From: Candidatus Eiseniibacteriota bacterium
Lineage (GTDB): Bacteria > Eisenbacteria > RBG-16-71-46
DNA: 57,881 nucleotides
Direction: 5' to 3'
Assembly (NCBI GenBank): GCA_025360715.1
Contig: JANYBS010000129.1
Location: forward strand, 1-57,881
Positions within the stretch are counted from its first letter, which is position 1, and every line of letters begins with the position of its first letter. Positions 1-57,881 of this stretch are shown one piece after another. Below the pieces are notes generated by a model, which was not told the origin of the DNA, made no database searches, and worked only from the letters and a program-made list of their open reading frames with translations. The position numbers and the translations under genes are program-made.

Positions 1-7
1 CGTTCGA

Positions 8-2488
8 TCAGTGCGTCAGGATGAGCCGGCGCGAGAGGCGCTCCCCACCCATCGACAGCTCGTACATGTAGACGCCGCTCTCCAGGCGAAGACCGCCGTC
101 GGTGCGGGCATCCCAGGCCACGGTGTGCACGCCGGCCACCATCGACGCATCCATCAGCTTGGCGACGCGCCGGCCCGTGACGTCGTAGACGCTCAGCTGG
201 ACACGGCCGGCCTTGCGCAGGTCGAACGAGAAGTTCGCGCGGTGCGTGACCGGGTTCGGCATGACCGGCAGCAGATTCGCGAACGCCGTGCCGCCCGTCT
301 TGTTGCCGGTGCCGTAGGGAACGCCACTGGGATCCGTGCAGTAGTCCCACACGTTGACCAAGCGCACGTTCGGCACCGCGACGGAATACTTGGAATCGTC
401 GAGGAACAGCGAGCGGTTGCCGAAGCCGGCGCACTCGAACGTGGCCGGAGCCTTCCAATACTTGAAGTTGACCGTCGTCGGCGTGGAATCCGGGAACGTG
501 ATCGCGCGCGTGAAGGTCGCGTCACCGGCCTGGCCGTCGGGGCTGACGCCGTCGTTCTTGAGTAATTGCCCGGCGACCGGATAGTCGAAGTGCAGAGGCA
601 ACTGGTCGCCCATGACCGCGACGGAATCCGCCGCCACAGGCAGCGGATCGAATCGGTCCATGTTGACCTTGAAGACGACCGTGATCGGCTTGTCCGTCAC
701 GGTGCAACGGTCGATGCCGCGCGCCGGCAGGATGATCGGGTTGACCGAGCTGAAGATCGCATCGTTCAGGTAGACGTTGCGGTCGCCCTGGCCGGTGCAC
801 TCGATCGTGCCGTTGTAATCCACCTTCCAGTTCACGTTCTTCGGCGAGCACGCGGGGAATGTGACACGCACGCTGTAGACCTTGTCTCCCGCGGTCTGGT
901 CCGCACCCGCGCCATTGTCGAGCATCGGCACGCCCGGCTGCGTGAACGTCAGCGGCTTCACGTTGCCGAGCAGCGTCATCACATCGCCGGGGACCGGCGT
1001 CTTGCGCGTCGCGTCGATCTTGAAAATGACGTCGATGGGCTTGTTCGTGAAGTTTGCTGGATCGTCATTGTTCCACGCCGCATTGATCGTGGCGGTGGCA
1101 CCGTTGTCACTCGTCAGGTGGTAACTGCGGTTCGAACCCAGCGGCTCATATTCCGAGCACTTGTGGCTGAACTTCCAATCGAAGTCGGCCTCGCCCTTGT
1201 TCGTCAACCGGCTCTTCACGAGGCTGAAGGGCACCGTGAGCGTGTAGATCGAGTCCACATTGGCGTCGTAAAGCAGGCCATTGTCGCAAAGATTGCCGAT
1301 CGTGAGCGGCAGCAGGCTGCCCTCGATCGCAAAGGAATCCGCCGGCGCGAACGCGCCGTTGCAGAGTCCGATGTGGAAATCACCGTTGAAGGTGACGTTC
1401 TGGTCGAAGAACTCGCCCTTGTTCGTGGTGCTGTTGTTCACGATCGTATTGCCGGCAAGGTCCTTGACGTTCAGTACGGTCACGCCATAGGCCGTGGCGC
1501 TCGCCGCGATGGGCGCGTTCAGCGTGAGATGCACCGTGCCCGTCGCCGCAGGGTCGCGCAGCGCGCTGATGATCGTGCGGCTCGCGAACGTGTAGTTGCC
1601 CACCGTCTGCGACGTGGTCAGGTCCACCGGCTCGCTGAAGGTGACGTCGACCTTGTTCGTGACGAGATTGAACTGGCGGTTCGCCAGAACGCTGAAGTTC
1701 ACGGCCTGCGCCTGCACGACGGTCGGTGGGATCAGATCCACCGAGTTCTGCACGACGTACGTTCCCATCGTCGTCATCTGGACGACGGCTGTCGTGTCGT
1801 AGGTGGTCGAGGCACCGCGCGACATCTGCACATTGCTGCTGAAGAGCGCGTCGAGCGGACCCTTCGTCGTGCCTTCCTGCGTGACCCAGAATTCCACGTG
1901 CATCGGCATGCCGACGGTCGCGCCCAGCACGCCAAGAGGAATCTTGAGCTCCTTGAAATTCACCGAGTCGACGATGCCCAGACCGTTGCTGCCGCCGCCC
2001 CAGCTCGGATTGATGTACTGCGAGCGATTATTCCAGACGTGCGTGCTCGTCACGTCCACCGAGTCCTTGTAAAGGATCTCGTAGTTGAACGCGTCGCAAG
2101 TGGTCGGGGTGACGTCGTAGATGACCCAGTCCGGCTTGAAGGGCACGTTGGCCCAGCCGATCTTGCGGCCGAAAGGATCCGTTGTGCCACCGGCGGCAGT
2201 GTTCATGTCGAAGGCCATGCCGAGATTCATGCTGCAGTAGCACGACTTCGAGAACTCGATGCCGACATACAGGTAGTTCGCGTCATTCGTCATATAGACG
2301 CGGCCCAGGTCCATCGGATAGATACCGACACCGCAATTGCTCTGCGTATCGGCGCGATCGTCGCGCAGCAGGTTCGACGGGTCGAAGTCATTGACACCAT
2401 CGACATTGATCGTCTGCGGCACGAAGGCGCGCGCAGGTGCGGCGACCACGAGCAGAAGCAGACAGAGAGCGGTAAGCAAGCGTCTCAT
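8..2488 (-). CDS. Secreted multi-domain protein with DOMON-like, SbsA Ig-like, repeated E-set modules and FlgD-like C-terminal domain
   Basis: An 826-residue exported protein. A signal peptide (residues 1-21, ending PARA) leads into a DOMON/CBM9-like region (about 22-245). This is followed by a bacterial Ig-like SbsA-type domain (about 250-360, starting DLIPPTVVQ) and three related modules (about 362-478, 480-595, 597-715). The modules share a VxFK(V/I)D-like first strand, a G-x-x-x-PL turn, a DNG...GD(K/A) stretch and a C-x-G-x-G(D/N)R ending, which resembles starch-binding-type E-set folds. The last ~90 residues (VYDVTGRR ... SGVYMYEL) are a FlgD-like/type IX sorting-like domain. It is transcribed divergently from the starch-type operon and shares its promoter region. 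Sugar binding by the repeats is inference; export and the sorting-like tail are visible in the sequence. Confidence 0.85.
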   Translation of the reverse strand: MRRLLTALCLLLLVVAAPARAFVPQTINVDGVNDFDPSNLLRDDRADTQSNCGVGIYPMDLGRVYMTNDANYLYVGIEFSKSCYCSMNLGMAFDMNTAAGGTTDPFGRKIGWANVPFKPDWVIYDVTPTTCDAFNYEILYKDSVDVTSTHVWNNRSQYINPSWGGGSNGLGIVDSVNFKELKIPLGVLGATVGMPMHVEFWVTQEGTTKGPLDALFSSNVQMSRGASTTYDTTAVVQMTTMGTYVVQNSVDLIPPTVVQAQAVNFSVLANRQFNLVTNKVDVTFSEPVDLTTSQTVGNYTFASRTIISALRDPAATGTVHLTLNAPIAASATAYGVTVLNVKDLAGNTIVNNSTTNKGEFFDQNVTFNGDFHIGLCNGAFAPADSFAIEGSLLPLTIGNLCDNGLLYDANVDSIYTLTVPFSLVKSRLTNKGEADFDWKFSHKCSEYEPLGSNRSYHLTSDNGATATINAAWNNDDPANFTNKPIDVIFKIDATRKTPVPGDVMTLLGNVKPLTFTQPGVPMLDNGAGADQTAGDKVYSVRVTFPACSPKNVNWKVDYNGTIECTGQGDRNVYLNDAIFSSVNPIILPARGIDRCTVTDKPITVVFKVNMDRFDPLPVAADSVAVMGDQLPLHFDYPVAGQLLKNDGVSPDGQAGDATFTRAITFPDSTPTTVNFKYWKAPATFECAGFGNRSLFLDDSKYSVAVPNVRLVNVWDYCTDPSGVPYGTGNKTGGTAFANLLPVMPNPVTHRANFSFDLRKAGRVQLSVYDVTGRRVAKLMDASMVAGVHTVAWDARTDGGLRLESGVYMYELSMGGERLSRRLILTH

Positions 2489-2650
2489 GGGAGCGAGATC
2501 TCCAGCCGGGGCGAGTCAGGATGTGTGGACGAGAGCAACGAAGGCAGATCGGTCCCGGTTCGACCTGCGATTCGCCGGAACCGAAGGATCCGGGCGACGA
2601 GACGACCGATGCGCAATTCTAGACCTATCGCCCGCTGTCATGCAATCGTC

Positions 2651-2680
2651 CAAAGCGCTTTGTTCGTGGTCCGAACAAAG
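2651..2680. promoter_or_regulatory. Overlapping palindromes, candidate LacI-family operator in divergent promoter region
   Basis: The gap between the two divergent genes (2489-2750) contains a perfect 12-bp palindrome CAAAGCGCTTTG (2651-2662), which has the central-CG architecture of LacI-family operators. It overlaps a second perfect 9-bp inverted repeat, CTTTGTTCG / CGAACAAAG (2658-2666 and 2672-2680, 5-base spacer). Its position between a secreted binding protein and a starch-type operon suits a sugar-responsive repressor. No regulator gene lies in the window, so the assignment is inference. The remainder of the gap holds nothing else I can call. Confidence 0.5.
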
Positions 2681-2750
2681 ACGTAAAGTGGCAACATGGA
2701 ATCAGATACACGATTCGGGTCCCTTGACCCAGACGAGACACAGCATCATT

Positions 2751-4088
2751 ATGCGTTGCGGTTCACTTCCGCGGCCGCGTGTATCTTTCCGCTCTCCCAC
2801 CGCCCAATTCGAGCCCGCCTTGCGCCGTCTACTGCTCTCCCTGCTGCTGCTGACCGCCCTGTCCCCGTCCCGGGCCTGGTGCGTGACCGCCCGTGACCTC
2901 TCGGGCCGCATCAAGATCGATGGATTCACGAACGACTACACCGACGACGAGAAGATCTTCGGGTTCAATACCGCCGCGGGGCTGCCGGAAGAGGCCAGCG
3001 ACGACTCGAAGTGGGACAACAACGACATCAACCAGATCCGCATCACCTGGGATGCCAAGAACCTGTATCTGGCCGGCGAAGGCATCACCTACGGCAACAA
3101 CATGGTGCTCTTCATCGACAGCGTCCCCACCCGCGGCCTCCAGTCGATGTCCAACCTGAACTCCTGGAAGCGCAACTTCACGTTCGACACCACATCCGTG
3201 AATGGTGACGGCGGTTTCGCTCCCGACCTGTTCGCCGCCACTTGGGACGGCAATCCCACCCCGCGCTTGATCGTGCAGCAGTCGGGAAGCCAGGTGGACG
3301 ACGAGATCTCCGGCGGGTTCTTCCGCTCCGCCGCCACCTTCAGCACGAACAACCGCGGCCGGGCGATGGAGCTGGCGATCCCCTGGCGCTCGGTATTCCT
3401 GGGCCAGGTCGGTCTGGGAACCCACGACACCTTGCTCACGGTGAACGGCGTCACCGACACCTTCCGCGTCTTCCCCAAGGGCACCAGACTCAAGATCTGC
3501 GGCGTCATCACGGGCGGCGGCGACAACTCGGGCGGCCCGGACTCCGCGCCCGACAACCTGCGCGGCCATACCAGCGACGGCAACGCTGCGGTGCTCCTGG
3601 ACAACTACGCGATCGTCGATCTGGACCGAAATGACGACACCGGGCTCGGCAACGGCGGCCCCGACGGCGTCGCCGACTGGGGCGTGGAGCCCAAGTCCCG
3701 AGTGTCGTTCCGCTACCAGCCTCCGATCACCCCGCTGCGCTTCGCCCTGCGAGCGATCGACTTCGACCGCCCGGCGTTCGCGCCGGACCGCGGCGAGAAG
3801 ATCCACTTCAGCGTCGAACTCGACAAGAAGCTCAACCCGAACAGCGCGCTCGACCGTGCCCGCACCGTGAACCTGAGCGCGAACGTGTTCGATATGCACG
3901 GCGGCTTCGTGCGCAACCTGTACCTGAACGTCACGCGGCCGGCCGTCTCGCCCAGCGACGCCACTCAGGACGTGTGGGATGGGCGCGACGCGCATGGCCG
4001 CATCGTGCCTGCGGGCATCTACATCATGCGCAGCGTCATCGAGCCGAGCTTGAGCCGCGAGACGCGCGCCTTCGTGGTGGTGCGATGA
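2751..4088 (+). CDS. Secreted DOMON/CBM9-like protein with FlgD-like C-terminus, first gene of starch-type operon
   Basis: About 445 residues from ATG 2751. An in-frame TTG at 2820 would give a 422-residue product starting directly at a textbook signal peptide (RRLLLSLLLLTALSPSRAW), so the true start is uncertain; neither has a strong ribosome binding site. The mature N-terminal half (GRIKIDGFTNDYTDDE onward) has the layout of the DOMON-like CBM9 modules found in secreted amylopullulanases: a short target-DG strand, a WDAKNLYLAGEG strand and an AMELAIPW strand. The C-terminal ~110 residues resemble a FlgD-type Ig domain (VWDGRDAHGR, then AGIYIMR). The stop overlaps the next ATG (ATGA, 4085-4088), so the operon is translationally coupled. 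A role in surface glucan binding is inferred from the fold and the neighbours. Confidence 0.75.
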   Translation: MRCGSLPRPRVSFRSPTAQFEPALRRLLLSLLLLTALSPSRAWCVTARDLSGRIKIDGFTNDYTDDEKIFGFNTAAGLPEEASDDSKWDNNDINQIRITWDAKNLYLAGEGITYGNNMVLFIDSVPTRGLQSMSNLNSWKRNFTFDTTSVNGDGGFAPDLFAATWDGNPTPRLIVQQSGSQVDDEISGGFFRSAATFSTNNRGRAMELAIPWRSVFLGQVGLGTHDTLLTVNGVTDTFRVFPKGTRLKICGVITGGGDNSGGPDSAPDNLRGHTSDGNAAVLLDNYAIVDLDRNDDTGLGNGGPDGVADWGVEPKSRVSFRYQPPITPLRFALRAIDFDRPAFAPDRGEKIHFSVELDKKLNPNSALDRARTVNLSANVFDMHGGFVRNLYLNVTRPAVSPSDATQDVWDGRDAHGRIVPAGIYIMRSVIEPSLSRETRAFVVVR

Positions 4089-5017
4089 AGCCCCTGCGCG
4101 CGCTCGGCGCTTTCGTGCTGCTGGTGGCCTTCGCCACCCCGGCGCATGCCTACTTCGAAGAGACGGTCGTCGGCGCGCGCGGACTCGCGCTGGGCAACTC
4201 CTCGATCGCCTTGGTCTCCGACGTCACTGCCTACTATTGGAATCCTGCCGCGCTCGGTTCGATGCGCGGCGCCGAGGCCAGCGCCGACTTCGCCAAGCCC
4301 TATGGCCTGGCGAACGTCAATGGCAGCGCCATCGCGGTCGCTGCGAAGCGCCTTGGCATCGGCTGGGGCTTGGCCTGGCACCACCTGGGCCTACAGGGCG
4401 CCTACAGTGAGGACCAGTTCACGCTCGCAGCCGGCCGGCACCTGTTCGACGTCCGCGGCGCGGGCTCCGTGGCGGGCGGCATCGCCGTGCGCAGCGACCG
4501 AATCGCGTTCGAGTCCTTCCAGGATCCCATCGGCGGGGGCACGGTCGACTACGGCTCTCAGTCCAAGCCCTCCCTCGACGTCGGGCTGCGCTGGCAGTCG
4601 CCGTGGAGTATCGACGTCGCCTATGTGGGGCGCGACCTGCTCAACCCGCACTTCGAGTTCATCGCCGGTTCCGGCGGACAGACGATCGCCGCGCGGCAGT
4701 CCCTCGCGGCCGCGTTCCATTGGAATCGCGAGTCCACCGTGAGCGTGGGTTGGTCGCAGATCGACGATTCGCACAGCGAGGCCAGCGCGGGCCTCGAGAT
4801 CCTCTTCTACGATGTGTTCGCGATCCGTTCGGGATTCTCGAACCTCTCGCGCGTCTACCAGTCGCTCGGCGACCCGAACCAACTCGAGTTCACCGGCGGG
4901 TTCGGCGTCCAGCACAAGGGCTACTTCGTCGACGCGGCCGCCACCACGAATCATGATCTTGGCGCGAGCTACCACGTGACGCTTCGAGTGCCGTTCGGCG
5001 CTGGGGAGAGACACTGA
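4085..5017 (+). CDS. PorV/PorQ-like outer-membrane beta-barrel protein
   Basis: 310 residues with a clear signal peptide (1-20, ending PAHA). The start at 4085 is preferred because of the ATGA overlap with the preceding gene and because the signal peptide follows directly. The mature protein opens with the GARGLALGNSSIAL / WNPAAL pattern seen in PorV/PorQ and UPF0164 barrels, in which a conserved Gly-Ala-Arg strand and an 'N-P-A-x-L' turn precede alternating amphipathic strands. It ends in an aromatic barrel-type strand (VTLRVPF). In Bacteroidota such barrels act as outer-membrane anchors or shuttles for type IX secretion cargo, which would fit the sorting-like tails of nearby proteins. That link is inference. 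It overlaps the next gene by TGATG at 5015-5019. Confidence 0.7.
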   Translation: MKPLRALGAFVLLVAFATPAHAYFEETVVGARGLALGNSSIALVSDVTAYYWNPAALGSMRGAEASADFAKPYGLANVNGSAIAVAAKRLGIGWGLAWHHLGLQGAYSEDQFTLAAGRHLFDVRGAGSVAGGIAVRSDRIAFESFQDPIGGGTVDYGSQSKPSLDVGLRWQSPWSIDVAYVGRDLLNPHFEFIAGSGGQTIAARQSLAAAFHWNRESTVSVGWSQIDDSHSEASAGLEILFYDVFAIRSGFSNLSRVYQSLGDPNQLEFTGGFGVQHKGYFVDAAATTNHDLGASYHVTLRVPFGAGERH

Positions 5018-6582
5018 TGCGCTTCTTGCGGCCTGTCGCGGTAGCGCTTCTCGCCTCGTTCCTACTTGCCACCGCCGCAACCGCGGTCACCAAGGTCGAG
5101 GGCGACTATCAATTGATGATGGAGATGCGCAAGACGGGAAATGCCTATCCGTGGGCGTGGAACTCCAACGACTACGACACGTTCAACAACGCGGGACTGC
5201 GCATCTTCTCGCAGCCGCGCGCAGGCGTGGAAGCGTTCCTCAAGGTCGAATCCGACTGGCATCCGAACGACAACAACGGCGCCCGCAATGTCTTCCAGTA
5301 CCGCGAAGCCCACGTGCGCTTCCGTAAGGAGATGGGTAAGCGCGGCGTCGACAGCTACCTGTTCTCGCGCCAGGACCGTTTCTATGTCAACACGTACCTG
5401 ATCCCGTTCGTGTACGGACGAGGTGACGCGCAGGGCCTGCGGCTCGACACATGGGGCTTCGGCAAGACCGACGCCACGTTCATCGTGGCGGACCAGAGCA
5501 GCCAATACAATCCCACCAACTTCGCAAGCTTGGCGCCGCACCAGCCGCTCGATTCGCTCGCGTCGCAGCACATCTTGCGTACCGACGATATGTACATCGT
5601 CCGGTTACGCCGCGAGTTCGGTAGCGCCAAGCAGTTCCGAACCGGGCTCACGTTCAACCGCTTCGAGGGCTGGACGGGCAGTGACAGTGTGAGCGCTCCC
5701 GCCGCGTACCACACGGTCCTAGGCTTCGACACCCGCTATCGCTTGGCCGGCGCCGATGTCGCCTTCGAGTACGGCGAAAGCCGCTCGAGCCAACCCACGG
5801 TCACGCCCACAGCGGGTCCCGAGTTCACCAGCTTCAACAAGGGTCTCGGCTTCCGCATCCCCGATCAGGCCGTGGCGCAGGCGGAGATCCGCAGCTTCAA
5901 GCTCGGCGCACCGCGCGCGGGCTACTTGTTCATCACGCCGGGCTGGTGGAGTCGCGGCGCGAAGTACCAGAACAACCTGGGCGGCCCGAACAGCGACGAG
6001 ACGGGCTTCAATCTGCAGAGCTACTACCTGCTGCCGGAGCGCGCGATCACCTATTCGAACCAGTTGCTCTGGTACGGCAACAAGGTCTTCACGCACAAGG
6101 ACACGCGGCAGATCTACAACGAACTCTATGTGGAGTTCGTGAACGGCTTCACCGGCAAGACGTCCTATCGGCGGACCGACAACTACACGTATTCGAATGG
6201 CATCCAGCGCCGCGAGATCCACCTGGACTGGTTCAATGAGCTCCAGGTGGAGAGCAAGCTCGCGTGGCTGCGCATCCAGAGCGGCCTGCGCAACATCGGC
6301 AACCCGTCCGACAAGAAGCTGCTCTTCGTGATCGAGCACTCGATCAACCTGACGCAGAAGACCAAGATCTACGATCGCTTCGCGTTCGGCAACGATGCGA
6401 GCATCCAGCGCAAGGGCCTCTTCACGCAGCTGCAATATCGCCCGACCGGGAACATGGAGATGTTCCTGCAATACGGGCCCGACTACATCGGTGGCGGCTC
6501 GAATCCCGTCGAGGAAGGCAATCTCAACGGTAACGCCGACCAAGTCGACATCATCAAGTTCATCCTGAAAGGAAACTTCTGA
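5017..6582 (+). CDS. Outer-membrane porin-like beta-barrel protein
   Basis: 521 residues with a signal peptide (1-23, ending ATA). The rest alternates short hydrophobic/aromatic strands with polar turns and ends in the aromatic strand IIKFILKGNF, typical of an outer-membrane barrel assembly signal. No known domain was recognised, and nothing resembles a TonB plug. It is coupled by TGATG to the upstream PorV-like gene and by TGATG to the downstream CBM48-barrel gene, so the three barrels are made together. I infer a passive glucan or maltodextrin channel; a structural role is equally possible. Confidence 0.65.
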   Translation: MRFLRPVAVALLASFLLATAATAVTKVEGDYQLMMEMRKTGNAYPWAWNSNDYDTFNNAGLRIFSQPRAGVEAFLKVESDWHPNDNNGARNVFQYREAHVRFRKEMGKRGVDSYLFSRQDRFYVNTYLIPFVYGRGDAQGLRLDTWGFGKTDATFIVADQSSQYNPTNFASLAPHQPLDSLASQHILRTDDMYIVRLRREFGSAKQFRTGLTFNRFEGWTGSDSVSAPAAYHTVLGFDTRYRLAGADVAFEYGESRSSQPTVTPTAGPEFTSFNKGLGFRIPDQAVAQAEIRSFKLGAPRAGYLFITPGWWSRGAKYQNNLGGPNSDETGFNLQSYYLLPERAITYSNQLLWYGNKVFTHKDTRQIYNELYVEFVNGFTGKTSYRRTDNYTYSNGIQRREIHLDWFNELQVESKLAWLRIQSGLRNIGNPSDKKLLFVIEHSINLTQKTKIYDRFAFGNDASIQRKGLFTQLQYRPTGNMEMFLQYGPDYIGGGSNPVEEGNLNGNADQVDIIKFILKGNF

Positions 6583-8900
6583 TGCCTTCGCGCCCCCTTC
6601 TGTCCGCGAGGCGCGTGCTCGCGTCGCTGCCTGCCGCGTGTGCCCTGCTCCTCACCATGCTCGCGGGCTCACCGGCCTGGGCCACGCCGCAGAAGGTCGC
6701 CGGTGGCATCCAGTTCACCTACAAGGATCCCAACGCGGTGTCGGTCGCGTGGGCGGGCCTTTTCAATAATTGGTCGCCAACCGCGAACTCGATGAAGCGC
6801 GGGTCCGATGGCGTGTGGAGCGTGGTCGTTGCGCTGCCGCCTGGCGAGCAGCAGTACAAGTTCGTGGTGGACACGCAATGGTTCGCGGACCCCGAGAATG
6901 GCACCACGGCCGGCGAGTTCGGCAACAGCGTCGTGACGGTCGCCAACGACGGCTCACTCGTGGCCAAGCAGGCGACGTCGAACACTCCTTACAGCCCCAA
7001 GATCTTCATGGGCGGCCGGGTGATCGGCGAGTACCAGGAGATCTACAATCCATCGAATACGCGCTACGAACTGTCGCGCCCCACGATGGACCTGGACCTG
7101 GGCCTCGATGTGCGGTTCTCCGATGTCCTTGCCGGACACTTCCTGATGAACATCAACCCCGAGCACGAGGATGTGCAGGACTACCGCAGCCGCCTGAACT
7201 TCAAGCGCGGCTCACTCACGCTATCGCAACCCGACCTCAAGGTGTTCGCGTTCGACAGCGAGGCGCTCCCCGAGTGGAATGACATGCTCCATCTGGTCGG
7301 TGACGTGGGGGTCTTCCACCACCCCTACGGCTACCAGCGCCAGGGTTTCCAGGTAAGCACGCCCAAGCTGGGCTTCGACACGCAGATCCTGTACACCGAC
7401 AACTTCAATAACAACGGCACGGAGTTCCCCGATTTCATCATCAATCGTGGCACGGGCCGCCAGTTCGTGTTCGACTCGGACCCGGTCGGCAACTCGCTCA
7501 ACCTGCTGCAGACGGTGCGTACGATCAGCGGCTTTGCGCTGGCGCCCGACCAGATCACGCGCATCGCGTCCTTGGACGCGGGCGACAACGACAACAGCTT
7601 CGGCTTCGGCGACGGCAACAAGAACACGTTCGCCGGCCGAGTCCGGCGCGCGCTACCGCACGGCGTCACGCTGGGGCTGCTCGGGCGTTCCGATCGCGGC
7701 TACAACCTGGGCCGCGTCGTCTTCGCGCAGCCCACGGGTGACAGCACGGTGAGCGTACTGAGCGGGCAGTACGAGACCGAATGGTATGGCGGCGGTGGCG
7801 ACGCCACGTGGGCACCCGTCTCCGGCCTCTCGCTGCGCGGCGAGTATCTACAGGGCGCCGAGCGATTCACGCTCGTGAATGGCGCCACGCAGCAGGAGTA
7901 CAAGCTTGGCTCGATCTCGGCGACGGGTGTGGGCAACACGTCCAGCCAGCCGACGACCGCGGCCGATGGCCAGCACCGCACGCTCGACCGCAGCAGCCGG
8001 TTCGGCGCCGGCGCGGCATGGACGTTCGCGAAAGGGGACATCACCCTGCGCGCGGGGTTCGAACGCGAGAACCACGCCTACCCAGCCTGGACACAGTCGC
8101 CGGTCGCGGTCGCCGGGCTGGGCCCAGAGGACCATCCGCATTTCGAGAACATCTCCTATGCACGCAACTCCTACCTTCGCGCCAGCGAGGACATCGAGAA
8201 CTCCCGCACCGAGTACCGTCTGGGCTGGGACCGGAACTGGCGCTATTACGTGAACCGCGAACTCAAGACCACGGTCGATCTCGAGGTCACGCACTTCGAA
8301 TACGATGCGCGTACGTCGTGGGATCACCAACTGTGGCTGCCCACGGGCAACTTCTGGCTGGAGCGCGGGCAGCACCAGGTGGGCATCGATTGCCTCACCG
8401 TGCTTGGCGTGACTGACGTCGTGCGCCTCAAGCCGACGCTCGAGGTGCCGTTCTGGATGCGCCGCAATGCGCTGCTTCGCTATAAGGGCACTTTCACCGG
8501 CGTCGATCTGGGCAAGAATCCGCGTTACGCGGAATCCATCTTCCAGCTCGGCTTCGACTGGAACAAGGTCATCCGCATCGGCTCGGATACGCGCTGGGTC
8601 AAGTACGACGCGCCCTCGCTGGGCTTGCAACGCGGGTACGCGAGCACGTTCACGTCGGCCACGTACCACTTCGCTCCGGACATCTCCGTGGCGCTGGGTG
8701 TGGGTGTGGACCCCGAAGTGCTCGACCCCAACACAAACGAGTACTCATCGATCGGCCGCGACCTGTATCTGAATCAGCGCAATGCGAATGGCTACATCGC
8801 GGAGAACAACTACCTGAGCCTGGCTCCGCAGATCGCCGCAGCGGAGCACGCGCTGAAAGCGGAGAAGCGTATCCAGCTTCGGGCTGTCGTCCACTTCTGA
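6582..8900 (+). CDS. CBM48 (AMPK-type glycogen-binding) domain fused to outer-membrane beta-barrel
   Basis: 772 residues. A signal peptide (about 1-34, ending SPAWA) is followed by one glycogen-binding E-set (about 35-125) with the signature VAWAGLFNNWSP, a DG-W-S strand, the PPGEQQYKFVVD strand and a terminal GNSVVTV. From about residue 145 to the end the sequence is a long barrel of 16 or more probable strands with a C-terminal aromatic residue (LRAVVHF). An outer-membrane barrel carrying its own glycogen/starch-binding domain is unusual. The arrangement suggests a sugar-capturing channel, functionally analogous to SusC/SusD although not homologous to them. It is TGATG-coupled to the gene before it and lies 20 bases ahead of a CBM48 lipoprotein. 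Confidence 0.75.
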   Translation: MPSRPLLSARRVLASLPAACALLLTMLAGSPAWATPQKVAGGIQFTYKDPNAVSVAWAGLFNNWSPTANSMKRGSDGVWSVVVALPPGEQQYKFVVDTQWFADPENGTTAGEFGNSVVTVANDGSLVAKQATSNTPYSPKIFMGGRVIGEYQEIYNPSNTRYELSRPTMDLDLGLDVRFSDVLAGHFLMNINPEHEDVQDYRSRLNFKRGSLTLSQPDLKVFAFDSEALPEWNDMLHLVGDVGVFHHPYGYQRQGFQVSTPKLGFDTQILYTDNFNNNGTEFPDFIINRGTGRQFVFDSDPVGNSLNLLQTVRTISGFALAPDQITRIASLDAGDNDNSFGFGDGNKNTFAGRVRRALPHGVTLGLLGRSDRGYNLGRVVFAQPTGDSTVSVLSGQYETEWYGGGGDATWAPVSGLSLRGEYLQGAERFTLVNGATQQEYKLGSISATGVGNTSSQPTTAADGQHRTLDRSSRFGAGAAWTFAKGDITLRAGFERENHAYPAWTQSPVAVAGLGPEDHPHFENISYARNSYLRASEDIENSRTEYRLGWDRNWRYYVNRELKTTVDLEVTHFEYDARTSWDHQLWLPTGNFWLERGQHQVGIDCLTVLGVTDVVRLKPTLEVPFWMRRNALLRYKGTFTGVDLGKNPRYAESIFQLGFDWNKVIRIGSDTRWVKYDAPSLGLQRGYASTFTSATYHFAPDISVALGVGVDPEVLDPNTNEYSSIGRDLYLNQRNANGYIAENNYLSLAPQIAAAEHALKAEKRIQLRAVVHF

Positions 8901-8920
8901 CCCGGCCGCGGGGAGGTCTT

Positions 8921-9340
8921 ATGCGAATCGATTCCAAGCGGGTCCGTGCCCTCATGGCGGTCACGGGTGTCGCTCTGGCGCTGTCGCTCACGAACTGCAG
9001 CAACCTGAACTTCATCAAGCGCCGGCTGCCGCCGCCCACGCAGACACCACAGGGCGTGATCTTCCGCTTCAATGCGCCCTCTGCGCGCGTCGTGCAGCTC
9101 GCGGGCAATTGGCCGGCCAACAACTGGCTCGCCGGCCAAGCGCAGACCGGCACGTTCCTCGTGGGCGAGATGAAGAACGACAAGGGCGATGGCATCTGGA
9201 CTCGCACCGAGCCCCTGCCGCCTGGCCGGTACCAATACAAGTTCGTCGTGGACCGGGTGAACTGGAAGCAGGACCTGAACAACCCGAACCGCACGGACGA
9301 CGGATTCGGCGGATTCAACTCCCTGATGGACGTGCGCTGA
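8921..9340 (+). CDS. Small CBM48 lipoprotein
   Basis: 139 residues starting after a strong ribosome binding site (GGGGAGG, 5 bases upstream). The leader ends in LTNC, so Cys26 is a likely lipidated residue. The mature part is a single AMPK/isoamylase-N-type glycogen-binding domain, with VIFRFNAP, VQLAGNW-x-x-N-W, PPGRYQYKFVVDR, W-K-Q-D and the DDGFGGFNS ending shared with the downstream multi-module lipoprotein and amylase. It has no room for a catalytic domain, so it is probably a pure binding protein anchored in the outer membrane. The stop overlaps the next start (TGATG at 9338-9342). Confidence 0.8.
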   Translation: MRIDSKRVRALMAVTGVALALSLTNCSNLNFIKRRLPPPTQTPQGVIFRFNAPSARVVQLAGNWPANNWLAGQAQTGTFLVGEMKNDKGDGIWTRTEPLPPGRYQYKFVVDRVNWKQDLNNPNRTDDGFGGFNSLMDVR

Positions 9341-10179
9341 TGCGACTTCGTGGTTCGCACCTTTCGCGCCTGGCTGTGGGCGTCGCGCTCCTGGGCCTCC
9401 TCATGGCCGGCTGCGGCAAGAACAGCCCGACGACGGTGCTGACCCCGACCGGGTTTCGCCCGGGGCCTGCAGTCCCCACGGGTTCACTCTTCGGATTCGT
9501 CGTTTACGACCCGACGAACACGCCCGACATCAACGTGGCGCCGTTTCCCTCCACGATCATCCAGCTCCTCAAGAACGGCGTGCCGGTCAAGGCCGACACA
9601 TTGTCGATCGACAGCACGCGCTTTCATTTCGAAGGCGTGGCACCGGGCACCTACTCCGTGAGCGTGACCGCGAGTTCGTTCCTGATCAACTTCAAGAGCA
9701 ACCTCAAGGTGCGCGAGACGCGCGTGGACGCCGGCAACATCACGGTCGCGCTCGACAACTCATTCCTCAACACCATCAACTGCTACCTCACCGGCGACAT
9801 CCCCGGCTTCGGCTTGGACCAGGTCGGCACGTATGAGAGTGGCCTCGACCAGAACGCGCTCGGCATCTGGACGTACCCGAACGTCGTCTACACGGGTGGC
9901 GCGCCGATCCCGGCGGGTACCTATCGATTCAAGCTCATCACCGACATCTCGTCGACACTCACGAACCTTGTGGGCTGGGGCGGTTCTCAGGCCGACACGC
10001 TCACGGTGCCGTTCTCCGGCCGTCGCGTCGTACGCGCCAGCGGCCCGGCGACCGACCTGATCGCCCGCTTCCCCACCACCGCTGTCTATCAGATCACGCT
10101 CGATGAGCGGCGCCAGTCGCTGAGCATCGTCCCCGCTCCCACTGCCGGCGCCCTTCGCCTCATGAGGATCCACCGATGA
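9340..10179 (+). CDS. Hypothetical lipoprotein with carboxypeptidase-regulatory-like segment
   Basis: 279 residues. The start at 9340 is chosen for the TGATG overlap and the lipoprotein leader that follows, ending LMAGC (Cys25). The first half has the pattern of a carboxypeptidase regulatory-like / beta-sandwich domain (GSLFGFVVYDP, then FEGVAPGTYSVSV). The second half contains an E-set-like 'AGTYRFKLITD' strand, but the CBM48 tail motif DDGFGG is absent. It sits between two glycogen-binding lipoproteins in the same coupled operon, so it probably belongs to the same surface complex. Its specific activity is not identifiable. The stop overlaps the next ATG (10176-10179). Confidence 0.6.
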   Translation: MRLRGSHLSRLAVGVALLGLLMAGCGKNSPTTVLTPTGFRPGPAVPTGSLFGFVVYDPTNTPDINVAPFPSTIIQLLKNGVPVKADTLSIDSTRFHFEGVAPGTYSVSVTASSFLINFKSNLKVRETRVDAGNITVALDNSFLNTINCYLTGDIPGFGLDQVGTYESGLDQNALGIWTYPNVVYTGGAPIPAGTYRFKLITDISSTLTNLVGWGGSQADTLTVPFSGRRVVRASGPATDLIARFPTTAVYQITLDERRQSLSIVPAPTAGALRLMRIHR

Positions 10180-11633
10180 AGATCCGCCATCTGCTCCTGG
10201 TCACGATGTTCCTCGCCACTGCCGGCTGTGCGGGCGGATGGCGCGATGGCGCCGGCCCCGGCGCCATCGGCATGGCCCAGACGGCCACCGCGGCGACTGC
10301 GCCTGCCAAGGCCGTGAATACCGGCGCTTCGCACGCGATGGCCGACGGCGCCGTATTCATCTTCAAGGGCACCGCGAATTCGGTGAACGTGGCCGGCGAG
10401 TTCAACGCATGGAGCACCAGCGCTGATGCGCTGACGAAGCAGGCGGACGGGACTTGGTCGCTCGAGAAGAAACTCGCGGCCGGCCGCTACATGTACAAGT
10501 TCGTCGTCAATGGCAGCGACTGGAAGCAGGACACGGACGCTCCTGATGCGGCCGACGACGGCTTCGGCGGCAAGAACAGCGTCATGGTCGTGGGTGCGAG
10601 TGCGGCCGCGGGCGCAGCGGCCCCCGCGGCCGCCAAGCCTGCTGCTGCAGCGGCTGCGCCCGTGGCCACGGGCGACGGTGCGACCTTCAAGTTCTCGGGC
10701 GCCGGCAACACCGTGAACGTGGCCGGTGAGTTCAACAACTGGAGCACCAGCGCCGACGCGCTCACCAAGCAGGCCGACGGCTCGTGGGCGATCACCAAGA
10801 AGCTGGCGCCGGGCCGCTACATGTACAAGTTCGTGGTCGATGGCTCGAACTGGAAGGAAGACCCCAACGCCAAGGAAACCGCCGATGACGGTTTCGGCGG
10901 CAAGAATGCGGTCATGGTGGTCGGTGGCGCTGCCGGCGCGGTGGCGGCGGCTCCTGCGGCGGCCAAGCCGACGGGAGCGGCAGCGGCGCCCGTCGCCAGC
11001 GGTGACGGTGCCACATTCAAATTCTCGGGCGCCGGCAACACCGTGAACCTGGCCGGTGACTTCAACAACTGGAGCACGAGCGCCGACGCGCTCACCAAGC
11101 AGGCCGATGGCAGCTGGTCGATCACCAAGAAGCTCGCGCCGGGCCGCTACATGTACAAGTTCGTGGTCGACGGCAGCAACTGGAAGGAAGACCCGAACGC
11201 CAAGGAGACCGTCGACGACGGCTTCGGCGGCAAGAACGCCGTCATGGTCGTCGGCGGCGCGGCCAGTGCAGCGGCGGCGGCTCCGGCCGCGGCCAAGCCG
11301 GCGGCAGCGGCCGCCCCTGCAGCAGCCAAGCCGCTCGCTTCGGGCGTCAAGCCCAAGGCGCCGCAGGCGACGGCCGCGGGCGTGGTCTTCACCTACGCCG
11401 GCGCCGCCAAATCCACCGTGGCGCTGTGCGGCGACTTCAACAACTGGGCGCCCAATGCCGACGCGCTCACGCAATCGGCCGATGGCACCTGGACGCTCAC
11501 GAAGAAGCTGCCCGCCGGCGCACACTCGTACAAGTTCCTGGTCGACGGCAGCAACTGGAAGCCGGACGACGGCAATCCTAACAGCAGCGACGATGGTTTC
11601 GGCGGAAAGAACTCCGTCATCACCGTGAAGTAG
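10176..11633 (+). CDS. Lipoprotein with four tandem CBM48/AMPK-type glycogen-binding modules
   Basis: 485 residues. The leader MKIRHLLLV...LATAGC gives Cys18 as lipidation site. Four glycogen-binding E-sets (about 55-138, 166-249, 276-359, 398-485) are separated by flexible linkers made almost only of Ala, Pro, Lys and Gly. Each has the same skeleton: VNVAGEFNxWS, LTKQADGxW, a PGRYMYKFVVDGS(N)W strand, and DDGFGGKN(S/A)V. Modules 2 and 3 are nearly identical in protein and DNA. There is no catalytic domain. The design is a beads-on-a-string surface binder, probably holding starch or glycogen beside the CBM48 barrel and the amylase. A strong intrinsic terminator follows the stop, before the amylase gene. 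Ligand specificity is inferred from the family. Confidence 0.85.
   Translation: MKIRHLLLVTMFLATAGCAGGWRDGAGPGAIGMAQTATAATAPAKAVNTGASHAMADGAVFIFKGTANSVNVAGEFNAWSTSADALTKQADGTWSLEKKLAAGRYMYKFVVNGSDWKQDTDAPDAADDGFGGKNSVMVVGASAAAGAAAPAAAKPAAAAAAPVATGDGATFKFSGAGNTVNVAGEFNNWSTSADALTKQADGSWAITKKLAPGRYMYKFVVDGSNWKEDPNAKETADDGFGGKNAVMVVGGAAGAVAAAPAAAKPTGAAAAPVASGDGATFKFSGAGNTVNLAGDFNNWSTSADALTKQADGSWSITKKLAPGRYMYKFVVDGSNWKEDPNAKETVDDGFGGKNAVMVVGGAASAAAAAPAAAKPAAAAAPAAAKPLASGVKPKAPQATAAGVVFTYAGAAKSTVALCGDFNNWAPNADALTQSADGTWTLTKKLPAGAHSYKFLVDGSNWKPDDGNPNSSDDGFGGKNSVITVK
10673..11260 (+). repeat. Two near-identical ~330-bp direct repeats inside the four-module lipoprotein gene
   Basis: The DNA encoding modules 2 and 3 repeats with a 330-base offset; for example TTCTCGGGCGCCGGCAACA occurs at 10692 and again at 11022. 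Modules 1 and 4 are more diverged. The pattern indicates recent tandem duplication or gene conversion and makes the module number prone to change. Confidence 0.85.
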
Positions 11634-11643
11634 TCACGATCTC

Positions 11644-11684
11644 GAGCCGGGGCGCCCAGCGTCCCGGCTCTCTCTTTTTCTCTT
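11644..11684 (+). terminator. Intrinsic terminator between the four-module lipoprotein gene and the amylase gene
   Basis: GAGCCGGG (11644-11651) pairs with CCCGGCTC (11663-11670) across an 11-base loop and is followed at once by TCTCTTTTTCTCTT. It lies inside what is otherwise one co-oriented operon, 10 bases before the amylase ribosome binding site. It should make the binding proteins more abundant than the enzyme, or the amylase has its own promoter. Confidence 0.8.
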
Positions 11685-11694
11685 CGGAGGACCG

Positions 11695-14364
11695 ATGCGA
11701 TCCCTGGGACTCTTCATGCGCCCGATGCGCTTCGCCGCGATGCTCGTGGCCTTGGCTCTGCTGGCGGTCTCGCCCGCGTGGGCCACCAAGATCACCTTCC
11801 GCTACCAGCCTGTGATCGGCGGCGTCTCGTCCGTCGCGGTGGCCGGCAGCTTCAATGGCTGGAACGCGAGCGACCATCCGCTGACCGACGCCGATAAGGA
11901 TGGCGTCTACGAGGCGACGTTCGACATGCCCGCGGGGCGGATCGAATACAAGTTCGTCGTCAATGGGGATCAGTGGATGGCCGACGAGAATGCGGCCGAG
12001 ACCTCGTCGGACGGCTTCGGGGGCCAGAACGCGGTGCTGACGGTCGCCGACAAGCCGCTCGTCGTCGGCCTTGGCGCGACGAACCCCAAGAAGGCCTCGG
12101 GCAGCGCAGCCGGCGGCGCGAAGATGGGTCTGCGCCGAGTGCCCTTCAAATTCCGCCCCACGGCCAAAGCCGACGCGGTCTCGCTGGCCGGCACCATGAA
12201 CGACTGGACCTTGGGCAAGAATCCGCTCACCGGCCCCGATGCGAACGGCGACTGGTCGACGACGATGCTGCTCGCGCCGGGCTCTTACCAGTACAAGTTC
12301 GTCGTGGGCGCCAGTGGCTGGACGCAGGACAAGGCCGGCCAGGACGCCGAGGCCTCGGACGGATTCGGCGGCATGAACTCCATCCGCAACGTCGATGAGC
12401 GCTACCCAGCCATCGCGGTCAAGAAGGGCGACGGCGATATCTTCGCCGACGGCATCCAGCACACGCAGGCATCTAACGAGGTCAACAACATGGGCGCGCG
12501 CACGCAGTTCACTGCGCGCGCACACATCGACGACGTGCAGGGCGTGGACCTGGTCACGTGGGTCGCGGGCAAGGAACTCGTCACACCGATGCGCACCGCG
12601 GACAGCGACAAGGTCTTCGACTACTTCCGCATCGAGATCGCAACGCCCGCCAACGGCACGCTCTACGCCTTCCGGTATCGCGACGGCGCCAAGACGCACT
12701 GGCTGGGCGCCAAGGGCCTGGCCGATGCGTCCACGGACAAGTTCACGTTCGACAGCGCGAAGTTCCCTGCATTCGTGACGCCCGACTGGGTCAAGAATGG
12801 CGTCATCTACCAGATCTTCCCGGACCGCTTCCGCAACGGGGACCCCAAGAACGATCAGGACTTTCACGAGTGGTATTACCAAGGCAAGACCGCGCTGCCC
12901 GCGAGCGGGGTGATCGTCCCCGACTACCAGGAGTACTACCACCTGGTGAAGGATTGGACCGACTACGGTGCGCTCACGCAGGCGCCGCACACGCCGGACC
13001 ACCGCGACTGGATGGCGTTCTACGGCGGCGACCTTGCCGGCGTGAGCCAGAGCTTGGACTACATCAAGAGCCTGGGCGTCACGATCATCTACTTCAACCC
13101 GATCTTCGAGGCCAAGTCGACGCACAAGTATGACGCCGCCGACTACCGCAAGATCGATCCGCACTTTGGCACGAATGAAGAGTTCATCGCGCTCGTAAAG
13201 GAAGCCCATGCGAAGGGAATCCGGATCATCCTCGACATCGTCTACAACCACAGCGGCAACGCGAATTGGGCTTTCAAGGATGCCGTCGACAACGGCCCCA
13301 AGAGCCCGTACTGGAACTGGTACGAGTTCAAACAGTGGCCGCTGCCTGCGGGCTGGCCGTCGGTCGATCATATGTGGAAGCCCGGCGACTTCTATACGTG
13401 CTGGTGGAACTTCGGCGACCTACCGGACCTGAACTTCGACCTCTCGCGCGACGACAAGGCCGAAGTGCCGATCAAGGACGTGAAAGACGCTCAACCCAAC
13501 ATCTCGCTGGTCAAGTACCTGCTCGACTCCACGGAGTACTGGCTCAAGACCGCCGATGTCGATGGCGTGCGCCTGGACGTGCCCAACGAAGTGCCGTTCT
13601 GGTTCTGGAAGCTCTTCAACCAGCGCGTGAAGAGCGTGAAGCCCGATGCGTACATCGTCGGCGAGCTCTGGGGCAATGCGTCGGACTACGTGCGTCCCGG
13701 CGTGTACGACGCCGTCATGAACTACGCGTTCTTCCGCGACCCGGTCACGCGCTTCCTCGGCATGGGCCAGGGCTCGGCGGCCGAATTCGACGCGGCACTC
13801 GCAGCGGGCCGGCTCACCTACCCCGAGCAGGCGGTCGAGGCGCAGATGAACCTGATCGACAGCCACGACACCGTGCGGTTCCTCACTCAGGTTGGTGGCG
13901 ACACGAACCGCCTCAAGCTCGCGGCACTCTTCCAGATGAGCTATGTGGGCGCGCCGAGCATCTACTATGGCGATGAGATCGCCATGGAAGGCCAGCGCGA
14001 TCCGGACTGCCGCCGGCCGTTCGTGTGGTCGTGGAAGGACGAGCCCAAGCGCGTCGACATGCACACCTGGTACACGAAGCTCGGCGCCCTGCGCGGCGCG
14101 CATCCGGCGCTGCGCACGGGCGAGTTCCGCACCGTGCTCGCGAACGGCATGGCTTACGCGTATACGCGCAAGCTTGGCGCCGACGAGTTCCTTGTCGTGG
14201 TCAATGCGGGCCGGCAGAGCGCTGAGTTGGCCGTCGACCTGGCGCCCTGGGGTGGCAAGCTCAAGGCCACCGACGCGCTCGAAGGCGGTGCGGCCGACTG
14301 GGCTGGCACGGCGAAGCTGACGCTGCCAGCGGAGAGCGGACGAATCTACCAGATCACGCGCTGA
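11695..14364 (+). CDS. Secreted GH13 alpha-amylase-family enzyme with two N-terminal CBM48 modules
   Basis: 889 residues, ribosome binding site CGGAGG 5 bases upstream. A signal peptide (1-30, ending SPAWA) precedes glycogen-binding E-set 1 (about 31-115, FNGWNAS ... YKFVVNG ... DGFGGQNA) and E-set 2 (about 145-235, MNDWTLG ... YQYKFVVG ... DGFGGMNS). A third beta-sandwich of the CBM34/neopullulanase-N type (about 255-360) comes before the TIM-barrel. GH13 regions are visible: I DIVYNHSG (D514-H519), II DGVRLDVP (nucleophile D628), III IVGELWG (acid/base E657), IV IDSHDT (D725), plus region V LPDLNFD. The VIYQIFPDRF entry strand and the region II form resemble neopullulanase/cyclomaltodextrinase-type enzymes, so hydrolysis of alpha-1,4 glucans and perhaps pullulan or cyclodextrins is expected. 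With no visible lipobox it is periplasmic or secreted. It is the only obvious glycoside hydrolase in the window. Confidence 0.92.
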   Translation: MRSLGLFMRPMRFAAMLVALALLAVSPAWATKITFRYQPVIGGVSSVAVAGSFNGWNASDHPLTDADKDGVYEATFDMPAGRIEYKFVVNGDQWMADENAAETSSDGFGGQNAVLTVADKPLVVGLGATNPKKASGSAAGGAKMGLRRVPFKFRPTAKADAVSLAGTMNDWTLGKNPLTGPDANGDWSTTMLLAPGSYQYKFVVGASGWTQDKAGQDAEASDGFGGMNSIRNVDERYPAIAVKKGDGDIFADGIQHTQASNEVNNMGARTQFTARAHIDDVQGVDLVTWVAGKELVTPMRTADSDKVFDYFRIEIATPANGTLYAFRYRDGAKTHWLGAKGLADASTDKFTFDSAKFPAFVTPDWVKNGVIYQIFPDRFRNGDPKNDQDFHEWYYQGKTALPASGVIVPDYQEYYHLVKDWTDYGALTQAPHTPDHRDWMAFYGGDLAGVSQSLDYIKSLGVTIIYFNPIFEAKSTHKYDAADYRKIDPHFGTNEEFIALVKEAHAKGIRIILDIVYNHSGNANWAFKDAVDNGPKSPYWNWYEFKQWPLPAGWPSVDHMWKPGDFYTCWWNFGDLPDLNFDLSRDDKAEVPIKDVKDAQPNISLVKYLLDSTEYWLKTADVDGVRLDVPNEVPFWFWKLFNQRVKSVKPDAYIVGELWGNASDYVRPGVYDAVMNYAFFRDPVTRFLGMGQGSAAEFDAALAAGRLTYPEQAVEAQMNLIDSHDTVRFLTQVGGDTNRLKLAALFQMSYVGAPSIYYGDEIAMEGQRDPDCRRPFVWSWKDEPKRVDMHTWYTKLGALRGAHPALRTGEFRTVLANGMAYAYTRKLGADEFLVVVNAGRQSAELAVDLAPWGGKLKATDALEGGAADWAGTAKLTLPAESGRIYQITR

Positions 14365-14385
14365 CGCCAGCGGCAGATAAAAGCG

Positions 14386-14425
14386 AAGCGCCCCGCATCC
14401 TGCACCGACGCGGGGCGCTTTCGTG
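14386..14425. terminator. Bidirectional intrinsic terminator
   Basis: AAGCGCCCCGC (14386-14396) is perfectly inverted as GCGGGGCGCTT (14410-14420) with a 13-base loop. The A-rich left flank and T-containing right flank let it serve both the amylase gene on + and the ABC ATPase gene on -. Confidence 0.85.
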
Positions 14426-14444
14426 TGCTGCGGGACTGGCTTCG

Positions 14445-15545
14445 CTACGCCGTGACCGGCACGCCTGCGAGCGAACGCTCGGTGGTCGCATCGAACAAGT
14501 GCAGCTTCTCGAACGGCGCGTGAAGTTCGGCCTTGGCGCCCACCTCGGGTGCCACCTGACCCGGCACGCGCGACGTGAGTGCACCGAAGGCGCTACTCCA
14601 GTGTACGAGCGTCTCGTTGCCCAGCGGCTCGCGCACGTCCACGGTGGCCGGCAGGCTCACGCCGCCCTGCGGTTCCAGGTGCAGGTCCTCGGGGCGGATG
14701 CCGACTGTGACCTGCTTGCCCTTGAGCTCGGAGACGGCAGCCTTTTGAGCCTCGCCCAGCGGCAGTCGCATGCCCTGCGCCTCGAGCGTCGCGCCGTCGG
14801 CCGCGACCGTGGCAGTGAAGAAATTGATCGGCGGGCTGCCGATGAATCCGGCGACGAATTCGTTCGCCGGCGAAGTGTAGAGCGTGAAGGGATCCGCGCA
14901 CTGCTGCAGGATGCCCTTGCGCATGACGGCGATACGGTCGCCCAGCGTCATGGCTTCGACCTGATCGTGCGTGACGTAGATCATCGTTGCACCCACACGC
15001 TGATGCAAGCGCTTGATCTCGGCGCGCATCTGCACGCGCAGCTTGGCGTCGAGGTTCGAGAGTGGCTCATCGAAGAGGAAGACCTGAGGCTTGCGCACCA
15101 TCGCGCGGCCCAGTGCCACGCGCTGGCGTTCGCCGCCCGAGAGCTCGCGCGGCCGGCGCTGCAGGTAGCCGGTCAGGCCGAGCACCTCGGCTGTCTCGTT
15201 CACCTTCTGCTGCACCTCGGCCTCGCTCGCCTTACGGCGGCGCAGGCCGAAAGCCATGTTGTCGAATACGCTCATGTGCGGATACAGCGCGTAGTTCTGG
15301 AACACCATCGCCACGTCGCGATCCTTGGGCGCCACGTCGTTCACGACGCGGTCGCCGATCTTGACTTGGCCTTCCGAGATCTCCTCGAGGCCGGCGACCA
15401 TGCGCAGCACCGTGGACTTGCCGCAGCCCGACGGACCGACGAGCACCAGGAACTCGCCATCGCGGATCTTGAGGTTCACGCCGTCGACGGCCTTCTGGCC
15501 ACGACCGTAGAGCTTACCGAGCTTGATCAGTTCGACACTGGGCAT
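14445..15545 (-). CDS. MalK/UgpC-type ABC transporter ATP-binding protein
   Basis: 366 residues, full length for the sugar-import MalK/UgpC/MsmK class. Visible are the Walker A motif GPSGCGKST (37-45), the Q-loop in MVFQNYALYPHM, the signature LSGGERQRV, Walker B VFLFDEP with the D-loop SNLDAKLR, and the switch His in YVTHDQVEAM. The C-terminal ~130 residues form the TOBE/MOP-type regulatory domain (VGIRPEDLHLE). These ATPases energise inner-membrane uptake of maltodextrins, glycerol-3-phosphate or other sugars. No permease or binding-protein genes are adjacent, so it would have to serve a transporter encoded elsewhere. Its location opposite the starch operon makes maltodextrin import the most economical guess. 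The upstream gap (15546-15687) holds two copies of a short hairpin, CCCGCGTCAGCGGG. Confidence 0.9.
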   Translation of the reverse strand: MPSVELIKLGKLYGRGQKAVDGVNLKIRDGEFLVLVGPSGCGKSTVLRMVAGLEEISEGQVKIGDRVVNDVAPKDRDVAMVFQNYALYPHMSVFDNMAFGLRRRKASEAEVQQKVNETAEVLGLTGYLQRRPRELSGGERQRVALGRAMVRKPQVFLFDEPLSNLDAKLRVQMRAEIKRLHQRVGATMIYVTHDQVEAMTLGDRIAVMRKGILQQCADPFTLYTSPANEFVAGFIGSPPINFFTATVAADGATLEAQGMRLPLGEAQKAAVSELKGKQVTVGIRPEDLHLEPQGGVSLPATVDVREPLGNETLVHWSSAFGALTSRVPGQVAPEVGAKAELHAPFEKLHLFDATTERSLAGVPVTA

Positions 15546-15687
15546 GGGGATGTTCCCTCAGGATGTTGCCGGAAATGATGCGCGTTGGTCGACGGTAGAC
15601 CTTCCCCGCCGCTGCGGCAACCTCAGCAACAACCTCCAGGCGCAGCCGACCCGCGTCAGCGGGGCCTTTGCACAGAGCCGGCCCGCG

Positions 15688-16875
15688 TCAGCGGGCCTGC
15701 GGCGGCCCCAACAAGAACTGGAGGATGTCGCCGATGCGAGCGGCCCACGCGCGCTCGTTGTGCGCCGCGCCCTCGACCTCGACGTAGTGCAAGTCCTCGT
15801 CCTGACGCCAGCCGCGCGCCAGCAACGCATCGCGCAGCACGCGCGACTGCTCCATACGCGGCGAGTGGCCGCGGTCGTCGGGCGTGTACTCGGCGGTGCC
15901 GATGTCGAACCAGATGCGTGCGTTGTGGCCCTTGCCCGCCTTCACTCGCGCGATCTCGGCACCATCGCCCCACCACACGCTGGTGGAGACGCTGCCGATC
16001 AGGCCGAACTTGTCGGCGTGATCGAGCGCCATGTCGAGCGCCGCCAAGCCGCCGAGCGACGAGCCGATGATGCCCGTGTGTTCGGCATCAGGCCGCGTGC
16101 GGTAGTTCGAATCGACGAACGGCTTGAGCTCCTCGATCAGGAACCGTTGGTGCGCCGCGGACTTACCCCCGCCATTCTTGGCATCGGCGACGGCAGTGTA
16201 TTCCGCCATGCGCTGAGGGCTGTTCGCGACCGCCACCAGGATGCATGGCGCGAGCCGGCCGTTGCGGATGAGCGAGTCGGCCACTTCATCGGCGCGCCAC
16301 TCGGCGCCGGGAATGAAACTTGTCGCGCCATCGAACACATTCTGGCCATCAAGCAGGTAGATCACCGGATAGCGCCTCGACTTCTGCTGCTCGTAGCCCG
16401 GCGGCAGCCACACCAGGATGTCGCGCGCGCTCACATACTTCGACGCGAACGCGGCATGAGTGCGGATGTCGCCCGTGAGCGTGTGCACGCGCGCGGCCGC
16501 GGGAGCGCCGGCATCCGTGCGCCACGAAGCCACCGTGACGCGCACGGTATCGGTCGTCGCAATAACACTCACGCGGCGATTGCCGAGCTCGCCGCCCTGA
16601 GCGTCCTTCTCGACGCTGTCCCAGCTGCCGCGCGTGAGCTTGAACTCTGCGCTCGCACCTGCCGGCAACGCCACGTCACCCCACCAGAGCCCATCGGCGC
16701 GACGCGTGAGCGCCGGACCCTTGCCACTCCACGCGCCCAGCTCTGCGCGGTCACCCGACAGATACAGCGTCGCATCCGTCGGCGTCGAGGCCGGCGCAGT
16801 GACGATGAACGTGACCGCAGACGCGGGCGTCGCAAGGAGCAGCGCCGCGAGCGCGGCGCGCCAGAGCGCGCTCAC
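15688..16875 (-). CDS. Secreted esterase (Fes/EsD type alpha/beta-hydrolase) with N-terminal CBM20-like starch-binding domain
   Basis: 395 residues. The GTG at 16875 is chosen because it overlaps the upstream stop (GTGA) and begins a clean signal peptide (SALWRAALAALLLATPASA). Residues about 22-115 form a CBM20-like sandwich (LYLSGDRAELGAWSG, then FKLTRGSWDSVEKDAQG). A putative esterase-family alpha/beta-hydrolase follows (about 130-395), with RDILVWLPPGYE, YPVIYLLDGQNVFD, the nucleophile elbow GSSLGG (Ser273) and a late histidine in AAHNE (His372). Such enzymes (feruloyl/acetyl esterases, enterochelin-esterase-like) cleave ester decorations. The starch-type module suggests action on an acylated glucan. 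Substrate is not determinable from the sequence. Confidence 0.8.
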   Translation of the reverse strand: MSALWRAALAALLLATPASAVTFIVTAPASTPTDATLYLSGDRAELGAWSGKGPALTRRADGLWWGDVALPAGASAEFKLTRGSWDSVEKDAQGGELGNRRVSVIATTDTVRVTVASWRTDAGAPAAARVHTLTGDIRTHAAFASKYVSARDILVWLPPGYEQQKSRRYPVIYLLDGQNVFDGATSFIPGAEWRADEVADSLIRNGRLAPCILVAVANSPQRMAEYTAVADAKNGGGKSAAHQRFLIEELKPFVDSNYRTRPDAEHTGIIGSSLGGLAALDMALDHADKFGLIGSVSTSVWWGDGAEIARVKAGKGHNARIWFDIGTAEYTPDDRGHSPRMEQSRVLRDALLARGWRQDEDLHYVEVEGAAHNERAWAARIGDILQFLLGPPQAR

Positions 16876-17516
16876 GCCTTGGCTCCGGAGCGCGAGCGCC
16901 GTCCGAACATGTCGACCGCCACGTACGCGATGAACATGATCGCCGCCGCCGCGATGAACCACAGCAGCTTCGCCTTGAGCACATGCATGAGCGCATCGGG
17001 ATCCTGCAACAGCCGCGGCTCGCCACCCAGGACCTGGGCGCCGAACCACGCCAGCACGAGGGACCACAGGAACGAGCCCGCCAGCGTGGTGAGCGCGAAC
17101 GGCAGGAACGGCATACGCGCTGCGCCGGCAGGCAGCGACACCAGATGGCGCACGACCGGCAGCAATCGCGCGAAGAACACGCCGCCTGTGGAGTACCGCT
17201 GGATCCAGCTCTCGGCGAGCAGCCACTTCTTCTCGGGCAGGAACACATACCTGCCGTATCTCAGAAGCAGCGGCCGGCCGAGTGAGCGCGCCACCAGGTA
17301 GCTGATCGAGGCGCCGAACAACGAACCGAAGGTCGCCGCGAGCACCACGCCCCAGAACGACATCTGGCCCTGCGCCGCGTAGTACGCTGCCGGTGGCACC
17401 ACGATCTCGCTGGGCAGCGGGAAGACGGTGGACTCCACCGCCATGAGCAGGAAGACGCCGAGATAGCCCTGCGTCTGTACGAACGTCATCCACGTCGCGA
17501 ACAGTTGATGGAACAT
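16872..17516 (-). CDS. DedA-family integral membrane protein
   Basis: 214 residues with four to five hydrophobic segments. It has the DedA/VTT-domain hallmarks: an acidic ESTVFPLPSEIVVPPA stretch near the N-terminus, G-x-x-x-G motifs in the second helix region (FGSLFGASISYLVAR) and a FFARLLPVVRHLVSLPAG-type motif in the centre. Members act as lipid scramblases/transporters needed for membrane homeostasis. It overlaps the downstream esterase by 4 bases, so both are likely co-transcribed, though a direct functional link is not obvious. Confidence 0.85.
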   Translation of the reverse strand: MFHQLFATWMTFVQTQGYLGVFLLMAVESTVFPLPSEIVVPPAAYYAAQGQMSFWGVVLAATFGSLFGASISYLVARSLGRPLLLRYGRYVFLPEKKWLLAESWIQRYSTGGVFFARLLPVVRHLVSLPAGAARMPFLPFALTTLAGSFLWSLVLAWFGAQVLGGEPRLLQDPDALMHVLKAKLLWFIAAAAIMFIAYVAVDMFGRRSRSGAKA

Positions 17517-17534
17517 CCGGTCTCCGAAGTGCTG

Positions 17535-18395
17535 CTAGGGTGAAGAGATCGCGGGCACGCGTTCAGCCCACTGGAAGTCGTCGCCGGCGGCTTCCGCTCG
17601 CGCGAGTGCCGTGCCGGGGTCGTGCTCAAGACAGATCCACGCTTGCTCGGCTGCAGCGCGCGTGAGCAGCGCGCGCTTCTCCTCCATCGTCTCGATGGCC
17701 GCGATGTCGTAGCCCATCACGAACGGGATGCGCACATGCGGCGCGAGCGGAATGAGGTCGGCTACGAAGTAGAGCGCCTGACCACCGCCCGAGATTCGCA
17801 CGAGTTGTTGGCCGCGCGTGTGCCCTTGCGCCGGGATCAGCTCGACGCCAGGCCACGGTTCGCCCGCGCCATCCCACCGATCGAGTACCCCGGCGGCGTG
17901 AAGCGGATCGAAATTCTCGGGCATATACGAGGCGCGCTCGCGCGGGTTCGGCGCATGCGCGTTCTCCCAGTTTCGCTGCTGGACATGGTAGCGCGCGTTC
18001 GGCAGACGCGGCACCAGCCGGCCGTCCAGCAACGCTGTTGCCCCGCCCGCGTGATCGAAGTGCAGGTGCGTGAGCAACACGTCGGTGATGTCGGCTGTCG
18101 TCAGGGAGTACTCGGCGAGCGACTTCTCGAGCGAAGGCTCGTCCTCCACCCGATAGATCTCGCGCAGCTTGGCGTCGAACTTACTTCCCAGACCCGCGTC
18201 GACCAGGATGCGACGGCCGTGCCCCTCGAGCAGCAGGCAGCGCATGGCCAAGCGAATGCGATTGCGCTCATCGGGCGCGTTGGTGCGGCTCCAGAGCGGC
18301 TTGGGCACGGAGCCGAACATCGAGCCACCATCGAGCCACAGGTAGCCCGTCTCGAGCGTGCGGGCGCTCCAAGCGCCCAAAGTCAGGGATGCCAT
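17535..18395 (-). CDS. Metallo-beta-lactamase-fold hydrolase
   Basis: 286 residues, no signal peptide. The di-metal site is visible as LLTHLHFDHAGG (HxHxDH) at about 108-119. Later ligands follow in AQGHTRGQ (His), FVADLIP (Asp) and LEHDPG (His). The N-terminal arrangement (LEGHGRRILVDAGLGSKF) is like lactonase/MPD-type members that hydrolyse small esters or lactones, but the substrate cannot be assigned. It lies 18 bases upstream of the DedA gene in the same orientation and may be the first gene of that operon. Confidence 0.8.
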   Translation of the reverse strand: MASLTLGAWSARTLETGYLWLDGGSMFGSVPKPLWSRTNAPDERNRIRLAMRCLLLEGHGRRILVDAGLGSKFDAKLREIYRVEDEPSLEKSLAEYSLTTADITDVLLTHLHFDHAGGATALLDGRLVPRLPNARYHVQQRNWENAHAPNPRERASYMPENFDPLHAAGVLDRWDGAGEPWPGVELIPAQGHTRGQQLVRISGGGQALYFVADLIPLAPHVRIPFVMGYDIAAIETMEEKRALLTRAAAEQAWICLEHDPGTALARAEAAGDDFQWAERVPAISSP

Positions 18396-18454
18396 TCGCG
18401 GAAGATGCGCGAGCCGCCAACGACCGTCAACCGCACGTGCGGCTGGAAAAGCGA

Positions 18455-18481
18455 CAGGCGCCCGGCATCGCCGAGCGCCTG
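18455..18481 (-). terminator. Probable weak terminator after the DUF4114 gene
   Basis: CAGGCGC (18455-18461) and GCGCCTG (18475-18481) form a 7-bp stem with a 13-base loop. Read on the - strand it is followed by TCGCTTTTCC. The T tract is short, so termination may be partial. Confidence 0.5.
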
Positions 18482-18512
18482 AAGCGGGGGGACCTGTCTG
18501 AAGCGAACCCGC

Positions 18513-19289
18513 CTAGTGCAGGTTCTTCATCTTGAGCTGGCCGAACGTGAGCCTCGCAGTCGGCGTCGCGCCGAGCGCAGAGATCTCGAAGACCATGTCG
18601 TTGTAGTCGTTGTCGTTGCCGTTCGGATCGTAGGACGGCCGGATCGGCAGGCCCGTGTCGCGATCCTCGAAGCACACCAGGAAGCGCGGGAAGGCGGCGC
18701 CATTCGCGACGCCACCGACACGCGTGAGATCGTATACAAGCGCCTGGACGTTGCCGCCGAACGGCGCGTGCGCCGTGGGCAGCGTATTGAACGCACGGTT
18801 CGTGAAGAACGTCGGCATCGCCAGCTTGGGGTTCTGGTTGCTGGTGTCCAGATAGAAGCCGAACTTGACCAGCGCATTCGGATCGCTCGAGAGCGAGATC
18901 GTCTTGCTGGTGCCGTTGCCCTGCGGGCCGTAGAACACGACGCCATCGTGGATGTCGTCGTTCTGGAGCACCGGCTTGGCGCCCGTCTCTTTGTACCAGC
19001 CGAGCAGATTCATGTTCTTGTTGCCAGCGACCTCGGTGATCAGGAGCGCCGGGACCTGATTGCCGACCCAGAACCACGGGTCGAGATCACCGGTGTGCGC
19101 CCCGATATAGTCGGTGCGGACGTGGATGGCACCCACGCCGTAGCGGGCATCGACGATCCGCTGCAGCGAATCGGCACCGTCCCAGGTCATGCCGATGTCG
19201 GCCGTGAGAGGGCCCGCATGCGCCGGAGTGACAGCGCTGCAAGCGACGCATACAGATACTGCCAATAGAGCGGCGGGTAGCCACTTCAT
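18513..19289 (-). CDS. Secreted DUF4114-domain protein
   Basis: 258 residues from the ATG at 19289, chosen because GAGGAG lies 7 bases upstream and a signal peptide (1-25, ending PAHA) follows. The C-terminal part carries the DUF4114 hallmark: a Phe-Glu-Asp strand, then an acidic run and DYNDMVFEIS near residue 230. In other bacteria DUF4114 occurs in calcium-binding extracellular and PEP-CTERM-type proteins. No sorting tail is present here. The function is unknown; a calcium-dependent surface or matrix protein is a reasonable guess. Confidence 0.75.
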   Translation of the reverse strand: MKWLPAALLAVSVCVACSAVTPAHAGPLTADIGMTWDGADSLQRIVDARYGVGAIHVRTDYIGAHTGDLDPWFWVGNQVPALLITEVAGNKNMNLLGWYKETGAKPVLQNDDIHDGVVFYGPQGNGTSKTISLSSDPNALVKFGFYLDTSNQNPKLAMPTFFTNRAFNTLPTAHAPFGGNVQALVYDLTRVGGVANGAAFPRFLVCFEDRDTGLPIRPSYDPNGNDNDYNDMVFEISALGATPTARLTFGQLKMKNLH

Positions 19290-19602
19290 GGGTGGTCTCC
19301 TCGGTGCGGATCGAGCTGTGACTACGTAGGGAGTCACCGGGGCAGCCATGCCGCCAGTGGCCTGCGCGGCAAGGGGGGGGTTGCAAGGGCGCGCGCAAGG
19401 CATTTACATGGACTTCTACCTGCCAAGTTTACCATTACTCTCGCAGGCGAACGCAAGCGGGATTTTTTGGCGCTGATCTTGTTTCGCCCTGGTGGCGCCA
19501 CCGCCCGGTTCGCCGACGCAAACCGGCCAGGCATGGCCCAGAGCGGAAACCGTTGAGCCATAAAGGCTTGCCCGATTCATGCCCGTCCGGTGGGCAGCCG
19601 GC
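19290..19602. other. 313-bp intergenic region, promoter/leader of the DUF4114 gene
   Basis: Apart from the GAGGAG ribosome binding site, this gap holds a weak hairpin just after the lpd stop on the - strand (TGCCC/GGGCA at 19580-19596) and a run of six T on + (19463-19468). I looked for a riboswitch or small RNA and found no convincing conserved pattern. Confidence 0.4.
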
Positions 19603-21003
19603 CTACATATGGATGGCGCGTCTGGCGACCGCCATGGCCGCCTCCTTGACCGCTTCGGGCAGGGTCGGATGGGCGTGGACGCTGCGGGCCACATCCTCTG
19701 CCGAGGCGCCGAACTCCATCGCCACCACGAGCTCGGCGATCAGGTCGCTCGCGCGCGGGCCGATGATGTGGCCGCCGACGATGCGGTCGGTCTGCGCATC
19801 GGCCAGGATCTTGACCTGGCCGTCCTTCTCTCCCATCGCCTTGGCCCGGCCGTTGGCGAGGAACGGGAACGTGCCCACGTTCACCGCGCAGCCCTGCGCC
19901 TTGGCCTCTTCCTCGGTCAAACCGACCGAAGCGAACTCCGGCCACGTGTAGACCACATTGGGGATGCACTCGTAGGCCACGTGGCCCGGCAGGCCGGCCA
20001 TGTGCTCGGCCACAGCCACACCCTCCTCTTCGGCCTTGTGCGCCAGCATCGGCCCGGCGATGACGTCACCGATCGCGTGGATGCCGGCGACGCTCGTCTG
20101 CCAGTGCGCGTCGACGGGGATGCGGCCCTTGGCGTCGAGCGCGATACCCAGCGCTTCCAGCCCCAACCCCTGCGTGTAGGGCCGGCGCCCCACCGCCACG
20201 AGCAGCACGTCGGCGACCTCCGTAGCGGTCTCCCCGCCTGCGGCGGGCGCGACCTGCACGTGCACTTGGCCGCCTTCGACGCGCGCACTCTTGGCCGCGA
20301 CGCCGAAGCGGAACTTCATGCCCTGCTTCTCGAGCGCACGTTGAAGTAACTTGCCGCAGCCGGCGTCCATGAGCGGCACGATGCGGTCCATGTATTCGAG
20401 CACGGTCACTTCGGCGCCCAAGCGGCGCCACACCGAGCCCAGCTCCAAGCCGATCGCGCCGGCACCGATCACCAGCAGACGGCCCGGCACCGTGGGCAGC
20501 GTGAGGGCCTCGGTCGAGTGGATGATCCGCTGGCCATCGAACGGAATGCCCGGAAGGCCCGCGGGTTTGGAGCCCGTGGCGATCAGGATGCGCTTCGTGA
20601 CCAGGCGCTGAGGCGCGCCTTCGCCAGTGACCTCGACCTCGGTCGCCGAGACGATGCGCGCGGTGCCCTGCACGCGGTCGATCTTGTTCTTCTTGAACAG
20701 CCCCGCGACGCCGCGCGTGAGCTCTTTCACCACGCCGTCCTTGCGCGCCAGCATGGTGGGCAGGTCAAGGCTCACCTCGGCCTTGATGCCATGCGCCGCG
20801 AACGCGTGACGGGCGTTATCGAAGTGCTCGCTCGAATCGAGCAGGGCCTTGCTGGGGATGCAGCCCACATTCAGGCACGTGCCGCCGAGCGACTCGTACT
20901 TCTCGATGCAGGCCGTGCGAAGTCCCAGCTGCGCGGCGCGGATCGCGGCCACGTAACCGCCGGGACCGGCGCCGATGACGATCAGATCGTAGCTCTCGGA
21001 CAT
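19603..21003 (-). CDS. lpdA: Dihydrolipoyl dehydrogenase (E3)
   Basis: 466 residues, the normal E3 length. It reoxidises the dihydrolipoyl arm of the 2-oxoglutarate (and possibly pyruvate) dehydrogenase complex, passing electrons through FAD to NAD+. Visible are the FAD-binding GAGPGGYVAA near the N-terminus, the redox-active disulfide GGTCLNVGC (Cys43, Cys48), the NAD-binding GAGAIGLELGSVW, the second FAD motif around HAIGDVIAGPMLAHKA, and the C-terminal His-Glu dyad HAHPTLPE. The start at 21003 was chosen from homology (MSESYDLIVIGAG). It is the third gene of sucA-sucB-lpd, 32 bases after sucB. Confidence 0.97.
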   Translation of the reverse strand: MSESYDLIVIGAGPGGYVAAIRAAQLGLRTACIEKYESLGGTCLNVGCIPSKALLDSSEHFDNARHAFAAHGIKAEVSLDLPTMLARKDGVVKELTRGVAGLFKKNKIDRVQGTARIVSATEVEVTGEGAPQRLVTKRILIATGSKPAGLPGIPFDGQRIIHSTEALTLPTVPGRLLVIGAGAIGLELGSVWRRLGAEVTVLEYMDRIVPLMDAGCGKLLQRALEKQGMKFRFGVAAKSARVEGGQVHVQVAPAAGGETATEVADVLLVAVGRRPYTQGLGLEALGIALDAKGRIPVDAHWQTSVAGIHAIGDVIAGPMLAHKAEEEGVAVAEHMAGLPGHVAYECIPNVVYTWPEFASVGLTEEEAKAQGCAVNVGTFPFLANGRAKAMGEKDGQVKILADAQTDRIVGGHIIGPRASDLIAELVVAMEFGASAEDVARSVHAHPTLPEAVKEAAMAVARRAIHM

Positions 21004-21035
21004 GGCGAGTCGTGACTCCTGAAAAAACTGCGGTA

Positions 21036-22265
21036 TCAGACCGCGAGCAACATGCGCTCGGGGTCCTCGAGACGCTCCTTCACCTTCACGAGGAACGTCA
21101 CGGCCTGCTCGCCGTCGATCAATCGGTGATCGTAGGAGAGCGCGAGGTACATCATGGGACGGATCACGATCTGATCGTTTACCACGACCGGGCGCTTCTC
21201 GATCTTGTGCATGCCCAGGATGCCGCTCTGGGGCGGATTCAGGATGGGCGTCGAGAGTAGTGAGCCGAAGACACCGCCGTTCGTGAGGGTGAACGTGCCG
21301 CCCGAGAGTTCCTGGGGCGAGAGCTGACCGTCGCGGCCGCGCTGCGCCAGGCGCGCGATCTCGCGCTCGATGCCGGCGAAGTCCAGCCGTTCCACATGGC
21401 GCACGACCGGCACCACCAGGCCGCGCGGCGTGCTGGCCGCGATGCCCATGTGCACGTGATCGCGATAGACGATATCGCTGCCGCGGATCTCGCCATTCAC
21501 GGCCGGCACTTCCTGCAGCGCGAGCACGCACGCGCGCGTGAAGAAGCTCATGAAGCCCAGCTTCACGCCATGCTTCTTCTCGAATCCGTCTTTGTAGCGG
21601 GCGCGAGCGTCCAGCACGCGCGTCATGTCGACCTCGTTGAAGGTCGTCAGGATGGCCGCTGTCTGCTGCGCCTGCACGAGACGCTCGGCGATACGCGCAC
21701 GGATTCGGCTCATGGGCACGACGCGTTCGCCGCTGCCATCGGCCTCGGGGAGCGCGGCGGCAGCAGGCGCTTGAGCGGGCGCAGGCGCCGGCGCCGGCGC
21801 TGGCGCAACGGCAGGGACATCAAGCGTCGCAGCGACGTGGCGCTGGACGTCCTCTTTGAGCACTCGCCCACCGCGGCCGGTGCCGGCGACCTTCGCGACG
21901 TCGACGCCCGACTCCTCGGCGATGCGACGCGTCGCGGGCATGGCGGCTGCAGTGGCCGCCGAAGCCACAGCGGGCGCGGGTGCGGCCGCAGGCGTCACCG
22001 CAGGCGCGCTCGCCGCAGCCGCCCCCGTCTCGATGCGCGCGAGCACGTCGCCGACCAGCACGGTCTCGCCCACCTTGCGCGCATGCTTGAGCACACCGCC
22101 CGCGTCGGCCACGATCTCGACTGCGGCCTTGTCGGTCTCGAGCGTCGCCACCGGTTCATCGATGCGCACGTTCGCGCCGTCCGCCTTGAGCCATTCCACC
22201 AGCGTCGCTTCCGAGATGGACTCGGCCAGACGCGGCACTTTGACCTCGACGATCTCGTTACTCAT
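21036..22265 (-). CDS. sucB: 2-oxoglutarate dehydrogenase E2, dihydrolipoyllysine succinyltransferase
   Basis: 409 residues. One lipoyl domain (1-78, lipoylated Lys46 in ETDKA) is joined by an Ala-Pro linker to the peripheral-subunit-binding domain (about 112-147, [19 protein letters not shown]). A second, nearly pure Ala-Pro linker leads to the catalytic domain (about 180-409) with the active-site His380 and Asp384 in [10 protein letters not shown]. It transfers the succinyl group to CoA and forms the core of the complex. Its ATG overlaps the sucA stop (ATGA), giving tight E1:E2 coupling. Confidence 0.96.
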
Positions 22266-25054
22266 CGTTCCACTCCCTTGCTCGCGCGGGTGGTGCGCGC
22301 GCTACGGGTATGCGCGGGGCCCGCCGCCGCGGCCGTCGGCGTGGCGCTCAGCGCCTCGGTGAGGATGGCCTGCTCCTGCTGCTGGTGCATCACGTAGAAG
22401 CCGGTCGCCGTGCTCGAAGCTGCGGGCCGCGCCAGATACGAGAGCGTCGCCCCGGCGGGCAGGCCCAGCTCGAAGCGGTGGCGCAGATGCCGCCAAGCGC
22501 CCATGTTGAGCGGCTCCTCCTGCACCCAGCGGATGTCCTTGGCCTGCGGGTACCGGGCGAGAACCTCACCCACCTCGACGTGCGGGAACGGATACATCTG
22601 CTCCAGCCGCACGATGGCGATGTCCTCGCGTCCCGCGGCCGCGCGAGCCTCGAGTAGCAGATAGAAGAAACGCCCGCTCACGAACAACACGCGCGTCACC
22701 TTCGCGGCATCGGCGGCTGTGTCATCGATCACCGTGCGGAACCCGCCCTGCTCGAACTCGCTCACGGGCGATACCGCCAGCTTGTGCCGCAACAGGCTCT
22801 TGGGACTCATCACGATCAGGGGCTTGCGGAAGCGCCGCAGCTGCTGCCGCCGCATCGCGTGGAAGAATTGCGCGGGCGTGGTCAGGTTCACGACCTGCAT
22901 GTTGTGGTCGGCGCACAATTCCAAGAATCGCTCCAAGCGCGCGCTCGAATGCTCGGGACCCTGGCCTTCGTAGCCATGCGGCAGCAGCAGCGTGAGTCCG
23001 CTCATGCGGCCCCACTTCGTCTCGCCGCTGGCGATGAACTGGTCCATGTACACTTGCGCCACGTTCGCGAAATCGCCGAACTGCGCTTCCCAGATGCACA
23101 GCGTGTGCGGATCCGCCGTGCTGAAGCCGTATTCGAAGCCGAGCACCGCCGACTCGCTGAGCATGGTGTCGACGACCTCGAAGCGCCCTTGCTCCGGCGC
23201 CAAGTGCTGCAGCGGCACGTAGCGCTCGCCACTCTCGCCATCGTAGAGCGCGGCATGGCGGTGCGTGAACGTGCCGCGCCCGGCATCCTGACCCGTCAGG
23301 CGCACGTTCCGGCCTTCCATCAGCAGGGACCCATAGGTGAGGCTCTCGGCCAGCGACCAGTCGATCCTGTCTTCGAGGAACATGCGGCGGCGGTCGGTAC
23401 CCAACTGCGCGATCTTGCGATGCGGATGGAAACCCTCGGGCAGCGTGGTGATCCGGTTCAGCACCTGCTCCAGGTTCGCGCGCGACACGCGGGTGTCGGC
23501 CGACCAATCGTCGGCGGCCCACGCGAGGCCGCGCCAGAGACCGCTCGGCGCTTCGCGCGTGACCTTGACCGGTTCGCTCGACGCACGGCGGTGCGCCGCG
23601 CGGAACTCGGTGTCGATCTCCTTCTCGAGCTTCTCGAGGGTCGCCGCATCGATTACGCCGGCGGCGACCAACTGGTCCGCGTAGCGCCGCGCGATGGGCG
23701 TGTGCTTGGCGATCTTCTGGTACATCACCGGTTGCGTGAACGTGGGATCGTCCATCTCGTTGTGACCGTGCTTGCGGTAACACACCAGGTCGATGAACAC
23801 GTCGCGCTGGAACCGAACGCGGTAGTCGAGCGCCAGCGACATCGCGCGCACGCACGCCTCGGGATCATCGCCGTTCACGTGCAGCACCGGCGCATCCACC
23901 ACGCGCGCGAGCGCCGTGGGATAGCGCGTGGGCCGCGAGTCGTGCGGCGACGTCGTGAAACCCACCTGGTTATTGATGATCAGGTGGATCGTGCCGCCCG
24001 TCTGGTACGCCGGCAACTGCGCGAGCGTGAGTGTCTCGGGCACGATGCCTTCGCCGGCGAAGGCGGCGTCGCCGTGGATGAGCACGGGAATCCCGCGGTC
24101 ACGGGCGGCGTCGCTCATGACCTCCTGCCGCGCACGCACGGCGCCCAGCACCACAGGATTCACGTACTCGAGATGGCTGGGGTTGTAGCACAGGCTCAGG
24201 CGGATCTCGCGGCCGCCCGGCATGGCTTGCGTGGACGAATAGCCCAGGTGGTATTTCACGTCGCCGTGTCCCTGGACCTCGGCGGGCGCGAAACTCGACT
24301 CGAACTCGCTGAAGATGTTCTCGAGCGGCTTCTTCATGACATTGGCGAGGAAGTTGAGCCTTCCCCGGTGCGGCATGCCGATGGAGAGATGCTCGACGCC
24401 GCGGTCGGCCGACTCGCGCACCAACGTGTCGAACATGGGGATCACGCTGGCAGCGCCTTCGAGCGAGAAGCGCTTCTGGCCCGTGTAACGCGCGTGCAGG
24501 AACTGTTCGAAGCCGTCGGCCGTGAGCAGCGCGCGCAGGATGCGCACGCGGTCGGCGTCGGCGACGGGCGAGCGGTAGCGCGGGCTCTCGAGCCGTTCGG
24601 CGAGCCACTCGCGCTGCTGCACGTCGGAGATGTCCATGTATTCCACCGCGAACGTGCCGCAGTAGATCTCGCGCAGGCGCGCGATGAGTTGGCGCAGCGT
24701 GCCGCGCGCCTCGCCACGGAATGGCGCTGCGTCCACCTCGCGCTCGAGGTCCGCTTCGCTGAGCCCGAACGCCTCGAGTTCCAGGAACGCGTGCGAAGCC
24801 TGGCGCGTGCCGAGTGGATCGAGGTCCGCGATCACGTGCCCGAAGCCGCGGTACGCCTCGACCACGCCATGGACCGGGCCGGCGCCACCGGCCCCACCGG
24901 TCGACGCCGCCGGACGGCTCGCGCCCAACTCGAGGCCGCTGAAGAAGAGCGCCCAGTCCTCGGAGACGCTGCCGGGGGCCTGCCGCCAGGCGGCGTATTG
25001 CTGTTCGATGTAGTCCGCGTTCGCGCGAAGGATGAAGTCGAGTCGCCCTGCCAT
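22262..25054 (-). CDS. sucA: 2-oxoglutarate dehydrogenase E1 component
   Basis: 930 residues from ATG 25054, chosen over an upstream in-frame start because AAGGAG lies directly before it and the product begins with the E1-typical [19 protein letters not shown]. This is the thiamine-diphosphate decarboxylase of the TCA-cycle complex. Family landmarks include GMPHRGRLN, the KYHLGYS stretch, the [10 protein letters not shown] ThDP/Mg region, NNQVGFTT, the [13 protein letters not shown] motif and the C-terminal [20 protein letters not shown] segment. The operon sucA-sucB-lpd indicates a complete oxidative TCA step, hence a respiratory organism. Confidence 0.97.
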
Positions 25055-25417
25055 GCGCTCCTTCCGGGAATCCAGGTCGTTGACTGCATTCCGCATCCGG
25101 AAGGGACGGGAACATGTTGCCTGTTCACGCTATCGGAGCGGCAGGTTAGCATGGGTCCGAGCGTCCGGCACCGCGGGCTCTCACCCACTCTCCTGAGAGA
25201 GAACGCGCACACACGTCCCCCCGAAGCATCGACCAGGGCGGCCCTGCACTGCAGTTCGCGATCCGCAGGGCTGCAGCATGCAAGCTCGCAGCGCAGACGT
25301 GGTCTGGGAGGGCTGGGAAACGCTTCATTATCAAGCGGCTGATCCAATGACGCCGCTGGCCCCCCGCTTGCACTCTTTCGGCGGGGAATCAGTGTGTCTC
25401 ACGGAAATGGAGCCTCT
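25055..25417. other. 363-bp divergent intergenic region between sucA and the pseudopilin cluster
   Basis: It holds the sucA ribosome binding site (AAGGAG on -) and a GGAG element before the first pseudopilin. Around 25183-25206 there is an inverted CTCTC/GAGAG hairpin that could lie in a sucA leader. No riboswitch consensus was recognised and no ORF here looks real. Confidence 0.4.
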
Positions 25418-25900
25418 ATGCGCAAGGAACGAGGATTCACCCTGGTCGAAACGATGATCGTGCTCGTGATCGCGGGCATCGTCATGGCCATGGGCTTGCC
25501 GGCATTCGCCAGCTACCGCAGCACGCTTGCGATCAAGGCAGCGCGCAACCAGCTCAATGAGGACATCCGCACCGCGCGGCAGTTCGCGGTCTCGCGGCGC
25601 GCGCCCGTGTTCATCCGCTTCGGCACGACGAGCTCCACCACGGACCTGACGACGTACACGATCCACGTGGATTCAAACGGGGACGGTCTCATGAACAACA
25701 ACGAGCGCGTGATCAAGCGGACGATGCCCAAGAACACACGCATCTCCTCTGCGTCGCTCACGCCCGCGGACACGCTCGGCTTCGACATCAGCGGCATCCT
25801 GATCCCGGGCCAGACGGGCGGCACGCTCATCATGGCCAACTCCAAGAACAAGTACGACACCCTCTTGGTCTCGAGCGCGGGGATCGTCTACCGGCCATGA
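25418..25900 (+). CDS. FimT/GspH-like minor pseudopilin
   Basis: 160 residues from ATG 25418 (GGAG upstream; a further upstream in-frame start at 25394 would add residues before the leader). The class III prepilin leader MRKERG|FTLVE has cleavage after Gly6 and Glu at mature position 5. The hydrophobic helix MIVLVIAGIVMAMGLPAF follows, and the C-terminal half is a GspH/FimT-type beta domain. It is a minor subunit that would prime type IV pilus or type II secretion pseudopilus assembly. First gene of a four-pseudopilin cluster; it overlaps the next gene by ATGA. Confidence 0.85.
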   Translation: MRKERGFTLVETMIVLVIAGIVMAMGLPAFASYRSTLAIKAARNQLNEDIRTARQFAVSRRAPVFIRFGTTSSTTDLTTYTIHVDSNGDGLMNNNERVIKRTMPKNTRISSASLTPADTLGFDISGILIPGQTGGTLIMANSKNKYDTLLVSSAGIVYRP

Positions 25901-26322
25901 CCCAGACCTCTATGAACACTCGTCCCAGCGCGCCGCGCCGCACGGCGTCGGCAGGGTTCTCGCTCATCGAGGTCCTGATCGCCATGGTCGTCTTCGCCAT
26001 CGGCGTGCTGTCGCTGGCGATCTGCATCCCGCTCGGCACGCATAAGATCGATACCGCCGGCAATCAGACGCACGCGTCGGAGCTCGCCGCGCAGCGCGCG
26101 GAAGCGTTGCTGATCACGCCTTATGGCGACAACGACCTCACGGCTGGCGTGCACACGGATGCGAACAACCCGGTGGACGGCCAGTATTTCGTCGACTGGA
26201 CCGTGACGGACGACGCGCCGGTCACCGCCTGCAAGCGCGTTGTCGTGCAGGTGTCGCGCGGTAGCGCCAGCAACACACCCGATGCGCAGGTCGTCATCGT
26301 CACGCCGGAATCGGGAGGTTGA
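25897..26322 (+). CDS. PilV/GspI-like minor pseudopilin
   Basis: 141 residues. A long cytoplasmic leader (about 20 residues, Ala/Arg-rich) ends in AG|FSLIEVLIAMVVFAIGVLSL, with Glu at position 5 of the mature form. The pattern IEVLIAMVVFAIGVL is characteristic of the PilV/GspI group. The short C-terminal domain ends in a beta strand (VVIVTPESGG). It overlaps its upstream partner by 4 bases and is followed by the PilW-like gene. Confidence 0.82.
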   Translation: MTQTSMNTRPSAPRRTASAGFSLIEVLIAMVVFAIGVLSLAICIPLGTHKIDTAGNQTHASELAAQRAEALLITPYGDNDLTAGVHTDANNPVDGQYFVDWTVTDDAPVTACKRVVVQVSRGSASNTPDAQVVIVTPESGG

Positions 26323-26324
26323 TC

Positions 26325-27188
26325 GTGAAGACGCCGCTGGCCGCACACCATTCGCAGAAGGGCTTCGGTCTGGCCGAGCTGATGGTCACGCTGACCATCA
26401 TGGCGGTCGTGCTCGCTGCCGTCTTCTTCACGCTCAATCGTTCGCAGCGCCAGACGCAGCGGCTCACCAAGGTCGCCGAGATGCGCCAGATGGCGCGCAC
26501 GGCGGTGCAGCTGATCGAGCGCGAAAGCCGCATGGCCGGCTCGGGCTGGGGCCGCATCGTCGTGCAGGGTAGCAACAATGGCACGCCGTGGAGCATCCAG
26601 GCCGTGAACCCGGGCTTTGGCGGCAACTCGCGCAGTGACTCGCTCACCTTGGTCGGTGCCTGGCAAGCCAGCACGACGCTTTCGGCGGGCATGCCGAACT
26701 CGTCGGCGGTCTTCAAGGTCAACAGTGTCGCGGGATTCAATGTGAACGATCTCGTGATCGTGACCAATGGCTCGTCGGCGCATCTGTTCCAGGTGACGGC
26801 GACCAACGGCGCCAGCCAGCAGATCCAGCACAATCCCGCCTCCAGCTACAACGCCCCCGGCGGCCATTCGGGCTTCCCGCCTAGCGGCTATGGCGTGGGC
26901 TCGAACCTGTACAAGATCACCATGGCGACCTACCGCTACGACGCCACTGGCTACAGGCGCCCGGCATTGGTGCGCCAGGAACCGGGCAGCGCGGCACAGA
27001 TCGTCGCGTACGACGTGAACGGCTTCCATGTCTGGTACGAACTGCAGGACGGCACGTGGACACGCAACCCGGCCAGCATGGACCAGGTCGACAAGGTCAT
27101 CCCGGTGGTGCTCACCAAGGTCTCGGATAACCGCCTCGCGACGCTCTCAGACAGCGTGTGGGCTGCGATCCGGCCGCGGACCTTCTAG
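26325..27188 (+). CDS. PilW-like minor pseudopilin
   Basis: 287 residues. The GTG at 26325 is preferred because GGGAGG lies 6 bases upstream; an alternative TTG at 26319 overlaps the preceding stop. The leader HHSQKG|FGLAELMVTLTIMAVVL keeps Glu5, as in PilW/GspJ. The long C-terminal part (RQMARTAVQLIERESRMAG) matches PilW-type proteins. It sits in order between PilV-like and PilX-like genes, the classic minor-pilin arrangement. Confidence 0.82.
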   Translation: MKTPLAAHHSQKGFGLAELMVTLTIMAVVLAAVFFTLNRSQRQTQRLTKVAEMRQMARTAVQLIERESRMAGSGWGRIVVQGSNNGTPWSIQAVNPGFGGNSRSDSLTLVGAWQASTTLSAGMPNSSAVFKVNSVAGFNVNDLVIVTNGSSAHLFQVTATNGASQQIQHNPASSYNAPGGHSGFPPSGYGVGSNLYKITMATYRYDATGYRRPALVRQEPGSAAQIVAYDVNGFHVWYELQDGTWTRNPASMDQVDKVIPVVLTKVSDNRLATLSDSVWAAIRPRTF

Positions 27189-27212
27189 TCCTTCTCGTTC
27201 AAGGAGACTCTC

Positions 27213-28865
27213 ATGATCCCCGTTCGGAAAGATGCTCTGCCCCGGAATGAGCGCGGGATCGCTCTGATCGCGGCTGTCCTGGTGGTGCTGCTCACGACGC
27301 TGCTCGTGGCAACCTTCATGACGACGACCATGGGCGAGCGTTCGCTCTCGTCCAACGTCCAGACCGCGAAGATCTCCCTGTACGCCGCCGACGCCGGCGT
27401 GCGCACCGAGCAGCAGGTGCTCGCCAATATCGCCCAGACCAAGATCGACAGCTGCGTCGCTGCCTGGAACGGCACAGGCGCCATCATCCAGTCACCCGCG
27501 ACGCTCTTCCCCGCTGGCATCAATGTCGTCACCGCGACGAATCCGCCGTTCTCGGCGCAGGGCACGATCGTCTGGCGCGACAGCACGCAGAACGATACCG
27601 CGCAGGTCTATAACTACGTCTTCACGATCACGTCGCAGGGCTCCGTTGGCGCCATGGGCATGCGCCGAGTGCAGGCGCAAGGCCTGCTGCGCGTGAGCGC
27701 CGAGCGCGGCTCGTTCGCCGATTACCTGCTCTTCACGAACCGGCACACGATGGCCGACGGTTCGGCGATCTGGTTCACGTCGAGCGTCAACTTCGATGGC
27801 CGTGTCCACACCAATACGCAGTTCCGCTTCGCGTTCAAGCCCACGTTCTCGGACCTCGTCACCAGCGTCGACCCGAACGCCCAGTATTTCAACAATGGCG
27901 GCACGGTGAAGACCCTCAATGCCAATAACAATGGCACGATCGACGTCCCGAACTTCTACGGCGGCTTCAACCGCAATCAGGCGAACGTGCCACTACCGAC
28001 GGATACCTATAACCAGCAGGCCGTGGCGCTGGGCTATTCGAGCGGCACCGGCGCGCTGACCAATACCCAGATCAATACCAAGCTCGGCCTGTCGGGTTCG
28101 GGAACGCCTGCGAATGGCGTCTACGTGATCAACAGCAGCGGCGCCGACGCGGGCGGCATCTACGTCCAAGGCGACGCATCGCAGATCAAGATGTGGGCCG
28201 ATACCACGACCAACCGCCAGTGGTACCAGATCACCCAGGGCGGCACGGTGAGGACGATCAAGGTCGACCCTGCCACCGGCAAGACGGACATCTGGAACAG
28301 CGCCACCACCACCGGCTCGCCCGCCTCCAGCTACAACGGCGCGCCGAACGGAGTGCTCTACGTGAACGGCCAGGTGCTCGACCTGCGCGGCCCGGACCGC
28401 GCGGGGTCCACGGTGCTGCCGGCCGTGGCGGAGAACAACAAACTACTCATCTGCAGCAAGGGCGACATCGTCGTACAGCGCGACGTGACGCTCGACAGCT
28501 ACAACAACAATGACAATGTGCTGGGACTCTACTCCGAGACCGGCGCTGTCCGCATCGGAAGCAGCGCGCCGAACGACTGCAACCTCGACGCGTTCGTGAT
28601 GGCTCCCGATGCGACCAACGGCCAGTTCGCAGTCGACAACTACAACTCCGGCTCCGCGCGCGGCACGTTCCACCTGCGCGGCGGCATGGTCACGCAGTAC
28701 TACGGCGGCTTCTACACGTTCAACAGCTCGGGCGTTCAACAGACGGGCTTCGGTCGCGACTTCCACTACGACCGCCGCGGCCTGATCCCGCCCTGCTACC
28801 CGACCACCACGCGCTTCAATGCCGATATCCCCAGCGCGCGCACGCTCGCATGGAAGGAGATCTAG
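27213..28865 (+). CDS. PilX-like/DUF4900-type pilus-associated protein
   Basis: 550 residues, ribosome binding site AAGGAG 7 bases upstream. The N-terminus NERG|IALIAAVLVVLLTTLLVATF is a class III leader lacking Glu5, typical of PilX/GspK-type subunits. The following region (YAADAGVRTEQQVLANI) matches PilX/DUF4900. The large C-terminal part contains beta-rich repeats (FNNGGTVKTLNANNNG, FHLRGGMVTQYYGGFYTF) and is far longer than proteobacterial PilX. It may form the pilus tip or a surface adhesin. Leader and cluster position are clear; adhesion is inference. Confidence 0.8.
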   Translation: MIPVRKDALPRNERGIALIAAVLVVLLTTLLVATFMTTTMGERSLSSNVQTAKISLYAADAGVRTEQQVLANIAQTKIDSCVAAWNGTGAIIQSPATLFPAGINVVTATNPPFSAQGTIVWRDSTQNDTAQVYNYVFTITSQGSVGAMGMRRVQAQGLLRVSAERGSFADYLLFTNRHTMADGSAIWFTSSVNFDGRVHTNTQFRFAFKPTFSDLVTSVDPNAQYFNNGGTVKTLNANNNGTIDVPNFYGGFNRNQANVPLPTDTYNQQAVALGYSSGTGALTNTQINTKLGLSGSGTPANGVYVINSSGADAGGIYVQGDASQIKMWADTTTNRQWYQITQGGTVRTIKVDPATGKTDIWNSATTTGSPASSYNGAPNGVLYVNGQVLDLRGPDRAGSTVLPAVAENNKLLICSKGDIVVQRDVTLDSYNNNDNVLGLYSETGAVRIGSSAPNDCNLDAFVMAPDATNGQFAVDNYNSGSARGTFHLRGGMVTQYYGGFYTFNSSGVQQTGFGRDFHYDRRGLIPPCYPTTTRFNADIPSARTLAWKEI

Positions 28866-28867
28866 CC

Positions 28868-29095
28868 ATGGCTGGAAAGTCCGCGAAGCCCGAAGGCAGC
28901 ATCTCGCCCTTCACCTGGGTCAGCCTGCTCGCGATCATCGCTTCGCTGGCTTGGGCCAGCGTGCAGTTGACGCACAAGCCCAAGGCCGCGCCGGCGGCCC
29001 AGCAGCAGGCCGCGCCGGCACCGGCGCCGGCCGAGCAGCCCGCACAGGCGCCCGAACAGGCGCCGCCCTCCAGTGGCGAGCGCATGAACGGCTGA
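28868..29095 (+). CDS. Small single-pass membrane protein with Ala/Pro/Gln tail
   Basis: 75 residues starting 3 bases after the pilX-like stop. A hydrophobic helix (about residues 12-34, FTWVSLLAIIASLAWASVQL) is followed by a low-complexity Ala-Pro-Gln-Glu tail of about 35 residues. The close spacing suggests co-expression with the pseudopilins. The function is unknown. The composition matches neighbouring genes, so it is probably real, although the tail is the type of sequence that also arises by chance in GC-rich DNA. Confidence 0.6.
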   Translation: MAGKSAKPEGSISPFTWVSLLAIIASLAWASVQLTHKPKAAPAAQQQAAPAPAPAEQPAQAPEQAPPSSGERMNG

Positions 29096-29120
29096 TCGCC
29101 GTTCGAACGTAGAACAACCT

Positions 29121-29150
29121 GGCCGCCGGGCTCCGCCCCGGCGGCCTTCC
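29121..29150 (+). terminator. Intrinsic terminator of the pseudopilin operon
   Basis: GGCCGCCGGG (29121-29130) pairs perfectly with CCCGGCGGCC (29137-29146) over a 6-base loop, followed by TTCCTGTT. The rest of the gap to the next gene (29151-29365) shows nothing else. Confidence 0.85.
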
Positions 29151-29365
29151 TGTTGCCACATCGATCGGGCCGGATAAACCCGGCAACCCGCAGGCGGTCC
29201 GCGCATCCATTCGGTACGCGTGGTCGTAGAACCGGCAGCGATTACCTCGCTCGCGTGTACACTGCCGGCTGGCTATCACCCTTGCCGCCTCCCACCGGTC
29301 CGGCCGTTCCTCGTTCGCGTCCCTTCCGCGGAGTCCCGTCCCATGATCGCCCCAACTAGCGCCCG

Positions 29366-30613
29366 ATGAGCGTCCCTGTCGTCGTCACCGGGATCGGCGT
29401 CTGTGCCAGCAATGGCGTGGGCGTGCCAACATTCTGGGACGCGCTGCGCGAAGGCCGTTCGGGCATCGCCCCGATCGCGTCGTTCGATGCCTCGGCGCTT
29501 CGCAGCCGCATCGCCGGCGAGGTGCGCGGCCTCGATATGGAGCAGCGCCTGGGCGCCAAGGTGGCCCGGCGCACCGCGCGCTTCTCACAACTCGCGCTGG
29601 TGGCAGCCGAAGAAGCGCTCGAACACGCCGGCCTCGCCCGCGGCCCAGCGCGCGAGGAGGCGGCCGTCGTGCTGGGCACCGGCATCGGCGGCTTCGACAT
29701 GCTCGAGCGCGAGCATCAGGCGTTTCTCGCGAACGGCACCTCGCGCTTCACGCCGCTCACGCTGCCCATGATCATCCCCAACATGGCGGCCGCTGCCGTG
29801 GCGCGCGAGTGCGGCTGCCGCGGCCCTAACCTGTGCGTGAGCACGGCCTGCGCAACGGGCGCGCATTCGATCGGCACCGCGTTCGACCTGCTGCGCAGCG
29901 GCCGCGCCCATGTCGCCGTGGCGGGATCCACCGAGAGCACGATCTCGCCCTTTGCGATCGACGGCTATTGCCAGCTGCGCGCGCTCTCCACCCGCAACGA
30001 TGCTCCGGCACAGGCGTCACGCCCTTTCAGCGTGGACCGCGACGGCTTCGTGATCGCCGAGGGCGCCGGCGTGCTGGTGCTCGAGACGCTGGCCCACGCG
30101 CAGGCCCGCGGCGCGCAGCCGCTCGCCGTGCTGACCGGCTATGGCGCGAGCAGCGACGGCCACCACCTCACGGCGCCGGAGCCCGAGGCGCGCGCTGCGG
30201 TTCGCGCGATGCGAATGGCGCTCGCCGATGCTGGCATCGGCCCCACGGGCATCGACGTGGTCAACGCGCACGGCACCTCGACGCCGCTCAATGACGTGAT
30301 CGAGACGCGCGCACTGCACAAGGTCTTCGGCGAACACGCCCGGCGGCTGCTCGTGCACGCGACCAAGTCGATGACCGGGCATGCGCTCGGCGGCGCGGGC
30401 GCGATCGAAGCGGTGGCGTCGGTGCTCACGCTGGTGCACCAGATCGTGCACCCGACCGTGAACCTGTGTTGCGCAGACCCCGCGTGCGACCTCGACTTCG
30501 TGCCGCTCACGGCGCGCGCGGCCCGCGTCGGCGCGGTGATGAGCAACTCCTTCGGCTTTGGCGGGCACAACGGCGTGCTCGTCTTCTCGCATCCGAGTAC
30601 GCTGCCCACATGA
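29366..30613 (+). CDS. Beta-ketoacyl-ACP synthase (FabF/KAS II type)
   Basis: 415 residues, full length. The condensing triad is visible: Cys162 in VSTACATGAHS, His302 in VNAHGTSTPLND and His339 in SMTGHALGGAGA, with Lys334 next to it. Such enzymes elongate acyl chains by decarboxylative condensation with malonyl-ACP. It is not beside acpP or fabG but begins a four-gene overlapping unit with a DUF1295 protein and a CFA-like methyltransferase, so it probably makes a special acyl chain for that pathway rather than being the housekeeping FabF. The stop overlaps the next start (ATGA). Confidence 0.92.
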   Translation: MSVPVVVTGIGVCASNGVGVPTFWDALREGRSGIAPIASFDASALRSRIAGEVRGLDMEQRLGAKVARRTARFSQLALVAAEEALEHAGLARGPAREEAAVVLGTGIGGFDMLEREHQAFLANGTSRFTPLTLPMIIPNMAAAAVARECGCRGPNLCVSTACATGAHSIGTAFDLLRSGRAHVAVAGSTESTISPFAIDGYCQLRALSTRNDAPAQASRPFSVDRDGFVIAEGAGVLVLETLAHAQARGAQPLAVLTGYGASSDGHHLTAPEPEARAAVRAMRMALADAGIGPTGIDVVNAHGTSTPLNDVIETRALHKVFGEHARRLLVHATKSMTGHALGGAGAIEAVASVLTLVHQIVHPTVNLCCADPACDLDFVPLTARAARVGAVMSNSFGFGGHNGVLVFSHPSTLPT

Positions 30614-30984
30614 CCACCACGCCAGAGCCAGTCGTCTTCTGCAACCTCGAGCAGGGCGGGCGGCGCCGCCGCATGACCGGAGGCATCCTCATCGCCGCGT
30701 TCACGCTTGCCGGCCTGGTGGCGCTGCACACGACGCATGCGCCGCTGCTCTGGCGCGCCGCGCTCGTGTTGCCGTGGTTCGGCGCCGCCACCGGCATGAT
30801 CCAGGCGCTGCATGGCACGTGCATCGCGCTCGCCGCGACCGGCATGCGCGAGTCCGCTACAGGTCTGGTGCGCGAGAGTGATCCGGCGGTGCTTGCGGCC
30901 ACACGCAAGCGCGCGGGCCTCGTGCGCCTGCAAGCGGCGCTCGTGGCCGCGGCGCTCACCGCGCTGGGTTTCGCATGGCGCTGA
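30610..30984 (+). CDS. Small integral membrane protein in lipid-modification cluster
   Basis: 124 residues with two to three predicted membrane helices (about 22-44, 47-68, 105-123), Arg-rich loops and no recognised domain. It overlaps the ketoacyl synthase (ATGA) and the DUF1295 gene (10 bases), so expression is coupled. Its role is unknown; membrane anchoring or a cofactor role in the lipid pathway is a guess. Confidence 0.65.
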   Translation: MTTTPEPVVFCNLEQGGRRRRMTGGILIAAFTLAGLVALHTTHAPLLWRAALVLPWFGAATGMIQALHGTCIALAATGMRESATGLVRESDPAVLAATRKRAGLVRLQAALVAAALTALGFAWR

Positions 30985-31766
30985 GCCTGTTCGCCGTGCT
31001 GATGCTGGCGTTCGGCGTCATGAGTGTGCTCATGGTGGCGCTCTGGGCGTGGCAGCGCGCGCATCGCGACGCGGGTATCGTCGATGCCGGGTGGGCGTTC
31101 GGTCTGGGACTACTCGCGCTCGTCTACGCGGCGACGCGGCCGGCGCCGGGTGCGCGCACCGCGCTCGTGGCGGCCGTCGCGGTGCTGTGGTCGTGGCGCC
31201 TTGCGTGGCACTTGCTGACCGACCGCGTGATCGGCAAGCCCGAGGACGGCCGCTACCAGAGCCTGCGCGCGCAGTGGGCTCCGCATGAGCAGCGCGCGTT
31301 CTTCTGGTTCTTCCAAGCGCAGGCCGTGGCCGCGGTGCTCTTCTCGTTGCCGATGCTGATGAGCATGCTCGCCACGCGACCGCTTGGCGCGTGGGACGTG
31401 GCTGCCCTAGGAGTGTGGCTTACCGCCTTCATCGGCGAGGTGACTGCCGACACCCAACTGGCCGCATGGCGCCGCGAAAGCGCGAACCGCGGCCGCACCT
31501 GCCGCAAAGGCCTGTGGGCATGGTCGCGGCATCCCAATTATTTCTTCGAGTGGCTGTACTGGTGGACGTATGTGCTCTTCAGCATGCACGCCCCGCACGG
31601 CGCCCTCACCGTGATCGCGCCCATGGTGATGCTGTTCCTGCTCTTTCGCGTGACGGGCATCCCCGCGACCGAAGCGCGCGCGCTGCTCAGCCGCGGCGAG
31701 GACTACCGCGACTATCAGCGCACGACGAGCGTGTTCGTCCCCCTGCCTCCGAAAGGCCACGCGTGA
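30975..31766 (+). CDS. DUF1295 (steroid 5-alpha-reductase-like) membrane protein
   Basis: 263 residues with six to seven membrane segments. The C-terminal pattern is diagnostic of the DUF1295/steroid 5-alpha-reductase/ICMT-like superfamily: CRKGLWAWSRHPNYFFEWLYWW, then the terminal Y-R-D-Y-Q stretch. Family enzymes are NADPH-dependent reductases or methyltransferases on hydrophobic substrates. DUF1295 genes frequently travel with CFA-like methyltransferases, as here, where the next gene overlaps by GTGA. Confidence 0.87.
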   Translation: MALSLFAVLMLAFGVMSVLMVALWAWQRAHRDAGIVDAGWAFGLGLLALVYAATRPAPGARTALVAAVAVLWSWRLAWHLLTDRVIGKPEDGRYQSLRAQWAPHEQRAFFWFFQAQAVAAVLFSLPMLMSMLATRPLGAWDVAALGVWLTAFIGEVTADTQLAAWRRESANRGRTCRKGLWAWSRHPNYFFEWLYWWTYVLFSMHAPHGALTVIAPMVMLFLLFRVTGIPATEARALLSRGEDYRDYQRTTSVFVPLPPKGHA

Positions 31767-32803
31767 GTGACCTGCTCACCACGCTGGCCGAACGCGCCGC
31801 GCTTCCCGATGCGGTGATCCGCTTCGGCATGCGGCGGTTGCTCGCCGCGCAGTTGCAGCGCGATCGCCGCGGCGGCGCTCCCTCGATCGAGGCGCGCAAG
31901 GCGGCGCTCATCGCCAAGCTCAGCGCCGGTCCGATCGTGGAGAACGCCACCGACGCGAACCGCCAGCACTACGAGGTGCCGGCCGGCTTCTTTGAACTCG
32001 TGCTGGGTCCGCGCCTCAAGTACAGCGCATGCGAGTGGCCGCCAAGCAGCGACCTGGCCGCCGCCGAAGCGGCCACGCTTGCGCAGCTTGCCGAGCGCGC
32101 GCAGCTCGCAGACGGCCAGCGCGTGCTCGACCTGGGCTGCGGCTGGGGCTCGGCATCGCTGTGGATCGCCGAGCACCACCCGCGCTCGCAGGTGCTGGGC
32201 GTGTCGAACTCCGCCGGGCAGCGCCGCTTCATCGAAGCACAGGCGCAGGCGCGCGGGCTTAAGAACGTGCGCATCGTCACGGCTGACGCAGCGACCTTCG
32301 ACACGCCCGAGCGGTTCGACCGCATCGTGAGCGTCGAGATGCTCGAGCACGTGCGCAACCACGCGCAGCTGTCACAGCGGCTGGCCGGTTTCCTGGTGCC
32401 GGGCGGCGCGATGTTCGTGCACGTGTTCTCGCACCGGGAGTTGCTTTACCTGTACGAGACGGACGATGGCGAGGAGAGCTGGATGGCGCGCCACTTCTTC
32501 ACGGGCGGCGTGATGCCGTCGCACGACCTGCTCCCGCGTGTCTTCCGCGGTATGACGCTCGAGCAGGATTGGCGCATGGACGGCACCGGTTATGCGCGCA
32601 CGCTCGAAGCATGGCTGATGCGGCTCGATGCGCGCCGCGACGACGTGACGGGCGCGCTCGTGCCAGGCGGCGGCGCCCCCAAGGGCGGCGCGATCGCCGT
32701 GCAGCGCTGGCGCATGTTCCTCATGGCCTGCGCGGAGCTCTTCGCGTTCGACCACGGCCGCGAGTGGGGCGTCTCCCACTACCGCTTCCGCAAATCCGGA
32801 TGA
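31763..32803 (+). CDS. CFA-synthase-like SAM-dependent methyltransferase
   Basis: 346 residues. The GTG at 31763 is chosen because it overlaps the preceding stop (GTGA). The SAM-binding motif VLDLGCGWGSASLWIAE sits at about residue 120, preceded by HYEVPAGFFELVLGP and LKYSACEWP and followed by VSVEMLEHVRN. This matches the cyclopropane-fatty-acid synthase superfamily subgroup often paired with DUF1295. It should methylate or methylenate an unsaturated acyl chain. A second CFA-type enzyme is encoded convergently 6 bases away. Confidence 0.88.
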   Translation: MSDLLTTLAERAALPDAVIRFGMRRLLAAQLQRDRRGGAPSIEARKAALIAKLSAGPIVENATDANRQHYEVPAGFFELVLGPRLKYSACEWPPSSDLAAAEAATLAQLAERAQLADGQRVLDLGCGWGSASLWIAEHHPRSQVLGVSNSAGQRRFIEAQAQARGLKNVRIVTADAATFDTPERFDRIVSVEMLEHVRNHAQLSQRLAGFLVPGGAMFVHVFSHRELLYLYETDDGEESWMARHFFTGGVMPSHDLLPRVFRGMTLEQDWRMDGTGYARTLEAWLMRLDARRDDVTGALVPGGGAPKGGAIAVQRWRMFLMACAELFAFDHGREWGVSHYRFRKSG

Positions 32804-32808
32804 CGGCG

Positions 32809-34788
32809 CTACGCTGACGGCGTGGCCGTCACCGGGCGGCGCAGCACCATCTGCACCACGTCGATCTCGCCGGTGCGGAACCCCGCCTCGCAATAGTGAA
32901 AGTAATACGCCCAGCGCCGCAGAAACGCCTCATCCAGCCCGAGTGCGCGCGCATCCTCGCGCCGCTGTTCGAACCGCGTGCGCCACTCCACCAGCGTGCG
33001 CGCGTAGTCCATCCCGAAGCCTTCCAGCTGCGTGATCACGAAGCTCGAGTGCCGCCGCATCGCCTCGGTCATGGCGCCGATGCTGGGCAGGTGTCCGCCC
33101 GGGAAGATGTACTTCTGGATCCAGTCGGGCCTTCGCATGTACTCCGCATATTTCTGGTCGGCGATCGTGATCACCTGGATCACCACCTGTCCCCCGGGCT
33201 TGACCAGGCGCTCGCACGCCGCGAAGAATTCGCCCAGGCCGCGATGGCCCACCGCTTCGAGCATCTCGATCGAGACGATGGCGTCATACGTGCCTTGTAA
33301 TGTGCGGTAGTCGCGTAGCAGGATCTCGGTGCGCGGCGCGAGCCCGGCGTCGGCCAGACGCTGCGTCGCCAAGGCGTGCTGTTGCTGCGAGAGCGTGACG
33401 CCCGTCACCCGCACCCCTGCGCGCGCGGCTTTGAGCGCGAAACTGCCCCAGCCGCAGCCGATCTCGGCCACATGCGCGCCGGCGCCGACTCCGGAGCGCC
33501 AGAGCGCCGCATCGAGCTTGGCGTCCTGGGATTCCTCAAGGCTGAACAGCGGCTGCGTGAAGCGCCCCGACGAGTAGGTCATGGACGGATCCAGGAACAA
33601 CTCGAAGAACTCGTTGCCCAGATCGTAATGCTTGCGGATGTTGCGCCGGCTGCCGGTGAGGCTGTTGCGGCGCAGCGCATGCTGCAGACGCTCGATGGGG
33701 CGTGACATCCGCGCCAGCGGGCCCGCCGCGCGCTCGATGGCTGCGCGCTCGCGCGCCAGCATGAGCAGCACCTCGGTCGGCTCGGGCGCATCCCACTCGC
33801 CATGCTCGAACGCCTCGCCCAGCCCGATGTCGCCGGCACTCACCAATCGCACGAAGCATTCCGGGTCGCGTACGCGCATCCGCAGCGCCGGCAGCGCGAT
33901 GTCGCCCATGGCCACCTCGCGGCCATCGGGAAGCGTGAGCAGGAGATGGTGATGACGGATGCCGGCGAGCGCGCGCAACACGAGCCGCGCGGCGATGCGC
34001 TGGATCGCGTTCGGACCCGCGACGCGTGTGGTCGCGGGATCGGCGGGAGCAGGCTTGGGCACGATCGGAACTCGCTTCTGCCAATGCAAGCGTGCGGCTT
34101 GCCAAAGAATGCGCGGCACGGTGAGCGCCGCCGACAGCGGCTGCTGCACGAGCGTACGCGCGATGGCGCCGCGCGTGAGCGGCCGGGCTTGGCCTGTGAG
34201 CACAGCGCGGAACGCCACATCGCCGCCGCGGCGCACGGTGATGCCCAGCGCGAGCGAGTCTTGCAGACGCGAGACGTCGAACTCGTACTCGCCCTGCACA
34301 TCGTAGAACGGCGAGACGAAGAAACGCTTCGGCGCCACCGCGCGCCAGCCTTGCGGCGTGGGCGCGAGATCCGTCAGTACATAGGGATGCCTCTCGCCAA
34401 AGGTATTGTTGACCTCCGCGATCACCACGGCGAGCTCGCCTTGTGCATCGAACCCATACCAATAGCTGACCGGGTTGAAGAGGATGCCGGCGAAGCGCAG
34501 CTGCGTGACCAACTGCACGCGCGCGATGGGCGTGGTCACGCCGTGGGCGGCGCAGGTGCGGTCGAACTGCTCGCGTAGCGTGCCATGGCCATCGAAGTGA
34601 TCGCGCGCAGAGAGCCCCAGCAGCGCCACGCGCTCGTGCCCCACCCACGGCGCCATGGCCGCCAGCGCCGGGAGTTCCGCCAGATCGATCGCCGCGACGA
34701 ACATCGGATAGCGGAACGCGTGCTGGGCATCGCCGAGGCGCTGATGACGCAGTTCGCCCACGTAGAGCCGGCTGTTCACGCTGCTCAC
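32809..34788 (-). CDS. DUF1365 - cyclopropane-fatty-acyl-phospholipid synthase fusion
   Basis: 659 residues; the GTG at 34788 overlaps the upstream stop (GTGA) and is preferred to the longer ORF start. Residues about 1-240 are a DUF1365 domain (SRLYVGELRHQRL, LRFAGILFNPVSYWYGFD, RFFVSPFYDVQGEYEF). Residues about 270-659 are a full CFA synthase with HYDLGNEFFELFLDPSMTYS, the SAM motif VAEIGCGWGSFALKA, VSIEMLEAVGHRG and YIFPGGHLPS. The two families are usually separate neighbouring genes in proteobacteria, and here they are one polypeptide. CFA synthases add a methylene group from SAM to cis-unsaturated phospholipid chains; the DUF1365 role is unknown. It is coupled to the FAD oxidase upstream. 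Confidence 0.9.
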   Translation of the reverse strand: MSSVNSRLYVGELRHQRLGDAQHAFRYPMFVAAIDLAELPALAAMAPWVGHERVALLGLSARDHFDGHGTLREQFDRTCAAHGVTTPIARVQLVTQLRFAGILFNPVSYWYGFDAQGELAVVIAEVNNTFGERHPYVLTDLAPTPQGWRAVAPKRFFVSPFYDVQGEYEFDVSRLQDSLALGITVRRGGDVAFRAVLTGQARPLTRGAIARTLVQQPLSAALTVPRILWQAARLHWQKRVPIVPKPAPADPATTRVAGPNAIQRIAARLVLRALAGIRHHHLLLTLPDGREVAMGDIALPALRMRVRDPECFVRLVSAGDIGLGEAFEHGEWDAPEPTEVLLMLARERAAIERAAGPLARMSRPIERLQHALRRNSLTGSRRNIRKHYDLGNEFFELFLDPSMTYSSGRFTQPLFSLEESQDAKLDAALWRSGVGAGAHVAEIGCGWGSFALKAARAGVRVTGVTLSQQQHALATQRLADAGLAPRTEILLRDYRTLQGTYDAIVSIEMLEAVGHRGLGEFFAACERLVKPGGQVVIQVITIADQKYAEYMRRPDWIQKYIFPGGHLPSIGAMTEAMRRHSSFVITQLEGFGMDYARTLVEWRTRFEQRREDARALGLDEAFLRRWAYYFHYCEAGFRTGEIDVVQMVLRRPVTATPSA

Positions 34789-36125
34789 GCGTGGCCTGCC
34801 GGTTCCGTTTGCGGCGTTGGCTCGGACACGGGCGCGTGGGAGTGCACCTGCATGTGCCGCACGGCATCGTGCGCCGAACGCACCGCGTCTTCGTGAAAGC
34901 CGAATCCGAAGTAGCTGCCGCAGAACCACGTGTGTCTCTGGCCCTGCAGCCGCGGCAGGTCCTTCTGCGAGTCCATGGCCGGGAAGTCGAACTGCGGATG
35001 CAGATACGTGAACTCGGCGATCACCTTGCGCGGGTCGACCGGCGTGCGGCGATTGAGCGTCACGCAGTACTGCTCGTGCGCTTGCAAGCGCTGAAGCCGG
35101 TTCATGTGGTAGGTGACCGACACCGGATCGCGGCCCGTACTGCCCGATTCACGCGTGTAGTTCCACGACGCCCACGCGGCGCGCCGCGGCGGCAACACCT
35201 TCACGTCAGAGTGTAAGACCGTGTGATTGCGCGAGTAACGCCACGCCCCTAGCAGGCGCCGCTCGTCCGCACTGGCATCCGCGAGCATGCGCAGCGTCAG
35301 GTCCGCATGCGTCGCGAAGATGGCGCGGTCGAAGACATGCGCGCGCTCACCCTCCACGGTCACGCTCACGCCCTCGGGCAGCCGCCGCACCTGCGCGACG
35401 GGCGCGGAGACGCGCAGCGTCCCGCGGAACCGCGCGAGCAGTGCGCGCACGTAAGTCTGGCTGCCGCCCGCGACCGTGCGCCAGGGCGGTGCGTCGTGGA
35501 GCGTGAGCAGGCCGTGGTTCGCGAAGAAGCGCGCGAACGCCTCGGCCGGGAATTCCGCTGCGCCCGCCAATGGCGCCGACCAGATCGCCGCCGCCATCGG
35601 ATACAGGTACTGCTCGCTCAGCTGCGGCGAGAGACGCAGCGATGCCACGTGTGCGCCCACCGTGAGGCCGGCGAGCCGGCCTTCGTTCAGCGCCCGCAGC
35701 GTGGCCGCGTTGAATCGCGCGATGTCGGCGAGCAGGCGCAGGAAGCTCATATCCAGCATCTGGCGCCGGCGCGCGAAAAGGCCGCCCAGGCCCGTGCCTG
35801 CGTATTGCAGCCCCGTGCGCTCGTCGTGGTAGCCGAACGTCATGTCGCTGGGCTGCGTGGCAACGCCGAGCTCGGCGAGCAGGCGAGTGAACAAAGGATA
35901 GTTCTGCTCGTTCATCACGATGAAGCCGGTGTCCACCGCGAGGCCAGCATCGGGGCCACTCGCGATCGTCACGGTATTCGTGTGCCCGCCCGCGTAGCCC
36001 TCGGACTCGAAGACCGTCACGTCTGCGGACCGGTCCAGCAGGTGCGCCGCCGTGAGACCGGCCACTCCGGCCCCGATGACCGCGATACGCGGAACCGCGG
36101 GTCGGCCGGTCGGAGCAGCACTCAT
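34785..36125 (-). CDS. FAD-dependent amine-oxidase-like protein of CFA/DUF1365 cluster
   Basis: 446 residues from ATG 36125; an upstream in-frame GTG at 36167 would only add a non-conserved extension. The N-terminus has the Rossmann dinucleotide motif VIGAGVAGLTAAHLL and FESEGYAGGHTNTV, matching the NAD/FAD amine-oxidase-like family. Members of this family sit beside DUF1365 and CFA synthase genes in many bacteria. A role in oxidising the modified acyl chain has been suggested for related clusters. Here it overlaps the fusion gene (GTGA). The 168-bp upstream gap holds only a weak inverted repeat, CAGTGGC/GCCACTG (36253-36281). Confidence 0.88.
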   Translation of the reverse strand: MSAAPTGRPAVPRIAVIGAGVAGLTAAHLLDRSADVTVFESEGYAGGHTNTVTIASGPDAGLAVDTGFIVMNEQNYPLFTRLLAELGVATQPSDMTFGYHDERTGLQYAGTGLGGLFARRRQMLDMSFLRLLADIARFNAATLRALNEGRLAGLTVGAHVASLRLSPQLSEQYLYPMAAAIWSAPLAGAAEFPAEAFARFFANHGLLTLHDAPPWRTVAGGSQTYVRALLARFRGTLRVSAPVAQVRRLPEGVSVTVEGERAHVFDRAIFATHADLTLRMLADASADERRLLGAWRYSRNHTVLHSDVKVLPPRRAAWASWNYTRESGSTGRDPVSVTYHMNRLQRLQAHEQYCVTLNRRTPVDPRKVIAEFTYLHPQFDFPAMDSQKDLPRLQGQRHTWFCGSYFGFGFHEDAVRSAHDAVRHMQVHSHAPVSEPTPQTEPAGHA

Positions 36126-36293
36126 GGGGCGGGATCCTCTTGGGGTGGGGGGCGCACGGCGGTCCACGTGCCATTACTGCGGGCCCGTCGGGCGTTCGGA
36201 TGCGGCAACCTGCGGTTCGGTGCCACTCCCGTGCGTAAAATGCCACATCGAACAGTGGCCCGGAAGCAGGTGTTGCCACTGAACGGGGCCGCC

Positions 36294-36950
36294 TCAGACC
36301 GCCACGCCCCCCCCGTCAGCGCGGGCGCCGGGCGTGGCCACCAACTCGCTCACCGTCACGCAGCGCCAGCCGCGCGATGCGGCCTGGGCGAGTATGCGCG
36401 CCGTCGCCTGCACCGATTGCCGGCGCGAGAAGTCGCCCAGGCCGCTCGCGTCGTGCATGACCGCGATCGAGCCCGGAGCGAGCCGCGCCATCACGCGTTC
36501 GAAGATACGGTCTTCGCCCGGCTGGTTGTAGTCCGCCGGATCCACATCGCCGCGCACGGCGATCAGCCCCAACTCGCGCTGCATGCGTACGGCTTGGGCC
36601 ACACGCAGCACGTCGAAGGGCGGCCGGTACCAGCGCGGCCGCGCACCCACGGACAGCGCCGCGTCGATGCCGCGCTGCGTGTCGCGCGCGAAGAATCCCC
36701 ACGGCAGCACGGGCGGCGGCAGGTGCCACTCGCCATGCACGCCATACTCGTGGCCGGCCGCGAGCGCTTGCGCCGCGATGGCGCGCTCGCGCCGCAGGTT
36801 GTGCGCGAGCGGAAAGAACGTGGCGCGCGCCCCATGCGCCGCGAGCGCGCGCAGCAGCAGCGGTGTCCACTTGCTGCTGGGGCCATCGTCGAACGTGAGC
36901 GCGTAGGCGCCGGTCACGCCATCAACTCGGTCGAGGAAATGCCCCGCCAT
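36294..36950 (-). CDS. Polysaccharide deacetylase (NodB homology domain)
   Basis: 218 residues, almost entirely a NodB domain and without a signal peptide. Motif 1 TFDDGP (Asp21, Asp22) supplies the catalytic base and a metal ligand. Motif 2 HGEWH supplies His72 and His76. Motif 3 is RPPFD, and the late histidine is in IAVMHD. The metal-dependent reaction removes N- or O-acetyl groups from peptidoglycan, chitin-like or exopolysaccharide substrates. It is the last gene of a four-gene overlapping unit; its ATG overlaps the upstream stop (TGATG). Confidence 0.88.
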   Translation of the reverse strand: MAGHFLDRVDGVTGAYALTFDDGPSSKWTPLLLRALAAHGARATFFPLAHNLRRERAIAAQALAAGHEYGVHGEWHLPPPVLPWGFFARDTQRGIDAALSVGARPRWYRPPFDVLRVAQAVRMQRELGLIAVRGDVDPADYNQPGEDRIFERVMARLAPGSIAVMHDASGLGDFSRRQSVQATARILAQAASRGWRCVTVSELVATPGARADGGGVAV

Positions 36951-37876
36951 CAGTACCGGTCCAAGTCCCTGGCGACCGAGAGCGCGCCGCTGTAACCACC
37001 CGCGCGCATGCCGCGGATCAAGTCTTCATCGCTCGCGCCCATACGCACGAAATGGTAGAGCACGAGTCGCTTGGGCGCCGCGCGTGCCGCAAGCGGCGCC
37101 AGTTCGGCGTCGCTCGTGTGGAAGGCGTGCATGTAGTGCACCCAGTCCTCGCCACCGGGCCGCTTCTCGGGCACCAGATGCGAGACCGCGTAAGCCTCGT
37201 GAATGAGCACGTCCACACCGCGCGCAGCCGCCATGAGCGCTGCGCTCGGCGCCGTGTCACCCGAGATCACGATACTCTTGCCCGGCGTGTCGATGCGATA
37301 GCCGAACGCCCATTTCCACGAACCGTGCGGAACCGCGATCGCCGCTATTCGCACGCCTGCAGAGTCGTACACGACACCGGCGCGGATCTCGCGCACATCC
37401 ACGCGCTGGCCGCCGAGCAGGCCGTGTTCGAGCCCGCGCGTGCGCACGCGGATGTCTTCCTGCCACGCGGCAAGGATGTGATCGCACATGGCGCGTGTGC
37501 CGGCGGGGCCATAGATGCGCAGGGGCGCCTTGCGGCCCATGACCCATGACGTGAGGATCAGGTCCGGCAAGCCCAGCGTGTGATCGCTGTGCAGGTGCGT
37601 GAGGAACACTGCGGTGATCGGCCCGTAGCGCGTCGGCAGTCCCGCGGCGTCCATCTGCCGCATCACGCCGGGTCCGGCATCGAACAAGAAGATACGGGGA
37701 CCCACGACGATCGCTGTCGCCGGGCCCTGCGCGCTCGCCAGCGGCACGGGCGTACCGGTGCCAAGCATGATCACCGTGGTGGACTCGGCAGGCGCGGGCG
37801 CGGCGGATGCAGCCCTTGCGAGCGTCGCTGCGCACGCGCACGCGCACCAAAGCGACGCGCGCTGGCGCTCAGTCAC
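36950..37876 (-). CDS. Exported metallo-beta-lactamase-fold (RNase Z-like) hydrolase
   Basis: 308 residues from GTG 37876. A signal-peptide-like N-terminus (ASLWCACACAATLARAASA) is followed by the RNase Z/arylsulfatase-type start MLGTGTPVPL and the metal motif FLTHLHSDHTLGLPD. Further ligands are in ISGDTAPS and LYHFVRMG, and the insert HAFHTSDAE is typical of the ELAC/arylsulfatase subgroup. The RNase Z exosite arm is absent and the protein is apparently exported, so a small-molecule ester, sulfate or phosphodiester hydrolase is more likely than tRNA processing. It overlaps the GNAT-DinB gene by 8 bases. Confidence 0.82.
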   Translation of the reverse strand: MTERQRASLWCACACAATLARAASAAPAPAESTTVIMLGTGTPVPLASAQGPATAIVVGPRIFLFDAGPGVMRQMDAAGLPTRYGPITAVFLTHLHSDHTLGLPDLILTSWVMGRKAPLRIYGPAGTRAMCDHILAAWQEDIRVRTRGLEHGLLGGQRVDVREIRAGVVYDSAGVRIAAIAVPHGSWKWAFGYRIDTPGKSIVISGDTAPSAALMAAARGVDVLIHEAYAVSHLVPEKRPGGEDWVHYMHAFHTSDAELAPLAARAAPKRLVLYHFVRMGASDEDLIRGMRAGGYSGALSVARDLDRY

Positions 37877-38948
37877 TCAGACCTTCGCTCGCTCGCACCC
37901 AGCGCGGCGGCTCGACGCCGCTCTGGCGCAGCAGTAGCTGCAGCTGCCCCACGTGATGCTGCACGTGGCGCGCGTTGTACAACAGCAACTCGCACTCGGT
38001 GAGCTTGGAGTCGAGGAATCCCGAAGCCGTACCGGCGAGCGCTTCGTCCATGGCGCCGATGCGGGCGCTCGCCTTGCGGCGGACATGCGACAGGTACACG
38101 CCGAGCTCGGATTTGGCGTAGACGCGCGGCGGCAGGAGGCCGTCGTGGTCGAACTCCTCGAATCCAAAGGGCTTCTGCGGCGCGAAACCCTCCGGCTGCG
38201 CCGACAAGTAGTAGTCCGCCCAGAAGAGCGTGTGAGAGGCCATGTCGCCGAAGGCACCGGCGTCCTCACGGCGCGCGTTCCAGAGCAGTTCGGGGCAGGC
38301 GGCGATGGCGCGCTCCAGCGATTCGAGCGCAGCGCCGAACTGCGTGCGCACTGCGCGCTTCCATGCCGCCTCGCGCGCAGTCTGCGGTGTGCCGAGCCAC
38401 GCATCGCGCAGGACCGCGTAGCGCCCCGAATCGCGGAACACGCCATCGCGCCGATACAACCGCGGGTGCAAGCCCTCGAAGACCATGCCGAGCTTCTGCA
38501 TGACGCGCGCCGAAGCGGGATTGCCCGTCATGTATGTGGCGTCGATGCGCTCCAAGCCAAGCGTACCGAACCCGAACTCGAGCACCGCGCGCGCCGCTTC
38601 GGTGGCATAGCCGCGCCCCCATTGCGGATGCGCGATCCAGTAGCCCAGCTCGGCGCGCGCATGCGCAGGAATCTGCACCAGCCCCACGGCGCCCAGCAGC
38701 GCGCCGCTCGCGGCATCGGTGACCGCGAACACCAGTTCGCTCGCGTTCATGATGCCCTGCGAGCGCGAGTGCTCCAGACCGCGGATCCAGGACTGCGCGG
38801 CACCGTCGGGATACGGATGCGGGATGTTGGCTGTCATCCGAGCGACTTCATGCACGCCGGCGAGCCGCTGGACGTGTGCCGCGTCGCTCAGGGCGAACGG
38901 CCGCAACACCAGGCGCGCTGTCTGCAGCAAGGGTTGGGCTTCTGCCAT
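37869..38948 (-). CDS. GNAT acetyltransferase fused to DinB-like domain
   Basis: 359 residues from ATG 38948, 2 bases after the kinase stop. Residues 1-185 are a RimJ/RimL-type GNAT domain (TARLVLRPF, then ELGYWIAHPQWGRGYATEA with the acetyl-CoA loop, and NPASARVMQKLGM). Residues about 195-359 form a DinB/YfiT-like four-helix metal-binding domain (MASHTLFWADYYLS at its first His, ARHVQHHVGQLQLLLRQ near the end). DinB proteins include thiol-S-transferases. The fusion is unusual, and which thiol or amine it acts on is unknown. Confidence 0.8.
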   Translation of the reverse strand: MAEAQPLLQTARLVLRPFALSDAAHVQRLAGVHEVARMTANIPHPYPDGAAQSWIRGLEHSRSQGIMNASELVFAVTDAASGALLGAVGLVQIPAHARAELGYWIAHPQWGRGYATEAARAVLEFGFGTLGLERIDATYMTGNPASARVMQKLGMVFEGLHPRLYRRDGVFRDSGRYAVLRDAWLGTPQTAREAAWKRAVRTQFGAALESLERAIAACPELLWNARREDAGAFGDMASHTLFWADYYLSAQPEGFAPQKPFGFEEFDHDGLLPPRVYAKSELGVYLSHVRRKASARIGAMDEALAGTASGFLDSKLTECELLLYNARHVQHHVGQLQLLLRQSGVEPPRWVRASEGLSD

Positions 38949-38950
38949 GC

Positions 38951-41911
<2,961 letters not shown>

Positions 41912-42092
41912 GGAATGGCCTCGGGGAATCGGGGGTGTCGACCAAAGGGGTCGCGAAGCTTCATTTTAGGGATACAAGCCGTGGTCTGTCCACGGGAGGC
42001 GCTGGGTGATTACGCTATGGCGCACAGGGGCCGAGCCGGGCATCATGCGCCATCGTTCGTGAGCCGTGCGCCTTGCCGCCCATGGAGCCCCG

Positions 42093-42947
42093 ATGCCCTC
42101 TGCAGGACCCTGGAAGACCCTCCTGCTCACGGCCACGGCCCTGCTGGCCTTCGCGGCGAACTCGGTGCTCTGCCGGCTCGCGCTGGGGACGCATAGCATC
42201 GATCCAGCGGCGTTCACGCTGATCCGCTTGGCCAGTGGTGCCGTGCTGCTGGCGATGTTGCATGTCCGGCGCTTCCCGTCGCTGCGGCTCACGAGCCAGG
42301 TGTGGCAGCCCGTTCTGCTCTTCACTTACGCGGTCGCGTTCTCGTTCGCTTACACCAGCCTGAGCGCAGGCACCGGAGCGCTGATCCTCTTCGGCGGCGT
42401 GCAGGTGACCATGGTGCTGCTGGCCTTGCGCAGCGGCGAGCGTTTCCGGCCGCTCGAGGGCGTGGGGCTTCTGCTCGCCATCGCTGGACTTGTCTACCTG
42501 GTGCTGCCCGGGGTCCATTCGCCCTCGCCCGTGGGCGCCGCACTCATGGCTGCAGCCGGCGCGGCGTGGGGCATTTACTCACTGCTCGGGCGCGGCTCCA
42601 AGGACCCCGGCGGCGACACCACGCGCAACTTCCTGCTCGCAGCGCCGCTCGCCGTCGTGGTGGCAGCGGTCGCGATTCGCTCGCTGCACATCACCGCGCA
42701 CGGCGCGCTGCTCGCCGCGGCCTCCGGCGCGCTCACGTCGGGGCTGGGCTACGTGGTCTGGTTCGCCGCGCTGCGCGGGCTAACGGCGCTGCGCGCCGCC
42801 ACGGTGCAACTGGCCGTGCCCGCCCTCGCCGCCACGGGCGGCGTGCTGTTCCTGGGCGAGCACCTCTCGGCCCGCATGCTTGTCGCGGGCGCGCTCATCC
42901 TGGGCGGCATCGGCCTGGCGATCGCCCAGCGCACACGCGCGCGCTGA
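42093..42947 (+). CDS. EamA/DMT-superfamily transporter
   Basis: 284 residues from ATG 42093, chosen because GGAG lies 5 bases upstream. Ten hydrophobic helices form two EamA repeats, with the typical FAANSVLCRLAL first helix and a second repeat beginning around AAAGAAWGIYSLLGRGSKD. Members export small metabolites such as amino acids; the substrate is not predictable. It is monocistronic, with the convergent gene ending 11 bases downstream. Confidence 0.85.
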   Translation: MPSAGPWKTLLLTATALLAFAANSVLCRLALGTHSIDPAAFTLIRLASGAVLLAMLHVRRFPSLRLTSQVWQPVLLFTYAVAFSFAYTSLSAGTGALILFGGVQVTMVLLALRSGERFRPLEGVGLLLAIAGLVYLVLPGVHSPSPVGAALMAAAGAAWGIYSLLGRGSKDPGGDTTRNFLLAAPLAVVVAAVAIRSLHITAHGALLAAASGALTSGLGYVVWFAALRGLTALRAATVQLAVPALAATGGVLFLGEHLSARMLVAGALILGGIGLAIAQRTRAR

Positions 42948-42958
42948 CGCGCACGGCG

Positions 42959-44302
42959 TCAGTCGGTGAGGAGGAGCTTGGTCACCGAGGTCCGTCCGCC
43001 CGCGAGCAGCCGGGCGAAGTAGAGGCCGCGCGGCAGTAAGCGCGTGTCGACACGCGCGGCGTGCGCGCCGGCCGGCTGCCATTCGTCCGTCACGACGGCA
43101 GCCTGACGGCCCTGCGCATCGAAGAGCCGCAGCGAGACCTCGCCCGCTTGCGCGAGCGTGTACGACAGCGTGGCAGCGATCCGGCAGGGATTCGGCGCGC
43201 TCGAGAGCCGCACTCCCTGGCCGGTGTCCTGGGGCACACCAAGCGTCGTCACCGGGACTCGGACGAGACCGCGATAGACCGTGTTCGTGGGCGCCGCGCA
43301 GATGAACGTCGCGCTGGGATTCGGTGTGCCGTCATCCGTGAAGGCATAGACCGCGTTGCTCGACGACTCGGTCGTGGTCACGTAGAGCCGAGGGAACGGG
43401 CCCGTGAAGTCACCCGTGAGCCCGCGGACGCCAGTCGTCAGGCCCAGGGTGAAGGTCGTCGCCAACGACCACTGCGTGCCATTGAAGTACCACACCTGCA
43501 GACCACCACCGCTCGCGAGCGAACGGTCGTCGGCGACGTAGCAGACCGTGCCCGAGGGATCGAAAACGAACTCGTACGGGCTCGCGCCGGTCACGGGAAA
43601 CCCGGTCAGCGAAGTGGCGGATTGCCCTGCGGTCTCGGGAACACCGGCACCGATCGTGAACACGTTGGTGAATCCCGCTGAGCCGGAGGATCCATAGAGC
43701 TGGCCATTGGCAATCGCCACGTTCCGGCAGTTCCCCGGCACCGCCATCACCTGGGTGCCGGGACCGTTGGCCCCGAACGCCGCGGTGTAGAGGCCTCCCG
43801 TCGAGCCCGATGACGTCCCCGCGAGCCACACCCGCGTGCCATCGACACTCGCGCACGCGCGGACATTGCCGCCGTTGAAGGCGCCGGTGAACTGGGTGGA
43901 GCTGTCGATGTGCCCATCGACGTCGATCCGAGCCGCGACTCGAGGGATGGCCGAGCTCGCCGAGGTGACGACGGAAGCTACGCCGGGCACCGCCGCGTAG
44001 CCGGCGAGCAACAGGAAGCGCTTGTCCGCCGAACGCGACAGACGGCCGTCCGAGGTCGCCGTTCCCGAGAGCGTGAGGGGTTCCTGCGAAAGACTCGCGG
44101 TGGTCGGAAGCGAGATCGTTCGCATGATCGTGCCATTGCTCGAGTGTTGCTCGACGAACACGGCCGTCGCGGCGCTGTTCAATACCGAGGTGCCGGTCCC
44201 GACTCGCAGCACCATGAAATCGGCTGCTGCAAAGGCCGAAGTCGCGGTCACGAGCAAGGCGAACGCGGCAAGGATCAGGGCTGGAAGGTGTGCGCGGTTC
44301 AT
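42959..44302 (-). CDS. Secreted beta-propeller-like protein with sorting-like C-terminal domain
   Basis: 447 residues; ATG 44302 has GGAG about 7 bases upstream and begins a signal peptide (1-26, ending AFAA). The central part consists of repeated strands with conserved aromatic and Gly positions suggestive of a beta-propeller (DGRLSRSADKRFLLLAGY, FDPSGTVCYVADD). The last ~80 residues (SSAPNPCRIAATLSYTL ... VSLRLFDAQGR ... RGLYFARL) are a FlgD-like/type IX sorting-like tail. This is the same export style as the proteins at the other end of the window. Ligand and function are unknown. Confidence 0.75.
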   Translation of the reverse strand: MNRAHLPALILAAFALLVTATSAFAAADFMVLRVGTGTSVLNSAATAVFVEQHSSNGTIMRTISLPTTASLSQEPLTLSGTATSDGRLSRSADKRFLLLAGYAAVPGVASVVTSASSAIPRVAARIDVDGHIDSSTQFTGAFNGGNVRACASVDGTRVWLAGTSSGSTGGLYTAAFGANGPGTQVMAVPGNCRNVAIANGQLYGSSGSAGFTNVFTIGAGVPETAGQSATSLTGFPVTGASPYEFVFDPSGTVCYVADDRSLASGGGLQVWYFNGTQWSLATTFTLGLTTGVRGLTGDFTGPFPRLYVTTTESSSNAVYAFTDDGTPNPSATFICAAPTNTVYRGLVRVPVTTLGVPQDTGQGVRLSSAPNPCRIAATLSYTLAQAGEVSLRLFDAQGRQAAVVTDEWQPAGAHAARVDTRLLPRGLYFARLLAGGRTSVTKLLLTD

Positions 44303-44474
44303 CTTGTCTCCATTTCGGCCAAGCTGCGAGTCCGGGTGGATGCCGATGAGAAAACGACAAACCAGCCAACTCGCACGGCCTTTCCGCACGACCGGCTGAC
44401 GTCGCATGGCCGGAATCGTGAGACCCGCCCTGCGCCCGCGGCGGGCGCGATTCGCGTCGCCGCTTGCATCCCCA

Positions 44475-44492
44475 AATGACTTTCAGTGATTC
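44475..44492 (+). repeat. Left terminal inverted repeat of the IS630-type element
   Basis: 18-bp end, perfectly complementary to 45607-45624. Confidence 0.9.
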
Positions 44493-44496
44493 AGCA

Positions 44497-45531
44497 TCAG
44501 GCGACGAGCAGCACCCGGCGTCGGGTGTCGAAGTGGTCGGCGAGGTAACCGTGTACGCGGTCCAGCAGTGCGTCGATCGTCCGCTGACGGTGATTGCGGG
44601 TGACATTGGCGTGCAAATCGAGCCAGATGCGCTCGATCCGGTTCTCGCTCGGGCAGTAGGGCGAAAGGAAGTGCAGCCGCAGCCGGCGCCCGAACTCGGC
44701 CAGCCACGCCTGGGTCAGCCGGCTCGTATGGAAGATGTAGTTGTCCAGGATCACGTGGATCGTCTCGGCGTCCTCGTAGGTCTCGAGCAGGGCCCGCAGC
44801 ATGTTCGGGAAGATCCAGCTCGCCTTGCGATCGCCCTCCACGTAGACGAGCCGGTCGTGCAGCGGCTCATAGGCGCCGGCGAGATAGCGCTTCTCGTTCT
44901 GGCCCGGCGTCATCACCAGCCGCTGCGTGCCCGGCAGCATCCAGTCGGGTCCGATCTTCGGGTTCAGGTGGATGTCGACCTCGTCGCTGTAGACCACCAC
45001 GTTCGCGTCGCTGGCCGAAGCGACGAGCCGCTTCAACGCCGCGATTCGCAACTGGCGGCGCGCTGCTCACCACGGGCACGAGACGACCGGCCGCGGCCGT
45101 CCCCAGCGGACACGCAGATCTCGCAGCAGCGTCCAGAGCGAGCCCAGCGAGAGCGCGACCCCGAGCACCATCTCGACCACCGCGCGCAGGATCTCGAGCG
45201 TCCAGGTCGGGCGCTTGAAGCCGTGATCCTCGGACGTGCCGGCCAGGATCTCGCGCACGCAGCCTCGGACATCGGCGTCGATCTTGGCTCACTCGTTTTC
45301 AACGCGAGCGGCCAACAGTGCCGCTTCTCCTTCCCGGCCGAACCGCGCTACGCTGCGCACGGCGGTCGAGGGAACACAGCCCAGCTAACCGGCAGCCGCG
45401 TTACAGCTCAGGCCTGCGGCCACCTTCAGGATAACCCGGCAGCGGATACGCTGATCCGGGCACTGGCTCCGACGATCGAGCTTCTGGATCCGCCGACGGG
45501 CGGGGCGTCGCAACTTCAACTTCGGCAACAT
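44497..45531 (-). pseudogene. IS630-type DDE transposase with three in-frame stop codons
   Basis: Reading from ATG 45531, one single frame of 345 codons covers a complete IS630 transposase. The N-terminal HTH part includes KLDRRSQCPDQRIRCRVILK. The middle has TSEDHGFKRPTWTLEILRA and the catalytic C-terminal part has VVVYSDEVDIH, ILDNYIFH and CPSENRIERIW (the D, D, E residues). The frame is interrupted by TAG at 45385-45387, TGA at 45289-45291 and TGA at 45067-45069, with no frameshift between them. The last 184 codons form an open frame. The protein is inactive unless stops are suppressed. Confidence 0.9.
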
Positions 45532-45606
45532 CGTGAGGCCTCCTTGTCTCTGGGTTCACTTCCGACACCCCCAGAGAAACAGGTGAGGCCTCACGTTTTC
45601 AATTCC

Positions 45607-45624
45607 GAATCACTGAAAGTCATT
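45607..45624 (-). repeat. Right terminal inverted repeat of the IS630-type element
   Basis: 18-bp end, perfectly complementary to 44475-44492. The sharp match suggests a fairly young insertion despite the broken transposase. Confidence 0.9.
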
Positions 45625-45922
45625 CAGCCTGCACTACTCATGAACAGCGAGCCGATGAGGTCAGTTGATGCTGCAAGATGAGGCTGCAAACGGTATCCGG
45701 CCGCGGGCCGCGGGCTCAAGACTGGTCCGGGCGAGCGCAATGCGGTTCCGGTGCGCCGACCGTAGTAGAAACGTCGTTAGGTTGGGACATCTGGCGCGAC
45801 AACCCTTCATAGAGGGAGCAACCGTGCCCGCAGGCGGTACGGCTTGTAACGGTTTGAGAAGTCCGGCGGCATCTCGCCCCGGACTCCCCAGCCGACACCC
45901 AATCTGCCCGGGGAGAATGCTC
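45625..45922. other. Intergenic region upstream of the large metalloprotease gene
   Basis: About 300 bases between the IS end and the next start. It contains the GGGGAG ribosome binding site of the next gene near 45911. I see no terminator or other gene. Confidence 0.5.
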
Positions 45923-48900
45923 ATGCCAGGCCGCAGCCCGCAGTGCCGCGCGACGCTCATCGCCATCGTCATGCTGCTCATCTTCCCGCTGCATGCCGCC
46001 CGGGCCTCGAATGCCGCACCGGCAGCCCTTCCCGACTCCTTGCTCGGCACCGAGGCCGCGGGTGAGGCCTGTGGCTCGGAGATCCTGCTGCAAGCCGCCC
46101 TCGCGCGCGATCCGGGCCTGGCAGCGCGCCGTGAAGTCTTCGAGAACATGCTTCGCGTTGCGCAGCAGAATGGCTTGGTGCCCGCGCCGAGACTGAGCGC
46201 GAAGAGCACGAATGCGACGATCTACACGATTCCCGTGGTCGTGCACATCATCCATAGCGGGGTCGGCGGCGACCCCGAGAACATCTCCGATGCGCAGGTG
46301 CTCAGCCAGATCGCCGCAGTCAACCGTGACCTGCAGAACACTTTGCTCTATCCGCCACCTGCCACGAACTGCCAGCTGCAGTTCTGCCTCGCGTCCAAGG
46401 ATCCCTCTGGCAATACCGTCACCGGCATCACCCGCAAGCTCGACCCGGTGAACTGCGTGATCCAGTTCGGCAACCTGGCGAGCGAGACTGCGACCAAGGC
46501 CATCGACTACTACCCGTCCAACAAGTACCTCAACGTCTGGGTCGTGAAGCAGATCGCCGGCGGCAGTGGTGGCATCGTGGGATTCGCACAGTTCCCCGGT
46601 ACCGTTGCAGCGCCCCTGGACGGCATCGTCATGGACTACCGCGTCATGGGCGCGAACAACACCGGCTACGGCACTTTCCCGGTGCTATTGCCCACCTACG
46701 ACCAGGGCAAAGTGTTCGCGCACGAAGTGGGTCACTACCTCGACATCCTCCACACGTTCCACGACGGCTGTACGCCGGGCGACCTTGTGGCTGACACACC
46801 GCCCGAGGCGCTGAACAACTGGAACTGCCCCACTACCACCCCCACGAGCTGTAGCAACAGCGGCGATCCGATCCACAACTTCATGGACTACACGAACGAC
46901 CCGTGCCGCTGGGAGTTCACGCCGGGGCAGCAATCGCGCATGTTCGCCGCGATCTCCGTCTATCGCGCGCAACTGGTCAGCCCGACGAATCTTGTGACCG
47001 TGGGCGCGTGCCCACCCTCGCTCTTCGCCGTCGCCACCGCCTCACCAAGCCAGACATGCGTGAACAGCCTGGTAAGCCTGTCGGCGCCCGCGTGCGGCGG
47101 CAGCTGTTCGTACGCCTGGTCCATGCCCGGCGGCACTCCACCCACATCCACGGGCCAGTTCACGAGCGTGACGTATGCCTCCCCCGGAGCTCACGTCGTG
47201 ACGCTCACGATGAGCAACGGCACGAATACGAGTATCGCTTCGACCACCGTCTATGTGTCCGCATGCACTCCGGTCACCGGCGCGTGCGCGAACTGGGTGT
47301 TCGGCAACCAGATCCGCCTCAACTTCGCGAGCGGCATGCCCGTCGCGGCCGGCGGCACCATGAATGCCGGCCCCGAGCCATCCAGCCAGATCTCGAGCAG
47401 TTCGGGCAGCCTGCTCTTCTACACCGACAACAAGACCATCTGGAATGCAAACAACGCGGTGATGGCGAACAGCGCCACGTTCACGACGCTGGCGGGCGGC
47501 AACAGTGCGCATACCGGAGCGCTCATCGTGCCAAGGCCTTCCACGCCAGGTCAGTACTTCCTGTTCTCGGTCAACGAGTGGGAGAAGCGCAACACGTCGG
47601 CGAACCTGAACCCGCTCAGCATCACGACGATCGACGCGACGCTCAACAGCGGTCTCGGCGGCGTGACTTCCACGTGCGTTCCGATCAACCTGCCCGTGGG
47701 TGTGACCACGGCGCCGCGCGGGCTGCTCGAGGGCGTGACGTTGATCCCGCATTGCAACGGCACGGACTGGTGGCTCATCACGTGCGGTGCAGACTCCACG
47801 AACACGTCCCGCGACTGGGAACGGTTCCTGTACGTGACGCTTATCACCCAGAGCGGCGCTGCTGCCACGAGCACCGCCTACCCGATCGGCTTCACTGGAG
47901 CAGGCGGCGGCGCCTCCGCCTGGGGCACGATCACCGCCTCCAAGGACGGCACGAAGTTCGCCGTCTGCCAGGGCGGGGCGAAGTCGATCCACATCTACAA
48001 ATTCGATCGCGCGTCCGGGGTGCCCACACTCGCGATCGACACCGGCGACATCGGCGCGAACCAGGACGTGGCGTTCAGCCCGAACGGCAATATCGTCTAC
48101 TACACGTTCCTTACGGGCGCCTACGACAGTTTTGCAAACGGTCTGTGGGGATTGCGGCAGCTGGACCTGACCACGCAGCAGGTGCGCATCCTGCGCGCCC
48201 CCGTGCAGATCACAGGAACGGGCGACGTGGCGCTGGGTCCCGACGACAAGGTGTATGCCTCGCGCGCGGGCTCCACGACGCTCGACTGCATCAACTTCCC
48301 CGACAACTTCAATCTCAACGACCAGAATGAGTGCGGCTTCAACTTGGGCGCGATCCCGCTGGGCTCGACCACCAACGCGGGCGGCGCGCTGCCGAATGTG
48401 TTGAGTATCTGCAGTTCCAGCCCTCCGCCGGCGGCCTTCACCTACAAGGTCACGAACTGCAAGACGGTCACATTCACCTCGCCGAACTGCGGACCCACGT
48501 GGAGCTGGGACTTTGGCGACAACAGCGCGCTGGGCAGCGGCCAGAGCGTCGTACACACGTACGCGACCAGCGGCACGTACCAAGTGAAGCTGACGACCTC
48601 GGGCGCCGTGCCGCCCACGCTCACGCTGCCCGTGACGCTGGCGAGTGCTACGGCGATCTCGATCACCGGGCCGTCCAGCACGTGCGGTGGGCCTTCGAAC
48701 TACAGCGTCGTGGGGCCCTCCAACTTCACGTACACGTGGACCATCACGGGTGGCTCCCCTGCGACTGCCACGGGCAACAACGTGTTCGTGAGCTGGGGGC
48801 TTTCCTCCGGCATCATCTCCGTGACCGGCACCGATCCCGCCACGGGCTGCACGTCGACCGCCGGCCTCGGACTCGAGGCCTGCTCGCAGTGCACTCCGCC

Positions 48901-50599
48901 GCCCGACAATATCGTCGCTTGGTGGCCGCTCGATGAATCGACCGGCGCCGTGGCGCAGGAGATCGTCGCCGCGAACGACGGCCAGGATGTGAACGGCCCG
49001 CTCAAGCTCGCCGGCGCGGTCGGCAACGCGCGGCAGTTCAACGGCTCGAACTCCTACGTGCGCGTGAACGACGACCCCAAGATCGATCTGGGCACGGGCA
49101 ACCTCACGCTCGACGCATGGATCCAGACTTCGGCGAGCAATGCGTCGTATCAGGGCATTGTCGAGAAGCGCTCGCTGTCGCCCGACTTGGGCTATGCGCT
49201 CTACCTCAAGCAGGGCAAGCTTGCGCTGCTGCTCGGCGACGCCTCGACGAGCACCGAATACGTGGCCTCGAACACCGCCAACCTCGCCGACGGCAAGTGG
49301 CACCACGTTGCTGCGACGGAAGACCGCGGGAACTCCGCAGCGGGCACGACGCTCTATGCCGACGGTGTGCCGGTGATGGTGCTGCCTGGCTATACGGGTG
49401 GGAATGTGGATAACGCGGAGAAGTTGCTCATCGGCGCGATGGAGCCGTCGGCGTCGCCCTCGTGGTTCTTCAGTGGCATGATCGACGAAGTCGAGGTCTT
49501 CACACGCGCGCTGAGCGCCAGCGAGGTCTCGTCGATCTGGGGTTCGGGCGCTGCGGGCAAGTGCAAGGAACTCTCGCATGTGCCCACCGGCACGACGATC
49601 TGCAACGGCATGAACTACGTGTTGGTTCCTATCCAGATCTGCAACTTCACCAGCGCGAGCCAGACCTACACCCTGAGCTTCGCCAACGCTCCGGGCGCGG
49701 GGTGCACGATCGCCAGCGCGGGCATCTCGGTGTATGGCCAGAACAACAACCAGGTCACCGTGGGCACGGGCTGCCAGAACTTCACGCTCAAGGTCGACCG
49801 TCCCTCGGGCATGGGCCCCACCGACGTGGCCTGCTTCAGCGTGACCTCGATGAACACCTCGAATAACAGCACCCGTGTCTCGCACGGTTCCATCTGGGAC
49901 AACGAGAACGCCTGCCCGCACGCCACGAGCGGCGGGCTCACACCGGTCGGCGTCGCGTTGCCGGGCGCACTGTCCTTCGGCCTTACGAACACCTCGAGCG
50001 TGCCCCGACCCATTGACGTGACCATCGACGTCCGCGCGATCGATGCCACCCTGAGCGGTCCGGGTGGTCCCGGCGGTCCGGCGCCGGTAGTGAGTCTGAA
50101 CGGCCTGCCCCCCGGCGTGCCATTCACAGCCACGTACCTGCTGTCTGCCGGCGAGACGACCTCGATCCCGGTCTACGCGTCGTTCATGCAGCCGATGCCC
50201 TTCCATCTGTATGACGTCGTGCTCAGCACGGATTCGGACGGCGATGGCGTAACCGATGGGCAAGCGACCGCGGGACTCTTGTACAGCGACCGGCCGGTGC
50301 ATCTGACTGCGGTACCGACCGCGCCGTCCCCGGCTCGGTTCGAGCTCGTGAACGTGTCCCCCAATCCGTTCGCGCGCTTGCTCAGCGTCGAGTTCGAGCT
50401 GCCTCGGCCGGGGCGTGTGAAGCTCGCGCTCTATGATGTGAGCGGTCGGCGCGTACGAAACGTCCCGGAGGATGACCTGACGGCGGGGCGCAGCATGCGA
50501 ATGCTCGATGCTGGCGGGTTGCACAGCGGCGTCTACTTCGTGCGGTTGGAGATGGACGGCCAGGTGCGCAGCCGGCGAGTGGTCCTACTGAAGGAGTGA
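45923..50599 (+). CDS. Large secreted M43-type zinc metalloprotease with PKD, LamG and sorting-like domains
   Basis: 1558 residues; ATG 45923 is chosen for the GGGGAG 7 bases upstream (another ATG at 45917 is too close to it). A signal peptide (about 1-30) and propeptide lead into a pappalysin/cytophagalysin-type M43 domain. The zinc site is HEVGHYLDILH (His267, Glu268, His271, His277), with the Met-turn NFMDY (Met321). A PKD domain follows (about 355-445), then a long beta-propeller-like region (about 450-830), a second PKD (about 838-910, WSWDFGDNSALG) and a further Ig-like part. A LamG/concanavalin-like domain (about 994-1212, DNIVAWWPLDES ... DEVEVFTRALS) comes next, and a FlgD-like sorting tail at 1473-1558 (LYDVSGRR ... 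SGVYFVRL). It likely degrades extracellular protein. Confidence 0.9.
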   Translation: MPGRSPQCRATLIAIVMLLIFPLHAARASNAAPAALPDSLLGTEAAGEACGSEILLQAALARDPGLAARREVFENMLRVAQQNGLVPAPRLSAKSTNATIYTIPVVVHIIHSGVGGDPENISDAQVLSQIAAVNRDLQNTLLYPPPATNCQLQFCLASKDPSGNTVTGITRKLDPVNCVIQFGNLASETATKAIDYYPSNKYLNVWVVKQIAGGSGGIVGFAQFPGTVAAPLDGIVMDYRVMGANNTGYGTFPVLLPTYDQGKVFAHEVGHYLDILHTFHDGCTPGDLVADTPPEALNNWNCPTTTPTSCSNSGDPIHNFMDYTNDPCRWEFTPGQQSRMFAAISVYRAQLVSPTNLVTVGACPPSLFAVATASPSQTCVNSLVSLSAPACGGSCSYAWSMPGGTPPTSTGQFTSVTYASPGAHVVTLTMSNGTNTSIASTTVYVSACTPVTGACANWVFGNQIRLNFASGMPVAAGGTMNAGPEPSSQISSSSGSLLFYTDNKTIWNANNAVMANSATFTTLAGGNSAHTGALIVPRPSTPGQYFLFSVNEWEKRNTSANLNPLSITTIDATLNSGLGGVTSTCVPINLPVGVTTAPRGLLEGVTLIPHCNGTDWWLITCGADSTNTSRDWERFLYVTLITQSGAAATSTAYPIGFTGAGGGASAWGTITASKDGTKFAVCQGGAKSIHIYKFDRASGVPTLAIDTGDIGANQDVAFSPNGNIVYYTFLTGAYDSFANGLWGLRQLDLTTQQVRILRAPVQITGTGDVALGPDDKVYASRAGSTTLDCINFPDNFNLNDQNECGFNLGAIPLGSTTNAGGALPNVLSICSSSPPPAAFTYKVTNCKTVTFTSPNCGPTWSWDFGDNSALGSGQSVVHTYATSGTYQVKLTTSGAVPPTLTLPVTLASATAISITGPSSTCGGPSNYSVVGPSNFTYTWTITGGSPATATGNNVFVSWGLSSGIISVTGTDPATGCTSTAGLGLEACSQCTPPPDNIVAWWPLDESTGAVAQEIVAANDGQDVNGPLKLAGAVGNARQFNGSNSYVRVNDDPKIDLGTGNLTLDAWIQTSASNASYQGIVEKRSLSPDLGYALYLKQGKLALLLGDASTSTEYVASNTANLADGKWHHVAATEDRGNSAAGTTLYADGVPVMVLPGYTGGNVDNAEKLLIGAMEPSASPSWFFSGMIDEVEVFTRALSASEVSSIWGSGAAGKCKELSHVPTGTTICNGMNYVLVPIQICNFTSASQTYTLSFANAPGAGCTIASAGISVYGQNNNQVTVGTGCQNFTLKVDRPSGMGPTDVACFSVTSMNTSNNSTRVSHGSIWDNENACPHATSGGLTPVGVALPGALSFGLTNTSSVPRPIDVTIDVRAIDATLSGPGGPGGPAPVVSLNGLPPGVPFTATYLLSAGETTSIPVYASFMQPMPFHLYDVVLSTDSDGDGVTDGQATAGLLYSDRPVHLTAVPTAPSPARFELVNVSPNPFARLLSVEFELPRPGRVKLALYDVSGRRVRNVPEDDLTAGRSMRMLDAGGLHSGVYFVRLEMDGQVRSRRVVLLKE

Positions 50600-50803
50600 C
50601 GTTTGCATCGGGGCGGCGCAAAGGCCGGTGTGGCCAGCGTGCGAGCCGGGCTGGGCGCGCTGGCGGGCGTCAGCCTCGCCGACACTTACGCAGGCGTGCG
50701 TGCGTCGTCCAATGGCCACACCCCATCGATCAAGCCCTTGAATCGGCGCGGGCTGCGTGCGCCGCGCAGGGGATCACGAAGGCAGCGGCGACAAGGCCGG
50801 AGA

Positions 50804-51721
50804 TCAGCGAAGCACGGCCAGCCGTCGCACCAGCACGCGGCCCGCGACGTCGAGCCTGGCAAAGTACAGCCCCGGCTCCACCCTGCTGGCCGCAGCATCG
50901 TGAAGGTCCTAGGTCGCGGTGTATTCGCCCGCATCGCGTGCGTCACGCACCAGTTCACGCATCAGCCGGCCCGAGGCGTCGTAGACGCTCAGCTGGACCA
51001 ACGCCGTGTGAGGCAGCGCGAATCGCAGCGTCGCCCCGGTACTCGCCGGGTTCGGAACCGGCGCCGAGAATGCCGGTTCGCGAGGACTGGCCCGCGGCTC
51101 GATCCCCAGCGTGCCCACTGGTACGACCACGCTGGCCGGCGATTCATTGCCGTGGATGTCGATCGCGGTGAGCTTGTAGATATAGAGCGAGCCGACGATA
51201 TCGATGTAGCCCGTGTCCGGTAGTGCCGCGAGGAGGCTCGCGCCGCTCGGCACGAATGCCAGCGACGTTCCGCGATAGCGCCAGTAGCCGGCAAGGTCGG
51301 CTTCGAGATTCCGGTCCCAGTGCAGACGCGTGCTCCCCGCCGCCTATTGCGCCGTGAATGGCGCGGGCGTGACCGGCGGGATGTTGTCGACCGAGTAGCC
51401 ACTGTCGGGATTCGAGCCCCAGAAGGCGGCCGACCAGGCCGAATGCGCTTCGACCATGAAGACGGTGCGCGGGTTGCTCGATCCCGTCGAATCGAGCGTG
51501 GTCGCTGCGATATAACTGTATTGCGCGCTCGCGTTCGCATTCTGGGTCGCGAGATATTCCCACGCGAAACCCTGCGCCGCCGACGGCGCGAAGAGCCGGC
51601 CAGGCGCCGCCGTGCGCGCATCGAACTCCGCACCGCTCGCGGCCCAGCGCGCGCCCGCGCGTACGGCTTTGGCGGCAGCGGCGGGCAGGACATGACGCGG
51701 AGAATGTTGACAAGCATCCTA
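50804..51721 (-). pseudogene. Decayed secreted protein fragment with FN3 and sorting-like tail
   Basis: On the - strand one frame encodes, in order, EYLATQNANASAQYSYIAAT, an FN3-like segment (DNIPPVTPAPFTAQ, stop, STRLHWDRNLEADLAGY ... YKLTAIDIHGNESP) and a complete FlgD-like tail (PVPNPASTGATLRFAL, VYDASGRLMREL, GLYFARLDVAGR), ending at TGA 50804-50806. The frame is cut by TAG at 51344-51346 and TAG at 50909-50911 and bounded by TAG at 51719-51721. It lacks a signal peptide and start. It resembles the FN3 plus tail of the intact gene at 52291, so it is probably a dead paralogue or 3' remnant. The 50600-50803 interval shows nothing else. Confidence 0.75.
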
Positions 51722-51892
51722 CGCACCCGGGAAAAGCGCTACGGAACAACGATCTGCGCGCGTCACTGAGCATTGGGTCAGATGCCGCATGGCACGGACT
51801 CCCGTGCAAATGCCCCCCCCTGAGGAGCCCGGCCACTGGGCGCATTTCTGGCCCGCCAGCGTCACGAAGGCAGCGACGCCGTTCGCACGTCC

Positions 51893-51954
51893 TCAGTGCA
51901 CGGCCTTGATGTACCCCCAGCCCTGCTGCTCCTTCATGACGATGTCGTGGATCC
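51893..51954 (-). pseudogene. Remnant of a DsrE-like gene 3' end
   Basis: These 62 bases encode, on -, DIVMKEQQGWGYIKAVH and stop. This is nearly identical to the last residues of the intact DsrE-like protein at 55992-56420, and the DNA is also close over the same stretch. Upstream the similarity stops abruptly. The rest of 51722-52290 contains no recognisable gene. Confidence 0.75.
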
Positions 51955-52290
51955 CACATCCTCTGGTGGAGGACATTCGCGAAAGGACTCACCGGCGGCG
52001 AGGGGGCATGCGCAGCGGCGAGGCAAATGATCCGGCACGAACGCCGCGGCGGCGCCCACGCGAACGCCATCAAGTCCAGCCCGGCGTACGGCCGAGCGGG
52101 CATGAGATATCGGCTCCAGTGTGGGCACTGCATGGCGAGGCGTGGGATGAAGGCAACAAAGGCTTGGGCGGTTCGCAGAATTGATGCTCCCGCATGCGCG
52201 GGCAGCGCGTATCATCATTGCGTCACCCCCCTGAGCTCTGGCGGCGCCACGCCCGGGCAGGGCTCCGCCCCTTGGCGCGCCGGAGAACCC

Positions 52291-54777
52291 ATGCGTCGCT
52301 CACGCCTTAGCCTGCTCTCGGCGCTGCCGGTCGCCGCCTTGCTCCTCGCCTCGCCCGCGCGCTCCCAGTGGGCGGACAACGGGGTCAATGTCTGCGCAGC
52401 CCGTTACACGCAATCCCTTCCCCGGACACTTGCCGACGGCAATGGCGGCGTGTTCATCGTGTGGACGGATGTCCGCACGAGCGCTGGCACGGGTAGCGCG
52501 GGATTCCGCGACATCTATGCGCAGCACCTGGACGCGAGCGGCGCGGTGGTGACGCCTTGGCCGGTGGATGGCATCGCCATCTGCGACGCCGTGGGCGACC
52601 AGCAACTCCCGGCGCTCACGAACGACGGCCAAGGCGGGTTCATCGTCGCTTGGCAGGATCATCGCGGCACCGATACCGACATCTACGCGAGCCACTTCAA
52701 CAGCGACGGGACTCTCGCGGGCGGCTGGATCAAGAACGGCAATGCGATCTGTACCGCAGCCGGTGAGCAGGTGACGCCCTGCCTGGCAGCCGACCTGCGC
52801 TCCGGCGCGTACCTCGCGTGGGCCGACTCGCGCGACGGCACATACGATATCCGCGCGCTGCACCTGAATGGCGACGGCGGTATCTACGCACCTCCCGCGC
52901 AGGCGCAAGCCACGCAGGTGCAGGCACCGCCGCAAGGCAACCTGATCTGCGGCGCGGCGGGCGACCAGGGCGCACCTGTCGCGATCGCAGACGATGCGGG
53001 CAATGCCATCGTGGTCTGGCAGGACACGCGTGTGGCGACTTCCGATATCTACGGGATGCGTGTGCTCGAGAACGGACTGGCCGACCCCACATGGACCGTC
53101 AACGGCATCCTCGTGAGCAATTCCGCACTCGGCAACGACATCCGCCCGCGCGTGGTCAGTGATGACGCGGGCGGCGCCATCGTCTCGTGGACTTCGAGCG
53201 ACCTGCAGGCGGTCATGGCGCAGCGCCTTACCCGGCAGGGCAAGATCTCCTGGGCGCCCGAAGGCGTCATCGCCGGCGGAGGCGTAGGCACCCAAGCGTT
53301 CCCGATCGCCCGAGATGGCTCGGGCGGGGTCTTTGTGGCTTCGACCAGTAATCCCTATGTCTACATCCAGCACCTGAACGGTGCGGGGGCCATCGTGCCC
53401 GGCTGGCCCACGACCGGGTTCCGGTTCGCGGCAGCGAGTAGCCCGACGGTCTACGCGCTGCTCGAAGACGGCGCCGGCGGCACCTACGTGGCGTGTATCG
53501 AGAACCAGAACGTGATGATGCAGAGGGTCTCGGGCGCCGGCGCGATCGTCACCGCCTGGCCGGCCACGGGGCAGATCGTGTGCGCCGTGCCCACGTTCTC
53601 GGCGACCGCTCCCGCGCTCGTGAGCGACGCTGCAGGCGGCGCGATCGTGGCCTGGCAGGATAGCCGCCCCGGCCCGTTGCAGAACGGAGTACCGACCGAC
53701 GACATCTACGCACAACGCGTGCTACCGATGGGGTTGCCCGCCATGTACCTGGGCGCACTGACCTCAGTGGCCGATGTGGCCGCCGACCAGGGGGGCTGGG
53801 TGACGCTCGGCCTTCAGGCCGCAACGGCCGACTGGCAGGCGATCCTGCCCGGCGTCACGGGCTACAACGTCTGGAGGTTGGTGGGCGCTGCGCAGAGCGC
53901 GCCTGGTGCGCTCGCACCCGCCGCCGACGGGCCCGCCGCCGTCGAGCGCTCGGCGACCACTCCAGTGCTGCTCCGGGCCGAGCAGGCCGCGAGTGCGGGT
54001 TTCCCGCCCGGCAACTGGCAGTCGCTCGGCTTCAACGCCGCGACGCAGAGCAAGACGTATGGCTTGCTTGAGCCCACACGTAACGACTCCACCTCGGCGG
54101 GCCTGGCATCCGAGACCTATGTGGTGACCATCCACACGCCATCGCCTGCGCAGTACACGGTGACGGCGCCGCTCAGTGGTCACTCGGCCGACAACCTGCC
54201 GCCGGCGGCGCCGCTCAATCTGGCCGCTATGCGTGCGGCGACGGGCGGCCTTGACCTGGCGTGGAGCGCAAACACCGAACGCGATCTTGCGGGCTACTCG
54301 GTGTATCGCGGCAGCACTGCGGCGTTCACGCCGCAGCCGGGCAATCGCATCGGCACACCGGCGCTGAGCGCATTCCGCGACGACAGCTTCATCGCCGGCT
54401 CGTGGTACAAGGTGACCGCGCGCGATCGTCACGGCAACGAGTCACCGGTGGCTGTTCTGGGATCAGCGCAGATCGTCGGCGCGCCCAGCCCTGCCGCGAA
54501 CGTGGACTTCCTCGCCCGCCCCGCACCCGACCCATTCACACACTCGACCACCGTCAACTTTGGCTTGGCACACGCCGGCAACGCGGAGCTGACTGTGCAG
54601 GACATCGCCGGGCGTCGTGTGCGTACGCTCCTCTCGGGAACGCATGCGGCCGGGCAATTCACGGTTCATTGGAACGGAAGCGACGACGCGGGCCGAGTAT
54701 TGCCGCCCGGCTTATATCTGGTGCGCTTACGGTACGAGGGCGGTCAGGCCGTTCGCAGGATCGCGCGCGTGGAATGA
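52291..54777 (+). CDS. Secreted repeat protein with FN3 and FlgD-like sorting-like tail
   Basis: 828 residues; GGAGA lies just upstream of ATG 52291 and a signal peptide (1-25, ending SPARS) follows. Residues about 30-490 contain five to six ~60-residue repeats with the pattern P-A-L-x-x-D-(A/G)-x-G-G-x-(I/F)-V-(A/V)-W-(Q/T)-D-x-R...D-I-Y-A, suggestive of a beta-propeller. Then come a linker, an FN3-like domain (about 633-726, PAAPLNLAAMRAATGGL ... YKVTARDRHGNESP) and the sorting tail (about 735-828, VQDIAGRRVRTLLSGTH, GLYLVRL). It probably acts on the cell surface. The function is unknown, but it is one of several exported proteins with the same tail. Confidence 0.85.
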   Translation: MRRSRLSLLSALPVAALLLASPARSQWADNGVNVCAARYTQSLPRTLADGNGGVFIVWTDVRTSAGTGSAGFRDIYAQHLDASGAVVTPWPVDGIAICDAVGDQQLPALTNDGQGGFIVAWQDHRGTDTDIYASHFNSDGTLAGGWIKNGNAICTAAGEQVTPCLAADLRSGAYLAWADSRDGTYDIRALHLNGDGGIYAPPAQAQATQVQAPPQGNLICGAAGDQGAPVAIADDAGNAIVVWQDTRVATSDIYGMRVLENGLADPTWTVNGILVSNSALGNDIRPRVVSDDAGGAIVSWTSSDLQAVMAQRLTRQGKISWAPEGVIAGGGVGTQAFPIARDGSGGVFVASTSNPYVYIQHLNGAGAIVPGWPTTGFRFAAASSPTVYALLEDGAGGTYVACIENQNVMMQRVSGAGAIVTAWPATGQIVCAVPTFSATAPALVSDAAGGAIVAWQDSRPGPLQNGVPTDDIYAQRVLPMGLPAMYLGALTSVADVAADQGGWVTLGLQAATADWQAILPGVTGYNVWRLVGAAQSAPGALAPAADGPAAVERSATTPVLLRAEQAASAGFPPGNWQSLGFNAATQSKTYGLLEPTRNDSTSAGLASETYVVTIHTPSPAQYTVTAPLSGHSADNLPPAAPLNLAAMRAATGGLDLAWSANTERDLAGYSVYRGSTAAFTPQPGNRIGTPALSAFRDDSFIAGSWYKVTARDRHGNESPVAVLGSAQIVGAPSPAANVDFLARPAPDPFTHSTTVNFGLAHAGNAELTVQDIAGRRVRTLLSGTHAAGQFTVHWNGSDDAGRVLPPGLYLVRLRYEGGQAVRRIARVE

Positions 54778-54823
54778 AGTTCGTCTCGATATTCTGCGGG
54801 GGATCTCGACGGGAGCGGAAGCG

Positions 54824-55915
54824 ATGGGCATGACCCACCGCCTCGCGGCGACGTTCCTTGCGCACGGCCACTCGATCGATCACTACGCCGACCGCGTCCG
54901 CGCCGAGTGCATGGGCACCTTTCCCGAAGGCGATCTCTTCCCCTTCGTCTTTCCTGCGCTCAGCCTGGCCACACTCGTGCGCGAAGGCCAGGTGGAGATG
55001 TCGCAGGCACAGGCGGCCAGCGCTTCGCTGATGGATCGGGCAAGGGGCGAAGTGATCGGCCTCCTGGGCGATATCCCGGCCATGCAACCCGGCATCCGCC
55101 AGAGCGTCTATCTGGGGTGGCTGGCACTGGGATTCGGCATCCAGCGCGCGGTGTTCGGTGACGAACGCCACGATGACGAGCGTCGCCACCTCTGCAATAT
55201 TCTATTGGCGGAGCTCGAAACGCGCCGCGGCGCACCGCTCGACTCATTCCCCAACGCGTGCTGGCCGTTCGACACGATACCTCCGCTCGTGGCGCTGCAG
55301 GTGTCCGACCGGCTCGACCGCTCTGCGGTGGCAGCGCCCGCCATCAAGCGCCACCTCGACTGGATCGCCGAGCAGGGCACGGACCCGTCCCTGAGACTGC
55401 CGTGGAGCAAGATCTCGATCAACGGCAGCGACGCGCCGCAACCTCCTCGCGGCTGTGACCTGTCGCTGCGCATGGGGCTCATGCGCATGCTCGACCCCGC
55501 CGCCGCGCGCACACTCTACCGCTCGTACGTGCGTGCTTACTGGCGCGAGCTCGGGGTGATGGCCGGATTCCGCGAGTATCCGCGCGGTCACGTTGGCGGC
55601 ACGGACGCGGACTCCGGGCCGATCGTCGAAGGAATCGGCATGGCCGCGACCGCTTTCGGCATCGGCGCCGCCGAAGCCATGGGTGATCGCTGGCGAAGCT
55701 GGCGGCTGCGCTCGCAGCTCTCAGTGGTCAGCGCAGCGCTCGGGCTCTTCTCACGGTGCAACGGGCAGACGTTCCTCCGTCCGCAGCTTGGCGACTTCGC
55801 GGAACTCCATGACCCGCAGGCGGTGACGGGGTTCCTCTTCGGCGACGCCTGTTTGTTCCTGACGCTGGTGTGGCCCACGCGCTGGCGCGAGGAGTGGCTG
55901 CCGCCCGCAAGCTGA
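54824..55915 (+). CDS. Hypothetical alpha-helical protein
   Basis: 363 residues from ATG 54824 (GGGAG about 9 bases upstream; ATG 54830 is an alternative). No signal peptide or membrane helix is obvious. The sequence is rich in helices with Trp, His and Arg (YLGWLALGFGIQRAVFGDE, RSYVRAYWRELGVMAGFRE) and a conserved-looking HVGGTDADSGPIVEG motif. The pattern hints at an alpha/alpha-toroid fold as in some isomerases and dehydratases, but I cannot name the family. It starts 46 bases after the previous stop and may be co-transcribed. Confidence 0.6.
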   Translation: MGMTHRLAATFLAHGHSIDHYADRVRAECMGTFPEGDLFPFVFPALSLATLVREGQVEMSQAQAASASLMDRARGEVIGLLGDIPAMQPGIRQSVYLGWLALGFGIQRAVFGDERHDDERRHLCNILLAELETRRGAPLDSFPNACWPFDTIPPLVALQVSDRLDRSAVAAPAIKRHLDWIAEQGTDPSLRLPWSKISINGSDAPQPPRGCDLSLRMGLMRMLDPAAARTLYRSYVRAYWRELGVMAGFREYPRGHVGGTDADSGPIVEGIGMAATAFGIGAAEAMGDRWRSWRLRSQLSVVSAALGLFSRCNGQTFLRPQLGDFAELHDPQAVTGFLFGDACLFLTLVWPTRWREEWLPPAS

Positions 55916-55991
55916 CCGCCCGTGAGCTTTGCGTGCGACGGGTCGCCTGCGTGGAATAGGCGGGCATCAGACGCTGCTCCCCGTGCATGCT

Positions 55992-56420
55992 TCAGTGCAC
56001 GGCTTTGATATACCCCCAGCCCTGCTGCTCCTTCGTGACGATCTCGCGGATACCGTCGGGCACGGTCTGCACGGCGCCGATGAGTTGCTCACGCGCGATG
56101 CCGTTGTTCTTGAGCGCCACTTGGCAGACCTTGAAGACGACGCGCGGATTCTTGGCGGCCTCCTGCACGTCGGCGATGCGTGTCGAGCGCTCCGGCATGA
56201 CCAGCTCGAACCCCTTGCCATACATGACGACTTCGATCTCGGCATCGGGGCTGGAGGTGGAGATCTCACGAACCCAGCGCATGACCGCTTTCTGGTCGAG
56301 GCTGTCGCGACTGGTCAGGTCGAAGACCACGCGATAGGAGTGGTCCTTGGCGAGCGCCGCCCCGGGCAGGCATCCAACGCCCAAGAGCGCAAGCGCGATG
56401 ACACAGAACAGGCGTCGCAT
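55992..56420 (-). CDS. Exported DsrE/DsrF-like protein
   Basis: 142 residues from ATG 56420 (GGAGGGAG upstream). A signal peptide (1-24, ending AALA) precedes a DsrE/YchN-type alpha/beta domain. It has the family's VMYGKGFEL strand-turn and a conserved-position cysteine in VVFKVCQVALKNNGI, followed by DGIREIVTKEQQGWGYIKA. Cytoplasmic DsrE-type proteins relay sulfur as persulfide on this cysteine, and an exported form would do so in the periplasm. It is the last gene of the operon with the dihaem cytochrome (19-base gap). A remnant of a related gene lies at 51893. Confidence 0.82.
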   Translation of the reverse strand: MRRLFCVIALALLGVGCLPGAALAKDHSYRVVFDLTSRDSLDQKAVMRWVREISTSSPDAEIEVVMYGKGFELVMPERSTRIADVQEAAKNPRVVFKVCQVALKNNGIAREQLIGAVQTVPDGIREIVTKEQQGWGYIKAVH

Positions 56421-56439
56421 GATTGCTCCCTCCTCTCGA

Positions 56440-57321
56440 TCACTTCGGCTTGTGTTGCGCGGCGAGCGTCGGATAGGCCGCGTCGTCGGGCGGGTCGCCA
56501 TTCGGCCAGTCGAGTTCCTTGTGAGGCGTGTCCGGCCGGCGGTGCGAAAGCACGAAGGCCGCCACGTCGTACGCCTGCTGGTCGGTGAGCAGGCCCGGGC
56601 GATCGAAAGGCATGTTCCAGCGGATGAACGCCGCGGCCGTGTTGAGCCGTGACATCCCCGCGCCGATCGCGAACGAACGCGAGCCCCAGAGCGGCGGCGC
56701 CAACTGCGTGCCTGCCCCTTGTGGCCCGTGGCAACGCACACAGTTCTCCGAAAAGATGCCCGCTCCAGACTTGGCGTCGGCTGCGCGGGGTGTGAGTTTT
56801 CGGTAACCGAGCCAAGCAGGCCTCGGCCCGTGAGACACGCCCGTGGACAGGAACGCCATGTACGAGATGATGTCGGCCATGTCGCGCCCGTCTGCGGCGA
56901 GCGGCGTACCGTTGAGGCTTCGCCGCAGGCATTCGTTGACTCGGTCCTCGAGACGGATCACGCGCCCGGCGCGTGCGTTGTACTGCGGAAAGCTTGCGAA
57001 CGAGCCGACCCAAGGGCCCGACGAAGCCAGCGTGCCCGCTTCGCGGTGGCAGTTCGTGCAAGTGAGTTTGTTGCCCACGTGTCCCGGCAGCGAGTCGGCC
57101 GCGTGCAAGACGATCTCGCGCCCGCGCCGGATCGAGACACCCATCGCGCCCACCGGCATGGTCGAGTCGGCGGGCACGCTGTAGCCAGCGGGAACCGGGA
57201 ATGCGACTTGGGCGCGCAAGCCGGGCACTCCCAGCGCACCGATGGCGCAGGCCGCGGCGGCGACGATCAAGAAGACGGCGCCCGCACTGCGAGCGCCGTC
57301 CCGAGTCCAGGGCGGCATCAT
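56440..57321 (-). CDS. tsdA: TsdA-type dihaem cytochrome c (thiosulfate dehydrogenase family)
   Basis: 293 residues; ATG 57321 overlaps the upstream stop (ATGA). An N-terminal signal anchor precedes two c-type haem sites: CTNCH (Cys88, Cys91, His92) and CVRCH (Cys194, Cys197, His198). The surroundings match TsdA: GREIVLHAADSLPGHVGNKL before haem 1, FPQYNARAGRVIRLEDRVN between, and APPLWGSRSFAIGAGMSRL after haem 2. Cys131, 39 residues after His92, is well placed to be the unusual Cys axial ligand of the active-site haem. TsdA couples two thiosulfates to tetrathionate, or runs in reverse. Direction cannot be told from sequence. Confidence 0.9.
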   Translation of the reverse strand: MMPPWTRDGARSAGAVFLIVAAAACAIGALGVPGLRAQVAFPVPAGYSVPADSTMPVGAMGVSIRRGREIVLHAADSLPGHVGNKLTCTNCHREAGTLASSGPWVGSFASFPQYNARAGRVIRLEDRVNECLRRSLNGTPLAADGRDMADIISYMAFLSTGVSHGPRPAWLGYRKLTPRAADAKSGAGIFSENCVRCHGPQGAGTQLAPPLWGSRSFAIGAGMSRLNTAAAFIRWNMPFDRPGLLTDQQAYDVAAFVLSHRRPDTPHKELDWPNGDPPDDAAYPTLAAQHKPK

Positions 57322-57764
57322 GGCCTGAGGATCTGCCAGCCTTCGCCGTACTTGGTCGTGATGTACCACATGGCGCCCTTGACCGGCGTCACCGTGGGCA
57401 GCAGCTCGGCATCCTTGACGCCGAGCAGGTCCATGGCGTGATGGCAGACATGGAAGACCACGCCGCGCTTGGTGAGGTCCTCGATCGCCTGCGCCTGCAA
57501 CGTCTGCGGGCGCGACGCGCTGACCGCGAACGTGGCCTTGCCGTACGTGATCACCTCGAGTTGGACATTCTCGGGGCCCAGGTCATCGAGCAGGTTGCCG
57601 ACGTGCTTGGTCATCGCCCACTGCCCGACCGTGTCGGCCTCGGTCCACTGCATGAGGATGCGATGCTTCTTGCCGGCGGCCGCATGCGGCGCCGAAGCGA
57701 AGCTGAGCGACGTGAGAAGACATGCGACGAACAGTGCTGCGACCAAAGGAAGGATGCGGCGCAT
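57318..57764 (-). CDS. Exported DsrE-like protein, first gene of the tsdA operon
   Basis: 148 residues; ATG 57764 is preferred (AAGGAG 9 bases upstream) and opens a signal peptide (1-24, ending SFA). The mature domain has the DsrE pattern HRILMQWTEADT, VQLEVITYGKA, and a cysteine in VVFHVCHHAMDLLG at the position where DsrE proteins carry their sulfur-relay Cys. The stop overlaps the tsdA start by 4 bases. The operon starts near the window edge, with a promoter expected between 57765 and 57881. Confidence 0.82.
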   Translation of the reverse strand: MRRILPLVAALFVACLLTSLSFASAPHAAAGKKHRILMQWTEADTVGQWAMTKHVGNLLDDLGPENVQLEVITYGKATFAVSASRPQTLQAQAIEDLTKRGVVFHVCHHAMDLLGVKDAELLPTVTPVKGAMWYITTKYGEGWQILRP

Positions 57765-57881
57765 ACAGAGGTCTCCTTCTGGGCCTGACGGACGCACATG
57801 AACATCAGCCTGGGGCGCCGATGCTCTGGGGATGTCAGGCTAGTAGCAGGCGTGAGCGCGCACAACGGATGAAATTCAGCC

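Follow-up and report, generated by a model that had tools for sequence, protein, structure and literature searches.

The window, by which we mean the whole 57,881-nt stretch of DNA analysed, contains at positions 2751-14364 eight genes (A-H), all on the + strand, encoding three outer-membrane barrels, three lipoproteins, one T9SS-type surface protein, and one GH13 enzyme. Neighbouring genes overlap by 4 bp (A/B, E/F, and F/G) or 1 bp (B/C and C/D), with gaps of 20 bp (D/E) and 61 bp (G/H). Because the ends of genes A-G overlap or adjoin, and only 61 bp separate G from H, the genes are taken to form a translationally coupled operon; coordinates, overlaps, and module counts agree with the original prediction, made from sequence alone, of a single coupled operon of this composition. 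The genes and their neighbours are as follows:

g0, 8-2488, - strand: surface protein of 826 aa carrying Big_5 and starch-binding-like E-set regions, its C-terminal sorting domain being of the FlgD-Ig/Por_Secre_tail type
A, 2751-4088, + strand: secreted protein with a DOMON/CBM9-like N-terminal part and a FlgD-Ig-like C-terminal domain
B, 4085-5017, + strand: PorV/PorQ-family-like outer-membrane barrel
C, 5017-6582, + strand: large outer-membrane beta-barrel matching no known family
D, 6582-8900, + strand: large beta-barrel matching no known family, with a CBM48 at its N-terminus (about residues 40-120)
E, 8921-9340, + strand: lipoprotein with one CBM48 module
F, 9337-10179, + strand: lipoprotein with a CarboxypepD_reg-like domain and a C-terminal beta domain
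G, 10176-11633, + strand: lipoprotein whose four CBM48 modules are carried on Ala/Pro/Lys-rich linkers
H, 11695-14364, + strand: GH13 (cyclomaltodextrinase/neopullulanase-like) with two CBM48 modules, a CBM34-like Ig domain, and a signal peptide, without lipobox
I, 14445-15545, - strand: MalK/UgpC-type ABC transporter ATPase
J, about 15688-16890 (start approximate), - strand: secreted esterase with an N-terminal CBM20

The cluster thus extends beyond 2751-14364, with g0 on the left and the MalK-type ATPase and CBM20 esterase on the right, all on the - strand. A possible operator, a perfect inverted repeat at 2658-2680 within the divergent promoter region, was set aside because relatives do not conserve it.

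Eight matches to the Pfam family AMPK1_CBM exceed the curated cut-off (one in D, one in E, four in G, and two in H), the number originally claimed, and they are the only such matches in the whole 4.29-Mb genome assembly. The AMPK glucan-contact residues W100, K126, W133, and N150 (AMPK beta-1 numbering) are kept in 8/8 modules, and position L146 of the AMPK glycogen-binding site is F in the window modules; the conserved contacts suggest that all eight modules bind glucan. AMPK-type CBMs recognise glycogen, and the nearest solved relatives of G, whose four AMPK1_CBM stretches match with an E-value of 9.7e-56, are the AMPK beta-1 CBM structures 1z0m/1z0n. N-terminal lipobox-like cysteines occur in E, F, and G, as well as in 13/13 orthologues of E, in keeping with the predicted set of three lipoproteins, two of which bear glycogen-binding-type modules (E, with a single match of 26.9 bits, above cut-off, and G, with four). 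F gives a weak PF13620 match, and its position is occupied in other families by a larger protein with up to eight CarboxypepD_reg-like repeats and CBM48/X25-like modules.

A FlgD_ig match, a domain type typical of T9SS cargo, was detected in 10/13 orthologues of A, and the A profile also matches, in the PDB, FlgD itself and an fn3-like region of C5a peptidase. The 'DOMON-like' label initially given to the N-terminal part of A was not confirmed by Pfam and is best read as a sequence impression. A g0-type gene is a divergent neighbour of the operon, or lies nearby, in many related loci, and g0 homologues carry FlgD_ig (8/8), Por_Secre_tail (7/8), and, in one case, CBM_20. The T9SS protein SprA is encoded in 39 of the 47 genomes surveyed, including the one that carries the window. 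A large protein encoded upstream of the importer gene MalE (see below) also has a FlgD-Ig/Por_Secre_tail sorting domain; PF03065 is matched below threshold in one homologue, and its profile weakly matches 1k1w. Its assignment as a GH57 surface amylase is tentative, as comparison of its catalytic part with the profile of type II GH57 enzymes failed.

All three outer-membrane barrels proposed originally (B, C, and D) are present, D with its own CBM48, although their character differs: B is additionally PorV-like, and C and D lie outside known families. Every one of the 15 orthologues of B matches NF033709 (PorV_fam; best E-value 7e-22), and B, while scoring 41.6 bits against a cut-off of 90 in its window copy, looks like a PorV/PorQ-type barrel. 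C yielded no Pfam match in 16 members and no sequence match in the PDB. AMPK1_CBM is found in 16/16 orthologues of D, in which no Pfam barrel family was matched; neither C nor D (16 members each) has a plug (PF07715) or TonB-receptor Pfam match, and D gives one weak SusF_SusE match (E-value 0.023). AF2 models were of moderate confidence (C, about 24 strands, pLDDT 79; D, pLDDT 75). Foldseek retrieved only generic large barrels for C (ushers, TBDTs, porins, and AlgE; TM-score up to about 0.49) and ranked TonB-dependent transporter barrels first for D (TM-score only about 0.3), and with scores this low neither was assigned to a family by structure. Profile comparison of D with C gave a short local match only (probability 74%), no evidence for a common family, and B and C profiles showed no match to each other. 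The original proviso that the barrels might be T9SS components unrelated to sugars did not overturn the reading, except that B is PorV-like; C and D fit none of the T9SS families and are tied to sugar genes.

The CBM48 of D occupies the N-terminal (plug) position and, being N-terminal, would by normal barrel topology be periplasmic, or plug-like within the lumen, and not at the surface. This makes it doubtful that D holds glucan on the outside, as had been suggested; passage specifically via D is also doubtful, since the conservation of C is just as high, and C alone or the two barrels together might form the pore.

H combines PF00128 (E-value 3.7e-64), PF02903, and two AMPK1_CBM modules, which bears out the predicted GH13 enzyme with two E-sets, and its PDB relatives are 1jf5/1bvz/1sma. 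With both the catalytic domain and a CBM34-like N-domain, H belongs by predicted activity to the cyclomaltodextrinase/neopullulanase/maltogenic amylase group of GH13. Because it has a cleavable-type signal peptide without lipobox or sorting domain, H looks soluble and so probably periplasmic, contrary to the proposal that it cuts at the surface. I exceeds the cut-off of NCBIfam NF008653 and scores 400 bits against NF008233 (MalK), below that model's cut-off of 568. J contains PF00756 and PF00686, and a J-type esterase adjoins H in five loci (L039, L041, L048, L056, and L057).

A scan for the C barrel across 84,980 species genomes, independent of the other searches, returned 23 relatives, with D directly after C in 23/23 loci. 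The C-D pair occurs in two further phylum-level groups (about 17/20 and 2/5 genomes), and the gene order, conservation of which had been posed as a check, is kept across Eisenbacteria and beyond. C-D is the most conserved core, persisting where A, F, G, and the GH13 are lost or replaced; in type II loci, found in divergent lineages, the same barrels are accompanied by a GH57 plus Glucodextran_C enzyme in place of the GH13.

A MalE homologue is present in 17/18 genomes with the D barrel versus 0/29 without it (Fisher p 6.6e-12, uncorrected for shared descent), and presence/absence differs even within families; contig breaks and phylogenetic dependence weaken these co-occurrence statistics. In 12 genomes MalE shares a contig with the operon at a distance of about 4-12 kb, and in G013-G015, G017, and G018 it lies inside the operon itself. 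The genome carrying the window encodes MalE-MalF-MalG in a run to the end of a separate 9.2-kb contig (C46), and adjacency to its own operon would be expected from relatives. An ABC importer of the MalE-MalF-MalG-MalK type, with a predicted substrate of the maltose kind, thus tracks the operon.

SusD (PF07980) and the LamB maltoporin (PF02264) were found in 0/47 genomes, with positive Bacteroides and E. coli controls, respectively. Together with the plug and receptor results for C and D, this upholds the description of an alpha-glucan operon without SusC/SusD. Searches of open-access PMC literature on Eisenbacteria polysaccharide use/T9SS, or on CBM48 with PorV, porin, or SusD, turned up no prior description of the system, in line with the earlier statement that no named system of this composition was known.

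We consider it likely that the system serves outer-membrane capture and uptake of starch/glycogen-type alpha-glucans with a new outer-membrane module (C and D). Gene content, conserved order, alpha-glucan domains with their contact residues, phyletic and positional linkage to the ABC importer, and the absence of SusD/LamB in the phylum are observed and support this reading; module binding, membrane topology, the choice of sugar-conducting barrel, the energy source, the cleavage site, and the translocation mechanism are inferences. The CBM48 lipoproteins E and G and the T9SS-displayed A and g0, probably anchored or shuttled via the PorV-like B, would gather alpha-glucan around the envelope. The invariably paired C and D could provide the outer-membrane passage for malto-oligosaccharides, and the N-terminal CBM48 of D might bind sugar there as a gate, as a plug, or as a receiver on the periplasmic side. 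H would then do the trimming, most likely as a periplasmic enzyme, and the MalE/F/G-type importer with its MalK-type ATPase would bring the sugars into the cell. Rather doubtful, though conceivable, is the stronger proposal that C and D form a plug-less, TonB-independent glycan translocator in which the plug-position CBM48 serves as the gate of the barrel and passes malto-oligosaccharides on to periplasmic MalE. Against the capture-and-uptake reading as a whole, an unlinked TBDT could perform the transport, given the 14 TonB plug domains that make TonB-dependent receptors plentiful in this genome, and pLDDT values of 75-79 with low TM-scores fix neither the pore size nor the barrel family of C and D.

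It is also conceivable, if unlikely, that C and D are scaffold or anchor barrels which, with B, display T9SS-secreted starch degraders, the released maltose entering by general porins or by way of a TonB-dependent receptor from another locus. The PorV-like B, the sorting domains on A, g0, and the large neighbouring protein, SprA, and the many TBDTs would suit such an arrangement, but neither C nor D matches a T9SS family, D retains its CBM48 in every member, and the C-D core outlasts A, F, G, and the GH13. A diverged SusC/SusD or LamB system escaping sequence recognition would explain the Sus-like layout (glucan-binding lipoproteins, neopullulanase, and barrel), the weak SusF_SusE match to D, and the first-ranked TBDT barrels; however, with SusD and LamB missing from all 47 genomes under working controls, no plug or TonB-receptor Pfam match in the 16 members each of C and D, and TM-scores of only about 0.3, we judge it improbable. 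Least probable of all is that the operon serves to bind or handle a glycogen-like glucan made by the cell itself (as storage, capsule, or exopolysaccharide) and not external starch: the glycogen recognition of AMPK-type CBMs and the AMPK beta-1 kinship of G favour it, yet all parts carry export signals, and the accompanying genes encode hydrolases and the MalE/F/G/K importer but no synthases.

Starch fragments are known to cross the outer membrane through LamB-type porins or through TonB-dependent transporters (SusCD and MalA). Under the capture-and-uptake reading, two barrels outside known families are associated with the binding and hydrolysis of alpha-glucan and with its uptake by an ABC importer, in three or more phylum-level groups that have no cultured model organisms. 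They offer a candidate for a new glycan channel of the outer membrane and a first insight into polysaccharide feeding by Eisenbacteria and Effluviviacota. If the plug-less C/D translocator were true, it would be a third way of alpha-glucan import in Gram-negatives, beside SusCD/TBDT and LamB, spread across several candidate phyla.

The locus shares with T9SS surface display (PorV, SprA, and CTD cargo) the PorV-like B, the FlgD-Ig/Por_Secre_tail domains of A and g0, and SprA, but C and D fall outside T9SS families and the cargo has glucan-related domains. TonB-dependent transporters have a 22-strand barrel with an N-terminal plug (PF07715), whereas D has its CBM48 N-terminally, without a plug match, and resembles them at a TM-score of only about 0.3. 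Caulobacter MalA is a TonB-dependent maltodextrin receptor, and no ABC transporter serves its inner-membrane step (PMC11658791); it likewise brings maltodextrin across the outer membrane in a bacterium outside Bacteroidota and without LamB, while here C and D are without plug and an ABC importer is present. The enterobacterial maltose/maltodextrin system (LamB, MalEFGK2, and MalS) resembles ours in its MalE/F/G and MalK-type importer and periplasmic-type amylolytic enzyme; in place of LamB, absent here, stand unrelated larger barrels, one with a CBM48, and putative glucan-binding surface lipoproteins are added. With Bacteroidota Sus (SusRABCDEFG) the operon has in common glucan-binding envelope lipoproteins, a barrel stage, and a neopullulanase-type GH13 (cf. 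SusA) in one operon, and, as in a Sus-PUL, CBM48 lipoproteins E and G lie in one operon with H, their surface position being putative. It differs in having no SusC-type plugged TonB-dependent transporter within the operon and no SusD in any of the 47 genomes surveyed; CBM48 modules here replace SusE/F/SusD, and uptake is tied to an ABC importer.

The operon originally predicted at 2751-14364 agrees with the sequence, in which eight plus-strand genes overlap by 1-4 bp or are separated by gaps of 20 and 61 bp; these genes and their neighbours are as follows.

8-2488 (-): g0, divergent neighbour
2751-4088 (+): A, first operon gene
4085-5017 (+): B, barrel
5017-6582 (+): C, barrel
6582-8900 (+): D, barrel
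8921-9340 (+): E, lipoprotein
9337-10179 (+): F, lipoprotein
10176-11633 (+): G, lipoprotein
11695-14364 (+): H, GH13 enzyme
14445-15545 (-): MalK-type ATPase

The glycogen-recognition profile AMPK1_CBM gives eight over-cut-off matches in the 4.29-Mb assembly, and all eight fall inside the operon (one in D, one in E, four in G, and two in H), a gathering that chance does not explain. When aligned to the AMPK beta-1 module (PDB 1z0m), all eight modules retain W100, K126, W133, and N150, which we take to act in glycogen binding, and have Phe at the position of L146; G also has the AMPK beta-1 module as its closest solved relative. The intergenic region between g0 and A holds a perfect 9-bp inverted repeat (2658-2680; CTTTGTTCG-tggtc-CGAACAAAG), whose operator-like appearance was discounted because the repeat is missing from orthologous intergenic regions.

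When 47 genomes of the phylum were searched with D, 18 of them, drawn from 8 families, proved to carry the barrel, complete or truncated by a contig end, and 5 more gave weak CBM matches only. The order A-B-C-D-E-(F)-(G)-H recurs in loci from the D-carrying genomes, bearing out the expected conservation across Eisenbacteria and relatives. Independently, 84,980 species genomes were scanned with C, which yielded 23 loci (some in genomes already in the D search), labelled nearly always Candidatus Eisenbacteria and in a few cases Gemmatimonadetes, Effluviviaceae, or 'bacterium'; D follows C in all 23, and a CBM48 lipoprotein-type gene comes after D wherever the contig runs on, except in L071. The system is also present in two further phylum-level groups: the one that includes the Effluviviaceae record, with ~17 of 20 genomes, and the one that includes locus L073, with 2 of 5. 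In other families the place of F is taken by large proteins that combine 2-8 CarboxypepD_reg repeats with CBM48/X25-like modules and may be long stalks reaching out to glucan:

L046:4821-6866, large protein replacing F
L048:2019-5348, large protein replacing F
L049:1667-6118, large protein replacing F

At the divergent (type II) loci, the GH13 enzyme gives way to a GH57 enzyme carrying a Glucodextran_C domain, and MalE/F/G-type genes directly follow the barrels; at GH13-containing (type I) loci, this importer sits a few kb up- or downstream. Since two unrelated families of alpha-glucan-acting enzymes accompany the same barrels, an alpha-glucan substrate is independently supported. Of the 18 genomes with a D barrel, 17 have a MalE homologue, versus 0 of the 29 lacking the barrel (Fisher p 6.6e-12, counting genomes as independent despite shared descent), the one exception being the 82%-complete G019; in 12 genomes both lie on one contig, ~4-12 kb apart. 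MalE-MalF-MalG of the present genome stand at the end of another contig, C46, which relatives suggest abuts the left end of the window. At locus L055, a gene resembling, by sequence impression, a LacI-like regulator precedes A.

B is PorV/PorQ-like in 15/15 orthologues, though under the curated cut-off, 10/13 orthologues of A have a FlgD-Ig-like domain at the C-terminus, and homologues of g0 carry FlgD-Ig (8/8), Por_Secre_tail (7/8), and in one case a CBM20 match. Because the translocon marker SprA is also present (39 of 47 phylum genomes, this one included), type IX secretion probably displays part of the cluster. A 1627-aa protein adjoining MalE on C46 (L088:3110-7993) bears a FlgD-Ig-type sorting domain, with a weak GH57 trace in its homologues, and could be a candidate surface enzyme. 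Other features of the window include type IX-type cargo, an ordinary 2-oxoglutarate dehydrogenase complex operon (19603-25096), and a gene row resembling a cyclopropane/lipid-modification cluster (30975-36167).

19603-25096 (-): adjacent dihydrolipoyl dehydrogenase, 2-oxoacid dehydrogenase acyltransferase, and 2-oxoglutarate dehydrogenase E1
30975-36167: DUF1295, DUF1365+cyclopropane synthase, and amine oxidase genes side by side
45665-50599 (+): M43 peptidase-PKD-LamG protein with Por_Secre_tail, type IX-type cargo
52027-54777 (+): large protein with FlgD-Ig C-terminus, type IX-type cargo

Cutting at the surface by the GH13 enzyme, as originally proposed, fits its signals less well. H carries a CBM34-like domain and belongs to the cyclomaltodextrinase/neopullulanase/maltogenic amylase group; given a cleavable-looking signal peptide, no convincing lipobox in H or its homologues, and no sorting domain in H, it is more likely to be a soluble enzyme of the periplasm. 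The surface position envisaged for the D module is likewise disfavoured. Both ends of outer-membrane barrels are normally periplasmic, and the CBM48 directly follows the signal peptide, before the barrel, in 16/16 members, so it should face the periplasm or fill the lumen. TonB-dependent transporters hold their plug in this N-terminal position.

Neither C nor D matched a Pfam barrel family (16 members each), and C had no match among PDB sequences; AlphaFold2 predicted large barrels for both (pLDDT 79 and 75), for which Foldseek returned only generic large barrels at low TM. A TonB-dependent transporter encoded elsewhere may be the real carrier, as such plugs are common in the 47 genomes (14 in this one) and none occurs in C or D. 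On the reading we prefer, E, G, and type IX-displayed A and g0 would concentrate alpha-glucan, C and D would pass oligosaccharides over the outer membrane, with the CBM48 of D serving as a gate, a plug, or a receiver on the periplasmic side, H would trim, and MalE/F/G with the MalK-type ATPase would import. An alpha-glucan function is very probable and uptake, rather than storage or export, nearly as probable; that C and/or D conducts is only slightly favoured, and a lumenal gate is doubtful (approximate gradings, set by judgement, in falling order of confidence).

The system would work like Sus joined to a Mal-type importer, but departs from Sus and LamB in what defines their outer-membrane steps: SusD, as anticipated, was found in 0/47 genomes (Bacteroides control positive), and LamB in 0/47 (E. 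coli control positive). No earlier description was found in the open-access literature. We conclude that it combines an alpha-glucan utilisation locus of known kind with an outer-membrane module matching no known family; should C or D be proven a translocator, the system would be of a new kind.
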